A stretch of DNA of 64,000 nucleotides. It comes from Cordylochernes scorpioides (lineage: Eukaryota > Arthropoda > Arachnida > Pseudoscorpiones > Chernetidae). A program made the translations under genes and the position numbers. Below the pieces are notes generated by a model that did no database searches, was not told the DNA's origin, and saw only the letters and a program-made list of their open reading frames with translations. This document shows positions 1 to 64,000 of the stretch, one piece after another (position 1 is the stretch's first letter; every line of letters starts with the position of its first letter). The DNA lies in assembly GCA_030710605.1 (NCBI GenBank), contig CP092863.1, positions 139,098,994-139,162,993 of the forward strand, in the 5' to 3' direction.

Positions 1-165
1 GTTTCCTATACCCTTGTTCCCAAAGATTACATAAATTCCAGGAGTCCAATTCCATATATGTTGTTTTTGTTTGGGAGAGGCTGCTGCTTATCATCAAACA
101 GCTCAAGGTGGGACTCTCATGGAATTTGTATAATCTTTGGGGATAAGAAACAACACAGCAATACA
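1..165. repeat. Two facing fragments of non-LTR family G 3' ends
   Basis: The first ~50 bases resemble the 3' end of retrotransposon family G in - orientation (the 'ACAAATTCCATGAGT'-like tail). Bases 70-160 resemble the same tail in + orientation and end in the TAAGAAACAAC motif. Family G recurs at 245-530, 4500-4680, 10440-10545 and 13370-13430. Both fragments are short and degenerate, with no intact coding capacity. Confidence 0.5.
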
Positions 166-244
166 ATTATAATTTAAAAGTTTGACTTTAAAATTCTATT
201 GTAATACCAAAGTTGATTTTATAAAAGGGGCTAAAAGTATCTTC

Positions 245-530
245 CAGTTTTTATTCTAGATATAACCTGTTGTTTCTTATCCCCTTGTGTAAAGATTACA
301 CGAATTCCATGAGTTCATGTTCCTCGAGCTGTTTTATGATAAGCAGCGGCCTCTCCCAAAGGTCCTGTTTAGTACATCTAAAACAAGCCAAAATGTGTTC
401 TGGAGCTGCAGGTGCCAAGCTACATTTTGGACAAATAGGGTAGATTAACCTAGATGCGTGTGTTGTAGGTGTACCTGTTCTTTGCCGGGGAAATGGTGAG
501 TTATCACCAGGGCCATGTGCGATGACCACT
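245..530 (-). mobile_element. Non-LTR retrotransposon 3' end, family G (5'-truncated)
   Basis: Reading the - strand from 529 to 296 gives about 77 residues ending in LIIKQLEEHELMEFV. They include a CPKC-x12-H-x3-C arrangement, the zinc-knuckle tail typical of the C-terminus of RNase-H-bearing non-LTR elements. The remainder to about 245 is 3' UTR. Only this C-terminus is present, so it is a dead, 5'-truncated copy. It ends about 25 bp upstream of a VPS50 exon. Confidence 0.6.
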
Positions 531-552
531 TTGCCTCAGCTGTTGGTGTTAG

Positions 553-660
553 GAGAACCTGAATGAGAACATCCTCAGCAATAAACTCCGGACTGTCATC
601 AAGCGGGCCGAGGAGACCCTCATCCTGCTCAATGGAGACTTGGAGGACTCCAGACATAAG
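553..660 (+). CDS. VPS50: VPS50 (syndetin) exon, sixth from last
   Basis: This exon encodes 36 residues (ENLNENILSNKLRT... ending EDSRHK) between a TTAG acceptor and a GTACTG donor, in phase 0. The segment LSNKLRTxIKRxEExLIxL aligns with the metazoan syndetin stretch that lies just before its conserved C-terminal region. The next exons continue that protein in the right order and phase. Syndetin replaces VPS54 in the EARP tether, a GARP relative made with VPS51-53, and acts in recycling from endosomes to the plasma membrane. The preceding exons lie outside the window. The acceptor is only ~25 bp from a retrotransposon fragment, and the donor is 16 bp from an expanded MITE. Confidence 0.72.
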
Positions 661-676
661 GTACTGCCTGGATCTA

Positions 677-3519
677 CACTCATAGACAAAACTTAAGGAA
701 GTTGTACCTTTCAGCATGTATATCGAGATTCAGACAATAACTCTGAAAGATATTACAGTGAATTTATTAAATACACACGAGATAACCAAGTGTGAACAAA
801 ACTTAAGGAAGTTGTACCTTTCAGCATGTATATCGAGATTCAGACAATAACTCTGAAAGATATTACAGTGAATTTATTGAAGACACACGAGATAACCAAG
901 TGTGAACAAAACTTAAGGAGGTTGTACCTTTCAGCATGTATATCGGGATTCAGACAATAACTGAAAGATATTACAGTGAATTTATTGAAGACACATGAGA
1001 TAACCAAGTGTGAACAAAACTTAAGGAAGTTATACTTTTCAGCATGTATATCGGGATTCAGACAATAACTCTGAAAGATATTACAGTGAATTTATTGAAG
1101 ACACACGAGATAACCAAGTGTGAACAAAACTTAAGGAAGTTGTACCGTTCAGCATGTATATCGGGATTCAGACAATAACTCTGAAAGATATTACAGTGAA
1201 TTTATTGAAGACACACGAGATAACCAAGTGTGAACAAAACTTAAGGAGGTTGTACCTTTCAGCATGTATATCGGGATTCAGACAATAACTGAAAGATATT
1301 ACAGTGAATTTATTGAAGACACATGAGATAACCAAGTGTGAACAAAACTTAAGGAAGTTATACTTTTCAGCATGTATATCGGGATTCAGACAATAACTCT
1401 GAAAGATATTACAGTGAATTTATTGAAGACACACGAGATAACCAAGTGTGAACAAAACTTAAGGAAGTTATTCCTTTCAGCATGTATATCGGGATTCAGA
1501 CAATAACTCTGAAAGATATTACAGCGAATTTATTGAAGACACACGAGATAACCAAGTGTGAACAAAACTTAAGGAAGTTATACCTTTCAGCATGTATATC
1601 GGGATTCAGGCAATAACTCTGAAAGATATTACAGCGAATTTATTGAAGACACACGAGATAACCAAGTGTGAACAAAACTTAAGGAAGTTATACCTTTCAG
1701 CATGTATATCGGGATTCAGACAATAACTCTGAAAGATATTACAGCGAATTTATTGAAGACACACGAGATAACCAAGTGTGAACAAAACTTAAGTAAGTTG
1801 TACCTTTTAGCATGTATATCGGGATTGAGACAATAACTCTGAAAGATATTACAGTGAATTTATTGAAGACACACGAGATAACCAAGTGTGAACAAAACTT
1901 AAGGAAGTTGTACCTTTTAGCATGTATATCGGGATTGAGACAATAACTCTGAAAGATATTACAGTGAATTTATTGAAGACACACAAGATAACCAAGTGTG
2001 AACAAAACTTAAGGAAGTTGTACCTTTTAGCATGTATATCGGGATTGAGACAATAACTCTGAAAGATATTACAGTGAATTTATTGAAGACACACAAGATA
2101 ACCAAGTGTGAACAAAACTTAAGGAAGTTGTACCTTTCAGCATGTATATCGGGATTGAGACAATAACTCTGAAAGATATTACAGTGAATTTATTGAAGAC
2201 ACACGAGATAACCAAGTGTGAACAAAACTTAAGGAAGTTGTACCTTTTACCATGTATATCGGGATTGAGACAATAACTCTGAAAGATATTACAGTGAATT
2301 TATTGAAGACACACAAGATAACCAAGTGTGAACAAAACTTAAGGAAGTTGTACCTTTCAGCATGTATATCGGGATTGAGACAATAACTCTGAAAGATATT
2401 ACAGTGAATTTATTGAAGACACACGAGATAACCAAGTGTGAACAAAACTTAAGGAAGTTGTACCTTTCAGCATGTATATCGGGATTCAGACAATAACTCT
2501 GAAAGATATTACAGTGAATTTATTAAAGACACACAAGATAACCAAGTGTGAACAAAACTTAAGGAAGTTGTACCTTTTAGCATGTATATCGGTATCCAGA
2601 CAATAACTCTGAAAGATATTACAGTGAATTTATTAAAGACACACAAGATAACCAAGTGTGAACAAAACTTAAGGAAGTTGTACCTTTTAGTATGTATATC
2701 GGGATTCAAACAATAACTCTGAAAGATATTACAGTGACCTTTATTGAAGACACACGAGATAACCAAGTGTGAACAAAACTTAAGGAAGTTGTACCTTTCA
2801 GCATGTATATCGGGATTGAGACAATAACTCTGAAAGATATTACAGTGAATTTATTGAAGACACACGAGATAACCAAGTGTGAACAAAACTTAAGGAAGTT
2901 GTACCTTTCAGCATGTATATCGGGATTGAGACAATAACTCTGAAAGATATTACAGTGAATTTATTGAAGACACACGAGATAACCAAGTGTGAACAAAACT
3001 TAAGGAAGTTGTACCTTTCAGCATGTATATCGGGATTGAGACAATAACTCTGAAAGATATTACAGTGAATTTATTGAAGACACACGAGATAACCAAGTGT
3101 GAACAAAACTTAAGGAAGTTGTACCTTTCAGCATGTATATCGGGATTGAGACAATAACTCTGAAAGATATTACAGTGAATTTATTGAAGACACACAAGAT
3201 AACCAAGTGTGAACAAAACTTAAGGAAGTTGTACCTTTCAGCATGTATATCGGGATTCAGACAATAACTCTGAAAGATATTACAGTGAATTTATTAAAGA
3301 CACACAAGATAACCAAGTGTGAACAAAACTTAAGGAAGTTGTACCTTTTAGTATGTATATCGGGATTCAAACAATAACTCTGAAAGATATTACAGTGACC
3401 TTTATTGAAGACACACGAGATAACCAAGTGTGAACAAAATTTCCTTTGTCTCCTTAAAAAAAAAAAAAAACCCGGCGACATCAAAGACTTTTTACTTTCT
3501 TAAGTTTTGTCCATGAGTA
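677..3519 (+). repeat. MITE-1 copy internally expanded into ~25 tandem 109-bp units
   Basis: The element is bounded on the left by TA + CACTCATAGACAAAACTT and on the right by AAGTTTTGTCCATGAGTA + TA, an inverted-repeat pair. Simple copies elsewhere (10918-11114, 50429-50632) are about 200 bp. Here the left part (from ACAAAACTTAAGGAAG to ATAACCAAGTGTGA) is repeated head to tail about 25 times. Block duplications are visible: a unit lacking CTCT in ATAACTCTGAAAG, followed by a GTTATACTTTTC unit, occurs near 910-1040 and again near 1240-1365. The array lies entirely within a VPS50 intron. Confidence 0.85.
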
Positions 3520-3569
3520 TATAATGAAATAACTAAGACACCTCTCAGAGGAAGTTTGTTAGTAGTGGA

Positions 3570-4045
3570 AAAGTAGTGGTCTAAACCATTGATTTTCCAC
3601 AGTCATGACCCCAGATCAAATCCTGCATTGGGCACTTTTTTTTTCTTCTTCTTCAAAAATTGCTTCAATGGGCCCCTGAATCTTGCCAAATTCCAACTAC
3701 TCCATTGGAGTACAAGTAACCAAATGGGGCTCTGGCACACTTGTAACTGCAAAAGTATATCTGCTTTCTATGTGTGTATATATAGTGTTGAAAAGAGAGC
3801 AATCCATTTTGGAATATATCAAATAACAAATAATTACGATCCAAGATAATAATTCCAATAAGAATATTGGAATATTTCTATGAGACAAATCGCCCATCTT
3901 CTTCTATTCAAACCTTATAAATGTCGAACTGCTTTTCACATGTGTAGACATGTGGTGCACTTACAGTAAAAGCAGTCGCTAACTACCCACCATGATAATC
4001 ATGGCCTGTACCACATGTACTAGGGATAAGCAAAAAAAAACAAAA
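3570..4045 (+). mobile_element. SINE-1 copy, degenerate
   Basis: The order is a tRNA-like head (GTGGTCTAAACC... then GACCCCAGATCAAATCC), a T-rich linker, the central TTGGAGTACAAGTAACCAAATG body, and the tail with CATGATAATCATGG and ACTAGGGATAAGC followed by an A-rich stretch. A ~170-bp segment (about 3780-3910) interrupts the body. It matches no other repeat family that I recognise here. Confidence 0.65.
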
Positions 4046-4128
4046 AACTTTATAAATAAATCATCCACGTGAAGAAGGAGTATCAAGGTATTTAATGTGT
4101 AGATATGAGGTGTACTTACAGTAAAAGC

Positions 4129-4195
4129 TGTCTTGTTGTTTCTTATCTCCTTGTGCAAAGATTGCACAAATTCCATGAATTGGATGCATTAAACT
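4129..4195 (-). repeat. Family G retrotransposon 3'-tail fragment
   Basis: A short copy of the family G tail (TTGTTTCTTATC...CACAAATTCCATGA) lies between two SINE-1 copies. There is no coding potential. Confidence 0.5.
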
Positions 4196-4207
4196 TTATC
4201 ATTAAAA

Positions 4208-4478
4208 AGCTTAGGGGGTCGGTGGAAGGCTGGTTAAACCGTTTGGTTTTCGACCACTACGACCCAGCTTCGATTCCCGCATTGGACACTTTTTTTCTGT
4301 TTAAAAAAAAAAAAAATGCTCCAATGGCCCCCGATTCTTGCAAAAGTCCAACCCCACCAGCAAGTGCAAGTAACCAAACAGGGCTCTGACACATTTGTAA
4401 GTGCAAAGTCGAACTGCTTTTCACATGTGTAGACATGTGGTGCGCTTACAGTAAAAGCAGTCACTAACTACCCAGAGA
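4208..4478 (+). mobile_element. SINE-1, near full length
   Basis: This is a tRNA-derived SINE. A pol III A-box-like region occurs in GTCGGTGGAAGGCTGG, and a B-box-like region in the GACCCAGCTTCGATTCCCGC segment. An oligo-A linker follows, then the conserved body TCTTGCAAAAGTCCAACCCC, and then a hairpin segment built from CGAACTGCTTTT and its complement AAAAGCAGTC. The extreme tail is cut short here. Confidence 0.75.
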
Positions 4479-4499
4479 TAAGAAAGAAGAAGATTAAAA

Positions 4500-4685
4500 A
4501 GCTTCAGGAGCATGGACTCATGGAATTTGTGTATTATACACAAATTCCATTAGTTCATGCTTCTTGAGCTGTTTGATGATAAGCAATGGCCTCTCCCAAA
4601 GGTCCTGTTTAGTGTATCTAATACAAGCCAAAATGTGTTATGAAGCTGCAGGGTCCAAGCTACATTATGGGCAAGTGGAGAGATG
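4500..4685 (-). repeat. Family G retrotransposon 3' end fragment
   Basis: This is homologous to 260-420: same order of CACAAATTCCATTAG, CTTGAGCTGTTT and CTCTCCCAAAGGTCCTG. It is a truncated non-LTR tail with the reading frame degraded. Confidence 0.55.
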
Positions 4686-4689
4686 ATTT

Positions 4690-4980
4690 TGTTGTTATTT
4701 CCTATCTTCTTTATAATTTTAGAATTTCTTTAGAATTTTGATGTTATTTACCCAAGTTACTTTTATAATATAATTGCTTATATAATATAAGGCTGTAAGA
4801 ATGAGATTCTACTGTATGCTTTATTAAAAAAATACAACAACAAAAAGTCTTTATTAAAGACAATTGTCCCATACAGGATTCATACAGATACAGAAGTAAA
4901 CATAACAGTTATTTACAGAAAATGGAGGTTAACATCGACCTTTCCCCCTAAGTTGGATCCCTCTTCTGTGTTATGTCTTG
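4690..4980. other. Stretch with no recognised feature
   Basis: AT-rich sequence with an A-run near 4826. I see no exon-like open frame and no repeat shared with the rest of the window. Confidence 0.4.
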
Positions 4981-4982
4981 AT

Positions 4983-5297
4983 AAGGGGTCGTTGGAAGGG
5001 TGGTCTAAACCTTTGGTTTTTGACCACTACAATTCTGAATCGAATCCCGCATTAGGCACTTTTCCTAATTTAAAAAAAAAATACTCCAATGAACCCTGAT
5101 TCTTGCAAAAGTCCAACCCCACCAGCAAGTGCAAGTAACCAAATGGGGCTCTGCAACATTTGTAAGTGCAAAGTCGAACTGCTTTTCACATGTGTAGATA
5201 TGTGGTGCACTTACAGTAAAAGCAGTTGGCAAATTTTACCCACCATGATTATCATGGCCTGTACCATGTGTACTAGGAATAATTAAAAAAAAAAAAA
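4983..5297 (+). mobile_element. SINE-1, full length
   Basis: All SINE-1 blocks are present in order: tRNA-like head (GGTCGTTGGAAGGGTGG to CGAATCCCGC), A-rich linker, TTGCAAAAGTCCAACCCC body, conserved hairpin at about 5175-5225, the near-palindrome CCATGATTATCATGG, and the ACTAGGAATAA + poly(A) end. Confidence 0.8.
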
Positions 5298-5299
5298 CC

Positions 5300-5395
5300 T
5301 TTTTATGACGATGGTAACAATGTTGTTTCTGAAACATCATACACTATTTATTTATTTGGATTTGGTCTTATTACCTTGTGTTTTTATGAATAAGA
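5300..5395 (+). repeat. Short repeat shared with 13018-13100
   Basis: The block GATGGTAACAA...ACACTATTTATTTATTTGG...TTACCTTGTGTTT occurs here and at 13018-13100 in the same orientation. It looks like a retrotransposon 3' UTR fragment; the family is unknown. Confidence 0.45.
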
Positions 5396-5578
5396 TTATA
5401 TAAATGAATGAGTAAATATGCATAATATTTCTTCTTCTTTCTTATCTCCACTCAATCACACTAAGGTATCAAGCTTGTAAAGCTTGAGATTTTTGATGGT
5501 GTCTGCCAGGGAAGAGTAGAGCTCATCAATGGATGAGTCAATACAGTCAATTATATGTGCATAATATTTGATAAATAT

Positions 5579-5754
5579 CAGTTGAACCTCCATGAGAGGA
5601 CACTCGCGCTAGAGGACACCTCTTTACAATGGACAGTTTTCATTTACAAAAATACCATTTTTACTATTTAGCAAATCTCCCATAAGAGGACACCTCTCCC
5701 ATAAAGGAAACTTCGGCTTTACAATTAGGTGCCCTTTACAGGGAGGTTCTAGTG
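5579..5754 (+). mobile_element. MITE-2 (pogo/Tigger-like), single copy
   Basis: The left end CAGTTGAACCTCCATGAGAG and right end GGAGGTTCTAGTG form an inverted repeat. The right end is followed by TA. The internal sequence carries GAGGACACTC and ATTTAGCAAATCTCCC. TIRs starting CAGTRGAACCTC and a TA target are typical of pogo/Tigger-type elements. No transposase is encoded. Confidence 0.65.
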
Positions 5755-5771
5755 TATATATGATAAATACA

Positions 5772-8052
5772 AGGTCTCAAGGCCGCAGCCTTGCAGAAAA
5801 TCGACATGGACCCAGAACTTTACACACCCAAGATAGAGGACATTGCGACCGCTGTGATAGAGATGTATGAGGACATCTGAGGCTCATCATTGGACACAAC
5901 AACAACAACAATACAGTATACACACCCAAGATAGAGGACATTGCGACCGCTGTGATAGAGATGTATGAGAACATCTGAGGCTCATCATTGGACACAACAA
6001 CAACAACAATACACTATACACACCCAAGATAGAGGACATTGCCACCGCTGTGATAGAGATGTATGAGAACATCTGAGGCTCATCATTGGACACAACAACA
6101 ACAACAATACAGTATACACACCCAAGATAGAGGACATTGTGACCGCTGTGATAGAGATGTATGAGAACATCTGAAGCTCATCATTGGACACAACAACAAT
6201 ACAGTATACACACCCAAGATAGAGGACATTGCGACCGCTGTGATAGAGATGTATGAGAACATCTGAGGCTCATCATTGGACACAACAACAACAACAACAA
6301 TACAGTATACACACCCAAGATAGAGGACATTGCGACCGCTGTGATAGAGATGTATGAGAATATCTGAGGCTCATCATTGGACAAAACAACAACAACAATA
6401 CAGTATACACACCCAAGATAGAGGACATTGCGACCGCTGTGATAGAGATGTATGAGAACATCTGAGGCTCATCATTGGACACAACAACAACAACAATACA
6501 GTATACACACCCAAGATAGAGGACATTGCGACCGCTGTGATAGAGATGTATGAGAACATCTGAGGCTCATCATTGGACACAACAACAACAACAATACAGT
6601 ATACACACCCAAGATAGAGGACATTGCGACCGCTGTGATAGAGATGTATGAGAACATCTGAGGCTCATCATTGGACACAACAACAACAACAATACAGTAT
6701 ACACACCCAAGATAGAGGACATTGCGACCGCTGTGATAGAGATGTATGAGAACATCTGAGGCTCATCATTGGACACAACAACAACAACAATACAGTATAC
6801 ACACCCAAGATAGAGGACATTGCGACCGCTGTGATAGAGATGTATGAGAACATCTGAGGCTCATCATTGGACACAACAACAACAACAATACAGTATACAC
6901 ACCCAAGATAGAGGACATTGCGACCGCTGTGATAGAGATGTATGAGAACATCTGAGGCTCATCATTGGACACAACAACAACAACAATACAGTATACACAC
7001 CCAAGATAGAGGACATTGCGACCGCTGTGATAGAGATGTATGAGAACATCTGAGGCTCATCATTGGACACAACAACAACAACAATACAGTATACACACCC
7101 AAGATAGAGGACATTGTGACCGCTGTGATAGAGATGTATGAGAACATCTGAAGCTCATCATTGGACACAACAACAATACAGTATACACACCCAAGATAGA
7201 GGACATTGCGACCGCTGTGATAGAGATGTATGAGAACATCTGAGGCTCATCATTGGACACAACAACAACAACAACAATACAGTATACACACCCAAGATAG
7301 AGGACATTGCGACCGCTGTAATAGAGATGTATGAGAACATCTGAGGCTCATCATTGGACACAACAACAACAACAATACAGTATACACACCCAAGATAGAG
7401 GACATTGCGACCGCTGTGATAGAGATGTATGAGAACATCTGAGGCTCATCATTGGACACAACAACAACAACAACAATACAGTATACACACCCAAGATAGA
7501 GGACATTGCGACCGCTGTAATAGAGATGTATGAGAACATCTGAGGCTCATCATTGGACACAACAACAATACAGTATACACACCCAAGATAGAGGACATTG
7601 CGACCGCTGTGATAGAGATGTATGAGGACATCTGAGGTTCATCATTGGACACAACAACAACAACAATACAGTATACACACCCAAGATAGAGGACAATGCG
7701 ACTGCTGTGATAGAGATGTATGAGGACATCTGAGGTTCATCATTGGACACAACAACAACAACAATACAGTATACACACCCAAGATAGAGGACATTGTGAC
7801 TGCTGTGATAGAGATGTATGAGGACATCTGAGGCTTATCATTGGACACAACAACAACAACAATACAGTATACACACCCAAGATAGAGGACATTGCGACTG
7901 CTGTGATAGAGATGTATGAGAACATCTGAGGCTCATCATTGGACACAACAACAACAACAATACAGTATACACACCCAAGATAGAGGACATTGCGACTGCT
8001 GTGATAGAGATGTATGAGAACATCTGAGGCTCATCATTGGACACAACAACAA
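5772..8052 (+). repeat. 98-bp tandem array (~23 units) made of a non-LTR retrotransposon 3' end
   Basis: The array opens with a longer 5'-truncated unit (GCAGCCTTGCAGAAAATCGA) and then repeats the terminal ~98 bp about 23 times, in units of 92-101 bp. Each unit reads, on +, YTPKIEDIATAVIEMYENI, a stop, a short 3' UTR and then (CAA)n. The 3' end of the I-like element at 44,395-44,535 has the same order: GCAGCCTTGCAGAAAATTGA, a YTSKLVYIAAAAVIEMHGDI terminus, and CAACAAC. The array is therefore reiterated retrotransposon C-terminus plus tail. Length variation is mostly in the number of CAA triplets. It lies in the VPS50 intron. Confidence 0.85.
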
Positions 8053-8054
8053 CA

Positions 8055-8165
8055 AGGTCTTCATTGTTGGTTCCCACTGTGGGAAAGACTCCACCAACAG
8101 TGGACTGCAGAGTTCTTTCCCCAGAGTTGTGTCCCCAGTAGCTAACATAGAAGGTTGTGGTGTCA
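8055..8165 (-). repeat. Repeat fragment shared with 45,665-45,770
   Basis: The segment with GGGAAAGACTCCACCAACAG and GTTCTTTCCCCAGAG matches GGGAAAGACTCCGTCACCGA and GTTCTTTCCCACAGAG near 45,697-45,745. It is probably another retrotransposon 3' end on the - strand, and it abuts the following VPS50 exon. Confidence 0.45.
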
Positions 8166-8187
8166 GGATAAGGTTCCAGCCCCACAG

Positions 8188-8264
8188 CTGTCCCCTGTGG
8201 TCGGACTACACAACGAAGAGAATCTCTTTGGTCTCAATGCCAGGATAGCTGCCACAGAGTCCCT
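8188..8264 (+). CDS. VPS50: VPS50 (syndetin) exon, fifth from last
   Basis: The 77-nt exon follows CCCCACAG and ends before GTAAGT, leaving two bases of a split codon. It encodes LSPVVGLHNEENLFGLNARI, then AATES and the first two bases of Leu. The segment corresponds to the syndetin stretch leading into the invariant ATESLVFLA block. The split codon is completed by the first base of the next exon. Only 57 bp of intron follow. Confidence 0.8.
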
Positions 8265-8321
8265 GTAAGTAGTCCGTCCTTCTATCTATCAATCCCAGCT
8301 GTATCCGACGGATGGTCCCAG

Positions 8322-8418
8322 GGTGTTCCTGGCCCAGCAGCTCTCCGTCCTCCAGTCCTACCTGGAGTCCCACATTCCTCCCTCCAAGAGAACCTTCCTC
8401 CAGCAGTTTCTCTCACAG
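8322..8418 (+). CDS. VPS50: VPS50 (syndetin) exon, fourth from last
   Basis: The 97-nt exon starts with one base that completes the Leu codon, giving ESLVFLAQQ, and ends SKRTFLQQFLSQ before GTACCT. The ESLVFLAQQ and FLQQF.SQ blocks are near-identical to vertebrate syndetin as I remember it, which anchors the identification of the whole gene. Several AG dinucleotides lie upstream; only the one at 8320-8321 keeps the frame with the previous exon. Confidence 0.85.
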
Positions 8419-8454
8419 GTACCTCTCTCTCTTTGAGCTCCTGGCCTAATGGTG

Positions 8455-9215
8455 AGCTTCTCTATCCTCTATGTAGCCTCAAGTTCCAGGCAAAGTTAGA
8501 CCTTCAAGTTGTAGGCAAAGTTTGATTTTCAAGTTGTAGGCAAAGTTTGACTCTAAAGTTGTAGGCAAAGTTTGATTTTTCAGTTGTAGGCAAAGTTTGA
8601 CTCCCCTTCAAGTTCCAGGCAGAGTCAGACCTTCAAGTTCCAGGCAGAGTCAGACCTTCAAGTTTCAGGCAGAGTCAGACCTTCAAGTTTCAGGCAGAGT
8701 CAAAAGTTAGACTTTCAAGTTCCGAACGAATTTTGACTTTCAAGTTTCAGGCAAAGTTAGAACTTAAAGTTGTAGGCAAAATTTGATTTTCAAGTTCTAG
8801 GCAAAGTTAGATTTTCAAGTTGTAGGCAGAGTCAAAAGTTAGACTTTCAAGTTCCGAGCAAAGTTTGACTTTCAAGTTTCAGGCAAAATTAAAACTTGAA
8901 GTTGTAAGCAAAGTTATAACATAAAGTTGTAGGCAAAGTTTGATTTTCAAGTTCCAGGCAAAGTTAGATTTTCAAGTTGTAGGCAGAGTCAAAAGTTAGA
9001 CTTTCAAGTTCCGAGCAAAGTTTGACTTTCAAGTTTCAGGCAAAATTAGAACTTAAAGTTGTAAGCAAAGTTATAACATAAAGTTTTAGGCAAAGTTTGA
9101 TTTTCAAGTTCTAGGCAAAGTTAGATTTTTAAGTTGTAGGCAGAGTCAAAAGTTAAACTTTCAAGTTCCGAGCGAAGTTTGACTTTCAAGTTTCAGGCAA
9201 AGTTAGAAAAAATCC
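8455..9215 (+). repeat. Degenerate ~30-bp minisatellite in VPS50 intron
   Basis: About 25 imperfect units of the form TTCAAGTTCCAGGCAAAGTT + GACT/AGAC. Two longer blocks, about 8700-8860 and 8990-9150, repeat the same order of variants (CCGAGCRAAGTTTGAC, then CAAAATTA, then AACATAAAG). This suggests block duplication of a roughly 155-170 bp higher-order unit. Confidence 0.7.
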
Positions 9216-9690
9216 TAAAATGTTGTTGGTCGAATTAAAGAAGTTGTTTTTGTTAGTGTCCATCCAAGTCGAGTTCAACTTTAGGTGAACAAATACTCCC
9301 CAATTTGATCTGTTGGTGAACTTCATTCTCAGCTCATCTAGTGAACTTCTGATAGCTTTCTTGATCCCATCCAGCCAGCTCATCGCAGGTCTCCTTCTTC
9401 CTTCAATTTTTCCCAACATCAATGTCTTTTTTAATACATTTGCATTCATTATATGTCAGAAGTAGATCAGTCTTTGTTTACCTATTTGGGATTCTAGGGA
9501 TCTAACAGGATTGATTTTATTGAAGATTGAAACATTTGACCTTTTATCTGTACCTGACACTCTGAGTAGCTTTCTCCACGTCCATATTTCAAAGATTTCA
9601 ATTCTTTTTCTTTCTTCTTTTCCAAGAGTCCAGCTCTCACATCCTTAAGTGACCACAGTGAATATCAATACCTCAACAATTATCATCTTC
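9216..9690. other. VPS50 intron, probable old non-LTR remnant on - strand
   Basis: The - strand frame over 9186-9449 includes LKKTLMLGKIEGRRRPAMSW and LDGIKKAI, resembling the segment of non-LTR proteins where 'GRR..GRPxxSWLDDIK' is common. The + strand shows no exon-like frame. This is a weak, unsupported family guess. Confidence 0.35.
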
Positions 9691-9692
9691 AT

Positions 9693-10007
9693 CTTTTTTT
9701 TTTTTGCTTATCCCTAGTACACGTGGTACAGGCCATGATAATCATGGTGGGTAGAAGTAGGCAATTGCTTTTACTGTAAGTGCACCACATGTCTACACAT
9801 GTGAAAAGCAGTTTGAATTTGCACTTACAAATGTGCCAGAGCCCCATTTGATTACTTGCACTCGCTGGTGGGGTTGGACTTTTGCAAGAATCGGGGGTCA
9901 TTGGAGCATTTTTTTTTTTAGTGAGAAAAAAGTGCCCAATGCGGGAATTGAACCCAGGTCGTAGTGGTTGAAAACCAACAGTTTAGACCATCCTTCCACT
10001 GACCCCC
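9693..10007 (-). mobile_element. SINE-1, near full length
   Basis: Inverted copy: tail (TTGCTTATCCCTAGTACACG) at the left, CCATGATAATCATGG, hairpin, body, T-run, and tRNA-like head ending GACCATCCTTCCACTGACCC at the right. It lies in the VPS50 intron. Confidence 0.8.
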
Positions 10008-10147
10008 TCATCTTCATCTTGAAATGCCTTTATCTTTCATATGTCTTGTCCAATTTCAGAAAACCACTTCTGTATAAAGCACTGCCGTGAAAACTATATG
10101 GACTAATTATCTACATGAGTTAGTTACTGTATGGAATAAAGATTAGA

Positions 10148-10570
10148 AGTGGCAGGGATTGGTAGACAAGTGATCTCAACTGTTGGTTTCTGACTGCTAC
10201 GATCCAGGGTTGAATTCCAAATTGGGAATTTTTTATGAATTGGAAAAAAATCCCAATGGCCGCTGATTCTTGCAAAAGTCCAACTCCACCAGCGAGTTTA
10301 AGTAACCAAATGGGGCTCTCTGGCACATTTGTAAGTACAAAATTTGAACTGTTTTTCACATATGTAGACATGTGGTACACTTACAGTAAAAGCCGTCGCT
10401 AACTACTACTTACCATCAATATCATGGCCTGTACCATGTATTGTTGATTTTGTTTCATATCCCTCTGTGTTAAGATTGCACAAATTCCATGAGTCCATGC
10501 TTCTCGAGCTGTTTAATGATAAGCAGTGGCATCTCCCAAAGAGTACCACATGTTCTAGGGCTAATAATTA
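10148..10570 (+). mobile_element. SINE-1 interrupted by a family G fragment
   Basis: The SINE runs from the head near 10148 to its tail at CCTGTACCATGTA (10,440), is interrupted by a ~105-bp family G retrotransposon tail, and resumes at AGTACCACATGTTCTAGGGC. The repeated GTACCAYATGT-like sequence at the two junctions looks like a target-site duplication, which dates the G insertion as younger than this SINE. Confidence 0.65.
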
Positions 10571-10644
10571 AAAAAAAGAGTTTGTATTTGTAAAAGAATT
10601 TGTATTTATAACTGAAGAGAGTAGAGCTGTGGATGTGTGTCCAG

Positions 10645-10803
10645 ACCAGCAACACCTGTATAGAACTGAGGAGGCCGGTGTACCTGGCCGTAGCTCTCCA
10701 GGCTGTGAACTACGACAACATTGTAGCCCTGATGTCTACAGTGAGGTTTGACATCCACGAGATCCTCTCCCAGCATTCACACTACGTAGACATCCTTCTT
10801 AGG
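10645..10803 (+). CDS. VPS50: VPS50 (syndetin) exon, third from last
   Basis: The 159-nt exon (53 codons, phase 0 at both ends) runs from TGTCCAG to AGG|GTAACT. It encodes TSNTCIELRRPVYLAVALQA through VDILLR. It matches the syndetin segment with ELRKPIY and MSxVxxDxxEIxSQHxxYVD. The codons are far richer in G+C than the flanking intron. An upstream ATG in this frame belongs to intron sequence and is not a start. Confidence 0.88.
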
Positions 10804-10917
10804 GTAACTTTGATTCTCTCTGTCTACGGCTCTGTAGTTTATACTAGACACATTCATCGAATCTCATCAGCTTCTTTTAGTTGAGAAATATTTGTGTGTG
10901 TGTAAAATAGGAAAACC

Positions 10918-11114
10918 CACTCATGGACAAAACTTAAGGAAGTTGTACCTTTTAGCATGTATATCGGGATTCAGACAATAACTCTGAAATATATTACAGT
11001 GACCTTTATTGAAGACACACGAGATAACCAACAAAATTGCCTCTCTTTCCTTAAAAAAAAAAAGGTGACCAGTGACATCAAAGACTTCACTTTCTTAAGT
11101 TTTGTCCATGATTG
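10918..11114 (+). mobile_element. MITE-1, simple copy
   Basis: A ~197-bp element running from CACTCATGGACAAAACTTAA to AAGTTTTGTCCATGATTG + TA. It contains one 109-bp unit plus the distal part with an A-run and GACATCAAAGACTTCAC. This is the unexpanded reference form of the array at 677-3519. Confidence 0.75.
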
Positions 11115-11260
11115 TATATATTTGTAACTTTTTAAATAAAAAGGAATATATACGATGTCAAAAATGATTCAAAAGGCAAAATAATTTTTTTTATCCAATA
11201 TATTCCATTTTATATATAGTTTTAAATATATGTGTGTGCATAAAATAGGGAAACTAAGTA

Positions 11261-12541
11261 CAGTAGAACCTCCCTGAGAAGACACTCTCGCTAGAGGACA
11301 TTTCTCTACAAAAAAAAAAAAAATAGTTTCCATCTCTAAAAATTACCTATTTTGCTATTTAGAAACTCTCTGGTGAAAGGACAGTTCTCCTTAAAGGGCA
11401 CTTTACCTCTGTAACTAGGTGTTGTCCTTTACAGAGAGATAGTTCTACTGTAGCAACTCTCTGGTAAGAGGACAACTCTCTCTAAAGGACACTTTGGCTC
11501 TGTAACTAGGTGTTGTCCTTTACAGAGAAGTAGTTCTACTGTAGCTGCTCTCTGGTAAGAGGACACCTCTCCCTAAAGGACACTTTGGCTCTGTAACTAG
11601 GTGTTGTCCTTTACAGAGAGGTAGTTCTACTGTAGCTGCTCTCTGGTAAGAGGACACCTCTCCCTAAAGGACACTTTGGCTCTGTAACAAGGTGCTGTCC
11701 TTTACAGATAGGTAGTTCTACTGTAGCTGTTCTCTGGTAAGAGGACACCTCTCCCTAAAGGACACTTTGGCTCTGTAACTAGGTGCTGTCCTTTACAGAG
11801 AGGTAGTTCTACTGTAGTTGCTTTCTGGTAAGAGGACACCTCTCCCTAAAGGACACTTTGGCTCTGTAACTAGGTGCTGTCCTTTACAGAGAGGTAGTTC
11901 TACTGTAGCTGCTCTCTGGTAAGAGGACACCTCTCCCTAAAGGACACTTTGGCTCTGTAACTAGGTGCTGTCCTTTACAGAGAGGTAGTTCTACTGTAGT
12001 TGCTCTCTGGTAAGAAGACACCTCTCTCTAAAGGACACTTTGGCTCTGTAACTAGGTGCTGTCCTTTACATAGAGGTAGTTCTACTGTAGTTGCTCTCTG
12101 GTAAGAGGACACCTCTCCCTAAAGGACACTTTGGCTCTGTAACTAGGTGCTGTCCTTTACAGAGAGGTAGTTTTACTGTAGCTGCTCTCTGGTAAGAGGA
12201 CACCTCTCCCTAAAGGACACTTTGGCTCTGTAACTAGGTGCTGTCCTTTACAGAGAGGTAATTCTACTGTAGCTAGTCTCTGGTAAGAGGACACCTCTCC
12301 CTAAAGGACACTTTGGCTCTGTAACTAGGTGCTGTCCTTTACAGAAAGGTAGTTCTACTGTAGTTGCTCTCTGGTGAGAAGACACCTCTCTCTAAAGGAC
12401 ACTTTGGCTCTGTAACTAGGTGCTGTCCTTTACAGAGAGGTAGTTCTACTGTAGTTGCTCTCTGGTAAGAAGACACCTCTCTCTAAAGGACACTTTGACT
12501 CTGTAACTAGGTGTCCTGGTGTTACAGGAAGGTTCTTACTG
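11261..12541 (+). repeat. MITE-2 internally expanded into ~13 tandem ~91-bp units
   Basis: The left end TA + CAGTAGAACCTCCCTGAGAA and the right end GGAAGGTTCTTACTG + TA are the inverted termini of a pogo-like MITE. Between them the distal part (CTCTCTGGTAAGAGGACACC ... GAGGTAGTTCTACTGTAG) is repeated about 13 times with 90-96% identity by eye. The duplicated part contains the right TIR itself, so each unit ends in a TIR-like TTCTACTGTA. It lies in the VPS50 intron. Confidence 0.85.
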
Positions 12542-12651
12542 TATAAGGAAAAATGTTCCTGTCAGATAACGATGTATTTTTGTACAAATTCTTGCAGCCC
12601 ACTCCATAGTTGAACTATCGGTGTACAAGAGAAGAGCATGTGTTGTGACAG

Positions 12652-12954
12652 GAGCTCCAGGTACTGAGCATGAGGCTGGAGGCAGTTAGCCCTCTACCTC
12701 CAGTGGTGTCTGGCCTGGTGTGGGAACACACCCAGCGCCTGGTCAGCCGCACCCTGGTGGAGGGATTCTCCAGTGCCAGACGCTGCACCCCAGAGGGCCG
12801 CGCACTGATGCAACTGGACTTCCAGCAGCTGCTCACCAAGTTGGAGCCCCTCGCTGGAGGCATGTCAGCACAGGACCGTGACCTGGTGGAAGCCTACATC
12901 AAGGCTTTCTACCTGCTGGAGCCTGGACTGGAGGACTTCATCCAGAACCGCAAG
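12652..12954 (+). CDS. VPS50: VPS50 (syndetin) exon, second from last
   Basis: The 303-nt exon (101 codons, phase 0) lies between TTGTGACAG and AAG|GTGAGT. It starts ELQVLSMRLEAVS and includes LVWEHTQRL, TLVEGFSSARRC, EGRALMQLDFQQ and VEAYIKAFYLLEPGLEDFI. These correspond, in order, to the most conserved part of the syndetin C-terminal domain (WEH, VEGxxxxKKC, EGRALMQLDFQQ, YIKAYYL). The MRLEA Met at 12,670 is internal, not a start. This is the strongest single piece of evidence for the gene. Confidence 0.92.
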
Positions 12955-13160
12955 GTGAGTGATGGGAACATAACACCTTATAGAAGAACATAAGGTAATA
13001 ATTCATTCATTACTTTTGTCTGAAGATGGTAACAACGCTGTTACCGAAATGTCACACACTATTTATTTATTTGGGTCTTATTACCTTGTGTTTATAATCT
13101 ATAATCCAAATTGTGCCTTATCACCTTATAGAAGAAGAAAGTTAGAAAAAGAGAAAGACC
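12955..13160 (+). repeat. VPS50 intron with repeat block shared with 5300-5395
   Basis: The segment 13,018-13,100 (GATGGTAACAACGCTGTTACCGAAATGTCA, then ACTATTTATTTATTTGG) repeats 5300-5395. No exon. Confidence 0.45.
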
Positions 13161-13440
13161 TCTTTGAAAATCCTGAGTTCAATTGATCCGGTTGATAGAC
13201 CTCAGCAAGGGTCCCTCTCCAGAGTACAGAGGAGCTGCATCTGTACTCATGTTAGAGTCGGCAGCAAAGGCTTCCATGTTAGGAACAGTCTCAAACTACA
13301 GTCTAAGTCAGACTGTGTGTGCCTGTATCATGGTGCCATGATCAATGAAAGCTGCACCCCTACACCCCATTCCATGAGATCAAGAACTTATGGAATTCGT
13401 GTAATCTTTACACAAAGGGATAAGAAACAACAACAGAAGA
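13160..13440 (-). repeat. Old family F copy followed by family G tail fragment
   Basis: Bases 13,165-13,330 are a decayed version of family F (compare 17,195-17,470: CTGATAGTACCCTGTAAGGG and GTACTCCATGTTAGGAGC). Bases 13,370-13,430 are the family G tail in + orientation (TGGAATTCGTGTAATCTTTA, then GGATAAGAAACAACA). The long + frame across it is not an exon. Confidence 0.5.
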
Positions 13441-13718
13441 AACACATGTCGCGAGGATGTGTGGGAGGATGAAAATGTACGTGCGTGGTGGATGATACGT
13501 GCTGGTTGAATGATATCTCGAGACTTCAAATTAAATTTAATAAATTCGTGAACTATTGTGTTATATATAGAAGAGTGTCTAAATTGTATTTATTATTAAG
13601 TTGTTAACGTGATAAACCTGTTGAAGGACTGACAAGTCCAAAAACTTGAAAATAAAAAGTTGCACAAGAAACTTAGTCTTGGAAGCTTCATTTATTTTTT
13701 AATATTATAGGAAATCTG

Positions 13719-13945
13719 GTCACCTGCGCCCTCTAGTCTATAAAGAGGGAGCCAAAAGCTTCCCCATGTGCACTAGGTGCAAAACCGAAGAGGCCACTCC
13801 CCAACATATACTAAATGGTATTGGAAAGGACAAGAGATCCCTGTACAGAGAACCAAGAAGAGTTCTTGAACTTCTTTATGAGCACGACCTCCAAGATCTT
13901 GTCTAATTTAGACTAATAAAAGGATAAGGCAAAAAAAAATAATAA
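13719..13945 (+). mobile_element. Non-LTR retrotransposon C-terminus and 3' tail
   Basis: The + strand reads GHLRPLVYKEGAKSFPMCTR, then CKTEEATPQHIL, then a terminus VLELLYEHDLQDLV and stop. CxxC followed by HIL is the zinc-knuckle tail of I-superfamily elements. AATAAAAGGATAAGGC plus an A-run completes the 3' end. Only the terminal ~60 codons remain. It sits inside the last VPS50 intron, sense to the gene. Confidence 0.65.
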
Positions 13946-14065
13946 TATTATAAATCAGGGAAGAACGTTTATTTATAAACTATATGTGTTGAAAAATAAG
14001 GGGTGTTCCATAGAAGTTATGGATCCTATTTCTGTAGTTGAACCATCGCTGCCATGGTGTGGAAG

Positions 14066-14173
14066 CAGGAGTACAGCTCCAAGCAGCTCACCAGCCTGGT
14101 CCTCTCGGTCTCCCAGCTCAACAAGAAAGGTCGGCAGAGACTCCTGTCCCTCATAGAAGACCGCAGTAGGTGA
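14066..14173 (+). CDS. VPS50: VPS50 (syndetin) last coding exon with stop
   Basis: It encodes QEYSSKQLTSLVLSVSQLNK, then KGRQRLLSLIEDRSR and TGA at 14,171-14,173. EYSxKQL, NKKxRQxLL and a short basic end are the known C-terminus of syndetin. The acceptor is AAGCAG, a tandem NAGNAG site, so use of the second AG (exon start 14,069) would drop one Gln. The polypyrimidine tract is weak. With this exon the window holds about 280 C-terminal residues of a protein that is ~960 residues in vertebrates. Confidence 0.88.
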   Translation, partial: QEYSSKQLTSLVLSVSQLNKKGRQRLLSLIEDRSR

Positions 14174-14228
14174 CATAGCGCAGCGCGGTGTACATAGCTT
14201 CCTTATATCTACATTCCTCCTGATTTTA

Positions 14229-14234
14229 AATAAA
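14229..14234 (+). terminator. Candidate VPS50 poly(A) signal
   Basis: AATAAA lies 56 bp after the VPS50 stop and is followed by a T/G-rich stretch. The downstream MITE-2 begins 65 bp later. The 3' UTR would be very short. Confidence 0.55.
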
Positions 14235-14298
14235 CTATTGTTTGTTACATATCTGCTGCTTCTCTTCTTCCACCACCACCCTTTATTTCCTTTTATTA

Positions 14299-15453
14299 CA
14301 GTAGAACATACTACATGAGAGGACACTCATGCTAGAGGACACCTCTCTTTAAAGGACAGTTTTCATTTGAAAACTTACCATTTTTTACAATTTAGTAACT
14401 GTCTAGTAAGAGGACATCTTTCCCTAAAGGACACTTTGTCTCTGTAACTAGGTGTTGTCCTTTACAGAGAGGTAGTTCTACTGTAGAAACTCTCTGGTAA
14501 GAAGACACATCTTACCCTAAAGGACACTTTGGCTCTGTAACTAGGTGTTGTCCTTTACAGAGAGGTAGTTCTACTGTAGCAACTCTCTGGTAAGAGGACA
14601 CCACTCCCTAAAGGACACTTTGGTTCTGTAACTAGGTGTTGTCCTTTACAGAGAGGTAGTTCTACTGTAGCAACTCTCTGGTAAGAGGACACCTCTCCCT
14701 AAAGGACACTTTGGCTCTGTAACTAGGTGTTGTCCTTTACAGAGAGGTAGTTCTACTGTAGCAACTCTCTGGTAAGAGGACACCACTCCCTAAAGGACAC
14801 TTTGGTTCTGTAACTAGGTGTTGTCCTTTACAGAGAGGTAGTTCTACTCTAGCAACTCTCTGGTAAGGGGACATCTCTCCCTAAAGGACACTTTGGCTCT
14901 ATAACTTGTTTTGTTCTTTACAGAGAGGTAGTTCTACTGTAGCAACTCTCCGGTAAGAGCACACATCTTACCCTAAAGGACACTTTGGTTCTATAAGCAA
15001 CTCTCTGGTAAGAGGACACATCTTACCCTAAAGGACACTTTGGTTCTATAATTAGGTTTTGTCCTTTACAGAGAGTTAGTTCTACTGTAGCAACTCTCTG
15101 GTAAGAGGACTCCTCTCCCTAAAGGACACTTTGGCTCTGTAACTAGGTGTTGTCCTTCACAGAGAGGTAGTTCTACTGTAGCAACTCTCCGGTAAGAGGA
15201 CACATCTTACCCTAAAGGGCACTTTGGTTCTATAACTAGGTCTTGTCCTTTACAGAGAGGTAGTTCTACTGTAGCAACTCTCTGGTAAGAGGACATCTCT
15301 CCCTAAAGGACACTTTGGCTCTATAACAAGGTGTTGTCCTTTACAGAGAGGTAGTTCTATTGTAGTTGCTCTCTGGTAAGAGGACATATTTCCCTAAAGG
15401 ACACTTTGGCTCTGTAACTAGGTGTTGTCCTTTACAGAGAGGTAGTTCTACTG
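14299..15453 (+). repeat. MITE-2 internally expanded, second array (~12 units)
   Basis: The left end TA + CAGTAGAACATACTACATGA and right end GGTAGTTCTACTG flank about 12 units of ~91 bp like those at 11,261-12,541. Variants such as 'CACATCTTACCCTAAAGG' and a short unit near 14,995 distinguish it from the first array, so the two expanded separately or diverged. It lies just downstream of VPS50. Confidence 0.82.
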
Positions 15454-15469
15454 TTATCTTAGTTAATAT

Positions 15470-15810
15470 ACAGTAAAGCCCTGCTTAAACGAACCTGAGA
15501 TATAGTGAATATTCCCTTAAAACGACCCTGAAATAATCCCCATTTTTATATTTTATGATACAGGGAACTATGTCTATAACAAACCATTTTGAAAGAATCA
15601 GGGGCCATTGAAGCAATTTTTATCTTAAAGAATAGGTGTCCAATTTAGGGGATTCGATCCCGGGTCTTAGCTATCGAAAATCAATGGTTTATTCCACCCT
15701 TGCCAAGTTTTAAATGATACAAGTGGAAGTTTTTATAAATGTGATTGAATTTATCCTTGAATGCATCTCTTTTAGCCTCTATTCAGTTTCAAAGTTTACA
15801 TATAAAAATG
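15470..15810. repeat. Pogo-like TIR fragment, then an old SINE-like remnant
   Basis: TACAGTAAAGCCCTGCTTAA at 15,470 has the form of a pogo/Tigger left end, but I found no matching right end. Bases 15,595-15,715 resemble a decayed SINE-1 head and body on the - strand (GGGGATTCGATCCCGGGTCT). Confidence 0.4.
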
Positions 15811-15814
15811 GGAA

Positions 15815-16215
15815 TTAGTGGAAGGGTGATCTAAACCGTTGGTTTTCGACCGCTACGACCCGGTAACGATTCCCACATTGGGCACTTTTTTCTAATAATA
15901 AAAAAAAAAAAATGTTCCAATGGCTCCGATTCTTGCAACAGTAAAACCCCACCAGCGAGTGCAAGTAACCAAATGGGGTTTTGGCACATTCGTAAATGCA
16001 AAAGTCAAATTTCTTTTCACATGTGATGAACATACAGTAAAAGCACTGTTAACTACCCACCATGATTATCATTGCCTGTATCACGTGTACATTTGTAAGT
16101 GCAAAAGTCGAACAGTTTTTCACATGTGTAGACATGTGGTGCATTTACAGTAGAGGCAGTCGCTAACTACCCATGATTATCATGGCCTGTAACAAGTGTA
16201 CTTGGGATACATTTT
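15815..16215 (+). mobile_element. SINE-1 with partly duplicated 3' half
   Basis: A full head and body are followed by CCATGATTATCATTGCCTGT. A second copy of the distal half then starts at ACATTTGTAAGTGCAAAAGT (16,089) and runs to CATGATTATCATGGCCTG. The 3' half is thus present twice in tandem. Confidence 0.7.
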
Positions 16216-16477
16216 AAAAACGTATAAAAATCTAGGGAATAGCTGAATTCTATCAAGAAGGGGTCCACAGATGGAGGAAAGAAGTCCATCAGATAGGTTA
16301 GTTAATTGCCAATATTGACGTATTAGGTTTGGTCAAGAAGTGCCTCCTAATAAAACAATAAAATGATTTAAAAAATACTTTCATTCTGAAAAAGATTTTT
16401 AAAAAAGTTTTGTGACTTTTCATATCAATAGATTATAATTACTCGTCTTTTAACACTCATTTGCACAACTTAAAAAA

Positions 16478-16885
16478 AAATATTATCCCTAGTATACGTG
16501 GTACAGGCCATGATAATCATGGTGGGTAGAAGGCGACTGCTTTTACTGTAAGTGCACCACATGTCTATACATGTGAAAAGCAGTTCGACTTTTGCACTTA
16601 CAAATGTACTTGTGGCACAGGCCATGATAATCATGGTGGTTTGTTCGCGATTGCATTTACTGTAAGTGCACCACATGTCTATACATGTGAAAAGTAATAC
16701 GACTTTTGCACTTAAAAATGTGTCAAAGCCCCGTTTGGTTACTTGCACTCCCTGGTAGGGTTGGACTTTTGCAAGAAATCGGGGGCCATTGGAGCATTTT
16801 TTTAAATCAGAAAAAGTGCCCAATGCGGGATTCGATTCCGGGTCGTAGCAGTCGAAAAACAACGGTTTAGACCATCCTTCCACCG
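16478..16885 (-). mobile_element. SINE-1 with partly duplicated 3' half
   Basis: Inverted SINE-1. From the left, the tail, palindrome and hairpin occur once to ACTTACAAATGTAC (16,616). They are then repeated (ACAGGCCATGATAATCATGG to the body), and the tRNA-like head ends at GACCATCCTTCCACCGACCC. It shows the same 3'-half duplication as 15,815-16,215. Confidence 0.72.
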
Positions 16886-16899
16886 ACCCCCCCCTTTGC

Positions 16900-17190
16900 A
16901 CAACTTGAAGCTATGTTTATTGTTACCGTAGTTAAGAATAGTTATATCAAATACGCCATTTGCTTATCAATATTATTTTTAAAAAGATATCTGGGATCAT
17001 TCCAATATCCATAAAAATGTAAAAAAAGTCACAGAAGAAGATCGTAAAAGAGAGAAAGAACAACAACAGGTTGTGAAACACTGTAGATGACGACAGCGAT
17101 GTCCAAATGTGACAAACATCAACCTTTGTCACATAGCTCGACCTACTGTGTTTACTGATTCCCTTCATCCTTTCTTCACCAACATTCCCT
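16900..17190. other. Stretch with no recognised feature
   Basis: No shared repeat and no convincing coding frame. Confidence 0.35.
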
Positions 17191-17565
17191 CAAATCAGAA
17201 ATGTAACAACTCCGCCTTTGCCGGTCCCAAGCCCGGATGAAAAAGGAAGAGGGGGAGCAGTAACAAGCTTGCTAAAAAACCTGGGCTCAACTGGCCCGGC
17301 TGATAGTACCCTGTAAGGGCTCCAGGGATACAAGATGAGCAGTGTTTGTACTCCATGTTAGGAGCAGTTGCACATGGCATCTGTTCCTCATGTCAGAGGC
17401 GGCCATTTCTTTTAGAGCTAAGTCGGCCTGCCACTGAGTAGTGCTCCCAGTCTTAATGACAAAGGCAGACATATTCTACTTCACAGTAATGATGGTTGTC
17501 AAACAGACACCATCAAGGGTCACAACTTGATACCCTAATATGTTTGAGTGGAGATAAGGAAGAAG
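17190..17565 (-). repeat. Family F element (protein-like retrotransposon 3' end)
   Basis: The - strand encodes an interrupted frame with SAFVIKTGSTTQWQADLAL, WSTNTA and GTISRAS. It is shared with 59,108-59,410 (-) and 59,880-60,185 (+). All copies include CCGGTCCCAAGCCCGGATGA at the tail side and end near GAGTGGAGATAAGRAAGAAG. Repetition plus shared frame suggests a non-LTR 3' end; the clade is not recognised. Confidence 0.55.
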
Positions 17566-17634
17566 AAGAAATGTAACAGTGGGTCACCGAAATGTCATCA
17601 ACTATCACCCACATCAAGACTTCAGGAATATATA

Positions 17635-17810
17635 CAGTAGAACCTCAACGAGAGGACACTCCCACTAGAGAACACCTCTCTACAAAGACAGTTTTTATTG
17701 TCAAAATGACAATATTTTTACTATTTAGCAATTCTCCGGTAAGAGGACATCTCTCCCTAAAGGGCACTTTGACTCTGCAACTAACTGTCCTTTACAGGGA
17801 GGTTTTACTG
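17635..17810 (+). mobile_element. MITE-2, single copy
   Basis: TA + CAGTAGAACCTCAACGAGAG to GGGAGGTTTTACTG + TA. The ~176-bp unexpanded form. Confidence 0.75.
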
Positions 17811-17816
17811 TACATA

Positions 17817-17979
17817 CAGTTAAACCTGTCTTGAGACTCACCAAAATAGGGGGCTATAGAGAGGGGGTGCTATAGATAGGTCATTTTTAATGTAAATCGC
17901 ATCGTACTACGTATTTAAAATCGGGCGCTATTTAGAGGAAGACGCTATTTAGAGGAGGCGCTATAGACAGGTTTAACTG
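17817..17979 (+). mobile_element. MITE-3 (pogo-like TIR family)
   Basis: CAGTTAAACCTGTCTTGAGA at the left is matched by CTATAGACAGGTTTAACTG at the right, about 163 bp apart, with TA upstream. It begins 6 bp after the preceding MITE-2. A second copy is at 61,717-61,893. Confidence 0.75.
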
Positions 17980-18014
17980 TTTATATAAATCAGTAACGCG
18001 CCATCTATATATAG

Positions 18015-18180
18015 AAAAATAAAACATTAAGAACGCAAATGTTTCTTTCACACATAAATCAAACTTCTACTCTCCTTGCTGCGATGGAAAAATATTTGTA
18101 AGTCTTGGCTCATCAGTGGCGAACCCTCCCAGCGGTTTCGCTAATTTAATCTACCAGACCGCTTCTTTATAAATAAATAT
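18015..18180 (+). mobile_element. MITE-4, 5' part
   Basis: Contains the left end (ACGCAAATGTTTCTTTCACA) and body (CCTTGCTGCGATGGAAAAAT, CTCATCAGTGGCGAACCCTC, AATCTACCAGACCGCTTCTT). It is truncated before the TACTGTATTGG block. The full form is at 62,967-63,324. Confidence 0.7.
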
Positions 18181-18284
18181 ATAAATATAACCTTTCCATA
18201 TATTTTAAAAAAGGCGACAGTAGATCGCCGAAACGTCAAGGACAACAATACACTTATGAAAAAAAAAAAAAAAAAGGTTGATGA

Positions 18285-18960
18285 AGTCATAAAACAACAA
18301 CAACAACAACTGCTTTATTAGGATATTTACGCCCTGTAAGGACTCGCCATACATCATTTTCAAGGAGAAAGGGGGGGAGAAGGGAAAATGAAAAGGAAAT
18401 CAAAGTATTCAACATAACTATACAAATTAACTATAGAAGGAAATTGTTCTGTAATTTTAGTTCTTAGAGATTACCTTGTTCTCTAACGCTTTATGAAAAT
18501 TAAACAATTCTATCGCTATATATTTTTTCGAACATTATTCTGATTAGCTGAACTGGGTTCACGTAGACTTGGATAATGTTCTTAAAGATCTTATTCCGTT
18601 CCTCGTTAACAATAGTGCATTCAGAAATGTAGTGAGTAATTTATTCTATGCTTTCAGTTTTCAGAATTTACAAATTACATCTTCCTTTTTAATTATTTGA
18701 ATGTGACTTTCTCTTAGTAAAGTCGAAGTGATTCTTGTTTGGGTAATGTAATCTTTTATGTCTAATGATAGGTTCCAGGATAAAAATTGTTCGGGTATTA
18801 AATACTTATATAATAATATATAATTTGAATATAATCTTTTATGATCCATTTTTGCTAAGTCCTGCTGAATTGTTAGATGAAGTCTAAAACTTGAATTGAT
18901 CAAAATGAAATTTACAATTATAGTAATTCTCAATATTTATATTTTTATCAGCCATTTAAT
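18285..18960 (-). mobile_element. Non-LTR retrotransposon C-terminal region and (GTT)n tail
   Basis: The - strand reads about 90 residues from 18,933 to 18,661 (including LHLTIQQDLAK and a cysteine near its end). After one stop it continues with ITHYISECTIVNEERNKIF, a retrotransposon-like 'HYLxEC' tail. The 3' end reads AATAAAGCA(GTT)n on -, at about 18,295-18,312. 5'-truncated and broken. Confidence 0.55.
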
Positions 18961-18973
18961 AACATCAACAAGA

Positions 18974-19132
18974 ATCCAGGGTTAAGTTTCTTGCACCATT
19001 TTTATTTCTCTAGCTTACGGGCTAACACATGTCCTTCAACAGAAGCACATGGAAGTATAACTTCCAGCTAAATATACACGCTGAAGGGCATGTTAGCCCG
19101 AAAGCTATAGTGCAAGAAACTTAGCCCTGGAT
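18974..19132. repeat. Foldback element (159 bp palindromic)
   Basis: The left arm ATCCAGGGTTAAGTTTCTTG is complementary to CAAGAAACTTAGCCCTGGAT at the right. Inner arms also pair (CTTACGGGCTAACACATG / CATGTTAGCCCGAAAG). Fragments of the arm recur at about 13,660 and 23,900, so it is a dispersed family. Confidence 0.7.
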
Positions 19133-19139
19133 TACTTGT

Positions 19140-21755
19140 TATTCTTAAATTATAAAAGGATGAACGTTTATGGTTTATCATCCATTAATTAATTTAAATC
19201 TCCTGGATATTAATTAAATAATTAAAACGGTTTCTGGAGATGCGTTTATTTTAATTTAATAAAACCGTCTCAAGCTTTTAGGTATCTCTGTCCTTTCACA
19301 GGAGAACATGAATAAAACGCCGTCTGATGCCAAACTATTACAAATTTATATATATACATATATATATTTACATTGGGATATTTTTGCATATTGTTTTTAG
19401 TTAGAATATATTCTCATTTAATTAGCGTGTATTTGCATATTTACTATTAATTGATTTATTTGGGGAATTTTCATATAAATTGGAATTTTCATTTATTATT
19501 TTGTATTTATGTTTTATAATGGCTATATCTAACATTTTTATCATCCATTTTTGTCTAATCACAAGTTTCATCTAGAATTAAACGTTTTCTATATTTGAAA
19601 GCTTCAGTGGAGCTAATGACTATGGCATCTTTTAGAAACATATGGCCTCTTACACCTTTCAGTCCGACATAATGACTGTCACGTTGTCGTTATTCCAATA
19701 GTGTCACTATTGTGTCGGCCTTCCAGGTCTCGGATCCATTAGTTGAGCCAAGTATGATCTAACTCCACGTCGAACAATGGCTGTTTAAGTCATCGCCAAG
19801 TTAACCTTCCTACCATGTGTCATCCCAGGGCACTTACTCCAGAAAGACATCAGCCCGGCATGCCTTAGCAATGCGATAGAATTTTAGGAATGTATCTTAT
19901 ATATAGATAGAGGTTGCCTGGCTGGAATTCATAGTTCTTAAAATTGAAGATACTTCCGGGGGGGATCGGTGGAAGGATGGTCTAAACCGTAAACAAGCAG
20001 TACGTTCTGACCAAAAATATAATTTATTTTTCAAGCTATTTGATACTATTATCAGACTGGCTGCCATATTAACATATGTAGCTTATTTATATAAATTTGG
20101 TTTATTGTAACTTTATAGCTTATATTCACTGATATATAATTCTCTTTCAATAGGTATGCGAAATAGGTTTAGTTCACAGCAAACTTAGAAATTCATAATA
20201 TGATCAAAGAAAAATGTATTTTTGTTTTATCTTGTCTTAGTTTTTTTTTTGGAAACTATGGAAAAATATCACTATGTTTGTGGTTCACATTTCATATGAT
20301 GAAAATACTCTCGTTTAGTTGGTGTTTCCTCTGAAAAATAGAGTAAGATTGAAAGAAATGGCAATGTCTTGTCTTCCTTTTCTATAGAGATAAAATTGGG
20401 ATTTTAGGCGTGATATTCATTGTGTGTGTGACATAACGTTCATTTTTTAGAATCTATATTTTAAAAAAAAAATCAATTTTAAAAAATGAGACAGTTATTA
20501 AATGTGTTTAAATGTTTTTTTTTTTTTTTTTTTTTTAATATCGAATATTTTATTTCTATATTATTCACGAATTTCAACCTCTTTCTTCAGATTAGAAATT
20601 TTGTATAGGCCTACTATATATTGTTTTCAATTTTTTTTTATTTTTCATATGATCTTTGTACGAAAATAAAGATGTTTATTTAACAAACATTTATAAGCCA
20701 CTAATATGCGTGACCACCAGGGGTATTCGAAAATATATTAATAGATAATAATTTTTTACGTTTGTGTAAAATGAAAGTCAAGTTTTTGCCAATGACTTTC
20801 TCTCCCGACCGTGTAGGAATTTTTGGCTGGATGTCATGACATTGGCATCCTCATTTGGCAGAAGGCAGTCTGATTCACAAATGCATCGTACCAGTTTTTT
20901 TTTTTTAAGTCTTTCAAACATTTTAAAAATTATGATCTTTTCTATTCCTTATTCTATTTGGTTGAAGCGTAAATTTCTAAATATTCTTGGTTATGGTGAT
21001 ACTCATGCCTTACCTCCTTTTTTAAAGCAAGTTTTAATTTAGATTCATTTGATTATTTTTTTAAGTTAGGAAAAGTAGACATTAATTTTGCATGAAAAAA
21101 TAATAAACATTTAAAATGGTAATATATTTAATGTTAAAATCAAATGAAAAATTTTCCTATATCTTATAAAATTATAAATTATTCTTTTCAAAAATAACGT
21201 TAATTTAAATAATTTAAAAATAAAAAACATAAATAGTAACAATATATATTGTGTTGTGTGTATATTTAATTATAATTTTATTATAACAGATTTATATTCC
21301 CCACAAAACCTTTTATACACTACACTGACAATTTGCAGATTATATACGTATTTTTAATTTTAAAAGCGTCATCTATATTCATAATTAAAATATTATCAAT
21401 ACGGGTTTGAGAATATATACGTATTTATTATAGATATTTTATAATAAATATATTTCTATATATTTTATAAAATATAAAAATATTTATTCCTTAAATTTTA
21501 TACTAATTTTCTATGAAATTTTCTAAATCAAATAATGAGAACTAAATAACTCGGTGGGAAAAGTATTTTGATACAGCCCGTTAACCAAATAGAAGCCATT
21601 TTAAAGAGAAAGATTAAGTGTATATTTTTATGATATTTTAGACTCTATTCAATAATTTTAATAAAGAACAAATTATTTTATTCTTAATATTTGTTATATG
21701 TCACTGAAAAATGGCCATATAGATATTTTTAACATAATCTAAAATATTTCCACAT
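19140..21755. other. AT-rich, TE-poor stretch upstream of the RING gene
   Basis: About 2.6 kb with homopolymer runs (e.g. T-run at 20,516-20,536) and scattered short frames. Bases 19,650-19,870 are less AT-rich but have no long open frame. Apart from an isolated SINE-head-like GATCGGTGGAAGGATGGTCT at 19,964-19,985, I see no repeat families here. Confidence 0.45.
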
Positions 21756-21759
21756 CTCA

Positions 21760-22839
21760 ATGTCGAAAATTACAAATAAACAAAGTGAGCATATCGAAAA
21801 TCCAAGTTTTTCGAATAACTTTTATTTAATGTTAAGATGTCCAATTTGTTTGAATATAATTACAAATACGGTTGCAACTAAGCAATGCCTGCATCGTTTT
21901 TGTCAGGAATGTCTCAAACAATGCCTCAAAAATGGTCAAAAGCGATGTCCAACATGTTATCTGAAATTGGGCTCCATACGCTCGTTTGTCAGAGATTATG
22001 AATTTGATTTATTGATCAAAAGAATTTTTCCAAATAGAGATAAATATGAAAACGATGGTAATTTTTTAGTAGATGTTGTTGGTGATTTCTGCAAGAATTT
22101 CTGCGTTCCTCTGTTATTCAAGAGATCGTTAGAAAATGTGAAGAGTGAAAATGAAATAGAAGGACAATCTACACATCAGACGATACCAAAGGTATTTTCA
22201 TTTTCTAATTCTTCTCAAATAAATGAAGCGCAAAAGCCAAATTGCGAAGATACTGTAAAGAAATTTTTTAATGAAATAGGAATAACTCCTTTTCCTAAAT
22301 ACCAAAATGCTTTTGAAAATCTGTTCGGTGATCTCAACAAACGAATTACACATTTATTCAAACGAGAAAATCTTGCCGAAAACGAAGTATTGAATGAAGC
22401 AGACGATTCTAGAATTTCTAGCATTGAAGATAGTACAATAAATGATAGTACTATTGATGGAAGTTTTAATATTTCGACAATAAAAGAAGAGAATGATAGC
22501 GATAGTGAAATGCACGATATTACACAGGAAGAAGAAGAGGAAGAAATAGAAGTGATTGTGAAGCCATTATTTCCTAATTTCGGCGGATATAGTGCAGATC
22601 TTTTAAGATGCCGATACATTAAACTTCCAAGAAATGCATTTATTTCGCATATCAATAAATATATTAATATATGCTTCAAGAGAGAAAGCAACATTGAAAA
22701 AGATCTTGATTTCGAAATTTTCATAATGTTTCCGGATGGTACTATTTATATTCCTCACCAGAATGTAACATTTCAACATATAGTTGATACTATTTGGACT
22801 CTGGATAAACCCATTGATATATTCTATGCTACAAAATGA
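21760..22839 (+). CDS. RING1/Sce-like Polycomb E3 ubiquitin ligase, intronless
   Basis: An uninterrupted 359-residue frame. The RING finger has ligands C27, C30, C43, H45, C48, C51, C63 and C66, the same spacing as RING1A/B, within the family signatures CPICL, CLHRFC and CPTC. The flank LIKRIFPNRDKYE also matches RING1. Residues ~210-262 are acidic and Ser-rich. Residues ~264-357 (RYIKLPRNAFISHINKYI, TIWTLDKPIDIFYA) match the RAWUL/ubiquitin-like domain that binds CBX or RYBP. The RING1B arginine that anchors on the nucleosome acidic patch is kept (R74); the lysine before it is Ile (I73). Known role: H2A K119-type monoubiquitination in PRC1. Absence of introns and strong divergence suggest a retrogene. 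AATAAA lies at 23,143. The ATG at 21,760 is the first in frame. Confidence 0.85.
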   Translation: MSKITNKQSEHIENPSFSNNFYLMLRCPICLNIITNTVATKQCLHRFCQECLKQCLKNGQKRCPTCYLKLGSIRSFVRDYEFDLLIKRIFPNRDKYENDGNFLVDVVGDFCKNFCVPLLFKRSLENVKSENEIEGQSTHQTIPKVFSFSNSSQINEAQKPNCEDTVKKFFNEIGITPFPKYQNAFENLFGDLNKRITHLFKRENLAENEVLNEADDSRISSIEDSTINDSTIDGSFNISTIKEENDSDSEMHDITQEEEEEEIEVIVKPLFPNFGGYSADLLRCRYIKLPRNAFISHINKYINICFKRESNIEKDLDFEIFIMFPDGTIYIPHQNVTFQHIVDTIWTLDKPIDIFYATK

Positions 22840-23500
22840 TATTTTTCATGATTTCTTACCATATTCTCATAATAGGCAATTAATACTTTGCCTTCTTATT
22901 TATCTGAGCGTTATTTATAGCTATAATTATTAAATATATTATATATATTATTTTATCCCCATTATATATTTCCATAATCATAAAACGTATATATCTAAAA
23001 CCTTTTCATATATTCCTAATAATATAATTGCATGCATTTTTATTCAAATCTTTTGACTTTTTAAAGTTATTTATCATATTTATTGTGTTTTGTTAGCTAT
23101 ATATATATTGCTAATATATATGCATGTGTGTTTCTTTGCATTAATAAACGAAGAATTCCTTATTATTGCATCGTTTTTTTTATTCATTAAAAAAATCATT
23201 CTTTAAATTCAGCTTTGAAGATAAAAGTATATATGCACAACATTTTTCTAAAATAGTACTTATATTACAGTTGATATTCAAAAGATATTTAGATCTTGTT
23301 ATGAATTGAATATTGTATACTCCGCGTCTAGTGTTGTATTTACGATATATGAAGTAAAGCCATCTGGTCACACTGCACGGACTAGTACGCTTGGTTAGTT
23401 TTCAATGCTGATGGAGATAACCTATCAGGGCAGTGTGTTACGACCTTTCCTAGACGACTCGTTTCACGTTAGAACGTACTTTAACTAAAATGATCTAAAT
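22840..23500. other. Downstream flank of the RING gene; candidate poly(A) signal at 23,143
   Basis: AT-rich. AATAAA at 23,143-23,148 is the first clear signal after the stop, about 300 bp downstream. Bases 23,360-23,480 are less AT-rich but show no repeat or frame that I can assign. Confidence 0.4.
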
Positions 23501-23554
23501 TAGTAGAAAAAAACCATTACAATGAGAACACTTCGGCTCAGAAAGATCCTTTAT

Positions 23555-23800
23555 TTTAGCGACGTTTCGACCAAAAACCTTTGTTTTCGTCAGGTTAGGA
23601 ATAAATAGTTGAATATTAGATAACTTTTAATGATTTCTATTTATTTATCAGTTGCAAACAAGACACGCTATATCCGATCTGGATAATTGCGCGTGAAACT
23701 ATTTACAATAATTCATATTGACCAAAAACCTTTGTTTTTCGTAAGGTTAGGAATAAATAGTTAAATATTAGGCAACTTTTAATGATATTTTGACGAGAGT
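23555..23800 (+). repeat. Two-copy direct repeat
   Basis: The block GACCAAAAACCTTTGTTTTC ... GGTTAGGAATAAATAGTT ... AACTTTTAATGAT occurs at about 23,569-23,632 and again at 23,720-23,793, 150 bp apart. The first is preceded by GCGACGTTTC and the second lacks it. Function unknown. Confidence 0.6.
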
Positions 23801-24349
23801 AAACATTTTTTTAATCGAAACGTTGATCAAATAAAATATCTTCATTGATTTATATGATTTATAAAGATTTATATGGGAAGCTTGAAAATAAAAATTTGAA
23901 CGAGAAACTTAACCCTGGAAGCTTTATTTACTTTATAAAAGATCTTTATGACTAAAATAGGACACCAGTTTGGGCAAATTCAGACAAAAAGCCAATCTGC
24001 AAAATGTGGATTTATTATTTTTGACCACTAGTTAAGTTTTTTACTGGGGTGAAGAACATGATAAATTGTTCTGATGCATTATATTCATTTACTTAAAGAT
24101 TCTACGAGATTCAATTCACAACTTCCTCCGGGACCAACTTTGACAACAATCTGTCTACGTGAAACATGAGAAGTGAGGTTTAAAAGGAGCAGCCTTAGTT
24201 TGGGAATGAACTATCTATGTAATAATTGAATTACTTCTCGTGCATTACGTGGTTAGAAAGGTTTATAAGAGGTGTTTGTGAAAGATGGACGCCTCTAGTT
24301 TCGTCGAGATATTATTGATTCAAAGTAAGACAATTTATCATTTAAAATT

Positions 24350-24609
24350 TAGGTTTTTAACTTTTAATTAGACAGTTTTTATTTAGACATTTTCAATTTT
24401 AATTTAGACATTTTTCATTTCAATTTAGACATTTTTCATTTTAATTTAGACACATGGACTTTTCTATAAAAAGCCCATGTATCTAAATTAAAATGAAAAA
24501 TGTCTAAATTGAAATGAAAAATGTCTAAATTGAAATTGAAAATGTCTAAATTAAAATGAAAAATATCTAAATATAAATTAAAATTGCCTAATTAAAAGTT
24601 AAAAACCTA
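24350..24609. repeat. 260-bp near-perfect hairpin built from a short tandem motif
   Basis: The left arm starts AGGTTTTTAACTTTTAATTA and the right arm ends TAATTAAAAGTTAAAAACCT. Each arm carries 3-4 tandem copies of a ~22-bp unit (TTTAGACATTTTTCATTTYA on +), and the loop is about 30 bp around ACATGGACTTTTCTATAAAA. A long AT-rich inverted repeat of this kind would extrude or transcribe as a hairpin. Confidence 0.8.
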
Positions 24610-24689
24610 TATATGGATTACGCTGTTTTTAAAACGAAAGGTTATGCATGATGAGACTTATTTTTAATAACTATCTTAAATATACACAT

Positions 24690-24840
24690 TTTACAAGCCA
24701 TGATAATCATGGGAAGAGGTTTAGGACTGCTTATACTATTAGTACATCACATGCCTACATATATAGAAAGCGGTTAGACATTTGTTCTTACAAGGTGCCA
24801 GAGCCCTGTTTGGTTACCCGCACAATCACTGGCGAGATTA
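24690..24840 (-). mobile_element. SINE-1 3'-half fragment
   Basis: Contains CCATGATAATCATGG, the hairpin arms and TGCCAGAGCCCTGTTTGGTT, but no tRNA-like head. It is repeated at 25,140-25,290. Confidence 0.6.
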
Positions 24841-24934
24841 CATTTTTAAAACGAAAGTTTATGCGCATTGAGACTTATTTTTAATAACTATCTTAAATAT
24901 ATACATGAAAAATCGAAACTATTATAGACGGGAA

Positions 24935-25110
24935 TGATTCTTTTAAAAATTAAACAATTTCTACTGCCCTTACTGCAATGGAAAAATAAATGGACGGACC
25001 TGGCTCATCAGTAGTGAACCCTCCCAGCGGTTTCGCCAGTTTAATCTACCATACCGCTGTTATATTGTATTTTTAGATCTTCCTTTTATAGTTATACTTT
25101 CGAATTTTCA
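24935..25110 (+). mobile_element. MITE-4 fragment
   Basis: Contains CTTACTGCAATGGAAAAATA, CCTGGCTCATCAGTAGTGAA and AATCTACCATACCGCTGTTA. It belongs to the CAATGG sub-type also seen at 31,900, 32,260 and 62,330. Confidence 0.65.
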
Positions 25111-25139
25111 TAACAGATGGCGCCGCTAATGCATTATAA

Positions 25140-25290
25140 AATATACACATTTTACAAGCCATGATACTCATGGGAAGCGGTTCAGAACCACTTATACTAT
25201 TAGTAAATCACATACCCTACACATAAAGAAAGCGGTCAGACATTTGTTCTTACAAGGTGCCAGAGCCCTGTTTGGTTACCCACACAATCG
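25140..25290 (-). mobile_element. SINE-1 3'-half fragment (second)
   Basis: Near-repeat of 24,690-24,840. Both begin within ACATTTTACAAGCCATGATA and end near the ACCCRCACAATC sequence. Confidence 0.6.
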
Positions 25291-25590
25291 CACACACAAA
25301 GCTTTATTAAGACCATCGGTCTTATACAGATTCACACAGGAAGAAAGGAATCATAGATGGAGCTCCTATACTCCAGGCAGCACAGAACCCAACAATATTT
25401 GATACACACAGCTTTATTAAGACCATCGGTCTTATACAGATTCACAACAGGAAGAAGGAAGCATAGATGGAGCTCCTATACTCCAGGCAGCGCAGCACCC
25501 AACCACAGCCTCTATGTCCGACGCATATCCAATGGCCACACGTTACTTCGTGTATTACGTCATGGTTAGCGAATCACTGAACAGACTAGT
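25290..25590 (-). mobile_element. Family E retrotransposon 3' end, two tandem units
   Basis: On -, a unit of ~115 bp (CTGCCTGGAGTATAGGAGCT ... AATCTGTATAAGACCGATGG ... AATAAAGC) occurs twice. The first of these carries a longer upstream part encoding a degenerate C-terminus. A related three-unit array is at 27,305-27,695. Tandem reiteration of a 3' end parallels the 98-bp array. Confidence 0.65.
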
Positions 25591-25739
25591 GTGGAATCAG
25601 CCGCGTTCTAGTCTTCGCCTTCACTGGCGAGATGAACTTGTGGCGAGATAGACTTGTGAAATAATCGGAAAGAGTCAAATTCATTCAAAGAAATCCGAAC
25701 TTTAATCCTAATTGTTCAAATCCACGGTCTTATAGCACT

Positions 25740-25795
25740 AGAGCTCTGAGAAACGGTCTGGTAGATTAAATTGGTGAAACACCGCTAAGTTGACA
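25740..25795 (-). repeat. MITE-4 core fragment
   Basis: GCTCTGAGAAACGGTCTGGT followed by AGATTAAATTGGTGAAACAC is the inverted MITE-4 core. Only ~55 bp. Confidence 0.5.
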
Positions 25796-25889
25796 ATACC
25801 CTGGACATCAAAAAAGATCTATATTGTATATATTGATTCAATCTGTACCCCATATTTAAAAACAATACAATTACTTAGTGATAATCATT

Positions 25890-26040
25890 GGCGGACAAAT
25901 GGTATGATCCGTTCAAACAGCCATGATTCTGGATCGAAACCTGTATTGGAAACTTTTTTACCTAATAAAATAATTGCTCCATTGGCCCCCCGATTCTTGC
26001 AAAAGTCCAACCTCACCAATGAGTGCAAGTAACCAAACAT
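25890..26040 (+). mobile_element. SINE-1 5' half
   Basis: Degenerate head (ATGATTCTGGATCGAAACC), linker and GATTCTTGCAAAAGTCCAAC body, truncated after GCAAGTAACCAAACA. Confidence 0.6.
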
Positions 26041-26122
26041 TTATCATGGATGTAAGTAATAGAAACAGCTAATGTGAAAAAATAGTACAAATGTGATATT
26101 GTACGGAGATAAGGTGCATAAA

Positions 26123-26299
26123 TTAAGAAAAAGGCATCTCCTTATCGTGAAACTGAAAGTTGCTGATGGCTTGCGCCATCTATTTGGCCAATTCTGGAAT
26201 AATTAAAAATCAACGAGAATAGTTGATATTTATTCCGATAGATGGCGCAAGCCATCAGCAACTTTCAGTTGCACGATAAGGAGATGCCTTTTTCTTAAA
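26123..26299. repeat. Foldback-6 element, 177 bp
   Basis: The left arm TAAGAAAAAGGCATCTCCTT is complementary to the right end AAGGAGATGCCTTTTTCTTA. Pairing continues through TGCTGATGGCTTGCGCCATC / GATGGCGCAAGCCATCAGCA. The left flank (TAGTACAAATGTGATATTGT) matches the right flank of the copy at 56,460-56,842 in inverted orientation, so the family extends beyond the palindrome. Confidence 0.8.
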
Positions 26300-26507
26300 A
26301 GAAACAGCTAAGTTGGCATTTAAAATGTTGTTTAACAGGCTTAATTTATTATTTTGCTGAAAAGCATTGTTCAATGCGTTATATCTTTAATTTAGATACA
26401 CATTTCAACAGTCCTAGAAGCATATGACTATAGTTTCTTCAAAATACCAATTTACTGTACTCACTAACAAATATGAAGGGTTTATAAGAAATTCTGCCTA
26501 ATATAGG

Positions 26508-26590
26508 AGTCGGTGGTCGAGTAGGTAACACCCTCTATTCCCGACAGCCATGAACCGGGATTGAATCCTGTGTTAACATTTTGTTTAATA
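26508..26590 (+). repeat. tRNA-like SINE head remnant
   Basis: GTCGGTGGTCGAGTAGGTAA and GGGATTGAATCCTG have A- and B-box character, but no cloverleaf closes and the SINE-1 body does not follow. Probably a decayed tRNA-derived SINE. Confidence 0.35.
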
Positions 26591-26694
26591 TGTGAATAAC
26601 CTTCACATATTAATCATTGTTGTAAATATCATAAACTAGGTTGTTCTTGTTGAACGGTACCTAATAAAGTGATTTTGGAACAAGAACAGCCTAA

Positions 26695-26800
26695 TACATT
26701 AGTGAAACGGTCCTGGAGATTAAAATGGCGAAACCGCTGGGAGGGTTAATTACTGATGAGCCATATCTTTCCCTTATTTCAATTTTTAATCATTCCAGTG
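26695..26800 (-). mobile_element. MITE-4 fragment
   Basis: Inverted core with AAACGGTCCTGGAGATTAAA, GCGAAACCGCTGGGAGGGTT and TACTGATGAGCC. Confidence 0.6.
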
Positions 26801-26840
26801 TGTATATAAGGGTTATGCAGATATAAAATTTAATTATATA

Positions 26841-27003
26841 CACTAGAACCTCTCTGTAAAGGACAACACCTAGTTACAGAGCCAAAGTGTCCTTTAGGGA
26901 GAGGTGTCCTCTTGCCGGAGAGTTGCTAAATTGGAAAAATGGTAATTTTTCAAATGAAAACTGCCCTTTATAGAGAGGTGTCCGCTAAAGGGAGGTTCTA
27001 CTG
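26841..27003 (-). mobile_element. MITE-2, single inverted copy
   Basis: Flanked by TA on both sides. It starts CACTAGAACCTCTCTGTAAA and ends GGGAGGTTCTACTG, reading the expanded unit in reverse (GTGTCCTTTAGGGAGAGGTG). Confidence 0.72.
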
Positions 27004-27084
27004 TATATTTTAAAAAGAGTAAGTAGCGTTAAAAATAGTTCTAATTTTCACCAATAGAGGTCGTTAAGTTAATTATGATATTTA

Positions 27085-27205
27085 AATACTTGTAAGCGCA
27101 GAAGTCTAACTGTTTTCCATCTGTTTAGACATGTGGTACACTTATAGTAAAAGCAGTTGCCAACTTCTACCGATCATGATTATCATGGCTTGTACCATAT
27201 ATGTG
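27085..27205 (+). mobile_element. SINE-1 3'-half fragment
   Basis: Starts at ACTTGTAAGCGCAGAAGTCT and ends CATGATTATCATGGCTTGTA. Hairpin arms retained. Confidence 0.6.
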
Positions 27206-27304
27206 TTCTATAGATATTAATAACAATAATATATTAAAACTTGTATTCAAATTTTGTATACATCGCTGAAGTAAATCATAACTTAATTATAAACCATTTG
27301 CATA

Positions 27305-27695
27305 ATTGCACACACACAAAGCTTTATTAAGACCACCGGTCTTATACAGATTCACCACAGGAAGAAATAATAGATGGAGCTCCTATACTCCAGGCAGCAC
27401 AGAACCCAACAATATTTGATACACACATACAGCTTTATTAAGAGACCACCGATCTTATACAGATTCATCACAGGAAGAAATAATAGATGGAGCTCCTATA
27501 CTCCAGGCAGCACAGAACCTAACAATATTTGATACACACATACAGCTTTATTAAGAGACCACCGATCTTATACAGATTCATCACAGGAAGAAATAATAGA
27601 TGGAGCTCCTATACTCCAGGCAGCACAGAACCCAACAACAGCCTCCTGTTCCGACGCATGTCCAATGGCCACACGTTCCTTCGTGCATTCATTTG
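27305..27695 (-). mobile_element. Family E retrotransposon 3' end, three tandem units
   Basis: Three units of ~115-120 bp repeat GCTTTATTAAGA ... AGATTCATCACAGGAAGAAA ... GAGCTCCTATACTCCAGGCA. The last continues upstream (on -) into the unique CCAATGGCCACACGTTCCTT region. It is homologous to 25,290-25,590 but has one more unit. Confidence 0.7.
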
Positions 27696-27900
27696 CATAA
27701 TTACGTTTTATATAATTCATTTTAATCTATATGAAACTAACACCTAACGTATTGGTACACTCAGCGGCACGTGTGTACATGAATACAATCTCAAACTGCG
27801 TTTATTTTAGCGGCGTTTGTTTTGAACGGTACTGCGCAGGCGTCAAATTTCTGGACGCTAGGGGGAGCTCGAGTCAAACGGCCAGTGAGAATAGCAGACG

Positions 27901-27964
27901 ATGTGGTGCAAGGTTCTGCTGTTGGTTTTCCTGGCTTCTAGCGTAGTCTCGGCGCTACACCCCG
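27901..27964 (+). CDS. Candidate first exon of a secreted-protein gene
   Basis: ATG at 27,901 opens MWCKVLLLVFLASSVVSALH, then Pro, with an exact GTAAGT donor after one base of the next codon (exon end 27,964). The peptide is a textbook signal sequence: short basic n-region, Leu/Val-rich core, and an A/S-x-A type cleavage site near VSA|LHP. The 130 bp upstream are unusually G+C- and CpG-rich for this window, with CACGTG at 27,770 and TGCGCAGGCG at 27,831, promoter-like features. A phase-compatible candidate second exon is at 51,117-51,240. The product is not recognised. Confidence 0.55.
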
Positions 27965-29030
27965 GTAAGTCTGCTACACTCTTCGGATACCCACATAATA
28001 TTTACATATTGTAAAAAAATGCATACTCTTTTTATGCAAAAATTTCGAGTTTTCTAGAACATTTAAAAAATTTAAATATAGGCTGTCAAAAAATTATATA
28101 AACAAAAAACAAAACATAAAGAATATAATGACTATTGACCATATTAAGAAATAAAATTATTTCATTAAATTTAATACTTTTTGACTAAATTGAAAAAAAA
28201 AAGACCATGTATACAATATATTAAATTACATTTTTGGCAAAATTTTTCTTTCAGTAATGTTTCTTTTAAATAATTTTAATATATTTAGATTTCGGGCTCT
28301 TTTTACGCACTTCTATAGAAGTATGTATTTAAAATTACTCCTGAAGAAGGACGTAAAAAAAACCCGAATTTATTTTAAATAAACTTACCCTTGAAAGATT
28401 TTTTTGCCAAATAATATGGCGCAAGGAATTCCTATTTTCCAATATCCAATTACCCTATGTTTGTCACTGATGGTATTGGAGAGAAAAACAAAAAAATGCG
28501 TATTGAACAGAGAAAGTTTGGTAAAGATTTGACATAATGGCATTTTTTTATTACCTTAATATATACTTAACGCAAAATCATAGAAATTTTGTCTATTAAC
28601 CACAAGTTAAACAATCCTTTTTATGGTATAAATCACAAATGTTATCTACACTTTTTAATACTAGAAATCTGAGAGCTTTCATTGAAAAACCACTTTCTTC
28701 AAGAAAAAGATCGATATACTGTAAAATTAAAATGAAACAAAGATTCAAACTAAAAACAAAATTAAAACTATAAGCATAACACTAAAAAGTATTTTTAGTT
28801 CCCATTTAGGAAAGTTCTGGAAATGTTAGATAGTGCAGGTTGGTGTTATCTCTTTCTCTCAGATTTTATCTGCACAACTGGAGAAAATCATTTTTCTAAC
28901 ATTTGCAAGTATTTAGTAGAACAGAATTTCGACGTACTGTGAAGATTCTGCTTGCTTTTTTATACAGTCTTCCAAAATTTTTATAATCATTTTGAACCTG
29001 TGGGTCTTCGATACCATATTAGAAAACTGT
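27965..29030. other. AT-rich stretch downstream of the signal-peptide exon
   Basis: No exon, SINE or MITE that I can identify. It would be intron if the 27,901 exon is real. Confidence 0.35.
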
Positions 29031-29034
29031 TATA

Positions 29035-29800
29035 GTACATACTCTACTGTATTGCATATTTACATACATCTTCTATTACATACTCTGCTATATTACATAT
29101 TTACATATATACATACTCCGTTATATATTACAGATTTAAATATATAAATCTTACTCATTACATTCTCTACTGTATTGCATATTTACAACTTCTATTACAT
29201 ACTCTTCTATATTACATATTTACATGTACACGAATACATACACGACTGTATTGCATATTTACATCTTCTATTACATACTCTTCGATATTGCATATCTACA
29301 TGTACACGACTGTATTGCATATTTACATCTATTACATACTCGAATGTCTTACATATTTACATACATCTTTTCTATTACATACTCGACTCTATTACATATT
29401 TACATACAACTTTTCTATTACATACTCGATTGTATTACATATTTACATACATCTTTTCTATTACATACTCGATTGTATTACATATTTACATACATCTTTT
29501 CTATTACATACTCGACTCTATTACATATTTACATACAACATTTCTATTACATACTCGATTGTATTACATATTTACATACAACTTTTCTATTACATACTCG
29601 ATTGTATTACATATTTACATACAACTTTTCTATTACATACTCTAATGTATTACATATTTACATACATCTTTTCTATTACATACTCGACTCTATTACATAT
29701 TTACATACAACTTTTCTATTACATACTCGATTGTATTACATATTTACATACATCTTTTCTATTACATACTCAACTGTATTACATATTTACATACATATTC
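29035..29800 (+). repeat. 43-bp minisatellite with irregular 5' part
   Basis: From about 29,345 the unit TTACATATTTACATACATCT + TTTCTATTACATACTCGAYT repeats ~10 times. The upstream part (29,035-29,345) is a looser series of the same words. Because 43 is not a multiple of 3 and the unit lacks stops, all three + frames stay open. That explains the long Tyr/Ile/Leu/His-rich frames, which are not genes. Confidence 0.85.
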
Positions 29801-30303
29801 AGGGAGATATTTATATTAAAAAACAATACCATTCCTTCTTCTTAATATTCAAACCTTTCAAATATGATTTATTCAAATAAAACGACGAGAGAGTTTCTCT
29901 TTACATTTTATAATAAATTTACATTTTTTAAATTGTCTATCTGGTACGAAGGATCTGATGGGATGTTTGTTTTTTCGGTCCGAGATTTAGGAACTAAGTT
30001 TCTTCATTTTCCTGAGTATAAACCTAGGTGAAAAGGAAGATGCCGTGTGACGTCATTCTAAATGGCAATTGTTTCCATGGGCCAATCAGAAACGAGCGTT
30101 TTACATCGGCGAAGGATAAAAAAAAAAAAAAAACGCCAAAGCTACTTATTTCCCACAAAAATGCTTATACAAAGGTTTTGTAAAATTTTAAAAAATATAT
30201 TTTAAAATATCATTGCATTTGTATAATCACTTGAAGTAATACGCGAACCTCTCAAAACAGTTGTGTTCCCTGATAAAGTTTGGCGTATAGCCATACGAAA
30301 TAC

Positions 30304-30520
30304 ATACTCATGGACAAAACTTGAGTGGAAAGTCTTTGATGTCACCGGTCGTCTATATATATATATATATACACCATTTTTTTAAGGAGACAGAAGCAAT
30401 TTTGTTCACACTAGTTTATCTCGTATGTCTTCAATAAAGGTCACTGTAATATCTTTCAAAGTTATTGTATGAATCCCGATATACATGATAAAAGGTACAA
30501 CTTCCTTTTGTCTATGAGTG
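30304..30520 (-). mobile_element. MITE-1, simple inverted copy
   Basis: The distal part (AAAGTCTTTGATGTCACCGG) comes first and the 109-bp unit is read in reverse, ending TTTTGTCTATGAGTG + TA. A (TA)n run lies inside at 30,352-30,371. Confidence 0.75.
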
Positions 30521-30844
30521 TATAAAAAAATAAAGATATTTAATGCCCAAAAATGAGTCTTTTTAAAATAAGTAAAAATCGCTGGCTCAGTTTGCAATCA
30601 TCACTAACGCTATATAACGATTAATTATTGTTAACCCGATTTTAAATTAGGTTAAGTTCCCTATATTGGACAACTAAACAAACTCATAATTAGCAAAGTT
30701 GTACAGATATGAGGTGTGGTTAGTTGATGGTTTAACTGTAGTTAGGTTAGGTAGAGAGTTTCCAAGTCTTCTCTTTCCCAAAAAGCCGTAAACAATTTGA
30801 CAATTCAAAACATTTTATTAACACTTAATCAATCAATGTGAAGA

Positions 30845-31075
30845 TTCCATTAGATCCCGTGTGGATCTCATGGAATAAAGTCTGCATTGGACTGACGAGA
30901 GCCATTAGCTCGAAACCATGGTCTCTAGGTGGACGCTTATCAATTTACCAAAGCTGGTGTTGTGGCTTTGTCACCAACCCGAGACCGCTAGTTTGCGGTG
31001 ACGGTCAATAGATAGCGTCTAGCTTTGACGTTTAATTTGACGGGAGAGGTTCCCTATGCTTTTTTAGACATAGGC
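30845..31075 (+). mobile_element. Foldback-5 element, right half
   Basis: AGATTCCATTAGATCCCGTG ... CGAAACCATGGTCTCTAGGT ... TTTGACGGGAGAGG. It matches the centre and right arm of the full copy at 55,471-55,870; the left arm is missing. Confidence 0.65.
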
Positions 31076-31129
31076 AATCGTTACAAAATAAGGTAAATGA
31101 TATTGTTTACAATTAGGTGATGGAATATT

Positions 31130-31560
31130 TACAGTTGTTCTCAGGAAGGAAGACTCCTCCATCTTGAGAGAGTCCTCCTCCAGACAAGAACAGGATCTCT
31201 CAGTTCAATGTTGAGATAGAACCTACGTAGGAAAGTCTTGGCAGACGTCGGGATGGTGTCATCATCTAGGCTTCCCCCGAGCCCAACCCAAAATCGTAAA
31301 GAAGACACAAATCCTGTTAAAACATTTTTGACTTTTTCAGAGATAGGGGATCGTGGTGGTGGTGCTTATCTCCATGGTTGAACCAATTCCTGAAGTTCAC
31401 TCCTCTCCAATTTTGCGATGGTAGTTATAGGCCTGGGTCCTCTATTGTCAGTTCTGATCATGATATGTTCCGGAGAAGCTTCCGTACTATTGCATTTCAA
31501 GCAGTTATTGAAGGTTTTATGTCCATTTTAAAATTTTAAGGTTTTTATATGGCCACTGGT
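31130..31560 (-). mobile_element. Non-LTR retrotransposon C-terminal fragment
   Basis: The - strand reads KTFNNCLKCNSTEASPEHIM, then IAKLERSELQELVQPW and a stop, the zinc-knuckle tail of an I-type element. A further ~200 bp of degenerate sequence follows. Truncated. Confidence 0.55.
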
Positions 31561-31719
31561 CTTGCTAAAGCTGTTTGTTGATTTCTATTGAGTTTTTGAA
31601 TTTCTTCTAATTGAGAGATAGGGGATTCACTTGTGGATTGTTTACCCCGGTATAGGATGCTCCTCCCTAGGTGTGTGTTTCACAGAGAGAAGGATGTCCT
31701 GTAATGTGGGATTTGTCAT

Positions 31720-32820
31720 TCTGCAGGATATGGTTTGAAAACATCCTGGACAGTACATGGTATGGTGATATAGTGTGGTTATTGTACAATGTAAGATAGG
31801 TTATGTGCAGGACTTGATAGCCGTTGTACAGGATAAGGTTTGAAAACATCCTGGATAGTACATGGTATGATGCACTAGCGCGCCATCTGTTATCAAATTA
31901 CAAAACTATTTTAGAGGCGTAATATTCTTTTTAAAATAAAACAATTTCTACTGTCCTTACTGCAATGGAAAAATTAAAGGGAGGGCCTGGCTCATCAGTG
32001 GTGAACCCTCCCAGCGGTTTCGCCAATTTAATCTACCATACCGCTGTTATATTGCATTTTTGGAACTTCCTTTTATAGTTGACTGTTGTAAGACTCTTGG
32101 AATGGGTATTTTAGAAGAACTATGGGCATAAGCTTTTAGGACAGCAGAATTAAATATATTTATAAATATATGCTTCGAGCAATCGCTCTTCCGCAAATAT
32201 CAAATTGTGTCTTTTATTTGAACAATTATGTTACGATGCACTAGCGCGCCATTTGTTATCAAATTACAAAACTATTTTAGAGGCGTAATATTCTTTTTAA
32301 AATAAAACAATTTCTACTGTCCTTACTGCAATGGAAAAATTAAAGGGAGGGCCTGGCTCATCAGTGGTGAACCCTCCCAGCGGTTTCGCCAATTTAATCT
32401 ACCATACTGCTGTTATATTGCATTTTTGGAACTTCCTTTTATAGTACATGGTATGTTGATACAGTGCGGTCATTGTACAATGTAAGATAGGTTATGTACA
32501 GGACTTGATAGCCGTTGTACAGGATATGGTTTGAAAACATCCTGGATAGTACATGGTATTGTAGGATTAAAACTCTTAAAATCACGATAATTAAAAAACA
32601 ATAATAAGAACGTTTTGTTCGAAAGCTTGCGGTATTAAAGAAATTTACACAAGAGGCTCCTCTTAATGTTTATTATTGTTTTTTAAAGTACATGGTATGT
32701 TGATACAGTGTGGTCATTGTATAATGTAAGATAGGTTATCTTATGTACAGAACTTGATAGCCGTTGTACAGGATATGGTTTTGTACATTTTGTACAGGAT
32801 ATGGTTTAGATAAGAAAAAA
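31720..32820. repeat. Repeated 'CATCCTGGATAGTACATGGT' block with embedded MITE-4 pair
   Basis: A block containing TTGTACAATGTAAGATAGG, GACTTGATAGCCGTTGTACA and GTTTGAAAACATCCTGGA occurs at about 31,730-31,865, 32,445-32,565 and 32,690-32,815. Two near-identical 212-bp MITE-4 pieces (31,870-32,081 and 32,232-32,443) are embedded, so the whole looks like a segmental tandem duplication. Confidence 0.65.
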
Positions 32821-33022
32821 GCAGATCAGTCTAGTAATGTTTTAATGAATATATATAGTACATGTATCTAATTGTACATACGGTTGTACAAGTTTAGATA
32901 CACTTGAGTATATTTTGTTTTAAACTCAATGAAAGCTATCTTGGAAGTATTTTACAGGTGACTGCCGCTATGTTATCTCATTTTTAACTTTTTAAATGTC
33001 TTTTTAACTTTTGAAAACTCTA

Positions 33023-33362
33023 CACTCATGGGTAAACCATAAGGAAGTTGTACCTTTTACCATGTATATCGGGATTCAGACAATAACTCTGAAATATATT
33101 ACAGTGACCTTTATTGAAGACACACGAGATAACAAAGTGTAAACAAAACTTAAGGAAGTTGTACCTTTTAGCATGTATATCGGGATTCAGACAATAACTC
33201 TGAAAGATATTACAGTGACCTTTATTGAAGGCACACGAGATAACCAATATTTATGAATAATACTGCCTCTATCTCATAAAAAAAAAAAAAAAAATAAAAC
33301 ACAGACGACCGGCAACATCAAAGAAACTCCACTTATTTAAGTTTTGTGTTTGTCCACGAGTG
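33023..33362 (+). mobile_element. MITE-1 with two internal units
   Basis: TA + CACTCATGGGTAAACCATAA to TTTGTCCACGAGTG + TA, with two 109-bp units. This is an intermediate between the simple (1 unit) and expanded (~25 unit) forms. A (TA)n run follows. Confidence 0.8.
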
Positions 33363-33661
33363 TATATATATATATATATATATATGTTTTAATAAAAATA
33401 AATATATTTTTTATAAATTCGAAGAGTAATTTGAATATATAAAGAATTTATTGAATTTGCTGATAGGTGGTGCTAATCAACATAAACGGTGGCGATGAAA
33501 TCATTGAGGTCAAGATCGGGCGTAGGTTTATCCTTAATAGTCAACCTACCTATCTGATATTGGAAGGATTGGTTTAACATGTGGAATTAGTCCAAACTGG
33601 TTTAAACTTGTTTACACCATAGTTAGAAATAAAACATCTGGTTTTGGTCCAGTTTAGTTTA

Positions 33662-34038
33662 CACTCATAGACAAAACTTAAGGAAGTTGTACCTTCTAGC
33701 ATGTATATCGGTATTCAGACAATAACTCTGAAAGATATTACAGTAACATTTATTGAAGACACACGAGATAACCAAGTGTGAACAAAACTTAGGGAAGTTG
33801 TACCTTCTAGCATGTATATCGGTATTCAGACATTAACTCTGAAAGATATTACAGTAACATTTATTGAAGACACACGAGATAACCAAGTGTGAACAAAACT
33901 TAAGGAAGTTGTACCTTCTAGCATGTATATCGGTATTCAGACATTAACTCTGAAAGATATTACAGTAACATTTATTGAAGACACACGAGATAACCAAGTG
34001 TGAACAAAACTTAAGGAAGTTGTACCTTCTAGCATGTA
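33662..34038 (+). repeat. MITE-1 array, left part (~3.5 units), split by the mariner element
   Basis: Starts TA + CACTCATAGACAAAACTTAA and runs through three and a half units with CCTTCTAGCATGTATATCGG. It stops at GCATGTA, where the mariner-type element is inserted. It resumes at 45,083. Confidence 0.85.
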
Positions 34039-34438
34039 CAGGGTGATCCAAAAGTCCCGCACTATTTTTAAAATTAATAACTCCGCGAATATTTGCGCTA
34101 GAGCAATGCGGTAAACACCATTGTATTCAGGATGCAATGGTATTTTTTATGGCAAATAATGGAAAATTCGAAATTAATTTTTGTTACAATTTTATTCGCC
34201 AGATGGCGCTCTACCAGAATCAGAGATTCAACGGCTAAATTGTTTTATAAATTGAAAAATATAACTGATCGACACGTATTTTCCCTTTTTGAATACCAGG
34301 AAAAACCCTAATAATATCAAATAACAAATTTATAAAACACCACTTCGCCAAAAGTATGAAGAATTGGTTAACGATTTTCAAATACAATCAGAGATACGTA
34401 AAATAGGTAAATGCAAATTAAAACATGTAGCAAAAATA
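34039..34438 (+). repeat. Mariner-type left terminal inverted repeat (400 bp)
   Basis: It matches the complement of 44,682-45,082 over its whole length, by eye >90%, from CAGGGTGATCCAAAAGTCCC to ATGTAGCAAAAATA. The match ends abruptly at 34,438. Confidence 0.85.
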
Positions 34439-35169
34439 TTTATATTTTATATGGGGTTTTGTGAAATATATTGAATGTTTGAAAAACACTGCTGATATCA
34501 ATACACGAATTTTTGAAATGTTAATATAGTAGCCAAAATTATAATGGCACTATTAATAGGATTTCTTGCTATAAGAAATGTGTAGTTTCTTGACTGATTG
34601 GTGACCCTTGACTATTTAACTGGATATTTGTCATGATCCAACAAATGAAATATAGAGGGGAGTGACAAAATATATTTGTCGTACTTTATTCCAAATATCC
34701 TATGGGCTTGTCAAATGTTATCATTGTTTATTATACTACACAAAATTTTTAAAAATGTGCTCCCTCAAATAAAAATAATTTTTAAATCGACCTTTTGCGT
34801 TGAAAAACGTGGTAGTAAAATCATTTTGTATTATTATTTTTTCAAAACATTTCTAAAGTTATTGGTGTACAGAAAATATTCCTTATGCTATTTCTTCTAA
34901 TGAGCGAAAAGCGAAAACTAAACATAAGGGGGAAAATTGTGTGTTCCAGTGTTATTCGAGAAGTTATAACACTCTGGTTTGCACGACATAATATGTGAGT
35001 AAATGACAAACAAAATATTACTGTTCACAAAAAAAAAAAGAGTCAAGATGTGAGGACAGCATTTATTATCCCCATATCCCAACACAAAGAGCTGCAAAAT
35101 ATTGGTAGATAATATAATACATGGCGGCTTATCTAACACATGAGGTAACTGCCTTCCTTCTTGTATTAG

Positions 35170-35909
35170 GTCACAATCCTTGTTCAATGTGGCACCCTTC
35201 ATTCTCAATCACCGCCTGCAGACGATAAATGACAGAATGGACAGCATTAAATAACATATCTGTTGAAGTTGATAAAACATCTGATAGAAGCCTTCAACAT
35301 GGCCAATGTGGTAGGCCAGCATCGATAAACACACGATTTAATGTACCCCCATATACAAAAATCGCAAGGCGTCAAGTCTGGTGATCTTGGAGGCCACTGG
35401 TATATAAAGTGGCGACTTATCACACGATTTTCACCGAACATATCCTTCAGCAATTGTTTGGCACCTCGGGATATATGAGGAGGTCCTCCATCTTTCATGA
35501 ATGTTATTTCGCTTAGTGCTTTTGCCCTGCAATATGGGAACACCCTTTTCTCTCAAAAGTTGAACATAACGTTCACCAGTAACAAAAACGGTTTTAAAAG
35601 TTCTTCCATTGATTTTTAAAAGAAAAATGGCCCAATAATAAAAGAAGTGAACCCACATAAAACTGTAACTCTAGGCTGGTAAAGTGGCATTTCTGTAAAA
35701 ATCCTAGGGTTTTCTGTTGCCCAAAAGCGGCTGTTTTGAATGTTAAATTCTCCGTTTAGAGAAAAGTGAGCATCATCTGTCCACAGAACATTCGACAGCC
35801 AGTTTTCATCAATATCAATTTGCCGGAAAACCCATGCAGTGAATTCTTGATGCATCTCAAAATCGCCAACTTTCAGCTCGTGAAATCTTTGAATTTTGTA
35901 TGGGTACAC
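35170..35909 (-). pseudogene. Mariner-like (IS630/Tc1 superfamily) transposase, broken
   Basis: Read from 35,909 down, three frames together give a transposase catalytic region: RFHELKVGDFEMHQEF, VLWTDDAHFSLNGEFN (first Asp region), GERYVQLLREKGVP, MKDGGPPHISRGAKQLL (second Asp) and WPPRSPDLTPCDF (third Asp), then a C-terminal LQAVIENEGCHIEQGL. 37 residues separate the Asp of DGG from the Asp of SPDL. At least two frameshifts separate the pieces. The N-terminal DNA-binding part is absent because an I-like retrotransposon begins at ~35,905. It catalysed cut-and-paste transposition in its active form. Confidence 0.8.
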
Positions 35910-38398
35910 ACAATAGAGACATTAAGTGAAGCGTCTTCGGATATCACAATCATACTCGGCGAATTTAACGCCAAAAGTTCAATTTGGGGATCACCTGTCC
36001 AGGATAACAAAAGTCAGCAGGTTGAGGACATGCTAACCGACCTCGACCTTACACCGTTAAATAACGGAGAGAACACCTACCTATCTAAGTCCACAGGCAC
36101 AGAATCCGCAATAGACATCACAGCGATAAATTACAACATCGCACCCACAACACAATGGAAAATCCTGAGAGGTACAATCACTGACCACAGACCAATTTTA
36201 ACAACCCTAAACTTCAAAATTGAGAATTTCCAACAGAATAAAAGAACACTGGGAAAAATGCACAGAAAAGCTTGAAGAACTGTGCAACGAAGAATTAAAT
36301 CACAGAACGCTTGACAAAAACTTGAAAAAATTCTCTTCGAACATTTCAAAAGCTGCGAAAGCATCGATACCTAGAGGTAGACGTAAAGACCTGTGCATAC
36401 CTTACTGGAAGAACCACAACATCGAGGCAATGATTTCAGAGAGAGAGACAATATCAATGAACTTCTTAAAAATATAAAACAGAAGAAAACAGAAAGGAAC
36501 TCATTGAAATTAGTCACAAAATAAAACAAGAAATTTGGATATGCAAACAAGAAAAATGGCAGAATTCTGCGAAAAAATGGAACCAAAAAAGGACAGCCAA
36601 CACTGGAATATGTTTAGAGTGTTAGACAACAATCAAAACCAACACCAATCCTCCAATACTCTAACCGATATGAATAGAACAGCGAGAACGAGAACAAACA
36701 GATGGCTGACATAATTGCTGAATATCTTTCAAGCACTTCCATACTCAACTATACGAATGAAGACAGGACTCTAAAAATAATATAAACCAGTTAGTTAAAC
36801 AAGCAAGAAACTTCCATCAACAAGATATTTTCTCGAGAGACTTCACACTGAATGAGCTAAACTTATCAATAAAATAATCCAAGAGGTCACCAAGAGATAA
36901 TCTAATCTTTGGTCAAATGATTAAACACTTTGAAGACAAAGCTAATAATCAACTCCTACGAATACTGAACATTTCATTGGAAACTGGAAAACTACCAAAG
37001 AATTGGAAGATATCAATTATAGTGCCAATACTGAAGCCAAACAAAGATGCCAAGGAATACAAGAACTATCGGCCAATTGCTCTCACCAGCATACTCTGTA
37101 AAATACCAGAACGAATTATCCACTCTAGGCTCATAGTCTGGCTCACTAACAATAATAAAATAAACCTCTACCAAACTGCCTATAGATCCCAGCACTGTAC
37201 GACTGATCAACTGTTCTACTTCTGTCAATCAATAATAGATTCTTTCCAGGAAAAACCGCCAAAGAAGACCACGGCTATATTCCTTGATATGACCTCAGCT
37301 TTTGATCGAGTGTGGAGGGAGAAATTACGTGAAAAGCTGCACAACATCGGAGTAAGAGGAAAAACCTTAATCTGGATTGCAGAATTCTTAAGGGGAAGAA
37401 GGTTAAAGGTTCGGGTCAATGGAGAATTTTCCAAGGAAGGAAGAACATGGCTTGGTGTAACTCAGGGATCTGTCCTCAGTCCTCAGTCCTCTACTCTATC
37501 TGCTATATATTAACGACATCCATCCTTACCTCACTGATGACACAAAGGTTGCCTGTTATGCCGATGATATAGCCATATGGCACACAAGTAGCAGCATAGA
37601 GAAATCGTAAAAAATACTGAACACATCAATGAGAGTACTGGGGAAGTGGGCAATGGAACTCCAAATGACCATAAACCCAATAAAACCAAACCTATGCGTC
37701 TTCTCCACTCACAGGGAAAAAGGCATAAATATAGCCACAAAATAAGCATAAACAAACAAATAATTGATAAAATTAGAAATCCATAATACCTAGGTGTGAT
37801 ACTGCAGTCCTGGATCTTTCAAGTTGGTCTCGAGGACCACGCCATCACCATCTCCTAAGCGGCGAAGTACGCTATCTACGTATTCATCGTAGATCGCAAA
37901 TTGCGTTGTGTCGCTGGAGACCCACTGGCGATTCTCCACCAAATTCTGCAGCGCTGGCAGGGGCGCCATATTCATTGTACATAGTGTATATAATGCATAT
38001 AATCTTTTTTTAATAGTGCAGACTGTGCATGTATTGACAAGATGTCAACAAAATCATTTTAATTATTATTGATGAGGAATTGGAATTTTCAGAACACATA
38101 ATTAGCACCTCAAATAGAGCTATCAAAAAACTAAACATTCTGAGAAGGCTATGTGGAACAAATTGGGGAGCAAAACCCAGAATTCTCAGAACAAGATATA
38201 CCACCTTAATAAGGCCGATAATGGAATATGCAACACCGGTCTGGGCTCCCTCAAGCTCATCACTAAAAGTAAGACTAGACAGTGTTCAAGCAAAAGCGGC
38301 CAAAATAATCACTGGTGCTGTTTCATCCACCAACAATGAGAAAATTCAGAGAGAATGTGTTCTAGACCTACTCGCTCGAAAGAAGAAGACAAAATAAA
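35905..38398 (+). pseudogene. I-like non-LTR retrotransposon: endonuclease and reverse transcriptase (5' part)
   Basis: The AP-type endonuclease segment shows IILGEFNAKSSIWGS and ITDHRPILTTLNF. The RT region (36,917-37,600) shows NYRPIALTS, FLDMTSAFDRVW, GVTQGSVLSP and, in the next frame, CYADDIAIW (YADD at 37,557-37,568). A 7-bp tandem duplication (TCCTCAG twice, 37,473-37,486) causes the frame change between the last two. A 265-bp insert splits the thumb at 37,806-38,070; after it the frame resumes DEELEFSEHI ... MEYATPVWAPSS. Several stops make it inactive. The same element's RNase H continues at 43,790. Confidence 0.75.
37806..38070 (-). other. 265-bp coding-like insert within the I-like element
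   Basis: Flanking retrotransposon sequence reads YLGVIL before and DEELEFSEH after, so the insert is cleanly delimited. On - it carries ATGAATATGGCGCCCCTGCC (at 37,975) opening MNMAPLPALQNLVENRQW, then FAIYDEYVDSVLRRLGDG and VVLETNLKD. The frame is open to the insert edge, with G+C-rich codons unlike the surrounding retrotransposon. The upstream 90 bp are AT-rich, like a 5' flank. I do not recognise the protein. It may be a captured host exon or a piece of another element. Confidence 0.45.
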
Positions 38399-40880
38399 AA
38401 CAACTTGGATCGGCACTTCGGAAACGAGGAATCAGAGGACGAGATCTCTCTGACCACTTGTGGTTTGGTAGATCCGCCCTTTTCTGAGAATGAGGTGAAA
38501 CTGACGGCTTTCAAGTTCTGGAAAAGGAAATCTCCTGGTCCCGAAGGGATCGATAACACGGTCGTGAAAGCCCTGGTAAGGATGCACCCATCGCTTCTTT
38601 CCAGGTTATTCAATAGGTGCCTGGACACTGGTACATTTCCTGAGGCATGGAAAGTTGCCCGAGTAGTGCTTCTCGAAAAGTCTGGTAGAAAGGGTAATTA
38701 TCCTAATGATTATCGTCCGCTTTCTTTAATAGTGCGTCTAGGTATGGTCCTGGATAGCCTACTAGCTCAGCGACTGAAGCATTGGCTAGAGAGTAATATG
38801 CTCCTTTCCTCTTTCCAAAATGGTTTTAGGGAAGGGAAGTCCACAACCACAGCTCTGAACGAGGTGTTGGAGGGGGTTAAGATGGGATTAAATTGGGGTG
38901 CTTGGGTTCTTTTCGTGGCCCTGGACATTGATGGCGCGTTCAACTCCATGAGCTGGAACAAGCTGATGAGAAATTTGATGCACATGGGTTGTCCTGATAA
39001 TTTGTGCTGCTTGGTTCGTGACTTCCTGAGGGATAGACGGATTAGCCTCAGTTTTGGTGGGCTGAAGTTGGAAAGAAACTGTGCTAGGGGTTGCCCCCAG
39101 GGCTCTTGCTGCGGACCTATTCTGTGGAATATCCTGGTAAAACCGTTTTCCAGGAGGAGCTCCCTGAGGGAGCCAGGCTGGTTCTCTATGCTGACGACCA
39201 GTTCCTCATCATTGAGGCTGCTTCGAGAGCGAAGGCTGAGAAGTGTGTTGGAACTTCTCTCCAAATTCTCTCGATCTGGGCCCATGACTCTGGCCTTAAG
39301 TTCAATGTCTCCAAAACTAAACCCCTCAGCTTTAAGCCTAGGAACATAAGAACTAAAAGTAAAGGGATCAAATGGGAACACAAGCCGGCTATCCGGATGG
39401 AAGGACGGAGGGTAGCGTTGGTCAATAGGGTGACCATTCTGGGGGTGGTCATTGATGACAAGATGGGTTGGCAATACCAGGCGGAGGAGATGGTGGCGAG
39501 AGGCAGGGAGGCGTTGTGCAGGCCTGTCCTGGTTGGCTCTCAACAGGAGGGGGGGAGAAGGAGGGTACTATTTTTAGGAACCTCTGCCTCTCCTGTGTCG
39601 AGCCAATCTTGCTATATGCTTCCGGGGCTTGGTGGCGCCGAAACAGAGATCAGAAGGTGGCAACAACTCTAGAGAGAATGCAGAGGACAGCGGCACTCAG
39701 AATCACAGGCGGATATCGCACTACCAGCAGTGAGGCCTTTTTGGTCCTCGCTGGGCTTATTCCCCTGGGATTGAAACTAGAGGAGGAGACCATCAGACAG
39801 AAGATCTGGGAGAATAGGGAAGATGCCCTGGGACTTGAAGCGGGGGCCCTGGAATCGAAGAGGGATCCAAGGAAGCCTCCCAGTGGTTGCCAAAGTGGAA
39901 TTGGAGTCCTGGAGGGCCGACAGGGATTGGCACGGAGGTTTTCACTGATTGTAGTAAGTCTGGAACCAATACTGGAGTTGGGGTAGTGATATTCACTAAT
40001 GGAGAGCTGATCTTCCAAGAAAGTTTAACACTCAGAGTGGACGAATTGGTCTTTTCAGCCGAGCTGGTTGCGATCAGGGTAGCCCTCAGAGTGTATGCCG
40101 AGAAGAACTTCAGAGCCCGGACTGCCTCTATTCAGATTGTATGTCGGCCCTCGACGCATCAATATGGTGAAAGGGCAACTCGCGCATCAAATAATCTAGG
40201 AGCTGGAGATGATGACGCGGGCTCCGGAGCTACCTTGGTTTAGGAGACACAGCCTCATCGAAGGTAATGAGTTCGCAGACAGGATCGCTAAGACAGGATG
40301 CTTTAGAGGTAGATCACTGAGGACCCCAGTGACCAAGAAAGAAGTTTATAGAAGGATCAGGGGGCACGTCCAGGACTTATGGTTGGACAGATGGAGGAAC
40401 AGTGTGAAGGGGAGAGAGGTATTCAATGGGGTAACCACACACATAAGTACCTCTGTAAGGTAATGTCCCACAAACTCATTAGGGTAGTTCGGGACATGGG
40501 CTCTTCCCCAAGTCTCCACAGATTTAAAATTAAGAGAAACCCTGATTGCGTCTATGGAGAAAGGGATATGAATGCACGCCACTACGTTTTGGATTGTCCA
40601 AGGGTAGTGGGTGTTCAGGAAGAGAGAAGGAGGGCGAGGGGCGCGATCGAGAGTAAGCTGCTGAGAAATTACAGCAAGCTTCTTGAGAAAGCCCACGACA
40701 TGGCAGCTGAGCTTTTCCTCAGCTGTGAGTGAACAGAGTCGACCGGGGGCTGCCTCCCCGCGGTCCCTGCTGGACACAGTAGATAGTTTCCTATTTTGCT
40801 ATGATTAAAGGCCACCGGTATATAAATCCTTGCAGACACGTTGTCTGGGAGGTGGTGTTTCCAGGTACTTACTAGGTACA
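38399..40880 (+). pseudogene. R1-like non-LTR retrotransposon, 5'-truncated
   Basis: It starts in the RT: KFWKRKSPGPEGIDN, DYRPLSLIVRLGMVLDSL, FVALDIDGAFNSMSW, RGCPQGSCCGP and, after a frameshift, LVLYADDQFLI. A thumb-like region (PILLYASGAWWRR) follows. Then comes a divergent RNase H (EVFTDCSKSGTNTGVGVV, ELVFSAELVAIRVAL, LIEGNEFADRIAKTG), and a C-terminal part (ERDMNARHYVLDCPR) ends at a stop near 40,731. A ~150-bp 3' UTR without poly(A) follows. It is GC-richer than everything around it, which suggests a different age or origin. Four or more frame breaks. Confidence 0.75.
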
Positions 40881-43789
40881 GGTACATACTACTTGTATGG
40901 CACTTCTTCTATCAGTAAGAATCCATATATCGTGATGTTTAATGTTTCTAATGGATTTTAAGACTTCATAGATGGCTATAAGTTCTGATCTGAAGACTGA
41001 GCAGAATTCTGGGTTTCTTCTGTTTATTTTCTCATTGCCATTTGTGGTTTTAATGAGAGAGCCACTGCCAGTGTGTCCCAACTCGTCTCTGCTACCATCG
41101 GTATAGATAGTTATTGCATTTTTAGGAATTTTATTAATTATTTCTAATGATAATAGTTTTAAGTTTTCTGGATTTTGGTATTGTCTGTTGGTGGGTTCAT
41201 TTAAAGTGACATTAAAAATAACATTTTGTTAGTGGTTCGCATGGAGATATTTTTTCAGCTAAATAATATTTTTCCACTTTATATTTTAAAAATCCATTTC
41301 TTTTGGCCAGGTGGAGAGGGCCTTCTTTTTTGAATCTTATATTGGGTTCCCAATTAAGTATGTAATTGAAAGTTCTGTGTTTGTTTTCATAACTCTTGAT
41401 TTTGTTTATATATTTTGGCAGATTGTAGCTTATTCTATCCTTCAAGGGCATAATGTCTGCCTCGTAAAGTACAATATCATTAGGGCAGGTTTTTCGAAGA
41501 CCTGTAATAATTCTAGCTGCATTTAGTTGTATCCTTTCTAGTGTTTTTAGATTTGTTTCAGATGCTGTACCATAGATTTGATATCAATATTCCAAGATAG
41601 GTCTCATTAGAGAAGTGTAAGTTAATTTTAGTGTTGTTGCTTCAGCTCCCCACTCTTCCTGAAATATATTTCAAGATTTTTAGTCGGTCTTTTCCTTTTC
41701 TAACAACTCCTTCAAAATGCTTACTGGAGTTAATTTCTGGATCCAGGGTGTAGCCGAGATATTTAGGATGTTTATTATATTGCAATTGTTGTTCTTTCAG
41801 AATAATATTTGGTCTTATTTTGTATAATTTCTTATCGGTAGTAAAAAGACAGGTTTCAGATTTTTGGGGGTTAAATTCTAATTTATGTTTATCAGCAAAT
41901 TTTTCTAGGTGGAGAAGAGTCTTGTTCAAATCTCTTTCAGCTTTTTTTCCAGTTAGTGTTGCTGCTCCATAGAATAATGTCATCAGCGAAAAGTCCAATA
42001 TTGGTTTTATGTGAAAATTTTTCTTCTATGCCTGCAATAAATAGGGTGAAGAGAGTAGGGCTAAGGATTGATCCTTGTGGTAATCCTTGGTACAATTTGA
42101 AGGTTTTAGATAGAGTGCCATTATATTTGACCCTGATTTATATATTTTTAAGGGAATCATTTATCCAAGTGATAGCTTTTCCATCAATTTTGAAATGTTT
42201 GTATAATTTTGTAATTAACTTGTTTTTCCATACCCCTTATCAAAAGCTTGTGTAAGGTCTAAAAAGCAGCTATGGTGTGGTTAGTTATTTTTTTTTGTTT
42301 TGTGCATCTTTTACCTTTTGTGTGAAAAATAAGAGTTGGTCTATTGTCCCATGTCCTTTCCTAAATTCATATTGTTCTTCTGGTAAGAGATTTCTTGTGT
42401 CGGGGTGGTAGGTGAGTCGTCTGAGTATAATTTTTTCCATTAATTTGCAGCAAATATTTGTTAGGGAGATAGGTCGGTAGTTTTTTTGGGTCATCAGCAG
42501 ATTTGTCAAGTTTTTTAATGGGAATTATTGTTGCATTTTTACAGTCTTGAGGCAATTTTCCAGTTTTCCAGGAGTTATTGAAAATATTAAGAAGTCTTTC
42601 TTTGCCAATTTTGCCCAAGTTTGATATCATTCGGCCATGGATTCCATCTGGCCCAGGAGTCTTGTTTAGGTCAGTGTTTTCTAATGCATAAGCTAGCTTT
42701 TTCATATTGATTTTTTTCATGGAAAATATTATGAGTGCTGGTGATATTTTACAGTCATGAATAATCTTTCGGGCCTTTTTTCAACCTTGATTTTACTACT
42801 TATTTGATATGAATTACCTAAAAGATTGGCAGCAATTTTGTCATTAGTTGCTGGTGTACTATCTGTATTCTTAATCATATTTGTGTTTTCAGTTTTTGGC
42901 TGGGCTCTGTCAATTTGTTTTGCCAAATTCCAAAGTTTTGTATTTGGGTTTCTTGGGTTCAGGTTTTCTTAAGTTTGTTTCCATTTTTCCCTTTTCACAT
43001 TTACGCATAATCTTTTTATTTTTGCAATCCCAATGTTCAGTTCAGTTCTACAATTTGTTTGGTTTTGGGTGCACTTTTTTGTAGTTCATTTCTTTTAGTT
43101 ATAAGTGTTTGAATAAATTTTGCCTGGTGTGTATAATTTGGAATCCATTTCCTAATATTACCTCTTGGTATTGAAACGTTGGCTGCTTTAATAATGGTGT
43201 TTACGAAAGATATCCAATTAGCCTTTTTGAAGTTCCAGAATTTTTCTTAATTAAGCTAGTTTTGGTCTTGGTGCTAATTTCTATCAAATTAGGCAAATGA
43301 TCACTTCCAAAACATTTTAATATTTGCTATTTGCATTTGTGGAAAATGTCAGGATAGTAAAAACTTATATCAAGGGCTTGTGCAGTATTATAGCTTGTAG
43401 GAATGATGGGTAGGATTCCCATCATTTAAGCACATGAAGGCATTGTTGTCAAATATGTTTGATAGTATTTTGCCTCTTGGGTTTGGCGTAGAACATCCCC
43501 ATAGTTGATGTTTGGCATTAAGGTCACCTACAATAATAGTGTTGTCTGTAAGAAATTGAGCCATTGTTCCATCGTCAATAAATGTATTGTTTGGAGGGTG
43601 ATACATATTGTATATGTTGATGGTTTTGTTTTGATTGAGGTAGACTTTGATACCTTGGGCTTCGAGGTCTAATGTGTTTGTAATATTAACGGCTATGTCC
43701 TCATAGTACAAATTATTTATTAAAACTGCTAGGCCACGCCCTTTAACAGCATATACAGATGAATCTTCAGACCTTACCCTGAGTAATTG
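40881..43789 (-). pseudogene. Second I-like non-LTR retrotransposon, inverted
   Basis: Read from 43,789 down: endonuclease with GIKVYLNQNKTINIYNMYHP and TIIVGDLNAKHQLWG; RT with NKTPGPDGIHGRMI, KNYRPISLTNICCKLMEKII and, in a shifted frame at ~41,955-41,997, LFADDIILW; a thumb with HPKYLGYTLDPEI; and an RNase H start with FRSELIAIYEVL and ILTDRRSAIQVV (near 40,900-41,000). The 3' end is missing where it meets the R1-like element. It is broken by many small indels, more than the + I-like element. Confidence 0.72.
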
Positions 43790-44535
43790 AGGGGCCGGAA
43801 TTAACATAATACTGCAAGATGGAACAAACATCAAAATCAAAGAAGGAGCAGGACAGATTTCGTCAAACTTCACTTGTGAACTGACAGCCATCTGGAAAGC
43901 CCTTGATGTATGCCTGAACCAACCATCCCTGCATCAAGCAGAAGGAATTATAATATACAGCGACTCCAGATCCGCTCTAGAAGTAATTCAGAAGGGCAAT
44001 ACTAGAATCACACAGAAAATACACTCGTTACTTACCCAACTGGAATCATTGGAGAATAACTGCATTCTACAATGGATTCCTGCCCGTGTTGAGATCGGGG
44101 GTAATGAAATGGCAGTTGATTTGGCAAAGGAAGCCAGAAAGCTGAGCCAAAATAAAGAACAAATGTCAGTATTTGACGCTGATGCTTTGGCAAAATACAA
44201 GATAATTAAACAAAAAATAAGAAAAGATCAAATATGTGAAATAAACTCTGAGAGAAAACTGACAAAAACTATGACAAGACTTAGAACAAAACATTATAAA
44301 GGAATGAAAATACATCCAGATGACACAAGAACCTATAGAACATGCAACAACTGTCCTGGTGTGGAACTAACACCTACCTACATATTCTCATGCCCGCAGC
44401 CTTGCAGAAAATTGACATAGACCCAGAGCAGCAGCTTTATACATCCAAGCTAGTGTACATTGCTGCTGCTGCTGTGATAGAGATGCATGGAGACATCTGA
44501 GGCTATTTATTGGACACGACAAAAACAACAACGGC
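43790..44535 (+). pseudogene. I-like retrotransposon: RNase H and true 3' end
   Basis: This continues the element begun at 35,905. RNase H shows SNFTCELTAIWKALD, IIIYSDSRSALEVIQ and EIGGNEMAVDLAKEA (catalytic Glu and Asp visible). Then come a zinc-knuckle-like CNNCPG region and a C-terminus that, in the proper frame, reads PAALQKIDIDPEQQLYTSKL, VYIAAAAVIEMHGDI, stop, and then ACAAAAACAACAAC. This terminus is the progenitor type for the 98-bp array at 5,772-8,052. Confidence 0.78.
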
Positions 44536-44681
44536 ATTCCAGAGTAAAATAAATTATCAGAGATAGATACATATTTTTCAAATGAATTAAAATAAACATT
44601 ATCGATACTGAGTGAGAGTTGAATTAAAAATATTTGAAATTTATTATCTTCGGAAACAAACCGTATCTAAAATATCAATTT

Positions 44682-45082
44682 TATTTTTGCTACATGTTTT
44701 AATTTGCATTTACCTATTTTACATATCTCTGATTGTATTTGAATATCGTTAACCAATTCTTCATACTTTTGGCGAAGTGGTGTTTTATTAATTTGTTATT
44801 TGATATTATTAAGGTTCTTTCCTGGCATTCAAAAAGTAAAAATACGTGTCGATCAGTTATATTTTTCAATTTATTAAACAATTTGGCCGCTGAATCTCTG
44901 ATTCTGGTAGAGCGCCATCTGGCGAATAAAATTGTAACTAAAATCAATTTCGAATTTTTCATTATTTGCCATAAAAAATCCCATTGCATCCTGAACACAA
45001 TGGTGTTTACCGCATTGCTCTAGCGCAAATATTCGGGGAGTTATTAATTTTTAAAGTTGTGCGGGACTTTTGGATCACCCTG
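44682..45082 (-). repeat. Mariner-type right terminal inverted repeat (401 bp)
   Basis: Complement of 34,039-34,438. The open - strand frame inside it (44,714-44,998) is also present in the left TIR in + orientation. It is a property of the repeat, not a separate gene. Confidence 0.85.
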
Positions 45083-45440
45083 TATATCGGTATTCAGACA
45101 TTAACTCTGAAAGATATTACAGTAACATTTATTGAAGACACACGAGATAACCAAGTGTGAACAAAACTTAAGGAAGTTGTACCTTTTAACATGTATATTG
45201 GGATTCAGACAATAACTCTGAAAGATATTACAGTAAAATTTATTGAAGACACACGAGATAACCAAGTGTGAACAAAACTTAAGGAAGTTGTACCTTTTAA
45301 CATGTATATTGGGATTCAGACAATAACTCTGAAAGATATTACAGTAAAATTTATTGAAGACACACGAGATAACCAAGTGTGAACAAACCTTAAGGAAGTT
45401 GTACCTTTCAGCATGTATATCGGGATTGAGACAATAACTC
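45083..45440 (+). repeat. MITE-1 array, right part (~3.3 units)
   Basis: It continues the array interrupted at 34,038: TATATCGGTATTCAGACATT, then units with TTTTAACATGTATATTGGGA. The distal MITE end is missing; a foldback-5 fragment follows at 45,455. Confidence 0.8.
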
Positions 45441-45454
45441 TGAATGTTATGAAT

Positions 45455-45530
45455 ATTAAAGAGTCAGGTTTTGACGTTTATTTTGACGGGAGAGGCGCCT
45501 TATGCTTCTATGGATCAATTTCCTTCCGGC
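45455..45530 (+). repeat. Foldback-5 right-end fragment
   Basis: GTTTTGACGTTTATTTTGAC + GGGAGAGGCGCC, the terminal ~55 bp of the family, joined directly to a truncated MITE-1 unit. Confidence 0.6.
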
Positions 45531-45639
45531 AAATTTCCCATCTATTAAAAAGTATATATCTACCATTAGAAAGATATATAATTAAAATTTGTTTCTTAAT
45601 TTGGTAAAGCATATTTATTTATTTAATCGAAGAGAGAGA

Positions 45640-45900
45640 GAGAGAGGAACATCACAGCTACAATATACAAAGTCTTTATTGATGACGCCCACCGCGGGAA
45701 AGACTCCGTCACCGATGGACTGCGAGTGTTCTTTCCCACAGAGTGGGCAGGTCTATGAATGACAAAAGATATTCTTAAAATATCCTGTAAGACGTGAAAA
45801 TGTCTAAAATATTCTTCCACACACTGTATTGTGCCGCAACTAGAACACTGAAAGGATTGATTTACAAACCAGAGGGAGGGGTCCGATTTGCATAATTGAA
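45640..45900 (-). repeat. Retrotransposon-like fragment with GA microsatellite
   Basis: (GA)n at 45,632-45,646 is followed by the GGGAAAGACTCC repeat shared with 8,055-8,165. On - it reads a Cys/His-bearing stretch (CPLCGKEHSQSIGDGVFP), possibly a degenerate zinc knuckle. Confidence 0.4.
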
Positions 45901-46104
45901 GCGATTTGCACAGAATGGTAGAACGTGATGACCTCTCTGACCTCTCATTTTTTATAATAAATTACTTTTGACCATATGACCCACCTTGAAAATAATAATA
46001 TAACAAAAACACGTCGTTTATTATGAGAAAAATATTTGTAAGAGAATAGCAGAAAAATGTTAGGTTACAAAGGTTTGCTCTATCAATAAAAATAGGCAAA
46101 ATAT

Positions 46105-46210
46105 GTATATATGTACGGAATAGGGTTCACCACTGATGAGCCAGGCCCTCTCATTATTTATCATTGCAATAAGGGCAGTAGAGAATTTTATTATTTTAAA
46201 AATAAACATG
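46105..46210 (-). mobile_element. MITE-4 fragment
   Basis: Inverted core: TTCACCACTGATGAGCCAGG and CATTGCAATAAGGGCAGTAG. Confidence 0.6.
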
Positions 46211-46384
46211 CGCATCAAAAATAAGTTAAATTTCGTATTAAATGAGGTTATCGATAAAGGGTAAAAACAAATTTCAAAATGTATTTTAATTACATATCCC
46301 TCAAATACATATAATACAAGCCATGATAATCATGGTGAGTAGCGAAATATCACTTTTGCTGCTCTATATTTCTTTTTCAGGTCA

Positions 46385-46660
46385 CCTCTCACGTCAAAAC
46401 AAAATATAAAAGTCAGCGCCATCTATTGACCGTATCCGCAAACTATCGGACTCGGGTTGGTGACAAGAGCACAACACCAACTTTAGAAAATACAGAACGC
46501 CCACCTGAAATGAGATTCTCATGGAATTCATGAAGTCCTCGGAATTTGCCAAAGAAATGTTTAGCTGGAGAATATACTGGTCAATAGATGGCGCTTTTTT
46601 AGCGTTTTAACGAGAGATTATATCTTTAACTAGGAACAGGTGCCTGGAGCCACGTTACTG
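46385..46660 (-). mobile_element. Foldback-5 element, degenerate
   Basis: Left arm CACCTCTCACGTCAAAACAA ... CCATCTATTGACCGTATCCG ... TTGGTGACAAGAGCACAACA, then central CATGGAATTCATGAAGTCC. The right arm is mostly lost. Confidence 0.55.
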
Positions 46661-46696
46661 AAGTCGTTAACCACCCAAGGCTATCCTTCTGACCTA

Positions 46697-46904
46697 CACT
46701 CATGGACAAAACTTAAGGAAGTTGTACCTTCTAGCATCTATATCGGGACAGACAATAACTCTGAAAGATATTACAGTGACCTTTATTGAAGATACATGAG
46801 ATAACCAAGTGTGAACAAATATTCTCTGTGTCTTTCAGAGTTATTGTCTCAATCCCGATATACATGCTAAAAGATACAACTTCCTTAAGTTTTGTTCATG
46901 AGTG
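46697..46904 (+). mobile_element. MITE-1 with palindromic rearrangement
   Basis: The left half is the standard unit. The right half is not the usual distal part but the same unit inverted (AGAGTTATTGTCTCAATCCC ... CTTAAGTTTTGTTCATGAGT), giving a self-complementary 208-bp element flanked by TA. Confidence 0.72.
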
Positions 46905-46934
46905 TATTTCCTTTTAATATATCTACCATCCCGA

Positions 46935-47215
46935 GGTGGGTTGAGGAATGGTATAAACTATCAATATTCGATAGCAACGACACGGGTTCGAATCCCGCAT
47001 CGGGAACTTTTCCCTCTAAAAAATTGCTTCAATGAACCCTGATTCTTAATAAAATTTTACCACACGAAGGAATGTAAGTAATCAAACGGAACTCGAGCAG
47101 TTTGTAAGTGCAAAAGTCGAATTGCTTACTACATATGTAAATATGTAGTACACTTACAGTAAAAGAAGTTGCTAACTGCTCACCATGATTATCATGGCGT
47201 ACTTGTTATAACTAA
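46935..47215 (+). mobile_element. SINE-1 with compensatory hairpin changes
   Basis: Head TTGAGGAATGGTATAAAC ... GGGTTCGAATCCCGC, body and tail are present. The hairpin segment differs from the family but pairs better (see findings). Confidence 0.75.
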
Positions 47216-47474
47216 CACCAACACCATATGTCCCATTCAATTCATCTATATTTTCTGATAATCTTCAACTAACTTCGTTCCTATCCCTTTCAAGACTAAC
47301 CCTATGTCATTATATGTAAGTATAGAGATTGAATATTTATTTAGTAATCGTCCATAAGTCCCCATGTAGAAAAAGCATTCTAAACTTTAAAAAATCTTTA
47401 AAAGAAATTGGCGATTTGTCATTTGTTAACAATAGAAAAGATAATTATCCGAAAAAAAAAACCGAAGATTAGAA

Positions 47475-48085
47475 TAATACAGAAAATGAAAACATTAAGA
47501 CGCGAATGTTTCTTTCATACTTTAATTAAACTTATATTGTCCTTATTGCGATGAAAAAAATAATATTGGGAGGTCTTGTCTCATCAGTGGTGAACCACTT
47601 TTCGCCAAATTTAATCTACCAGACCGCTTTTTAGAACTATAATACTGTATTATTATATTGTATTATAAGTTACTTTATGTATCATTTACGAACGGAAAAA
47701 ATACGTCCAGGGTAGCCTAGTGGACATGGCATCTGCCCGGTAAGTAGAACACTGTGGGTTCGATTCCCATCCCTGGACACTTTTATTTTTCAGTTCATCA
47801 TTACTCTTCATAATTCATCCTTTCATACCTCATCCAAAAAAGGTTAGAAATAGTCAATATTTCACCTTGAAATAAAATTTTGATTTTTCATTGAAAAGAA
47901 ACTCATGCGGTGTAACTTCAAGTGTTGTTTTACAATCACAGGCCGCAGTGTATTATATTGTTTAATACTGTATTGGATCATTCTGCTTTTATATGCTACA
48001 CTGAAGGATGGAATCTTTTAAATGGTATTTAAGTAAACTATGGACATATGCTTTTAGAACAGTAGAATTACATATAAATATTTGC
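47475..48085 (+). mobile_element. MITE-4 split by a tRNA-bearing insertion
   Basis: The 5' part 47,475-47,651 (GACGCGAATGTTTCTTTC, CCGCTTTTTAGAACTATAAT) and 3' part 47,963-48,080 (GATCATTCTGCTTTTATATG ... TTAGAACAGTAGAATTACAT) are separated by a 311-bp insert flanked by the 12-bp direct repeat TAATACTGTATT. Confidence 0.75.
47705..47778 (+). tRNA. tRNA-like gene, possible tRNA-Thr(GGT), probably a pseudogene or SINE head
   Basis: The acceptor stem GTCCAGG/CCTGGAC pairs perfectly. The D stem is GCC/GGC, the anticodon stem TCTGC/GTAGA, and the T arm GTGGG-TTCGATT-CCCAT. A TTTT terminator follows 2 bases after the end. The anticodon loop CCGGTAA would give GGT, but position 33 is C instead of the invariant T, and the spacing between acceptor and D stem is one base short. 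It lies inside a 311-bp insertion with a 12-bp target duplication, so mobile origin is more likely than a housekeeping tRNA. Confidence 0.5.
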
Positions 48086-48099
48086 ATATTTGGAAGTCT

Positions 48100-48530
48100 A
48101 TTTCACTAAACTTTGAAACAGTGTATCTTCTAGTGAAATTTTGTGAAACCCTAAGCGCTTCATTGTAAACAAGGGTATGGAGACAATGAGAAAACTGCTG
48201 CCCTAATTCAATTACTGCAATTTAGGAGAATTAGTGACTTATCAGCAAAATAATATAAGACCCTTTTTTGTAAAATGAAATATAAGATACCTCTCCCTTT
48301 AAAAATAGATATAATATATACTTCATGTTTTAACCCAATCTGTATTCTTATTGGATCAATGATAAATCATTACTATGAGGAGATAAAAGATAACGGTGAC
48401 AATTTTCTTTATTAAAGAGCTTGGTGAGCTTTCGTACAATAACCTTCTTCAACAGGCTGTAATAGTGAATACAAGAAACTAGAGGAGAAGTTATATATAT
48501 ATATGTTATGAATATTTTGTTTTGTTGTTG
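48100..48530. other. Stretch with no recognised gene
   Basis: AT-rich. Bases 48,410-48,480 (TTTATTAAAGAGCTTGGTGA, CTTTCGTACAATAACCTTCT) look like the 'processing-block' type found next to retrotransposon tails, but match no family here. Confidence 0.35.
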
Positions 48531-48584
48531 AAAAAGATAGAGAATTGAAGGTGCAGTCGTAAAAAAGGAAAGATAGTTATTTAC

Positions 48585-48780
48585 CTTTCAAGATGCTTCT
48601 GTGGATGTGAGGAACAAACTTCTATTCATCTGCTGCTAAATTGTCCCGTCTTCCAAGAGTATAGAATAAACAATGGATTAAATGTATCAAACCCGTTTGA
48701 TCTAATTTCAACAAAAGACAAATATATAAAATTCAAATCATTTTGCAGATTTATTTTGAATTATATATATATATAAAAAA
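48585..48780 (+). mobile_element. Non-LTR retrotransposon C-terminus
   Basis: The + strand reads CFCGCEEQTSIHLLLNCPVF, then QEYRINNGLNVSNPF, ending NYIYI and stop: the CxC...H...C tail of an I/Loa-type protein. It is related to the - strand tail at 57,590-58,130 (CFCGIEEQTSRHLL). Confidence 0.65.
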
Positions 48781-48784
48781 AAAC

Positions 48785-49490
48785 TACTAAATTCCATTGG
48801 AACACTTTTATTTAGAAATTAACTCTTTTTAGTATTGTTTCAATTGAATAAATATCTAATATATAGCATATTTTCATTTTAAAATATTGCTTAAAACTTT
48901 TTTTTAAATCTGTAAATTGATTTTCTCGAAAATACACACAATACTTTACAATTTGATTTCATCTAACTAAATTTGCATACCAACCCTTTGTACATATATC
49001 AATTGTGTTGATATATATTTTTTATCTTTTCATCTAACTAACTTGCATACTAATTATGTACATATTTAAAATATTTTTCTTTCAAAATTTTTGTTTATCT
49101 TTAAAGTGCAAGTGTCCCTAGGGGGACATAGCGCTCTAAGTCAAAATAAAGAGAATAAAGAGATATAGAAAATACGAGGTTTTTACATATACAAACAAAA
49201 CCTAAAGATGTGATATAGTATTTTGGAAGCTTATTTATATTAGATTGCTGTTGATTGGTTGATACAGGTGTCGTCTGCCCATTTTTACTACGTGATGTAG
49301 ATGTACAACAATGGCGGCCATATGTTCTTTGTAAATAACCAAGGTCGTTTGGTGGAAAATAACTTTTTTTTTCCTTTTGTTGTGTTTCTTATTGTTGCAA
49401 GTATATCTTGTCGCATTGTTCTTTATTGTTTTTTTTATTTATTTTATTCTTTCAATTTATCTATTTATATAGCTTTCATCTTGATTTCTT
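48785..49490. other. AT-rich stretch, no gene seen
   Basis: No repeat match and no exon-like island. A hydrophobic + frame at 49,301 runs into the SINE tail and is low complexity. Confidence 0.35.
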
Positions 49491-49496
49491 TATTTT

Positions 49497-49796
49497 GCTT
49501 GTTCCTAGTACACGTGGTACAGGCAATGATAATCATGATGGGTAGAAGTTGGCGATTGCTTTTATTTTAAGTGCACCACATGTCTACACACATGAAAAGC
49601 AGTTAGTCTTTTGCATTTACAAATGTGCCAGAGCTCCGTTTGGTTACTTGCACTCGCTGGTAGGGTTGGACTTTTGTAAGAATCGGGAGCCATTGGAGCA
49701 TTTTTTTTTAATTAGAAAAAAGTACCCAATGCGGGATTCGATCCCGGGTTGTAGTGGTCGAAAACCAACGGTTTAGATCATCCTTCCACCGACCCC
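49497..49796 (-). mobile_element. SINE-1, full length
   Basis: Tail (TGCTTGTTCCTAGTACACGT) at left, head ending CATCCTTCCACCGACCCCC at right. All blocks present; among the best preserved copies. Confidence 0.82.
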
Positions 49797-49947
49797 CTTT
49801 CATCTTGATATGTAATGTATTGTAATGTATTTGTTACTGTTGGTATGTTCTTTGTCATCTTTTATTTTGTATACTTTCATCTTTCTTTATATTCTTTTAT
49901 TTGAATATGTATACCTTCTCTATTTGTTCACCTTTCTAGGTAATGTA

Positions 49948-50196
49948 CACCTATCCCACGATTTACACGGTACTTGTTTTACACGGTTTTCCAAATAAGT
50001 TTTTTTGTTTGTTTTTATCGCACTATACTAAAATGCGATATTCTACTCTATACTACCTATGTTGAAAAGAATATTGGGAGGCTCTGATTCATGAGGGGCG
50101 AACACCTATTCAGATTTGACAGTTTAATTACACCTATCCCTCGATTTACACGTTTTTCTCAGGAACCTATCTACCGTGTAATTCGAGGGATAGGTG
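49948..50196. mobile_element. CACCTATCCC-family TIR elements around a MITE-4 fragment
   Basis: TA + CACCTATCCCACGATTTACA at 49,948, and a compact palindromic copy at 50,131-50,196 (CACCTATCCCTCGATTTACA ... GTAATTCGAGGGATAGGTG + TA). The TIR form is pogo-like. Bases 50,020-50,130 carry a degenerate MITE-4 core. Confidence 0.6.
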
Positions 50197-50428
50197 TATT
50201 TGTTTATTATAAACTGAAATTCGAAAGACAGAATCTTCCAAAATGCAAACAATAATAATAAAAAAAAAACTCCGAGAATAAATTTCTTGCTTTATTTACA
50301 TAATCTCTCAAGCTTTCGAGTTTTATAAACCTTTCTACAGGAGTATATGACAAAATGAATGTTATTTGGCTCATCAGTGGTAAACTGTAGAAAATTATTT
50401 TAAAAAGAATCATAAGTGGTATAAAATA

Positions 50429-50632
50429 CACTTATGGACAAAACATATAAGAAAGTTGTACCTTTTAGCATGTAAAAGCTATTTGATAAACAGTGACCTT
50501 TATTGTGAAGACACACGAGATAACTAAGTGTGAACAAAATTACCCCTGTCTAAAAAAAAAAAAAAAGACGACTAGCGACATCAAAGACTTTCCACTTCCT
50601 TTCCCACTTTCCTCAAGTTTTGAGCATGATAG
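50429..50632 (+). mobile_element. MITE-1, simple copy
   Basis: TA + CACTTATGGACAAAACATAT to GTTTTGAGCATGATAG + TA, one internal unit with a small deletion. Confidence 0.7.
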
Positions 50633-51116
50633 TATATATATATATGTTATATTAAAATATTATTTTATTTAATATTATATTTCATAGATTCAAATACTCT
50701 GATAAATCGACCGCCAGAGGTCACGCTTCCCCTATATAAAACCGATTGTTGTTGTTTCCCGATGGCCGGCTCAAACCATATGTAATTATGTAAATAGGTT
50801 TTGTTTTATTCTACTACCCGCCGTCAAGGTATTATTTCATTTATGTTATCATATTAACTAAAGTAAATTATGATTCAACCTTTATTAATATTTTTCAACG
50901 ACTACAAAGCAATATAAAAAAAACATACTCATGTACCCTTCAACAAACTAGGAAAATCTTTTTACATAATATATATATGTAATACATATTTCATATAAAT
51001 ACTTTCAATGGTATAGAGATCAATTTTTCCGTCTGGTAAGATACAAACCGCTAGTGATAACAACCAGCACTTTGTCTTTCTGCAAATGTTGATCCTCAAT
51101 GTTATCGTAATTTTCC

Positions 51117-51240
51117 AAGTGGTGAATGACACTGGTGACAGTTTATTAATAACTCGAGAGACATTCTGGGCGGCTCCGTGGGTGGGGATGGCCCCCCCTG
51201 GGTCTGGGCAGACACCGTTAGACAACTGCACCGTGTCAAC
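51117..51240 (+). CDS. Exon-like G+C-rich island, product not recognised
   Basis: After TTTTCCAAG the + frame reads VVNDTGDSLLITRETFWAAP, then WVGMAPPGSGQTPLDNCTVS. If the acceptor is at 51,116, the two leading bases complete the split codon left by the exon at 27,901-27,964 (phase 1), so the two could belong to one gene. The 3' boundary is unclear; GTGTCA at 51,232 is a poor donor. The TRExxWAAP stretch is faintly reminiscent of the start of peptidoglycan-recognition domains, but the rest does not follow that family, so I do not name it. Confidence 0.35.
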
Positions 51241-51299
51241 TAATCATCAATCACATCAAAATAACAAATTTCCTTGAAATATATGATTATTTGTTTGCA

Positions 51300-51500
51300 A
51301 TAAGTCGAACTGCTTTTCACATATGTAGACATGTGGTATACTTACAGTAAAAGCAGTCGCCTACTTCTACCCACCATGATTATAATGACCTGTGCCACCT
51401 GTTGTTGTTGTTATTGTCGTGTCTAATGAAGAGCCTCAGTGGTGAACCCTCCCATTATTTTTTTACATTGCAGTAAGGGCAGTTTGAAATTGTACAATTT
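51300..51500. mobile_element. SINE-1 3' fragment (+) joined to MITE-4 core (-)
   Basis: Bases 51,303-51,400 carry the SINE hairpin and CCCACCATGATTATAATGAC. Bases 51,425-51,500 carry CAGTGGTGAACCCTCCCATT and the inverted MITE-4 end. Confidence 0.55.
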
Positions 51501-51533
51501 TAAAAAATAATCATACCTTTCTATAATATGTAG

Positions 51534-51727
51534 TGTCGCATACCTCGATATATTTGCATTGTATTGTTTTGTTTTATATATTTTACATGTTGTTTCTTAT
51601 GAAAGGTGAATATATTTGCATGTCCGCGAGTAGCGCGATGTATATATATAGGTCAAGAGAGTAATAAAGTTAGAGTTTCTTTTGTATGAAATCTTCTCTT
51701 GTTCATTCTTGCTCGTAGAACACGACA
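51534..51727 (+). repeat. 5' LTR (194 bp)
   Basis: Starts TGTCGCATACCTCGATATAT and ends TCGTAGAACACGACA (TG...CA form). It contains a TATATATA run at 51,641 and an AATAAA at 51,663 in GAGAGTAATAAAGTTAG, plausible promoter and poly(A) signals for LTR transcription. Confidence 0.85.
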
Positions 51728-51729
51728 AT

Positions 51730-53325
51730 ATGGCGCAGCCGACAGGATCCTCAAGACCTTCCCTGGAAAGCCTCATCAAGGCGATGGCTGATCAGCAACG
51801 CTTAATGATGAGAATTCTTTGTGGAAATAAGAAAGAAGAATATTTCAGCGAAGAGGATTACTATGAACAAAAGGAATATCTCAAATATTCAGTTGTAGAA
51901 GATGTAGAAGATGTAGAGGATGTGGAAGATGTAGAAGATGTAGGAGATGTAGATGATGAGGAAGAAGAAGAGAGCCTTGAGTCTCTGGAAAGTATGGAGT
52001 CTCTAGAAAGTCTTGAAACGTCTGTTGAAGTTGAAGAAAGTGAAAAATCTCAAGTTGAGAAAAATTCAGTTGTAGAAACGGAAGAAAGTCATAAGGCTGA
52101 AGTTGAGAAAAAAACCGTTGAAGCAGATGAAAGTGAAAAATCTCAAGTTGAGAAAAATTCAGTTGTAGAAACGGAAGAAAGTGAAAAAGCCGAAATTGAG
52201 AAAAAATCCGTTGAAGCGGATGAAAGTGAAAAGGCTGAAGTTGAAAATTTTTCTGTTGAAGTTGAAGAGAGTGAAAAGGCTCAAGTTGATAAAAAGTCCG
52301 GTGAAGTTGAAGAAAGCGAAAAAGCTCAAGTTGATAAAAAGTCAGTTATAGGAACTGAAAGTGCAGAGCCTATTACGAAAGAGGTAGATAATGCAGGACT
52401 TTGTGATCTTGATGATGCCACTTTCACTCAAGCTGGGGAAATTGACAAAGATTCAGAGAATACAGAAGAAATTTCTGATTACATTATTGATGTTCCTACC
52501 ACTCAAGCTGGGGATATTGACAATAATACAGGGAATACAGAAAAAATTTCTGATTGCATTATTGATGTTCCTAACACTCAAGCTGGGGAAATTGATACAG
52601 ATACAGAGAATACAGAAAAACTTTCTGATTGCATTATTGATGTCCCTGACACCCAAGCTGGAGAAAAAGAACCTACTAAGGAGTCTGGTACTGGCAAAAA
52701 AGAACCAAAGCCTGGTACCGGCGAAGAAGCACCTCCAAAGGAGTTGAGCCTCCCCACCACCTGGAATAATAGAAACACCATCACCAAAGATATGAAGTTA
52801 TTGAGAAGAGCTTTGAGAGAGCTACCTTGTTACGATACTCTATTGGAAACTCTCAAAAAAGAAATCTATTCGTTTCAAACAAGCGGTGAAAAAATAAATA
52901 TGAAATTAGGAATATGTGATGCTATTATCTGCCATGGAATAGGTGATTTCGATAAATGCAATCACGCAAGATGTCGTTTGTTAATATTAAAGAAATTAAC
53001 ACGCTGCCAAAAAGTTTGGATTTATGCTAAAGAATTCAGCCAGATGCAAAAACGCATGCTTGATAAATATGACATTGGAATGATGGAAATTTCAGAGACA
53101 GAAAGTGGATATTTGCGTAGAGGTAAAACAATCTTCTTTCTACCAAGATCTCCGGTAGATATATACGAGGAGGTTGGGAAAGCTAATTGGACAAAGAAAG
53201 GACTACGTGACATTGCCATGATTGGGGAGGATGAAAGCAGAAGCATAATGAGATTTGATGAGCTCTTCTGGGGTAGAAAGTTAGTCCCTGTTGGAAAAGG
53301 CACATGGCCAAAATGTTTTTTTTGA
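51730..53325 (+). CDS. Retroelement ORF1: acidic repeat protein with C-terminal SRR1-like domain
   Basis: About 531 residues from ATG at 51,730. A longer frame opens in the LTR at 51,682, but a start right after the LTR is more likely. The N-terminus is MAQPTGSSRPSLESLIKAMA. Residues ~55-75 are (VED)n/E-rich. Residues ~97-215 hold repeats of the type VEESEKAQVDKKS. Residues ~235-315 hold three 25-residue repeats (TQAGEIDxxxxNTExxSDxI + IDVPx). Residues ~360-515 read like an SRR1 domain: ICHGIGDFDKC, ARCRLLILKKL, KVWIYAKEFSQMQKRML, IFFLPRSPVDIYEE, KANWTKKGLRDIAMIGE. The usual YDP and PHC positions are YAK and PRS. SRR1 proteins are host regulators of unknown biochemistry. No gag zinc knuckle is visible. 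It stops in a T8 run. Confidence 0.7.
   Translation: MAQPTGSSRPSLESLIKAMADQQRLMMRILCGNKKEEYFSEEDYYEQKEYLKYSVVEDVEDVEDVEDVEDVGDVDDEEEEESLESLESMESLESLETSVEVEESEKSQVEKNSVVETEESHKAEVEKKTVEADESEKSQVEKNSVVETEESEKAEIEKKSVEADESEKAEVENFSVEVEESEKAQVDKKSGEVEESEKAQVDKKSVIGTESAEPITKEVDNAGLCDLDDATFTQAGEIDKDSENTEEISDYIIDVPTTQAGDIDNNTGNTEKISDCIIDVPNTQAGEIDTDTENTEKLSDCIIDVPDTQAGEKEPTKESGTGKKEPKPGTGEEAPPKELSLPTTWNNRNTITKDMKLLRRALRELPCYDTLLETLKKEIYSFQTSGEKINMKLGICDAIICHGIGDFDKCNHARCRLLILKKLTRCQKVWIYAKEFSQMQKRMLDKYDIGMMEISETESGYLRRGKTIFFLPRSPVDIYEEVGKANWTKKGLRDIAMIGEDESRSIMRFDELFWGRKLVPVGKGTWPKCFF
51731..51748 (+). other. Primer binding site, tRNA-Ser type
   Basis: TGGCGCAGCCGACAGGAT begins 3 bp after the 5' LTR. 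Its complement ends in CGCCA and fits the T-arm/acceptor end of tRNA-Ser. The start codon of ORF1 (ATG at 51,730) overlaps it, so the first residues (MAQPTG) are encoded by the primer site. Confidence 0.75.
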
Positions 53326-54350
53326 GGGATGTTACTGATAATGGCGGATCTTCTGTTTATAGAATTGACCAGATTTCTGAATATAGGAATCCAAATGTTG
53401 ATCATAGAAAAAATTGGTCTTATATTTCTCCTAGAACGATTAAAAAGGAAATAAATATTTTTGATGCTTTAAGAACTTTACAAGGTAATGCTCAAGCCAA
53501 TCTGTGTTATCCTAAAGATTTTTGGATTGTTCGTGATTTGGGATCTAAATGTTTTCCAGATATTATTGAAGATAGTAAAAAGAATGATAATCCGAATCTG
53601 AATGTTTTTTACGAGAATGTTTCTCGGCTAATTTGGACCCATAATGAAATGCGAGACTTTGGCTCTGCTTATGAAATGCATACTGAATTCATTGAGGAGA
53701 CATCAACGCAGATTGCCGTTGAAGAAAGTCAAAATGCTCATTCAGAAACTGAAGACTTGGATGAGTTGGGAGTCATGTATTTCTGGCTGGTTGTCTTGAA
53801 GAAAGCTCTTCAGGCCAGCAGGTACATCCAACCCTATGACTGTTCAAAGCCTGCAGACGATACCTCTAAGCCTGCAGACGATACCTCTAAGCCTGAGACG
53901 ATACCTCTGGGCCTGCAGACGATACCTCTGGGCCTGCAGACGATACCTCTAAGCCTGCAGACGATACCTCTAAGCCTGCAGACGATACCTCTAAGCCTGC
54001 AGACGATACCTCTAGGCCTGCAGACGATACCTCTAAGCCTGCAGACGATACCTCTAAGCCTGCAGACGATACCTCTAAGCCTGCAGACGATACCTCTAAG
54101 CCTGCAGACGATACCTCTAGGCCTGCAGACGATACCTCTAGGCCTGCAGACGATACCTCTAAGCCTGCAGACGATACCTCTAAGCCTGCAGACGATACCT
54201 CTAAGCCTGCAGACGATACCTCTAAGCCTGCAGACGATACCTCTAAGCCTGCAGACGATACCTCTAGGCCTGCAGACGATACCTCTAGGCCTGCAGACGA
54301 TACCTCTAAGCCTTCAGACGATACCTCTAGGTCTTCAGATCTTCAATGAA
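53304..54350 (+). CDS. Retroelement ORF2, unknown, with 21-bp repeat tail and one frameshift
   Basis: It overlaps ORF1 by 22 bp in the -1 frame. ATG at 53,304 opens MAKMFFLRDVTDNGGSSVYR. The unique part (~180 residues) includes IKKEINIFDALRTLQGNAQ and CYPKDFWIVRDLGSKCFPDI, which I do not recognise. From ~53,847 a 21-bp unit encoding ADDTSKP repeats ~22 times. A one-base deletion near 53,895 shifts it to TIPLSLQ in the present frame. In the undamaged frame the repeats end RSSDLQ and TGA at 54,348-54,350, so the repeat tail was once in frame. It could be read as an ORF1-ORF2 fusion by -1 slippage at the T8 run. Confidence 0.6.
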
Positions 54351-54408
54351 ATAAGAGACCTTCAAAAGAGTCTCATCACAGGAGTGATGAGAGGTCATGG
54401 AGGGGGAG

Positions 54409-54604
54409 TCTCGCATACCTCGACATATTTGCATAGTATTGTTTTGTTTTATATATTTTACATGTTGTTTCTTATGAAAGGTGAATATATTTGCATGTCC
54501 GCGAGTAGCGCGATGTATATATATATAGGTCAAGAGAGTAATAAAGTTAGAGTTTCTTTTGTATGAAATCTTCTCTTGTTCATTCTTGCTCGTAGAACAC
54601 GACA
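54409..54604 (+). repeat. 3' LTR (196 bp)
   Basis: Near-identical to the 5' LTR. Differences seen: TCTCGC for TGTCGC at the start, GACATATTTGCATAGT for GATATATTTGCATTGT, and one extra TA in the TATATA run. Confidence 0.85.
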
Positions 54605-54944
54605 TGTAGTTATAATAAATCGAATATACAAAAAATATAAAACATACCAGTGGAATATTAAAGTAATTGTAATTGTTTGTAGTGTTATGTAAGCTTTATC
54701 TCGATATTGGTTCTAATTTCCTCAAATCTTTTTTGAATTTCAAAGAAAATTTTCAACTTTTTAGAACATTTTAGGAATTTCCGGGTTTAGCTTCAATGAT
54801 GGTTGGCAAGACATCTAGAACAATAGACCTCGCGTGATTGGTTGGCGCGTTGGCGGAATGGAAATTGGGAGATGAAATTTCAACCTGGGCGTCTCCAAAA
54901 TTATATTCGTTTTCGTGATGAATTTCAAAGGAAATCGTTGAAGG

Positions 54945-55200
54945 AAGGTATAAACCTTTGATTTTACACAGCAACAACCTGGGATCGAATCCTGTTTTAG
55001 ACACTTTTTTTTTCTGAAGAAATAAATTGCTTCATTGGCCCCCTCGATTCTTGGAAAAGTCCAACCCCACCAGTGAATGCAAGTAACCAAACGAGGGTCT
55101 GGCACACTGTAACTGCAGAAGTAGAACTGCGCTTTCCACATGTGGTGAACTTTTAGTAAACGCAGTCGCTAACTAATTAACATGATTATCATGGTAATGA
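54945..55200 (+). mobile_element. SINE-1, moderately degenerate
   Basis: Head (TAAACCTTTGATTTTACAC ... GGGATCGAATCCTG), body and CATGATTATCATGG tail retained; the hairpin stem is shortened. Confidence 0.7.
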
Positions 55201-55287
55201 ATTGAGAGGTACCCATTTGTTACATAGAGGTTACCCTGCATGTGTCATAGTTACACAAATTATAATTAAAACTTATGTATTTATGTA

Positions 55288-55458
55288 AAGTAGAACTCTA
55301 CGAGAGGATACTCAGCCTAGAGGACACCTCTATACAAAGGACAGTTTTCATCACCAAAATTTTCATTTTTACTATTTGACAGTCTTCGGTATGAGGACAC
55401 TTCTCCCTAAAAGACACTGGCTCTGCAACTAGGTGTCCTTTACAGAGAGGTTCTATTA
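55288..55458 (+). mobile_element. MITE-2, single copy
   Basis: AAGTAGAACTCTACGAGAGG to GAGAGGTTCTATTA + TA. One unit. Confidence 0.65.
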
Positions 55459-55470
55459 TATATATAAAGG

Positions 55471-55870
55471 TATAAAGAGACAAAGGTCGCCTCTCCCGTC
55501 AAAACTGGACGTCATCTATTGACCGTCGCCGCAACTAGCGGCCTCGGGTCGGTGACAAAGCCACAACACCAGCTTTGGAAAACTGAAAAGTGTCCACCTA
55601 GAGACCATGGTTTCGGACTAATGGTCAGTCTAGGGCGGACTTTATTCCACGAGATCCACACGGGATCTAATGGAATCCTCACAATCTGCCAAAGAGGTGT
55701 TTAGCTGGCGAAGCCCGAAACCATGGTCTCTAGGTGGACGCTTTTCAGTTTGCCAAAGCTGTTGTGTGGCTTTGTCACCGACCCGAGGCCGCTAGTTGCG
55801 GCGACGATCAATAGATGGCGTCTAGTTTTGACGTCTATTTTGACGGGAAAGGCGACCTTTGTCTCTTTAT
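55471..55870. mobile_element. Foldback-5 element, full length (400 bp)
   Basis: The ends TATAAAGAGACAAAGGTCGC and ATAAAGAGACAAAGG (complement of CCTTTGTCTCTTTAT) are inverted, with arms of ~146 bp pairing through CCGTCAAAAC, ATCTATTGACCGTCGCCG and CCTAGAGACCATGGTTTCGG. The centre (CACGAGATCCACACGGGATC) is unique. No coding potential. Best reference for the family. Confidence 0.82.
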
Positions 55871-55944
55871 ATCAATATCCTACCGGCAAAATTTCCATCT
55901 ATATATAGGTATATGGATATACAACATGAAGTTGCTGGAGGATT

Positions 55945-56195
55945 AAATTCATGTTCTTAAGTCCGTATCTCAGAAGAAGTCCAAGTGACACTCACTCCTC
56001 ACTTTCTTACTGCTACTCTTTTTGTGTTGTTTATCTTGCTTCCCTCTTTCTCTTTCTTGTTTTTTTTTCCTTTTTCTTCTGTATATATCGTTATTTCCTT
56101 TGTCTCACTGCTTTGTTCTTATGCATACCTCTGGTGAATCCTGTATAGGGTCAGTGACCCTGAATAAAGGCTTTTTGTTGTTGTTGTTGTTAAAT
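55945..56195 (+). mobile_element. Non-LTR 3' tail with (GTT)n end
   Basis: Pyrimidine-rich 3' UTR-like sequence ending GTCAGTGACCCTGAATAAAG + GC + TTTTTGTTGTTGTTGTTG. An AATAAA next to (TTG)n is the same end type as 18,285-18,960. Confidence 0.5.
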
Positions 56196-56459
56196 TCATG
56201 TTCATAAAGAGGCACCTCTCCCTTTAAAACACCTCTCATAAGATGTTATGAAATCGAAGCCATCCCTGTACTGATGAGGGCCATATCCTGAAACCATGGT
56301 ATAAAGGTTGTTGGATTTTTGTCTGAATTTGTCAAAACTGATGTTGTGGATCATTCTTTATCATCACTAGTAATGTTTTTCACTAAGGTAATGTACATAA
56401 TGCATCATTTTGATGTATAATTAAAGGGCGAGAAGCCTATCTAGGTACATATATAGGTA

Positions 56460-56842
56460 TGGAAAGAGGCCTCTCCTTATCGTGCAACTGAAAGTTGATG
56501 ATGTCTTGCGCCATCTATCGGAATAAATATCAACCATTCTCGTTGATTTTTAATTATTCCAGAATTGGTCAAATACCCATTCTCGATTAATCAAGAAAAG
56601 TTAACCACGGACGCGTTTCGGGCTGTTGGCCCTCATCAGCGTGGTGCAAGCTGTACCTCAACGACCAAAAAACTGGTCATTCAAGACATCCTTTTCTTGA
56701 TTAATCAAGAATGGGTATTTGGCCAATTCTGGAATAATTAGAAATCAACGAGAATAGTTGATATTTATTCCGATAGATGGCGCAAGCCATCAGCAACTTT
56801 CAGTTGCACGATAAGGAGATGCCTTTTTCTTAATTTATGCAC
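56460..56842. mobile_element. Foldback-6 element interrupted by a 139-bp palindrome-ended insert
   Basis: Arms GGCCTCTCCTTATCGTGCAA / TTGCACGATAAGGAGATGCC enclose a second insert at about 56,580-56,718. Its ends ATTCTCGATTAATCAAGAAA / TTTCTTGATTAATCAAGAAT are themselves inverted repeats, and it contains GACGCGTTTCGGGCTGTTGG. The insert is related to 63,777-63,868. Confidence 0.72.
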
Positions 56843-57023
56843 CTTATCCCAGTACAATATCACATTTGTACTATTTTTTCATATATAGGTACATGCAAAG
56901 AGAGGATACCTCTCCCTTTCAAAAATGCATTGAGCAATTATTTTTTGTTTATAACCCTTGTGTAAGAGTTGAATATGAAATAATTGTGCCCTACTATCTT
57001 TTAGATCTCTACTATTGTATTGG

Positions 57024-57043
57024 GTACACGCTTGTTCGGCGGT

Positions 57044-57083
<40 letters not shown>

Positions 57084-57130
57084 GGCCCCTGCGCAAGGAT
57101 GACACGCAAAATCGTGAAGCGTTCCATACA
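57024..57130 (+). ncRNA. U6 spliceosomal snRNA retrocopy
   Basis: From ACATATACTAAAATTGGAAC through CATGGCCCCTGCGCAAGGAT and GACACGCAAAATCGTGAAGC the sequence equals the U6 core, including the ACAGAGA box and the AGC triad region. Length is 107 nt, as in insects. The 5' stem-loop is altered (GTACACGCTTGTTCGGCGGT). No TTTT terminator follows; instead the 10-bp repeat ATTGTATTGG flanks the copy on both sides (57,014-57,023 and 57,131-57,140). I infer an RNA-mediated insertion and probably no expression. Confidence 0.9.
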
Positions 57131-57240
57131 ATTGTATTGGACGATTATGCTTATCTATCCGACATTGAAAGGGTGAATTCTAGTTATGGTTTTTAATCAA
57201 ATTATGGATATACGCTTAGAGAACAGTAGAATTACATTTT
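57131..57240 (+). mobile_element. MITE-4 3' part, target of the U6 insertion
   Basis: GGACGATTATGCTTATCTAT ... GGGTGAATTCTAGTTATGGT ... GAGAACAGTAGAATTACAT follows the MITE-4 3' region. The matching 5' side ends at about 56,985-57,023. Confidence 0.6.
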
Positions 57241-57589
57241 TCCTCAAGAATCTTAAAACGATCTCAAAAGAATCATCTAGGTCAGGAGTCGGAAAACTGC
57301 GCCTCACGAGTCACATGCGGCTTTTTGGGTGTGAAGCTGCGGTTCTTTATATAGTTCCATATGTAAATATTATTTATGTGAGTATTATTTATTGTTACAA
57401 TTACAATTATAATTATTTTATTTCCAAAGCGCTATATCCCGGAAGGGATACTTGCGCCAAACAAGGAGAAAAGTTTATTTACACAAGTTATTTACATTAT
57501 TCAACGCATGAAAACATTAGAGATCCAGATTTTGTAGAAAGTTTAGAATGTATTTACAAAATGTGAATTGAACTTTAAATATGATTTTT

Positions 57590-58130
57590 AATCGGAAATC
57601 ACAAATCGTTAAGTTGACAAACAACTAGTTCATTCTTCATTCTATAATCTTGAAATGCTGGGTAATCGATCAGTAGATGTCTTGAGGTTTGTTCCTCAAT
57701 ACCACAAAAGCAACTTGAATCCTCCATTGCCTTTATTCTATTTAAAAAACTTTTGAAATTTCCGTGGTTTGTAACAAATTGAGCATTATAAAAATTTGAA
57801 CGAAAGTATTTAGGGATTTCTTGGGGGAAAAAAGCTTAAGAAAGTAATATTTGCTTCGTTTTTCAGAACATTCATTCTTGATTTGAGAAAGGTATTTATA
57901 ATTCCTGGAATAAATGAGTCATAAATGGTTGGCAAGAAAGCATTTTGTGGTTCTTCAAAAACTTTGAAATTTTGTAATTTTTGACTCTTCCGACTCAAAA
58001 GTTTGCCGATCCATGATCTAGGTATATCTCTGGGAATCAGATGATGTTTGATGATATTCATGGTAGCTATGGAACTTCCAAAGAAGAGACTTAAGTAGTT
58101 CCACTCCCGCAGAACCACGTATTCCATAAT
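57590..58130 (-). mobile_element. Non-LTR retrotransposon C-terminal fragment
   Basis: Read from 58,127 down: MEYVVLREWNYLSLFFGSSI and IPRSWIGKLLSRKS, then after a frameshift RSNFYNAQFVTNHGNFKSFL, CFCGIEEQTSRHLLIDYPAF and a terminus LVVCQLN. The CFCG...H tail marks an I/Loa-like protein end. No RT portion remains. Confidence 0.65.
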
Positions 58131-58599
58131 CCCCGTGACTTCACCCTTGTCACACGTTTTCTATATCTACACCTCTATTGACGTAACTATTTCTGCTGAC
58201 TTACAAATATTTGAAAAGCCTGGCTCATCACTGACGAACCTGATGTAAATGGACTTAGAGTTACGCAGACGTATAAAAATAATTAAATTGGGTATATATT
58301 TATTTATTGGGTTTTGACTAGAGACTAGAGTAAATACATTCTGTCGAGAGATATGTAAATCAGCATTGTTTAATTTTGAGATTAAATTTGTTTTGTTAAA
58401 TTGCTTCTATGTAAATATTTTTAAAAAAGGAAAATAAACTTCTTTTTTTTTTTAATAAGTTCTGATAATTTTTATAGCTAGAGGGATACATCTTCAAGAA
58501 AAAATAACAGAACCCTACAAGCAGTTTCGCCTGTTTACCATTTTGATTACATATACGCCATTCAAGAGGAATTCTTGGATGAAATATTTATGGAAGAGA

Positions 58600-58905
58600 G
58601 TAATAACAACAAAAGAAAACATAAAGACACGAATGTTTCTTTTACATATAAAACAAACTTCTACTGTCCTTACTGCGATGAAAAAAAATATTGGGATGAC
58701 TTGGTTCATCAGTGGTGAACCCTCTCAGCAGTTTCGCCAATTTAATCTACCAGACCGCTTCTTAGAGCTCGAATACTGTATTGGATCATTCTGATTTTAT
58801 ATGCTATAATGAAGGGTAGAATCTTAGAATTGGTATTTAATCAAACTATAGACATAAATAAGCTTTTAGGACAGTAGAATTACCTATAAATATTTACATC
58901 GAGCA
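58600..58905 (+). mobile_element. MITE-4, near complete (3' end missing)
   Basis: AAAGACACGAATGTTTCTTT, CTGTCCTTACTGCGATGAAA, AATCTACCAGACCGCTTCTT, AATACTGTATTGGATCATTC and GGACAGTAGAATTACC, all in family order. Confidence 0.72.
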
Positions 58906-59107
58906 AAATATTTTTCATCGCAATAGGGACAGTCGAAGTTTGATCGATGAACGTCAAAAGAACAATAAACATTTATAAAAAGGTTGATGAAGTTTTCAAT
59001 TTGTATTAATCAAAATCCAACCTACAATTATTTGAACTGATATTCTAGTAAGACGGTATCTAGAAATGTGTCAGTGTCTTACGAAACTAAACAAGTGGAA
59101 AAAAAAG

Positions 59108-60185
59108 AAAGCGTTTATGGAATCTACAAAAGCCTTTGCCGGTCCCAAGCCCGGATGAAAAAGGAGGAGGGGAAGCAGTAAAAAGCTCACTAAAAAAACC
59201 TGGGCTCAGCTGGCCCGGCTGATAGTACCTTGTAAGGGCTTCAGGGATACAGGATGAGTCTGTACTCCATGTTAGGAGCGGCTGCACATGGTGTCTGTTC
59301 CTCATGACAGAGGCGGCCATTTCTTTTGGAGCTAAGTCGGCCTGCCACTGAGTAGTGCTCCCAGTCTTAATGACAAAGGCAGACGCATTATACTTCACTC
59401 AATCATGATGGTTGTCAACTTTACAAGCTTGATACCGTAATATGATTGAGTGGAGATAAGAAAGAAGAAGAAGACAAAAGAGACTCAATTGCGTATAGGC
59501 ATTTATGGTAAATTTGAGCAATGTGGTGGAGACCTAGACAGATGCGGTTGCACCACTATGGTTTCCAAAGTAGGCTACTAACGTTAAAATTGATGCCAAC
59601 CACCGAGAAAATGGTTTCAAGGCCTCCGCCAGCGCGAAAAGAAATACTTAAAATTAAGTTATTTTACTTGGGTATTGTCCTCGCTTGTTGGCCTTGTTCT
59701 CAGAACTTCATTGCGTGGGCCACTTCTATAGCCCTTGTTTGGAGATGGGGAGCTTAATATTACCTCTATCGTCAAAATAGACGCTAAAACTAAGCCTCAT
59801 TTATGTCTCGGCAAACTAGAGTACTCAGGTTGGTGACAAAGCTACAATAGCCTCGGCAAATTTCTCTTCTTTATCTCCACTCAATCATATTAGGGTATTC
59901 TTGGTGAAGTAGAATGTGTCTACCTTTGTCATTAAGACTGGGAGCACTACTCAGTGGCAGGCCGACTTAGCTCCAAAAGAAATGGCCGCCTCTGACATGA
60001 GAAACAGAGGTCATGTGCAGCGGCTCCTAACATGGAGTACAAACGCTGCTTATCCTGTATCCCTGGAGTCCTTACAGGGTACTATCAGCCGGGCCAGCTG
60101 AACCCAGGTTTTTTAGTGAGCTTGTTACTGCTCCCCCTCCTCCTTTTTCATCCGGGCTTGGGACCGGCAAAGACGGAGCTTTAAA
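59108..60185. repeat. Inverted pair of family F copies (~300-bp arms) around a ~480-bp centre
   Basis: The left arm 59,108-59,410 (-) and right arm 59,880-60,185 (+) both contain GCCGGTCCCAAGCCCGGATG or its complement, and the IKTGSTTQWQADLAPKEMAA frame. The centre has a 78-codon + frame at 59,521 (MWWRPRQMRLHHYG), not recognised, and at 59,760-59,850 a degenerate foldback-5 arm. Confidence 0.65.
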
Positions 60186-60187
60186 TA

Positions 60188-60480
60188 TGCCTACCTGGAG
60201 ACCATGGTTTCGGAAAAATGGCCCTCTTCAGTCTAGGGTTAACCTTGTTTTCATATGATCCATACAATATCAAATGAAATATTCAAAATTTTTCCAAAGA
60301 TATGTTTAATTAGTAATTTAGCTAGTAATATAGCTATTCTATGGTCAAATTTGTTACCGACCCGAGTCCGATAGTTTGTAAAGACGTTCAATATATGACG
60401 ATTAATTTTAGCGTCTATTTTGATAGAAGAAATAACCTTTGTTTTTATGGTTAATATCCTCCCAGTAATTTTTTCCAACT
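60188..60480 (+). mobile_element. Foldback-5 element, degenerate right half
   Basis: CTACCTGGAGACCATGGTTT ... CCGACCCGAGTCCGATAGTT ... GCGTCTATTTTGATAGAAGA. Old and AT-shifted. Confidence 0.55.
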
Positions 60481-60484
60481 AACT

Positions 60485-61060
60485 TTTTTCTATAAGGCGT
60501 TAAGAAAAAAATGCCTGAAGTTTGCTGAATCGGTGACTTGTTTGAATGCAAAATTAAATATCCGCGCTAATTCGATATCACAGAGGGCTCTAGATGGCAC
60601 TGTGAAGCAAGAGAGAACCAATGTGAAAGCATTGACATCATAATGCATTCATGCTTCACTTGTCTCCCACAAAATATGATAATCATTCCTTGTAGAACTT
60701 TCCCATTTGTTTATATTGCCACATGGAAAATTAGGGAAGACAAACTTTAGGATGACACAGCAATTTATTTAAGGCAAGAACAAACTATGAAGGATAAACA
60801 AAAGATAAGCAATGAGGGAAGTTTACAGAGAAACAAAATATAAACATTAAAAAATGATACTCTTTTAATAAAATAATAAATACTTTGCTACAATATTGTT
60901 TTGTTTTCTGTTAATAAACAAAGGTTAATTTAATAACAAATCATCTTCTAATCTCGTGAAACTGAAAGTTGCTGATGGTTAGCACAATCTGTCGGAAAAA
61001 ATATCAACTAATCGTCGATTTAAAGCAATAACGCGTTATCTATAAATAGATTTTACGCAT
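60485..61060. other. Stretch with a foldback-6 arm fragment only
   Basis: Only 60,955-61,015 (CGTGAAACTGAAAGTTGCTG) matches a known family. No exon-like frame. Confidence 0.4.
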
Positions 61061-61065
61061 TTTCT

Positions 61066-61425
61066 TTTGCTTATCCCTAGTACATGTGGTACAGAGTCCG
61101 AGTCCGACTTCCAAGTCGTTCCGCCAAGAGATCAACACCATAGAGGTCCGTACGTCTTTTGAACTCACGGACAATACAGCAGCTACATTATTTGGTTCAT
61201 TTTGTCTCCTCTCTAATTGTAAAGATGTTGCTGTATCACCTCATAAGCATAAATAAGGCCATGATAATCATGGTGGGTAAAAGTTGGCGACTACTTTTAC
61301 TGTAAGGGCACCACATGTCTGCACATGTGAAAAGCAGTTCGACTTTGCACTTATAAATGTGCCAGAGCCCGGGTGGTAGCGGTCGAAAACCAACGGTTTA
61401 GACCATCCTTCCATCGACCCCCCCT
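61066..61425 (-). mobile_element. SINE-1 with a ~160-bp insert and an internal deletion
   Basis: The tail TTGCTTATCCCTAGTACATG + TGGTACAG is cut by an unassigned insert (about 61,095-61,255), resumes at AAGGCCATGATAATCATGG, and runs to GTGCCAGAGCCC. There the body and linker are deleted and the head (GGTCGAAAACCAACGGTTTA) follows at once. Confidence 0.68.
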
Positions 61426-61464
61426 TTTTACGCATAAATGTAGCATATATAAGCAGAATCGTCC

Positions 61465-61665
61465 AATACAGTATTAGAGAGTTTTAAAAAGCGTTCTGGT
61501 AGATTAAATTGGCGGTAGGTTAAACTGGCGAAACCGCTGGGAGGGTTCACCACTGATGAGCCAGCCAAGTCTTTCCAATATTCTATCATCCCAGTAAGGA
61601 CAGTAAAAGTTTGTTTTATGCGTAAAAGAAACATTCATGTTTTAATATTTGCATTTATTAATCGC
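61465..61665 (-). mobile_element. MITE-4, inverted
   Basis: Contains CCAATACAGTATTAGAGAG, an AAAGCGTTCTGGTAGATTAA core, and AAGAAACATTCATGTTTTAA end. A short segment (TTGGCG..TTAAACTGGCGAAACC) is duplicated. Confidence 0.68.
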
Positions 61666-61667
61666 GT

Positions 61668-61950
61668 ATAGTTTTGACGTTTATTTTGACGGGAGAGGCG
61701 CACTATTCTTTATATACAGTTAAACCTGTCTATAGCGCCCCCTTTAAATAACGCCTCCCTCTTTATAGCCACCGATTTTAAATACGCAGTACGATGCGAT
61801 TTGCATTAAAAGTAACCTGTCTATAGCACCCCCTCTCTATAGCACCATATTTTGGTGAGTCCCAAGAAGGGGCGCTATAGACAGGTTTAACTGTATATAA
61901 AAGCATAGGACGCCTCTCCCGTCAAAATAGACGTCAAAACTAGACGCCAT
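61668..61950. mobile_element. Foldback-5 ends flanking a MITE-3 (61,717-61,893)
   Basis: Bases 61,668-61,710 are the right end of foldback-5 (GTTTTGACGTTTATTTTGAC). Bases 61,903-61,950 are the left end (GGACGCCTCTCCCGTCAAAA). Between them lies a full MITE-3 with TIRs CAGTTAAACCTGTCTATAGC / GCTATAGACAGGTTTAACTG. The two foldback-5 ends face away from each other around the MITE. Confidence 0.68.
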
Positions 61951-61959
61951 CTTTATCTA

Positions 61960-62300
61960 TTAATAGATATATTCATTTAAAATATAAAAATGCGTGCTTT
62001 AATAAATTCATTTTCTTGATGGCGTGTGTCGTGTTCAAGTTGTGAGAAAAAAAACTCAAATGTCCGCTAGGAAAGACGGCAGTGACTTCTTCACGGATGG
62101 AAATGGCCACTTAACGTTTGGTGTTCATCCACGCGTGAAATTCTGACCAGAAGAAAACATTTAATAGCAGACGACAATTTAGTTGAAGCCTATCCTCAAT
62201 TATATCGTCGGTATGGTAATTGCGGCCATTTTCTCCAGCTTCTTTTGTTTATTTAGCACGTATACATGTTGATTATTGATTAGGGATTTGCCTATATAAA
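61960..62300. other. Stretch with no recognised feature
   Basis: Bases 62,050-62,150 are comparatively G+C-rich with a short + frame (RKDGSDFFTDGNGHLTFGV) that ends in a stop. No support for a gene. Confidence 0.3.
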
Positions 62301-62314
62301 TATAAATATATTCG

Positions 62315-62640
62315 AAATTATTTTAAAGGCGTAAGATTCTTTTTGAAAATAAACAATTTTTACTGCCCTTACTGCAATGAAAAAAAAAATTAATAGGAGA
62401 GCCTGGCTCATCAGTGGTGAACCCTCCCAGCGGTTTCTCCAGTTTAATCTACCATACCGCTGTTATATTGCATTTTTGGAACTTCCTTTTGAAGTGATAC
62501 TGATGTTAGACTCTTGGAATGGGTATTTTAGAAGAACTATGAACATAAGCTTTGAGGAGAGTAGAATTACATACATTTATAAATATATAATATGCTTCGA
62601 GAAATCGCTCTTCCGCAGATATCAAATTGTTTCTTTTATT
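62315..62640 (+). mobile_element. MITE-4, CAATG sub-type
   Basis: TTACTGCCCTTACTGCAATG, CTGGCTCATCAGTGGTGAAC, CTACCATACCGCTGTTATAT, and the 3' part CTTGGAATGGGTATTTTAGA. The TACTGTATTGG block is absent in this sub-type. Confidence 0.68.
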
Positions 62641-62689
62641 AGAACATTTATAATATGATGTACTAGATGGAAATTTTGGCCCAGCCATC

Positions 62690-62945
62690 TTACCAGCAAA
62701 ACACCTCTTTGGCAGATTGTCAAGATTCCATTAGATCCCGTGTGGATCTCATGGAATAAAGTCCGCCCTAGACTGACGAGGGCCATCAGCCCGAAACCAT
62801 GGTCTCTAGGTGAACGCTTCTCAATTTGCCAAAGCTGGTGTTGTGGCCTTGTCACAGACCCGAGACCGCTAGTTTGCGGCGACGGTCAATAGATGGCGTC
62901 GGGTTTTGACGTTTATTTTGACGGGAGAGGCGCCCTGTGCTTCTA
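62690..62945 (+). mobile_element. Foldback-5, right two thirds
   Basis: CTTACCAGCAAAACACCTCT ... CCATTAGATCCCGTGTGGAT ... TTTGACGGGAGAGGCGCC. Well preserved; left arm missing. Confidence 0.7.
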
Positions 62946-62966
62946 TAAAAAATATATATTATATAT

Positions 62967-63324
62967 AACGAATGAAGACATTAAAACGCGAATGTTTCTT
63001 TACACAAATAAATCAAACTTCTACTGTCCTTACTGCGATGAAAAAATATATATATTGGGAGGGCTTTGCTCATCAGTGGTGAACCTTCACAGCGGTTTCG
63101 CCAATTTAATCTACCAGACCGCTTCTTTAGAGCTCTAATACTGTATTGGATCATTCTGATTTTATATGCTACACTGAAGGGTAGAATCTTAGAAATGGTA
63201 TTTGAGCAAACTATGGACATAAGCTTTTAGGACAGTAGAATTACATTTAAGGATTACATTAAGGACAGTAGAAGTTTGATTTATTTGTGAAAAGAAACAT
63301 TCGCGTCTTAATGTCTTCATTCGG
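62967..63324 (+). mobile_element. MITE-4, full-length reference copy (~358 bp)
   Basis: The left end CGAATGAAGACATTAAAACG is complementary to the right end TTAATGTCTTCATTCG. Pairing extends ~70 bp through GCGAATGTTTCTTT and AAACTTCTACTGTCCTTA / TAAGGACAGTAGAAGTTT. It contains the full core including AATACTGTATTGGATCATTC. No coding capacity. Confidence 0.8.
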
Positions 63325-63329
63325 TGCGT

Positions 63330-64000
63330 TATTGCTTTGTATTAATATATAATTTAAAAATATATATTTTCATTTATTCATTGATATCTATAATTTTTTG
63401 ACCAAATTACCTATCTTTTAACGCTCCAGGAGCCTGGGTTACCTTTATGTTACTATCTTTTTAATTCACTAATATATAATTAATTTTATAAATTTTATAT
63501 AACTGTGAAAATAGATTTTTTTTTAAATTCAAGTAATTGAAAAAAAAAAAACACTTGATAGTAAATAATTATATTTCATTTTTTCTTTTACCATACCACT
63601 GCACCTTCAAATCTCTAATTTCGAAAAAATTAATCACATATCTTTCTAAAATAAAAAAAAGCATATCCTGACCATAAGCACATGAGCTTTTTAGATGTCA
63701 GAGCACCATCTAGTGTAACAGAAATCAACTAAACATTGATTTAGCCTGTTCCCTGATATTTGGACAACTTATTTTATTGATAAATCAAGAAAAGCTAACC
63801 ACAAACGTGTTTCGGGTTGTTGGCCCTCGTCAGCGTGGTGCAGGCTGTACCTCTACAACCAAAAAAATATATTTCTCTTCATTTTAAGATATGTTATTGA
63901 ATTGTGTTATTTTTGGCTATTTCCAGGGATATAGACCTCATGTTTTTAAACATGTCTTTATATACCAAAAGCACCTTTCCCTTTATAATGCATTAAAACA
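63330..64000. repeat. AT-rich end of window; copy of the 56,580-type insert at 63,777-63,868
   Basis: TAAATCAAGAAAAGCTAACC, CGTGTTTCGGGTTGTTGGCC and CAGCGTGGTGCAGGCTGTAC match the insert in foldback-6 at 56,590-56,690. Otherwise I see nothing. Confidence 0.5.

What the first reader, a model, noticed from the sequence alone, without database searches (positions are those of the whole stretch)
51534..54604. An intact LTR retrotransposon whose cargo is an SRR1-like protein instead of pol
Both LTRs, a 5-bp target duplication (TGTAG), a tRNA-Ser-type primer site and a polypurine run are in place, so this is a real retroelement and not a gene between chance repeats. The interior has no RT, integrase or protease. 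ORF1 ends in a domain whose motif order (GIGxF, ARxRLLxL, xWIYxxxFSxxxKxxL, IFFLPxSPxxIYEE, xANWxxxxLxxIxMIG) follows the SRR1 family. Capture of a host SRR1-type gene by an LTR element, followed by growth of acidic repeats, would be a new non-autonomous element type as far as I know. I could not check novelty.
Basis: partly seen in the sequence, partly recalled or inferred. Interest (0 to 1): 0.92.

Follow-up and report, generated by a model that had tools for sequence, protein, structure and literature searches.

The report
Jumping element carrying stitched host genes
This is one copy of a young, numerous family of virus-like jumping elements that have swapped most of their own genes for an in-frame patchwork of what look like borrowed host gene pieces (SRR1, haspin kinase, a histone chaperone) and are probably moved by a full-length sister element found in the same genome.

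Summary
Window 51534-54604 is an LTR element without pol, and ORF1 carries an SRR1 domain (PF07985, 35.7 bits, cut-off 24). But it is neither alone nor SRR1-only. The SRR1 stretch has 165 matches in the same genome (150 listed); 20 of 20 fetched from that list lie between window-type LTRs. Interiors are mosaics of SRR1, haspin-kinase-like and NAP (histone chaperone) pieces in varying sets; 125 of 134 downstream modules share the SRR1 frame (13 of the 20 relatives were picked for long frames). In the window, pieces alike to haspin N-lobe and tail and a NAP piece follow SRR1 behind a frame break. A likely driver exists: a 4.3 kb Ty3/gypsy element with related LTRs, the same primer site and gag start, and PR-RT-RH-IN. 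One copy of the cargo sits behind a BEL/Pao-type gag. SRR1-like and haspin-like host genes form large arrays, but the donors were not found. Best reading: a non-autonomous Ty3/gypsy family that captured host mRNA pieces by template switching and is moved in trans. Gene-capturing LTR elements are known (maize Bs1). Function of the chimeric protein is not shown.

The parts
51529..51533 (.). target-site duplication TGTAG, left copy
   Evidence: sequence
51534..51727 (+). 5' LTR, starts TG, ends CA
51731..51748 (+). primer-binding site TGGCGCAGCCGACAGGAT; overlaps the ATG of ORF1 and encodes MAQPTG
   Evidence: its first nine bases follow the 5' LTR in 19 of 20 relatives; the whole site is in the autonomous element L057
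51730..51897 (+). gag N-terminus relict (MAQPTG...LMMRILCGN...)
   Evidence: module gagN found at the start of all 21 elements compared; the autonomous frame in L057 begins alike
51891..52666 (+). acidic repeats of 9, 45/93 and 75 nt
51730..53325 (+). ORF1, 531 aa
52810..53232 (+). SRR1 domain (Pfam stretch 52915-53232)
   Evidence: PF07985 35.7 bits (cut-off 24); module map
53260..53450 (+). piece corresponding to a haspin-like N-lobe (module hasA_N), split by the frame break between ORF1 and ORF2
   Evidence: module map; haspin assignment rests on sister copies, none from the window itself
53445..53705 (+). rest of the haspin-like piece (hasA_C1 + hasA_C2) with the catalytic stretch missing; the join carries a 7-nt exact microhomology
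53742..53840 (+). NAP (nucleosome assembly protein) piece
   Evidence: weak on its own (16.9 bits, below cut-off 28.6); the unsplit NAP stretch of another element (L060) is 39% identical over 100 aa to a host NAP frame, E=1.4e-21
53304..54566 (+). ORF2 (420 aa from ATG), runs into the 3' LTR
53847..54329 (+). 21-bp tandem repeat, 23 copies (open in several frames)
54399..54408 (+). purine run next to the 3' LTR (candidate polypurine tract)
54409..54604 (+). 3' LTR
54605..54609 (.). target-site duplication TGTAG, right copy

Best explanation
The window holds one copy of a large, recently active, non-autonomous Ty3/gypsy LTR family whose gag-pol was replaced by a chimeric open frame stitched from host gene pieces (SRR1-like, haspin-kinase-like, NAP-like and some unidentified). 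It keeps only what it needs in cis: LTRs, primer site, the gag start and the purine run. It is copied in trans by an autonomous Ty3/gypsy family that shares these parts. Host pieces probably entered, and were later reshuffled between copies, when reverse transcriptase jumped between packaged RNAs at short matching stretches. Shown here: anatomy, family, partner, mosaic make-up, shared frame, short matches at several joins. Inferred: mobilisation in trans, template switching as the route, host mRNA as the source, and that the chimeric protein is made and useful.
For: Anatomy; SRR1. Family: the SRR1 piece gives 811 first-look candidates, 150 scored, 165 matches in the window's genome; 20 of 20 copies fetched from that list lie between window-type LTRs (one 5' LTR truncated), LTR pairs 94.8-100% identical; 18 of 20 give a 5-bp TSD with TG..CA ends by a script that chose the best fit in a small range (17 by my eye, L024's end looks wrong); 19 of 20 have the first nine bases of the primer site. 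Driver: L057, LTRs identical to each other and 80.7% to the window LTR over its whole length, same primer site, frame starting MAQPTGS; its pieces match Ty3 peptidase 7.8e-8, RVT_1 5.2e-31, RNase H 8.1e-32, integrase H2C2 9.6e-19, rve 1.3e-5 (below cut-off), Ty3 capsid 0.003 (below cut-off). A sister copy (L027) keeps a gag capsid piece (below cut-offs), a stretch with 7918 first-look candidates genome-wide, 150 scored. Cargo: haspin piece B of L027 matches human haspin at 3.2e-8 and a host haspin-like frame at 3e-20; NAP stretches in element frames reach about 100 bits, cut-off 28.6, and 39% identity to a host NAP frame. Frame: 125 of 134 modules downstream of SRR1 share its frame. Joins: of eight tried, five show exact shared stretches of 6, 4, 13, 7 and 5 nt at the join, against 0.76 on average for random joins.
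Against: No expression or mobility data. Immediate donors were not found: element SRR1 is separated from 21 sampled host genes by a branch of 3.2 changes per site, and piece B is only 26% identical to the one host haspin-like frame compared. Selection on the cargo is weak at best: pooled dN/dS 0.54 on 112 SRR1 codons of 21 copies, 0.52-0.63 by distance bin, and variable columns (44 nonsynonymous, 12 synonymous only) look neutral. 25 of the 150 listed SRR1 hits carry stops (my count). Pfam finds SRR1 in only 5 of 10 sister frames scanned, and nothing in two; piece A is not recognised as haspin above cut-off. 13 of the 20 relatives were picked for long open frames, which biases the frame count. 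Two of eight joins show a gap instead of an overlap, and one was mis-registered; the random-join null was measured at a fixed point and the observed value as the longest shared run near the join, so the contrast is indicative. Intron loss cannot prove RNA-based capture, because the host families seen look single-exon. L055 carries the cargo without window-type LTRs in the 6 kb fetched.
Confidence: 0.85

Rival explanations
1. Passive passenger (differs from the best reading only about use): host pieces were captured by chance, copies spread from a few masters, and the open frames merely reflect youth. The protein does nothing for the element.
For: LTR pairs are young; nonsynonymous to synonymous variable columns 44:12 fit neutral expectation; 25 of 150 listed copies have stops; the catalytic haspin A stretch is present in only 4 of 21 copies.
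Against: Differently built copies stay in frame (125 of 134 downstream modules, biased sample); SRR1 is still recognisable at 35.7-50.3 bits in the window and 5 of 10 sister frames despite large divergence from sampled host genes; median open frame of the 150 listed hits is 509 codons.
Confidence: 0.45
2. The SRR1-haspin-NAP chimera is itself a host gene that was captured whole once, and the variants are deletions of it.
For: SRR1-like and haspin-like host genes are neighbours in places (6 of 112 haspin places within 10 kb of one of 109 SRR1 places, all on opposite strands; shift null mean 0.11, 1 of 5000 as high).
Against: The host neighbours face each other, while the element pieces are co-oriented; X1 lies before SRR1 in L009 and after it elsewhere, and two different haspin-like pieces occur.
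Confidence: 0.1
3. The domain is gag/capsid and only resembles SRR1.
For: The frame starts with a gag N-terminus.
Against: PF07985 above cut-off in ORF1 and in 5 of 10 sister frames; a separate capsid-like piece lies upstream of SRR1 in L027.
Confidence: 0.02
4. Ordinary host gene between chance repeats, or an assembly artefact.
For: none found
Against: 20 of 20 copies fetched from the SRR1 list, at other chromosomal places, have the same plan, 18 of 20 with a 5-bp TSD by script.
Confidence: 0.01

Closest known systems
Bs1 of maize (LTR retroelement with pieces of three host genes in a hybrid frame)
   Same: LTR element with several captured host gene pieces fused into one chimeric gene (PMC13317346, passages); gag relict and lack of pol are recalled
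   Different: Here 165 SRR1 matches, varying module sets, SRR1/haspin/NAP cargo, an autonomous partner identified, cargo once behind a BEL/Pao-type gag
LTR-mediated retrocopies of metazoans (Tan et al. 2016; not held; known through passages of PMC5408686)
   Same: template switching at short matches joins host mRNA to LTR-element RNA
   Different: presented there as partial copies of single genes, as far as the passages show; here the chimera became a multicopy family with further reshuffling
Pxyfem, W-linked LTR retrocopies of PxyMasc in Plutella (PMC9674220, passages)
   Same: animal LTR element plus host gene piece, gag remnants, short match at the switch point
   Different: tandem W-linked clusters giving silencing RNAs, not a dispersed young LTR family with a long open frame
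NLR retroduplication in pepper (PMC5664825, search listing with start of abstract only)
   Same: host genes amplified by retroduplication, transposable elements involved
   Different: plant, other gene family; details not read
TRIM and LARD non-autonomous LTR elements (recalled)
   Same: no pol, moved in trans
   Different: TRIM are very short and LARD interiors non-coding; here about 2.9-3.8 kb with long coding frames

Membership tests
LTR retrotransposon | paired LTRs with TG..CA ends and short TSD | tested here: met
   the window's 3' LTR starts TC; relatives 18 of 20 by script
LTR retrotransposon | primer site after 5' LTR and purine run before 3' LTR | tested here: met
   primer site in 19 of 20 relatives
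LTR retrotransposon | primer is tRNA-Ser | not tested
   recall only
Ty3/gypsy superfamily | own RT/integrase of Ty3 type | tested here: not met
   none in ORF1 or the first part of ORF2; so it is filed as a non-autonomous partner, not as a coding member
Ty3/gypsy superfamily (non-autonomous member) | cis parts shared with an autonomous Ty3/gypsy element | tested here: met
   LTR 80.7% over full length, same primer site and gag start in L057 with PR-RT-RH-IN order
SRR1 family (PF07985) | profile score above curated cut-off | tested here: met
   35.7 bits vs 24, profile positions 15-120 of 172 only
Haspin kinase (PF12330) | profile score above cut-off, catalytic stretch present | tested here: not met
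   window lacks the catalytic stretch and has no haspin hit; sister piece B of L027 just reaches 25.2 vs 25 bits alone, 22.3 in its whole frame; human haspin 3.2e-8
NAP (PF00956) | profile score above cut-off | tested here: inconclusive
   window piece 16.9 vs 28.6 bits; longer sister stretches about 100 bits
Bs1-like gene-capturing LTR element | several host gene pieces fused in frame between LTRs | tested here: met
   in the window itself the frame is broken behind SRR1
Bs1-like gene-capturing LTR element | captured pieces lack the donor's introns | tested here: inconclusive
   host SRR1-like and haspin-like frames seen cover the domain in one piece, and no donor was found
Retrovirus | env gene | not tested
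   no dedicated search

The most novel reading that the evidence does not exclude
The shuffled SRR1-haspin-NAP frame is not baggage but the working protein of a new kind of parasitic LTR family: a modular chromatin-protein mimic, kept in frame while its modules are exchanged by template switching, that helps the element in the germ line (for example by blunting silencing, binding histones or steering segregation or integration), with reciprocal ties to the amplified host SRR1-like and haspin-like gene arrays.
Probability: 0.2. Interest if true: 0.9.

Novelty: new variant of a known kind. Interest (0 to 1): 0.72.

Why it matters
Multi-gene capture by an LTR element is known from maize Bs1. A numerous, young family with an identified driver, many module sets and readable joins turns 'how do LTR elements capture and shuffle host genes' into something that can be counted. 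It also asks why chromatin and mitosis genes (haspin, NAP) were taken, and whether repeated in-frame joining means that the chimeric protein is selected.

Tried and rejected
Homologous proteins in the large protein collection: 41 candidates, none at E<=0.01; I draw nothing from it, since I do not know how well that collection covers this host. PDB search with the SRR1 piece: no hit. Host SRR1 loci L029-L054 tested for window-type LTR or element DNA: none, so these are not copies of this element. Idea that module X1 is an SRR1 tail: no hit against the sampled host SRR1 frames. DDT-domain piece in L020 (alike in L056): below cut-off (15.9 and 17.5 vs 22 bits), kept only as a weak lead. Host identity: not determined; the spider-silk family test (PF16763) did not complete. 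The search for DDT donors did not complete. Structure prediction was not used. Papers: ten searches. Those aimed at SRR1 or haspin with retroelements or gene expansion were 27 papers, 20 listed; 0; 4; 1; no listed title or abstract start reports SRR1 or haspin inside an LTR element. Only listings were seen, except passages of PMC13317346, PMC5408686 and PMC9674220. Recalled, from no call: tRNA-Ser primer, DUF1759 as a BEL/Pao gag mark, TRIM/LARD definitions, roles of haspin, NAP and SRR1.
Full report
What was claimed and what is there. The finding says that 51534-54604 is an intact LTR element with an SRR1-like cargo in place of pol. The sequence bears this out. The two LTRs (51534-51727, 54409-54604) are about 98.5% identical, flanked by TGTAG on both sides. 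The primer site TGGCGCAGCCGACAGGAT overlaps the start codon of ORF1, so the residues MAQPTG are written by the primer site itself. ORF1 (51730-53325) scores 35.7 bits against Pfam SRR1, cut-off 24; no pol domain is seen in ORF1 or in the first 181 residues of ORF2.

It is a family. The SRR1 piece searched against the window's own genome (2.62 Gb, 24 contigs, unnamed) gave 811 first-look candidates, of which 150 were scored, with 165 matches; the 150 listed rows have a median open frame of 509 codons (95 of 150 at 400 or more, 41 of 150 at 700 or more), and 25 of 150 contain a stop in the matched stretch (my count). I fetched 20 of these places in full: seven are the next best by score, thirteen were picked for long open frames. 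All 20 carry window-type LTRs on both sides (one 5' LTR is truncated), the LTR pairs being 94.8-100% identical. A script that took the best fit within a small range found 5-bp duplications with TG..CA ends in 18 of 20; by eye the 3' end taken for L024 looks wrong, so 17 are clean. The first nine bases of the primer site follow the 5' LTR in 19 of 20. Of two further places fetched because of their haspin-like piece, L056 has such LTRs and L055 has none in the 6 kb fetched.

The cargo is a mosaic. Comparing window and 20 relatives by modules: all 21 begin with the gag start and contain SRR1; behind SRR1 come, in varying sets, a haspin-like piece A, a different haspin-like piece B (8 of 21), NAP pieces, and stretches X1, X2 and SRR1ext of unknown origin; X1 stands before SRR1 in L009. 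Piece B of L027 matches human haspin at 3.2e-8 and just reaches Pfam's haspin cut-off when cut out (25.2 vs 25 bits; 22.3 in the whole frame). Piece A of L014 matches haspin weakly (5e-4) and is not recognised by Pfam above cut-off; A and B resemble each other. The catalytic stretch of A is present in 4 of 21 and missing in the window. Pfam finds SRR1 above cut-off in 5 of 10 sister frames scanned; in copies with piece B the SRR1 stretch is cut short. NAP is firm in other element frames: about 100 bits against a cut-off of 28.6 in five frames of 1020-1021 codons that also hold piece B, and the stretch read from one of them (L060) is 39% identical over 100 residues to a host NAP frame. In many SRR1 copies this NAP stretch is split in two (modules NAP1 and NAP2). 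In the window the order is gag start, acidic repeats, SRR1, haspin-like N-lobe, haspin-like tail, NAP piece, 21-bp repeat; a frame break lies between SRR1 and the haspin-like piece, and uninterrupted copies exist.

The driver. L027 retains a Ty3-type capsid piece between primer site and cargo (below Pfam's cut-offs). Searching that piece gave 7918 first-look candidates, 150 scored at 82-100% identity, five of them in frames of 1316 codons. One of these places, L057, is a 4.3 kb element with identical LTRs, 80.7% identical to the window LTR over its full length, the same primer site, and one frame that begins with the same MAQPTGS and runs through protease, RT, RNase H and integrase. L055 shows SRR1, haspin B, X1, haspin A and more fused behind a gag with DUF1759 (2.5e-32; a BEL/Pao mark by recall) and a protease-like stretch below cut-off, in one 1544-codon frame, so the cargo appears to have crossed into another element type.

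How it got there. Eight joins between modules were tried: two show a gap, six an overlap. Measured base by base, five of the six share exact stretches of 6, 4, 13, 7 and 5 nt at the join; the sixth was mis-registered because of a gap (the script's value of 5 does not sit at the join; about 12 by eye). Random joins share 0.76 nt on average, P(>=4)=0.025. The null was taken at a fixed point and the observed value is the longest shared run near the join; the parents are living relatives, not the true ones, and the joins were chosen by me. With these limits it fits strand transfer by reverse transcriptase at short matches, the mechanism proposed for LTR retrocopies (PMC5408686 passages; PMC9674220 passages).

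Does the frame matter? Downstream modules share the SRR1 frame in 125 of 134 cases, gag pieces in 18 of 23, and 14 of 21 elements are wholly in frame; with 13 relatives picked for long frames this is biased upward, yet differently built copies being in frame is not what one expects of junk. Against that, dN/dS on SRR1 is only 0.54 pooled over 210 pairs, and the pattern of variable codons (44 nonsynonymous, 12 synonymous) looks neutral. I conclude that copies decay after insertion and that constraint on the lineage is possible but unproven.

The host side. Pfam SRR1 and haspin both hit large arrays of frames that cover the domain in one piece: 109 SRR1 places after leaving out 41 rows that are element copies (150 rows), and 112 haspin-like places (113 rows); a few contain stops. 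The same family searches, NAP included, rang in none of 14 control genomes; what those genomes are was not shown. SRR1-like and haspin-like genes are neighbours on opposite strands at 6 of 112 haspin places, on C5 and C18, probably duplicates of one arrangement; shifted positions gave 0.11 on average and 1 of 5000 as high, with some chromosome lengths approximated. In a tree the 21 element SRR1 sequences form one group with full support, set off by 3.2 changes per site from 21 sampled host genes; the program warns of long branches and short rows. One origin, then, and a donor that was not sampled, is long gone, or has evolved fast.

Verdict. LTR biology of a known kind with an unusual cargo. 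Multi-gene capture by an LTR element has a precedent in maize Bs1 (PMC13317346 passages). What I did not find in the listings of ten paper searches is this cargo, such a family size with shuffled modules, a transfer to a second element type and a matched driver. The host is not identified; that it is an animal is my inference from the BEL/Pao-type gag (recall).

Noticed in passing
window 21733-22839 (+): 368-codon frame with a RING finger (8.8e-11) and a RAWUL match below cut-off, like a RING1/Polycomb protein in one piece; possibly a retrogene
   Followed up: partly
genome C5, C3, C4, C15, C13, C18: large arrays of SRR1-like frames, domain in one piece
   Followed up: partly
genome C10, C5, C3, C17, C14, C21: large arrays of haspin-like frames; six lie within 10 kb of SRR1-like genes on the other strand
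   Followed up: partly
C18:46590276-46606628 and C5:43167109-43183469: SRR1-like gene repeated about every 7.9 kb; fetched units from the two chromosomes are over 99% identical
   Followed up: partly
L055: cargo of this family fused in frame behind a DUF1759 gag and protease-like stretch, 1544-codon frame
   Followed up: yes
window 686-3439, 5821-8055, 11366-12513: tandem arrays of 110, 98 and 91 bp units
   Followed up: no
window 36878-44417: several RT, endonuclease-RT and RNase H pieces on both strands, like remains of non-LTR elements
   Followed up: no
L057: the autonomous element carries an extra stretch of unknown origin between primer site and capsid
   Followed up: no
L019 and L055: shared tail module T19 of unknown origin; an 11-residue stretch of it equals part of the NAP stretch in L060
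   Followed up: partly
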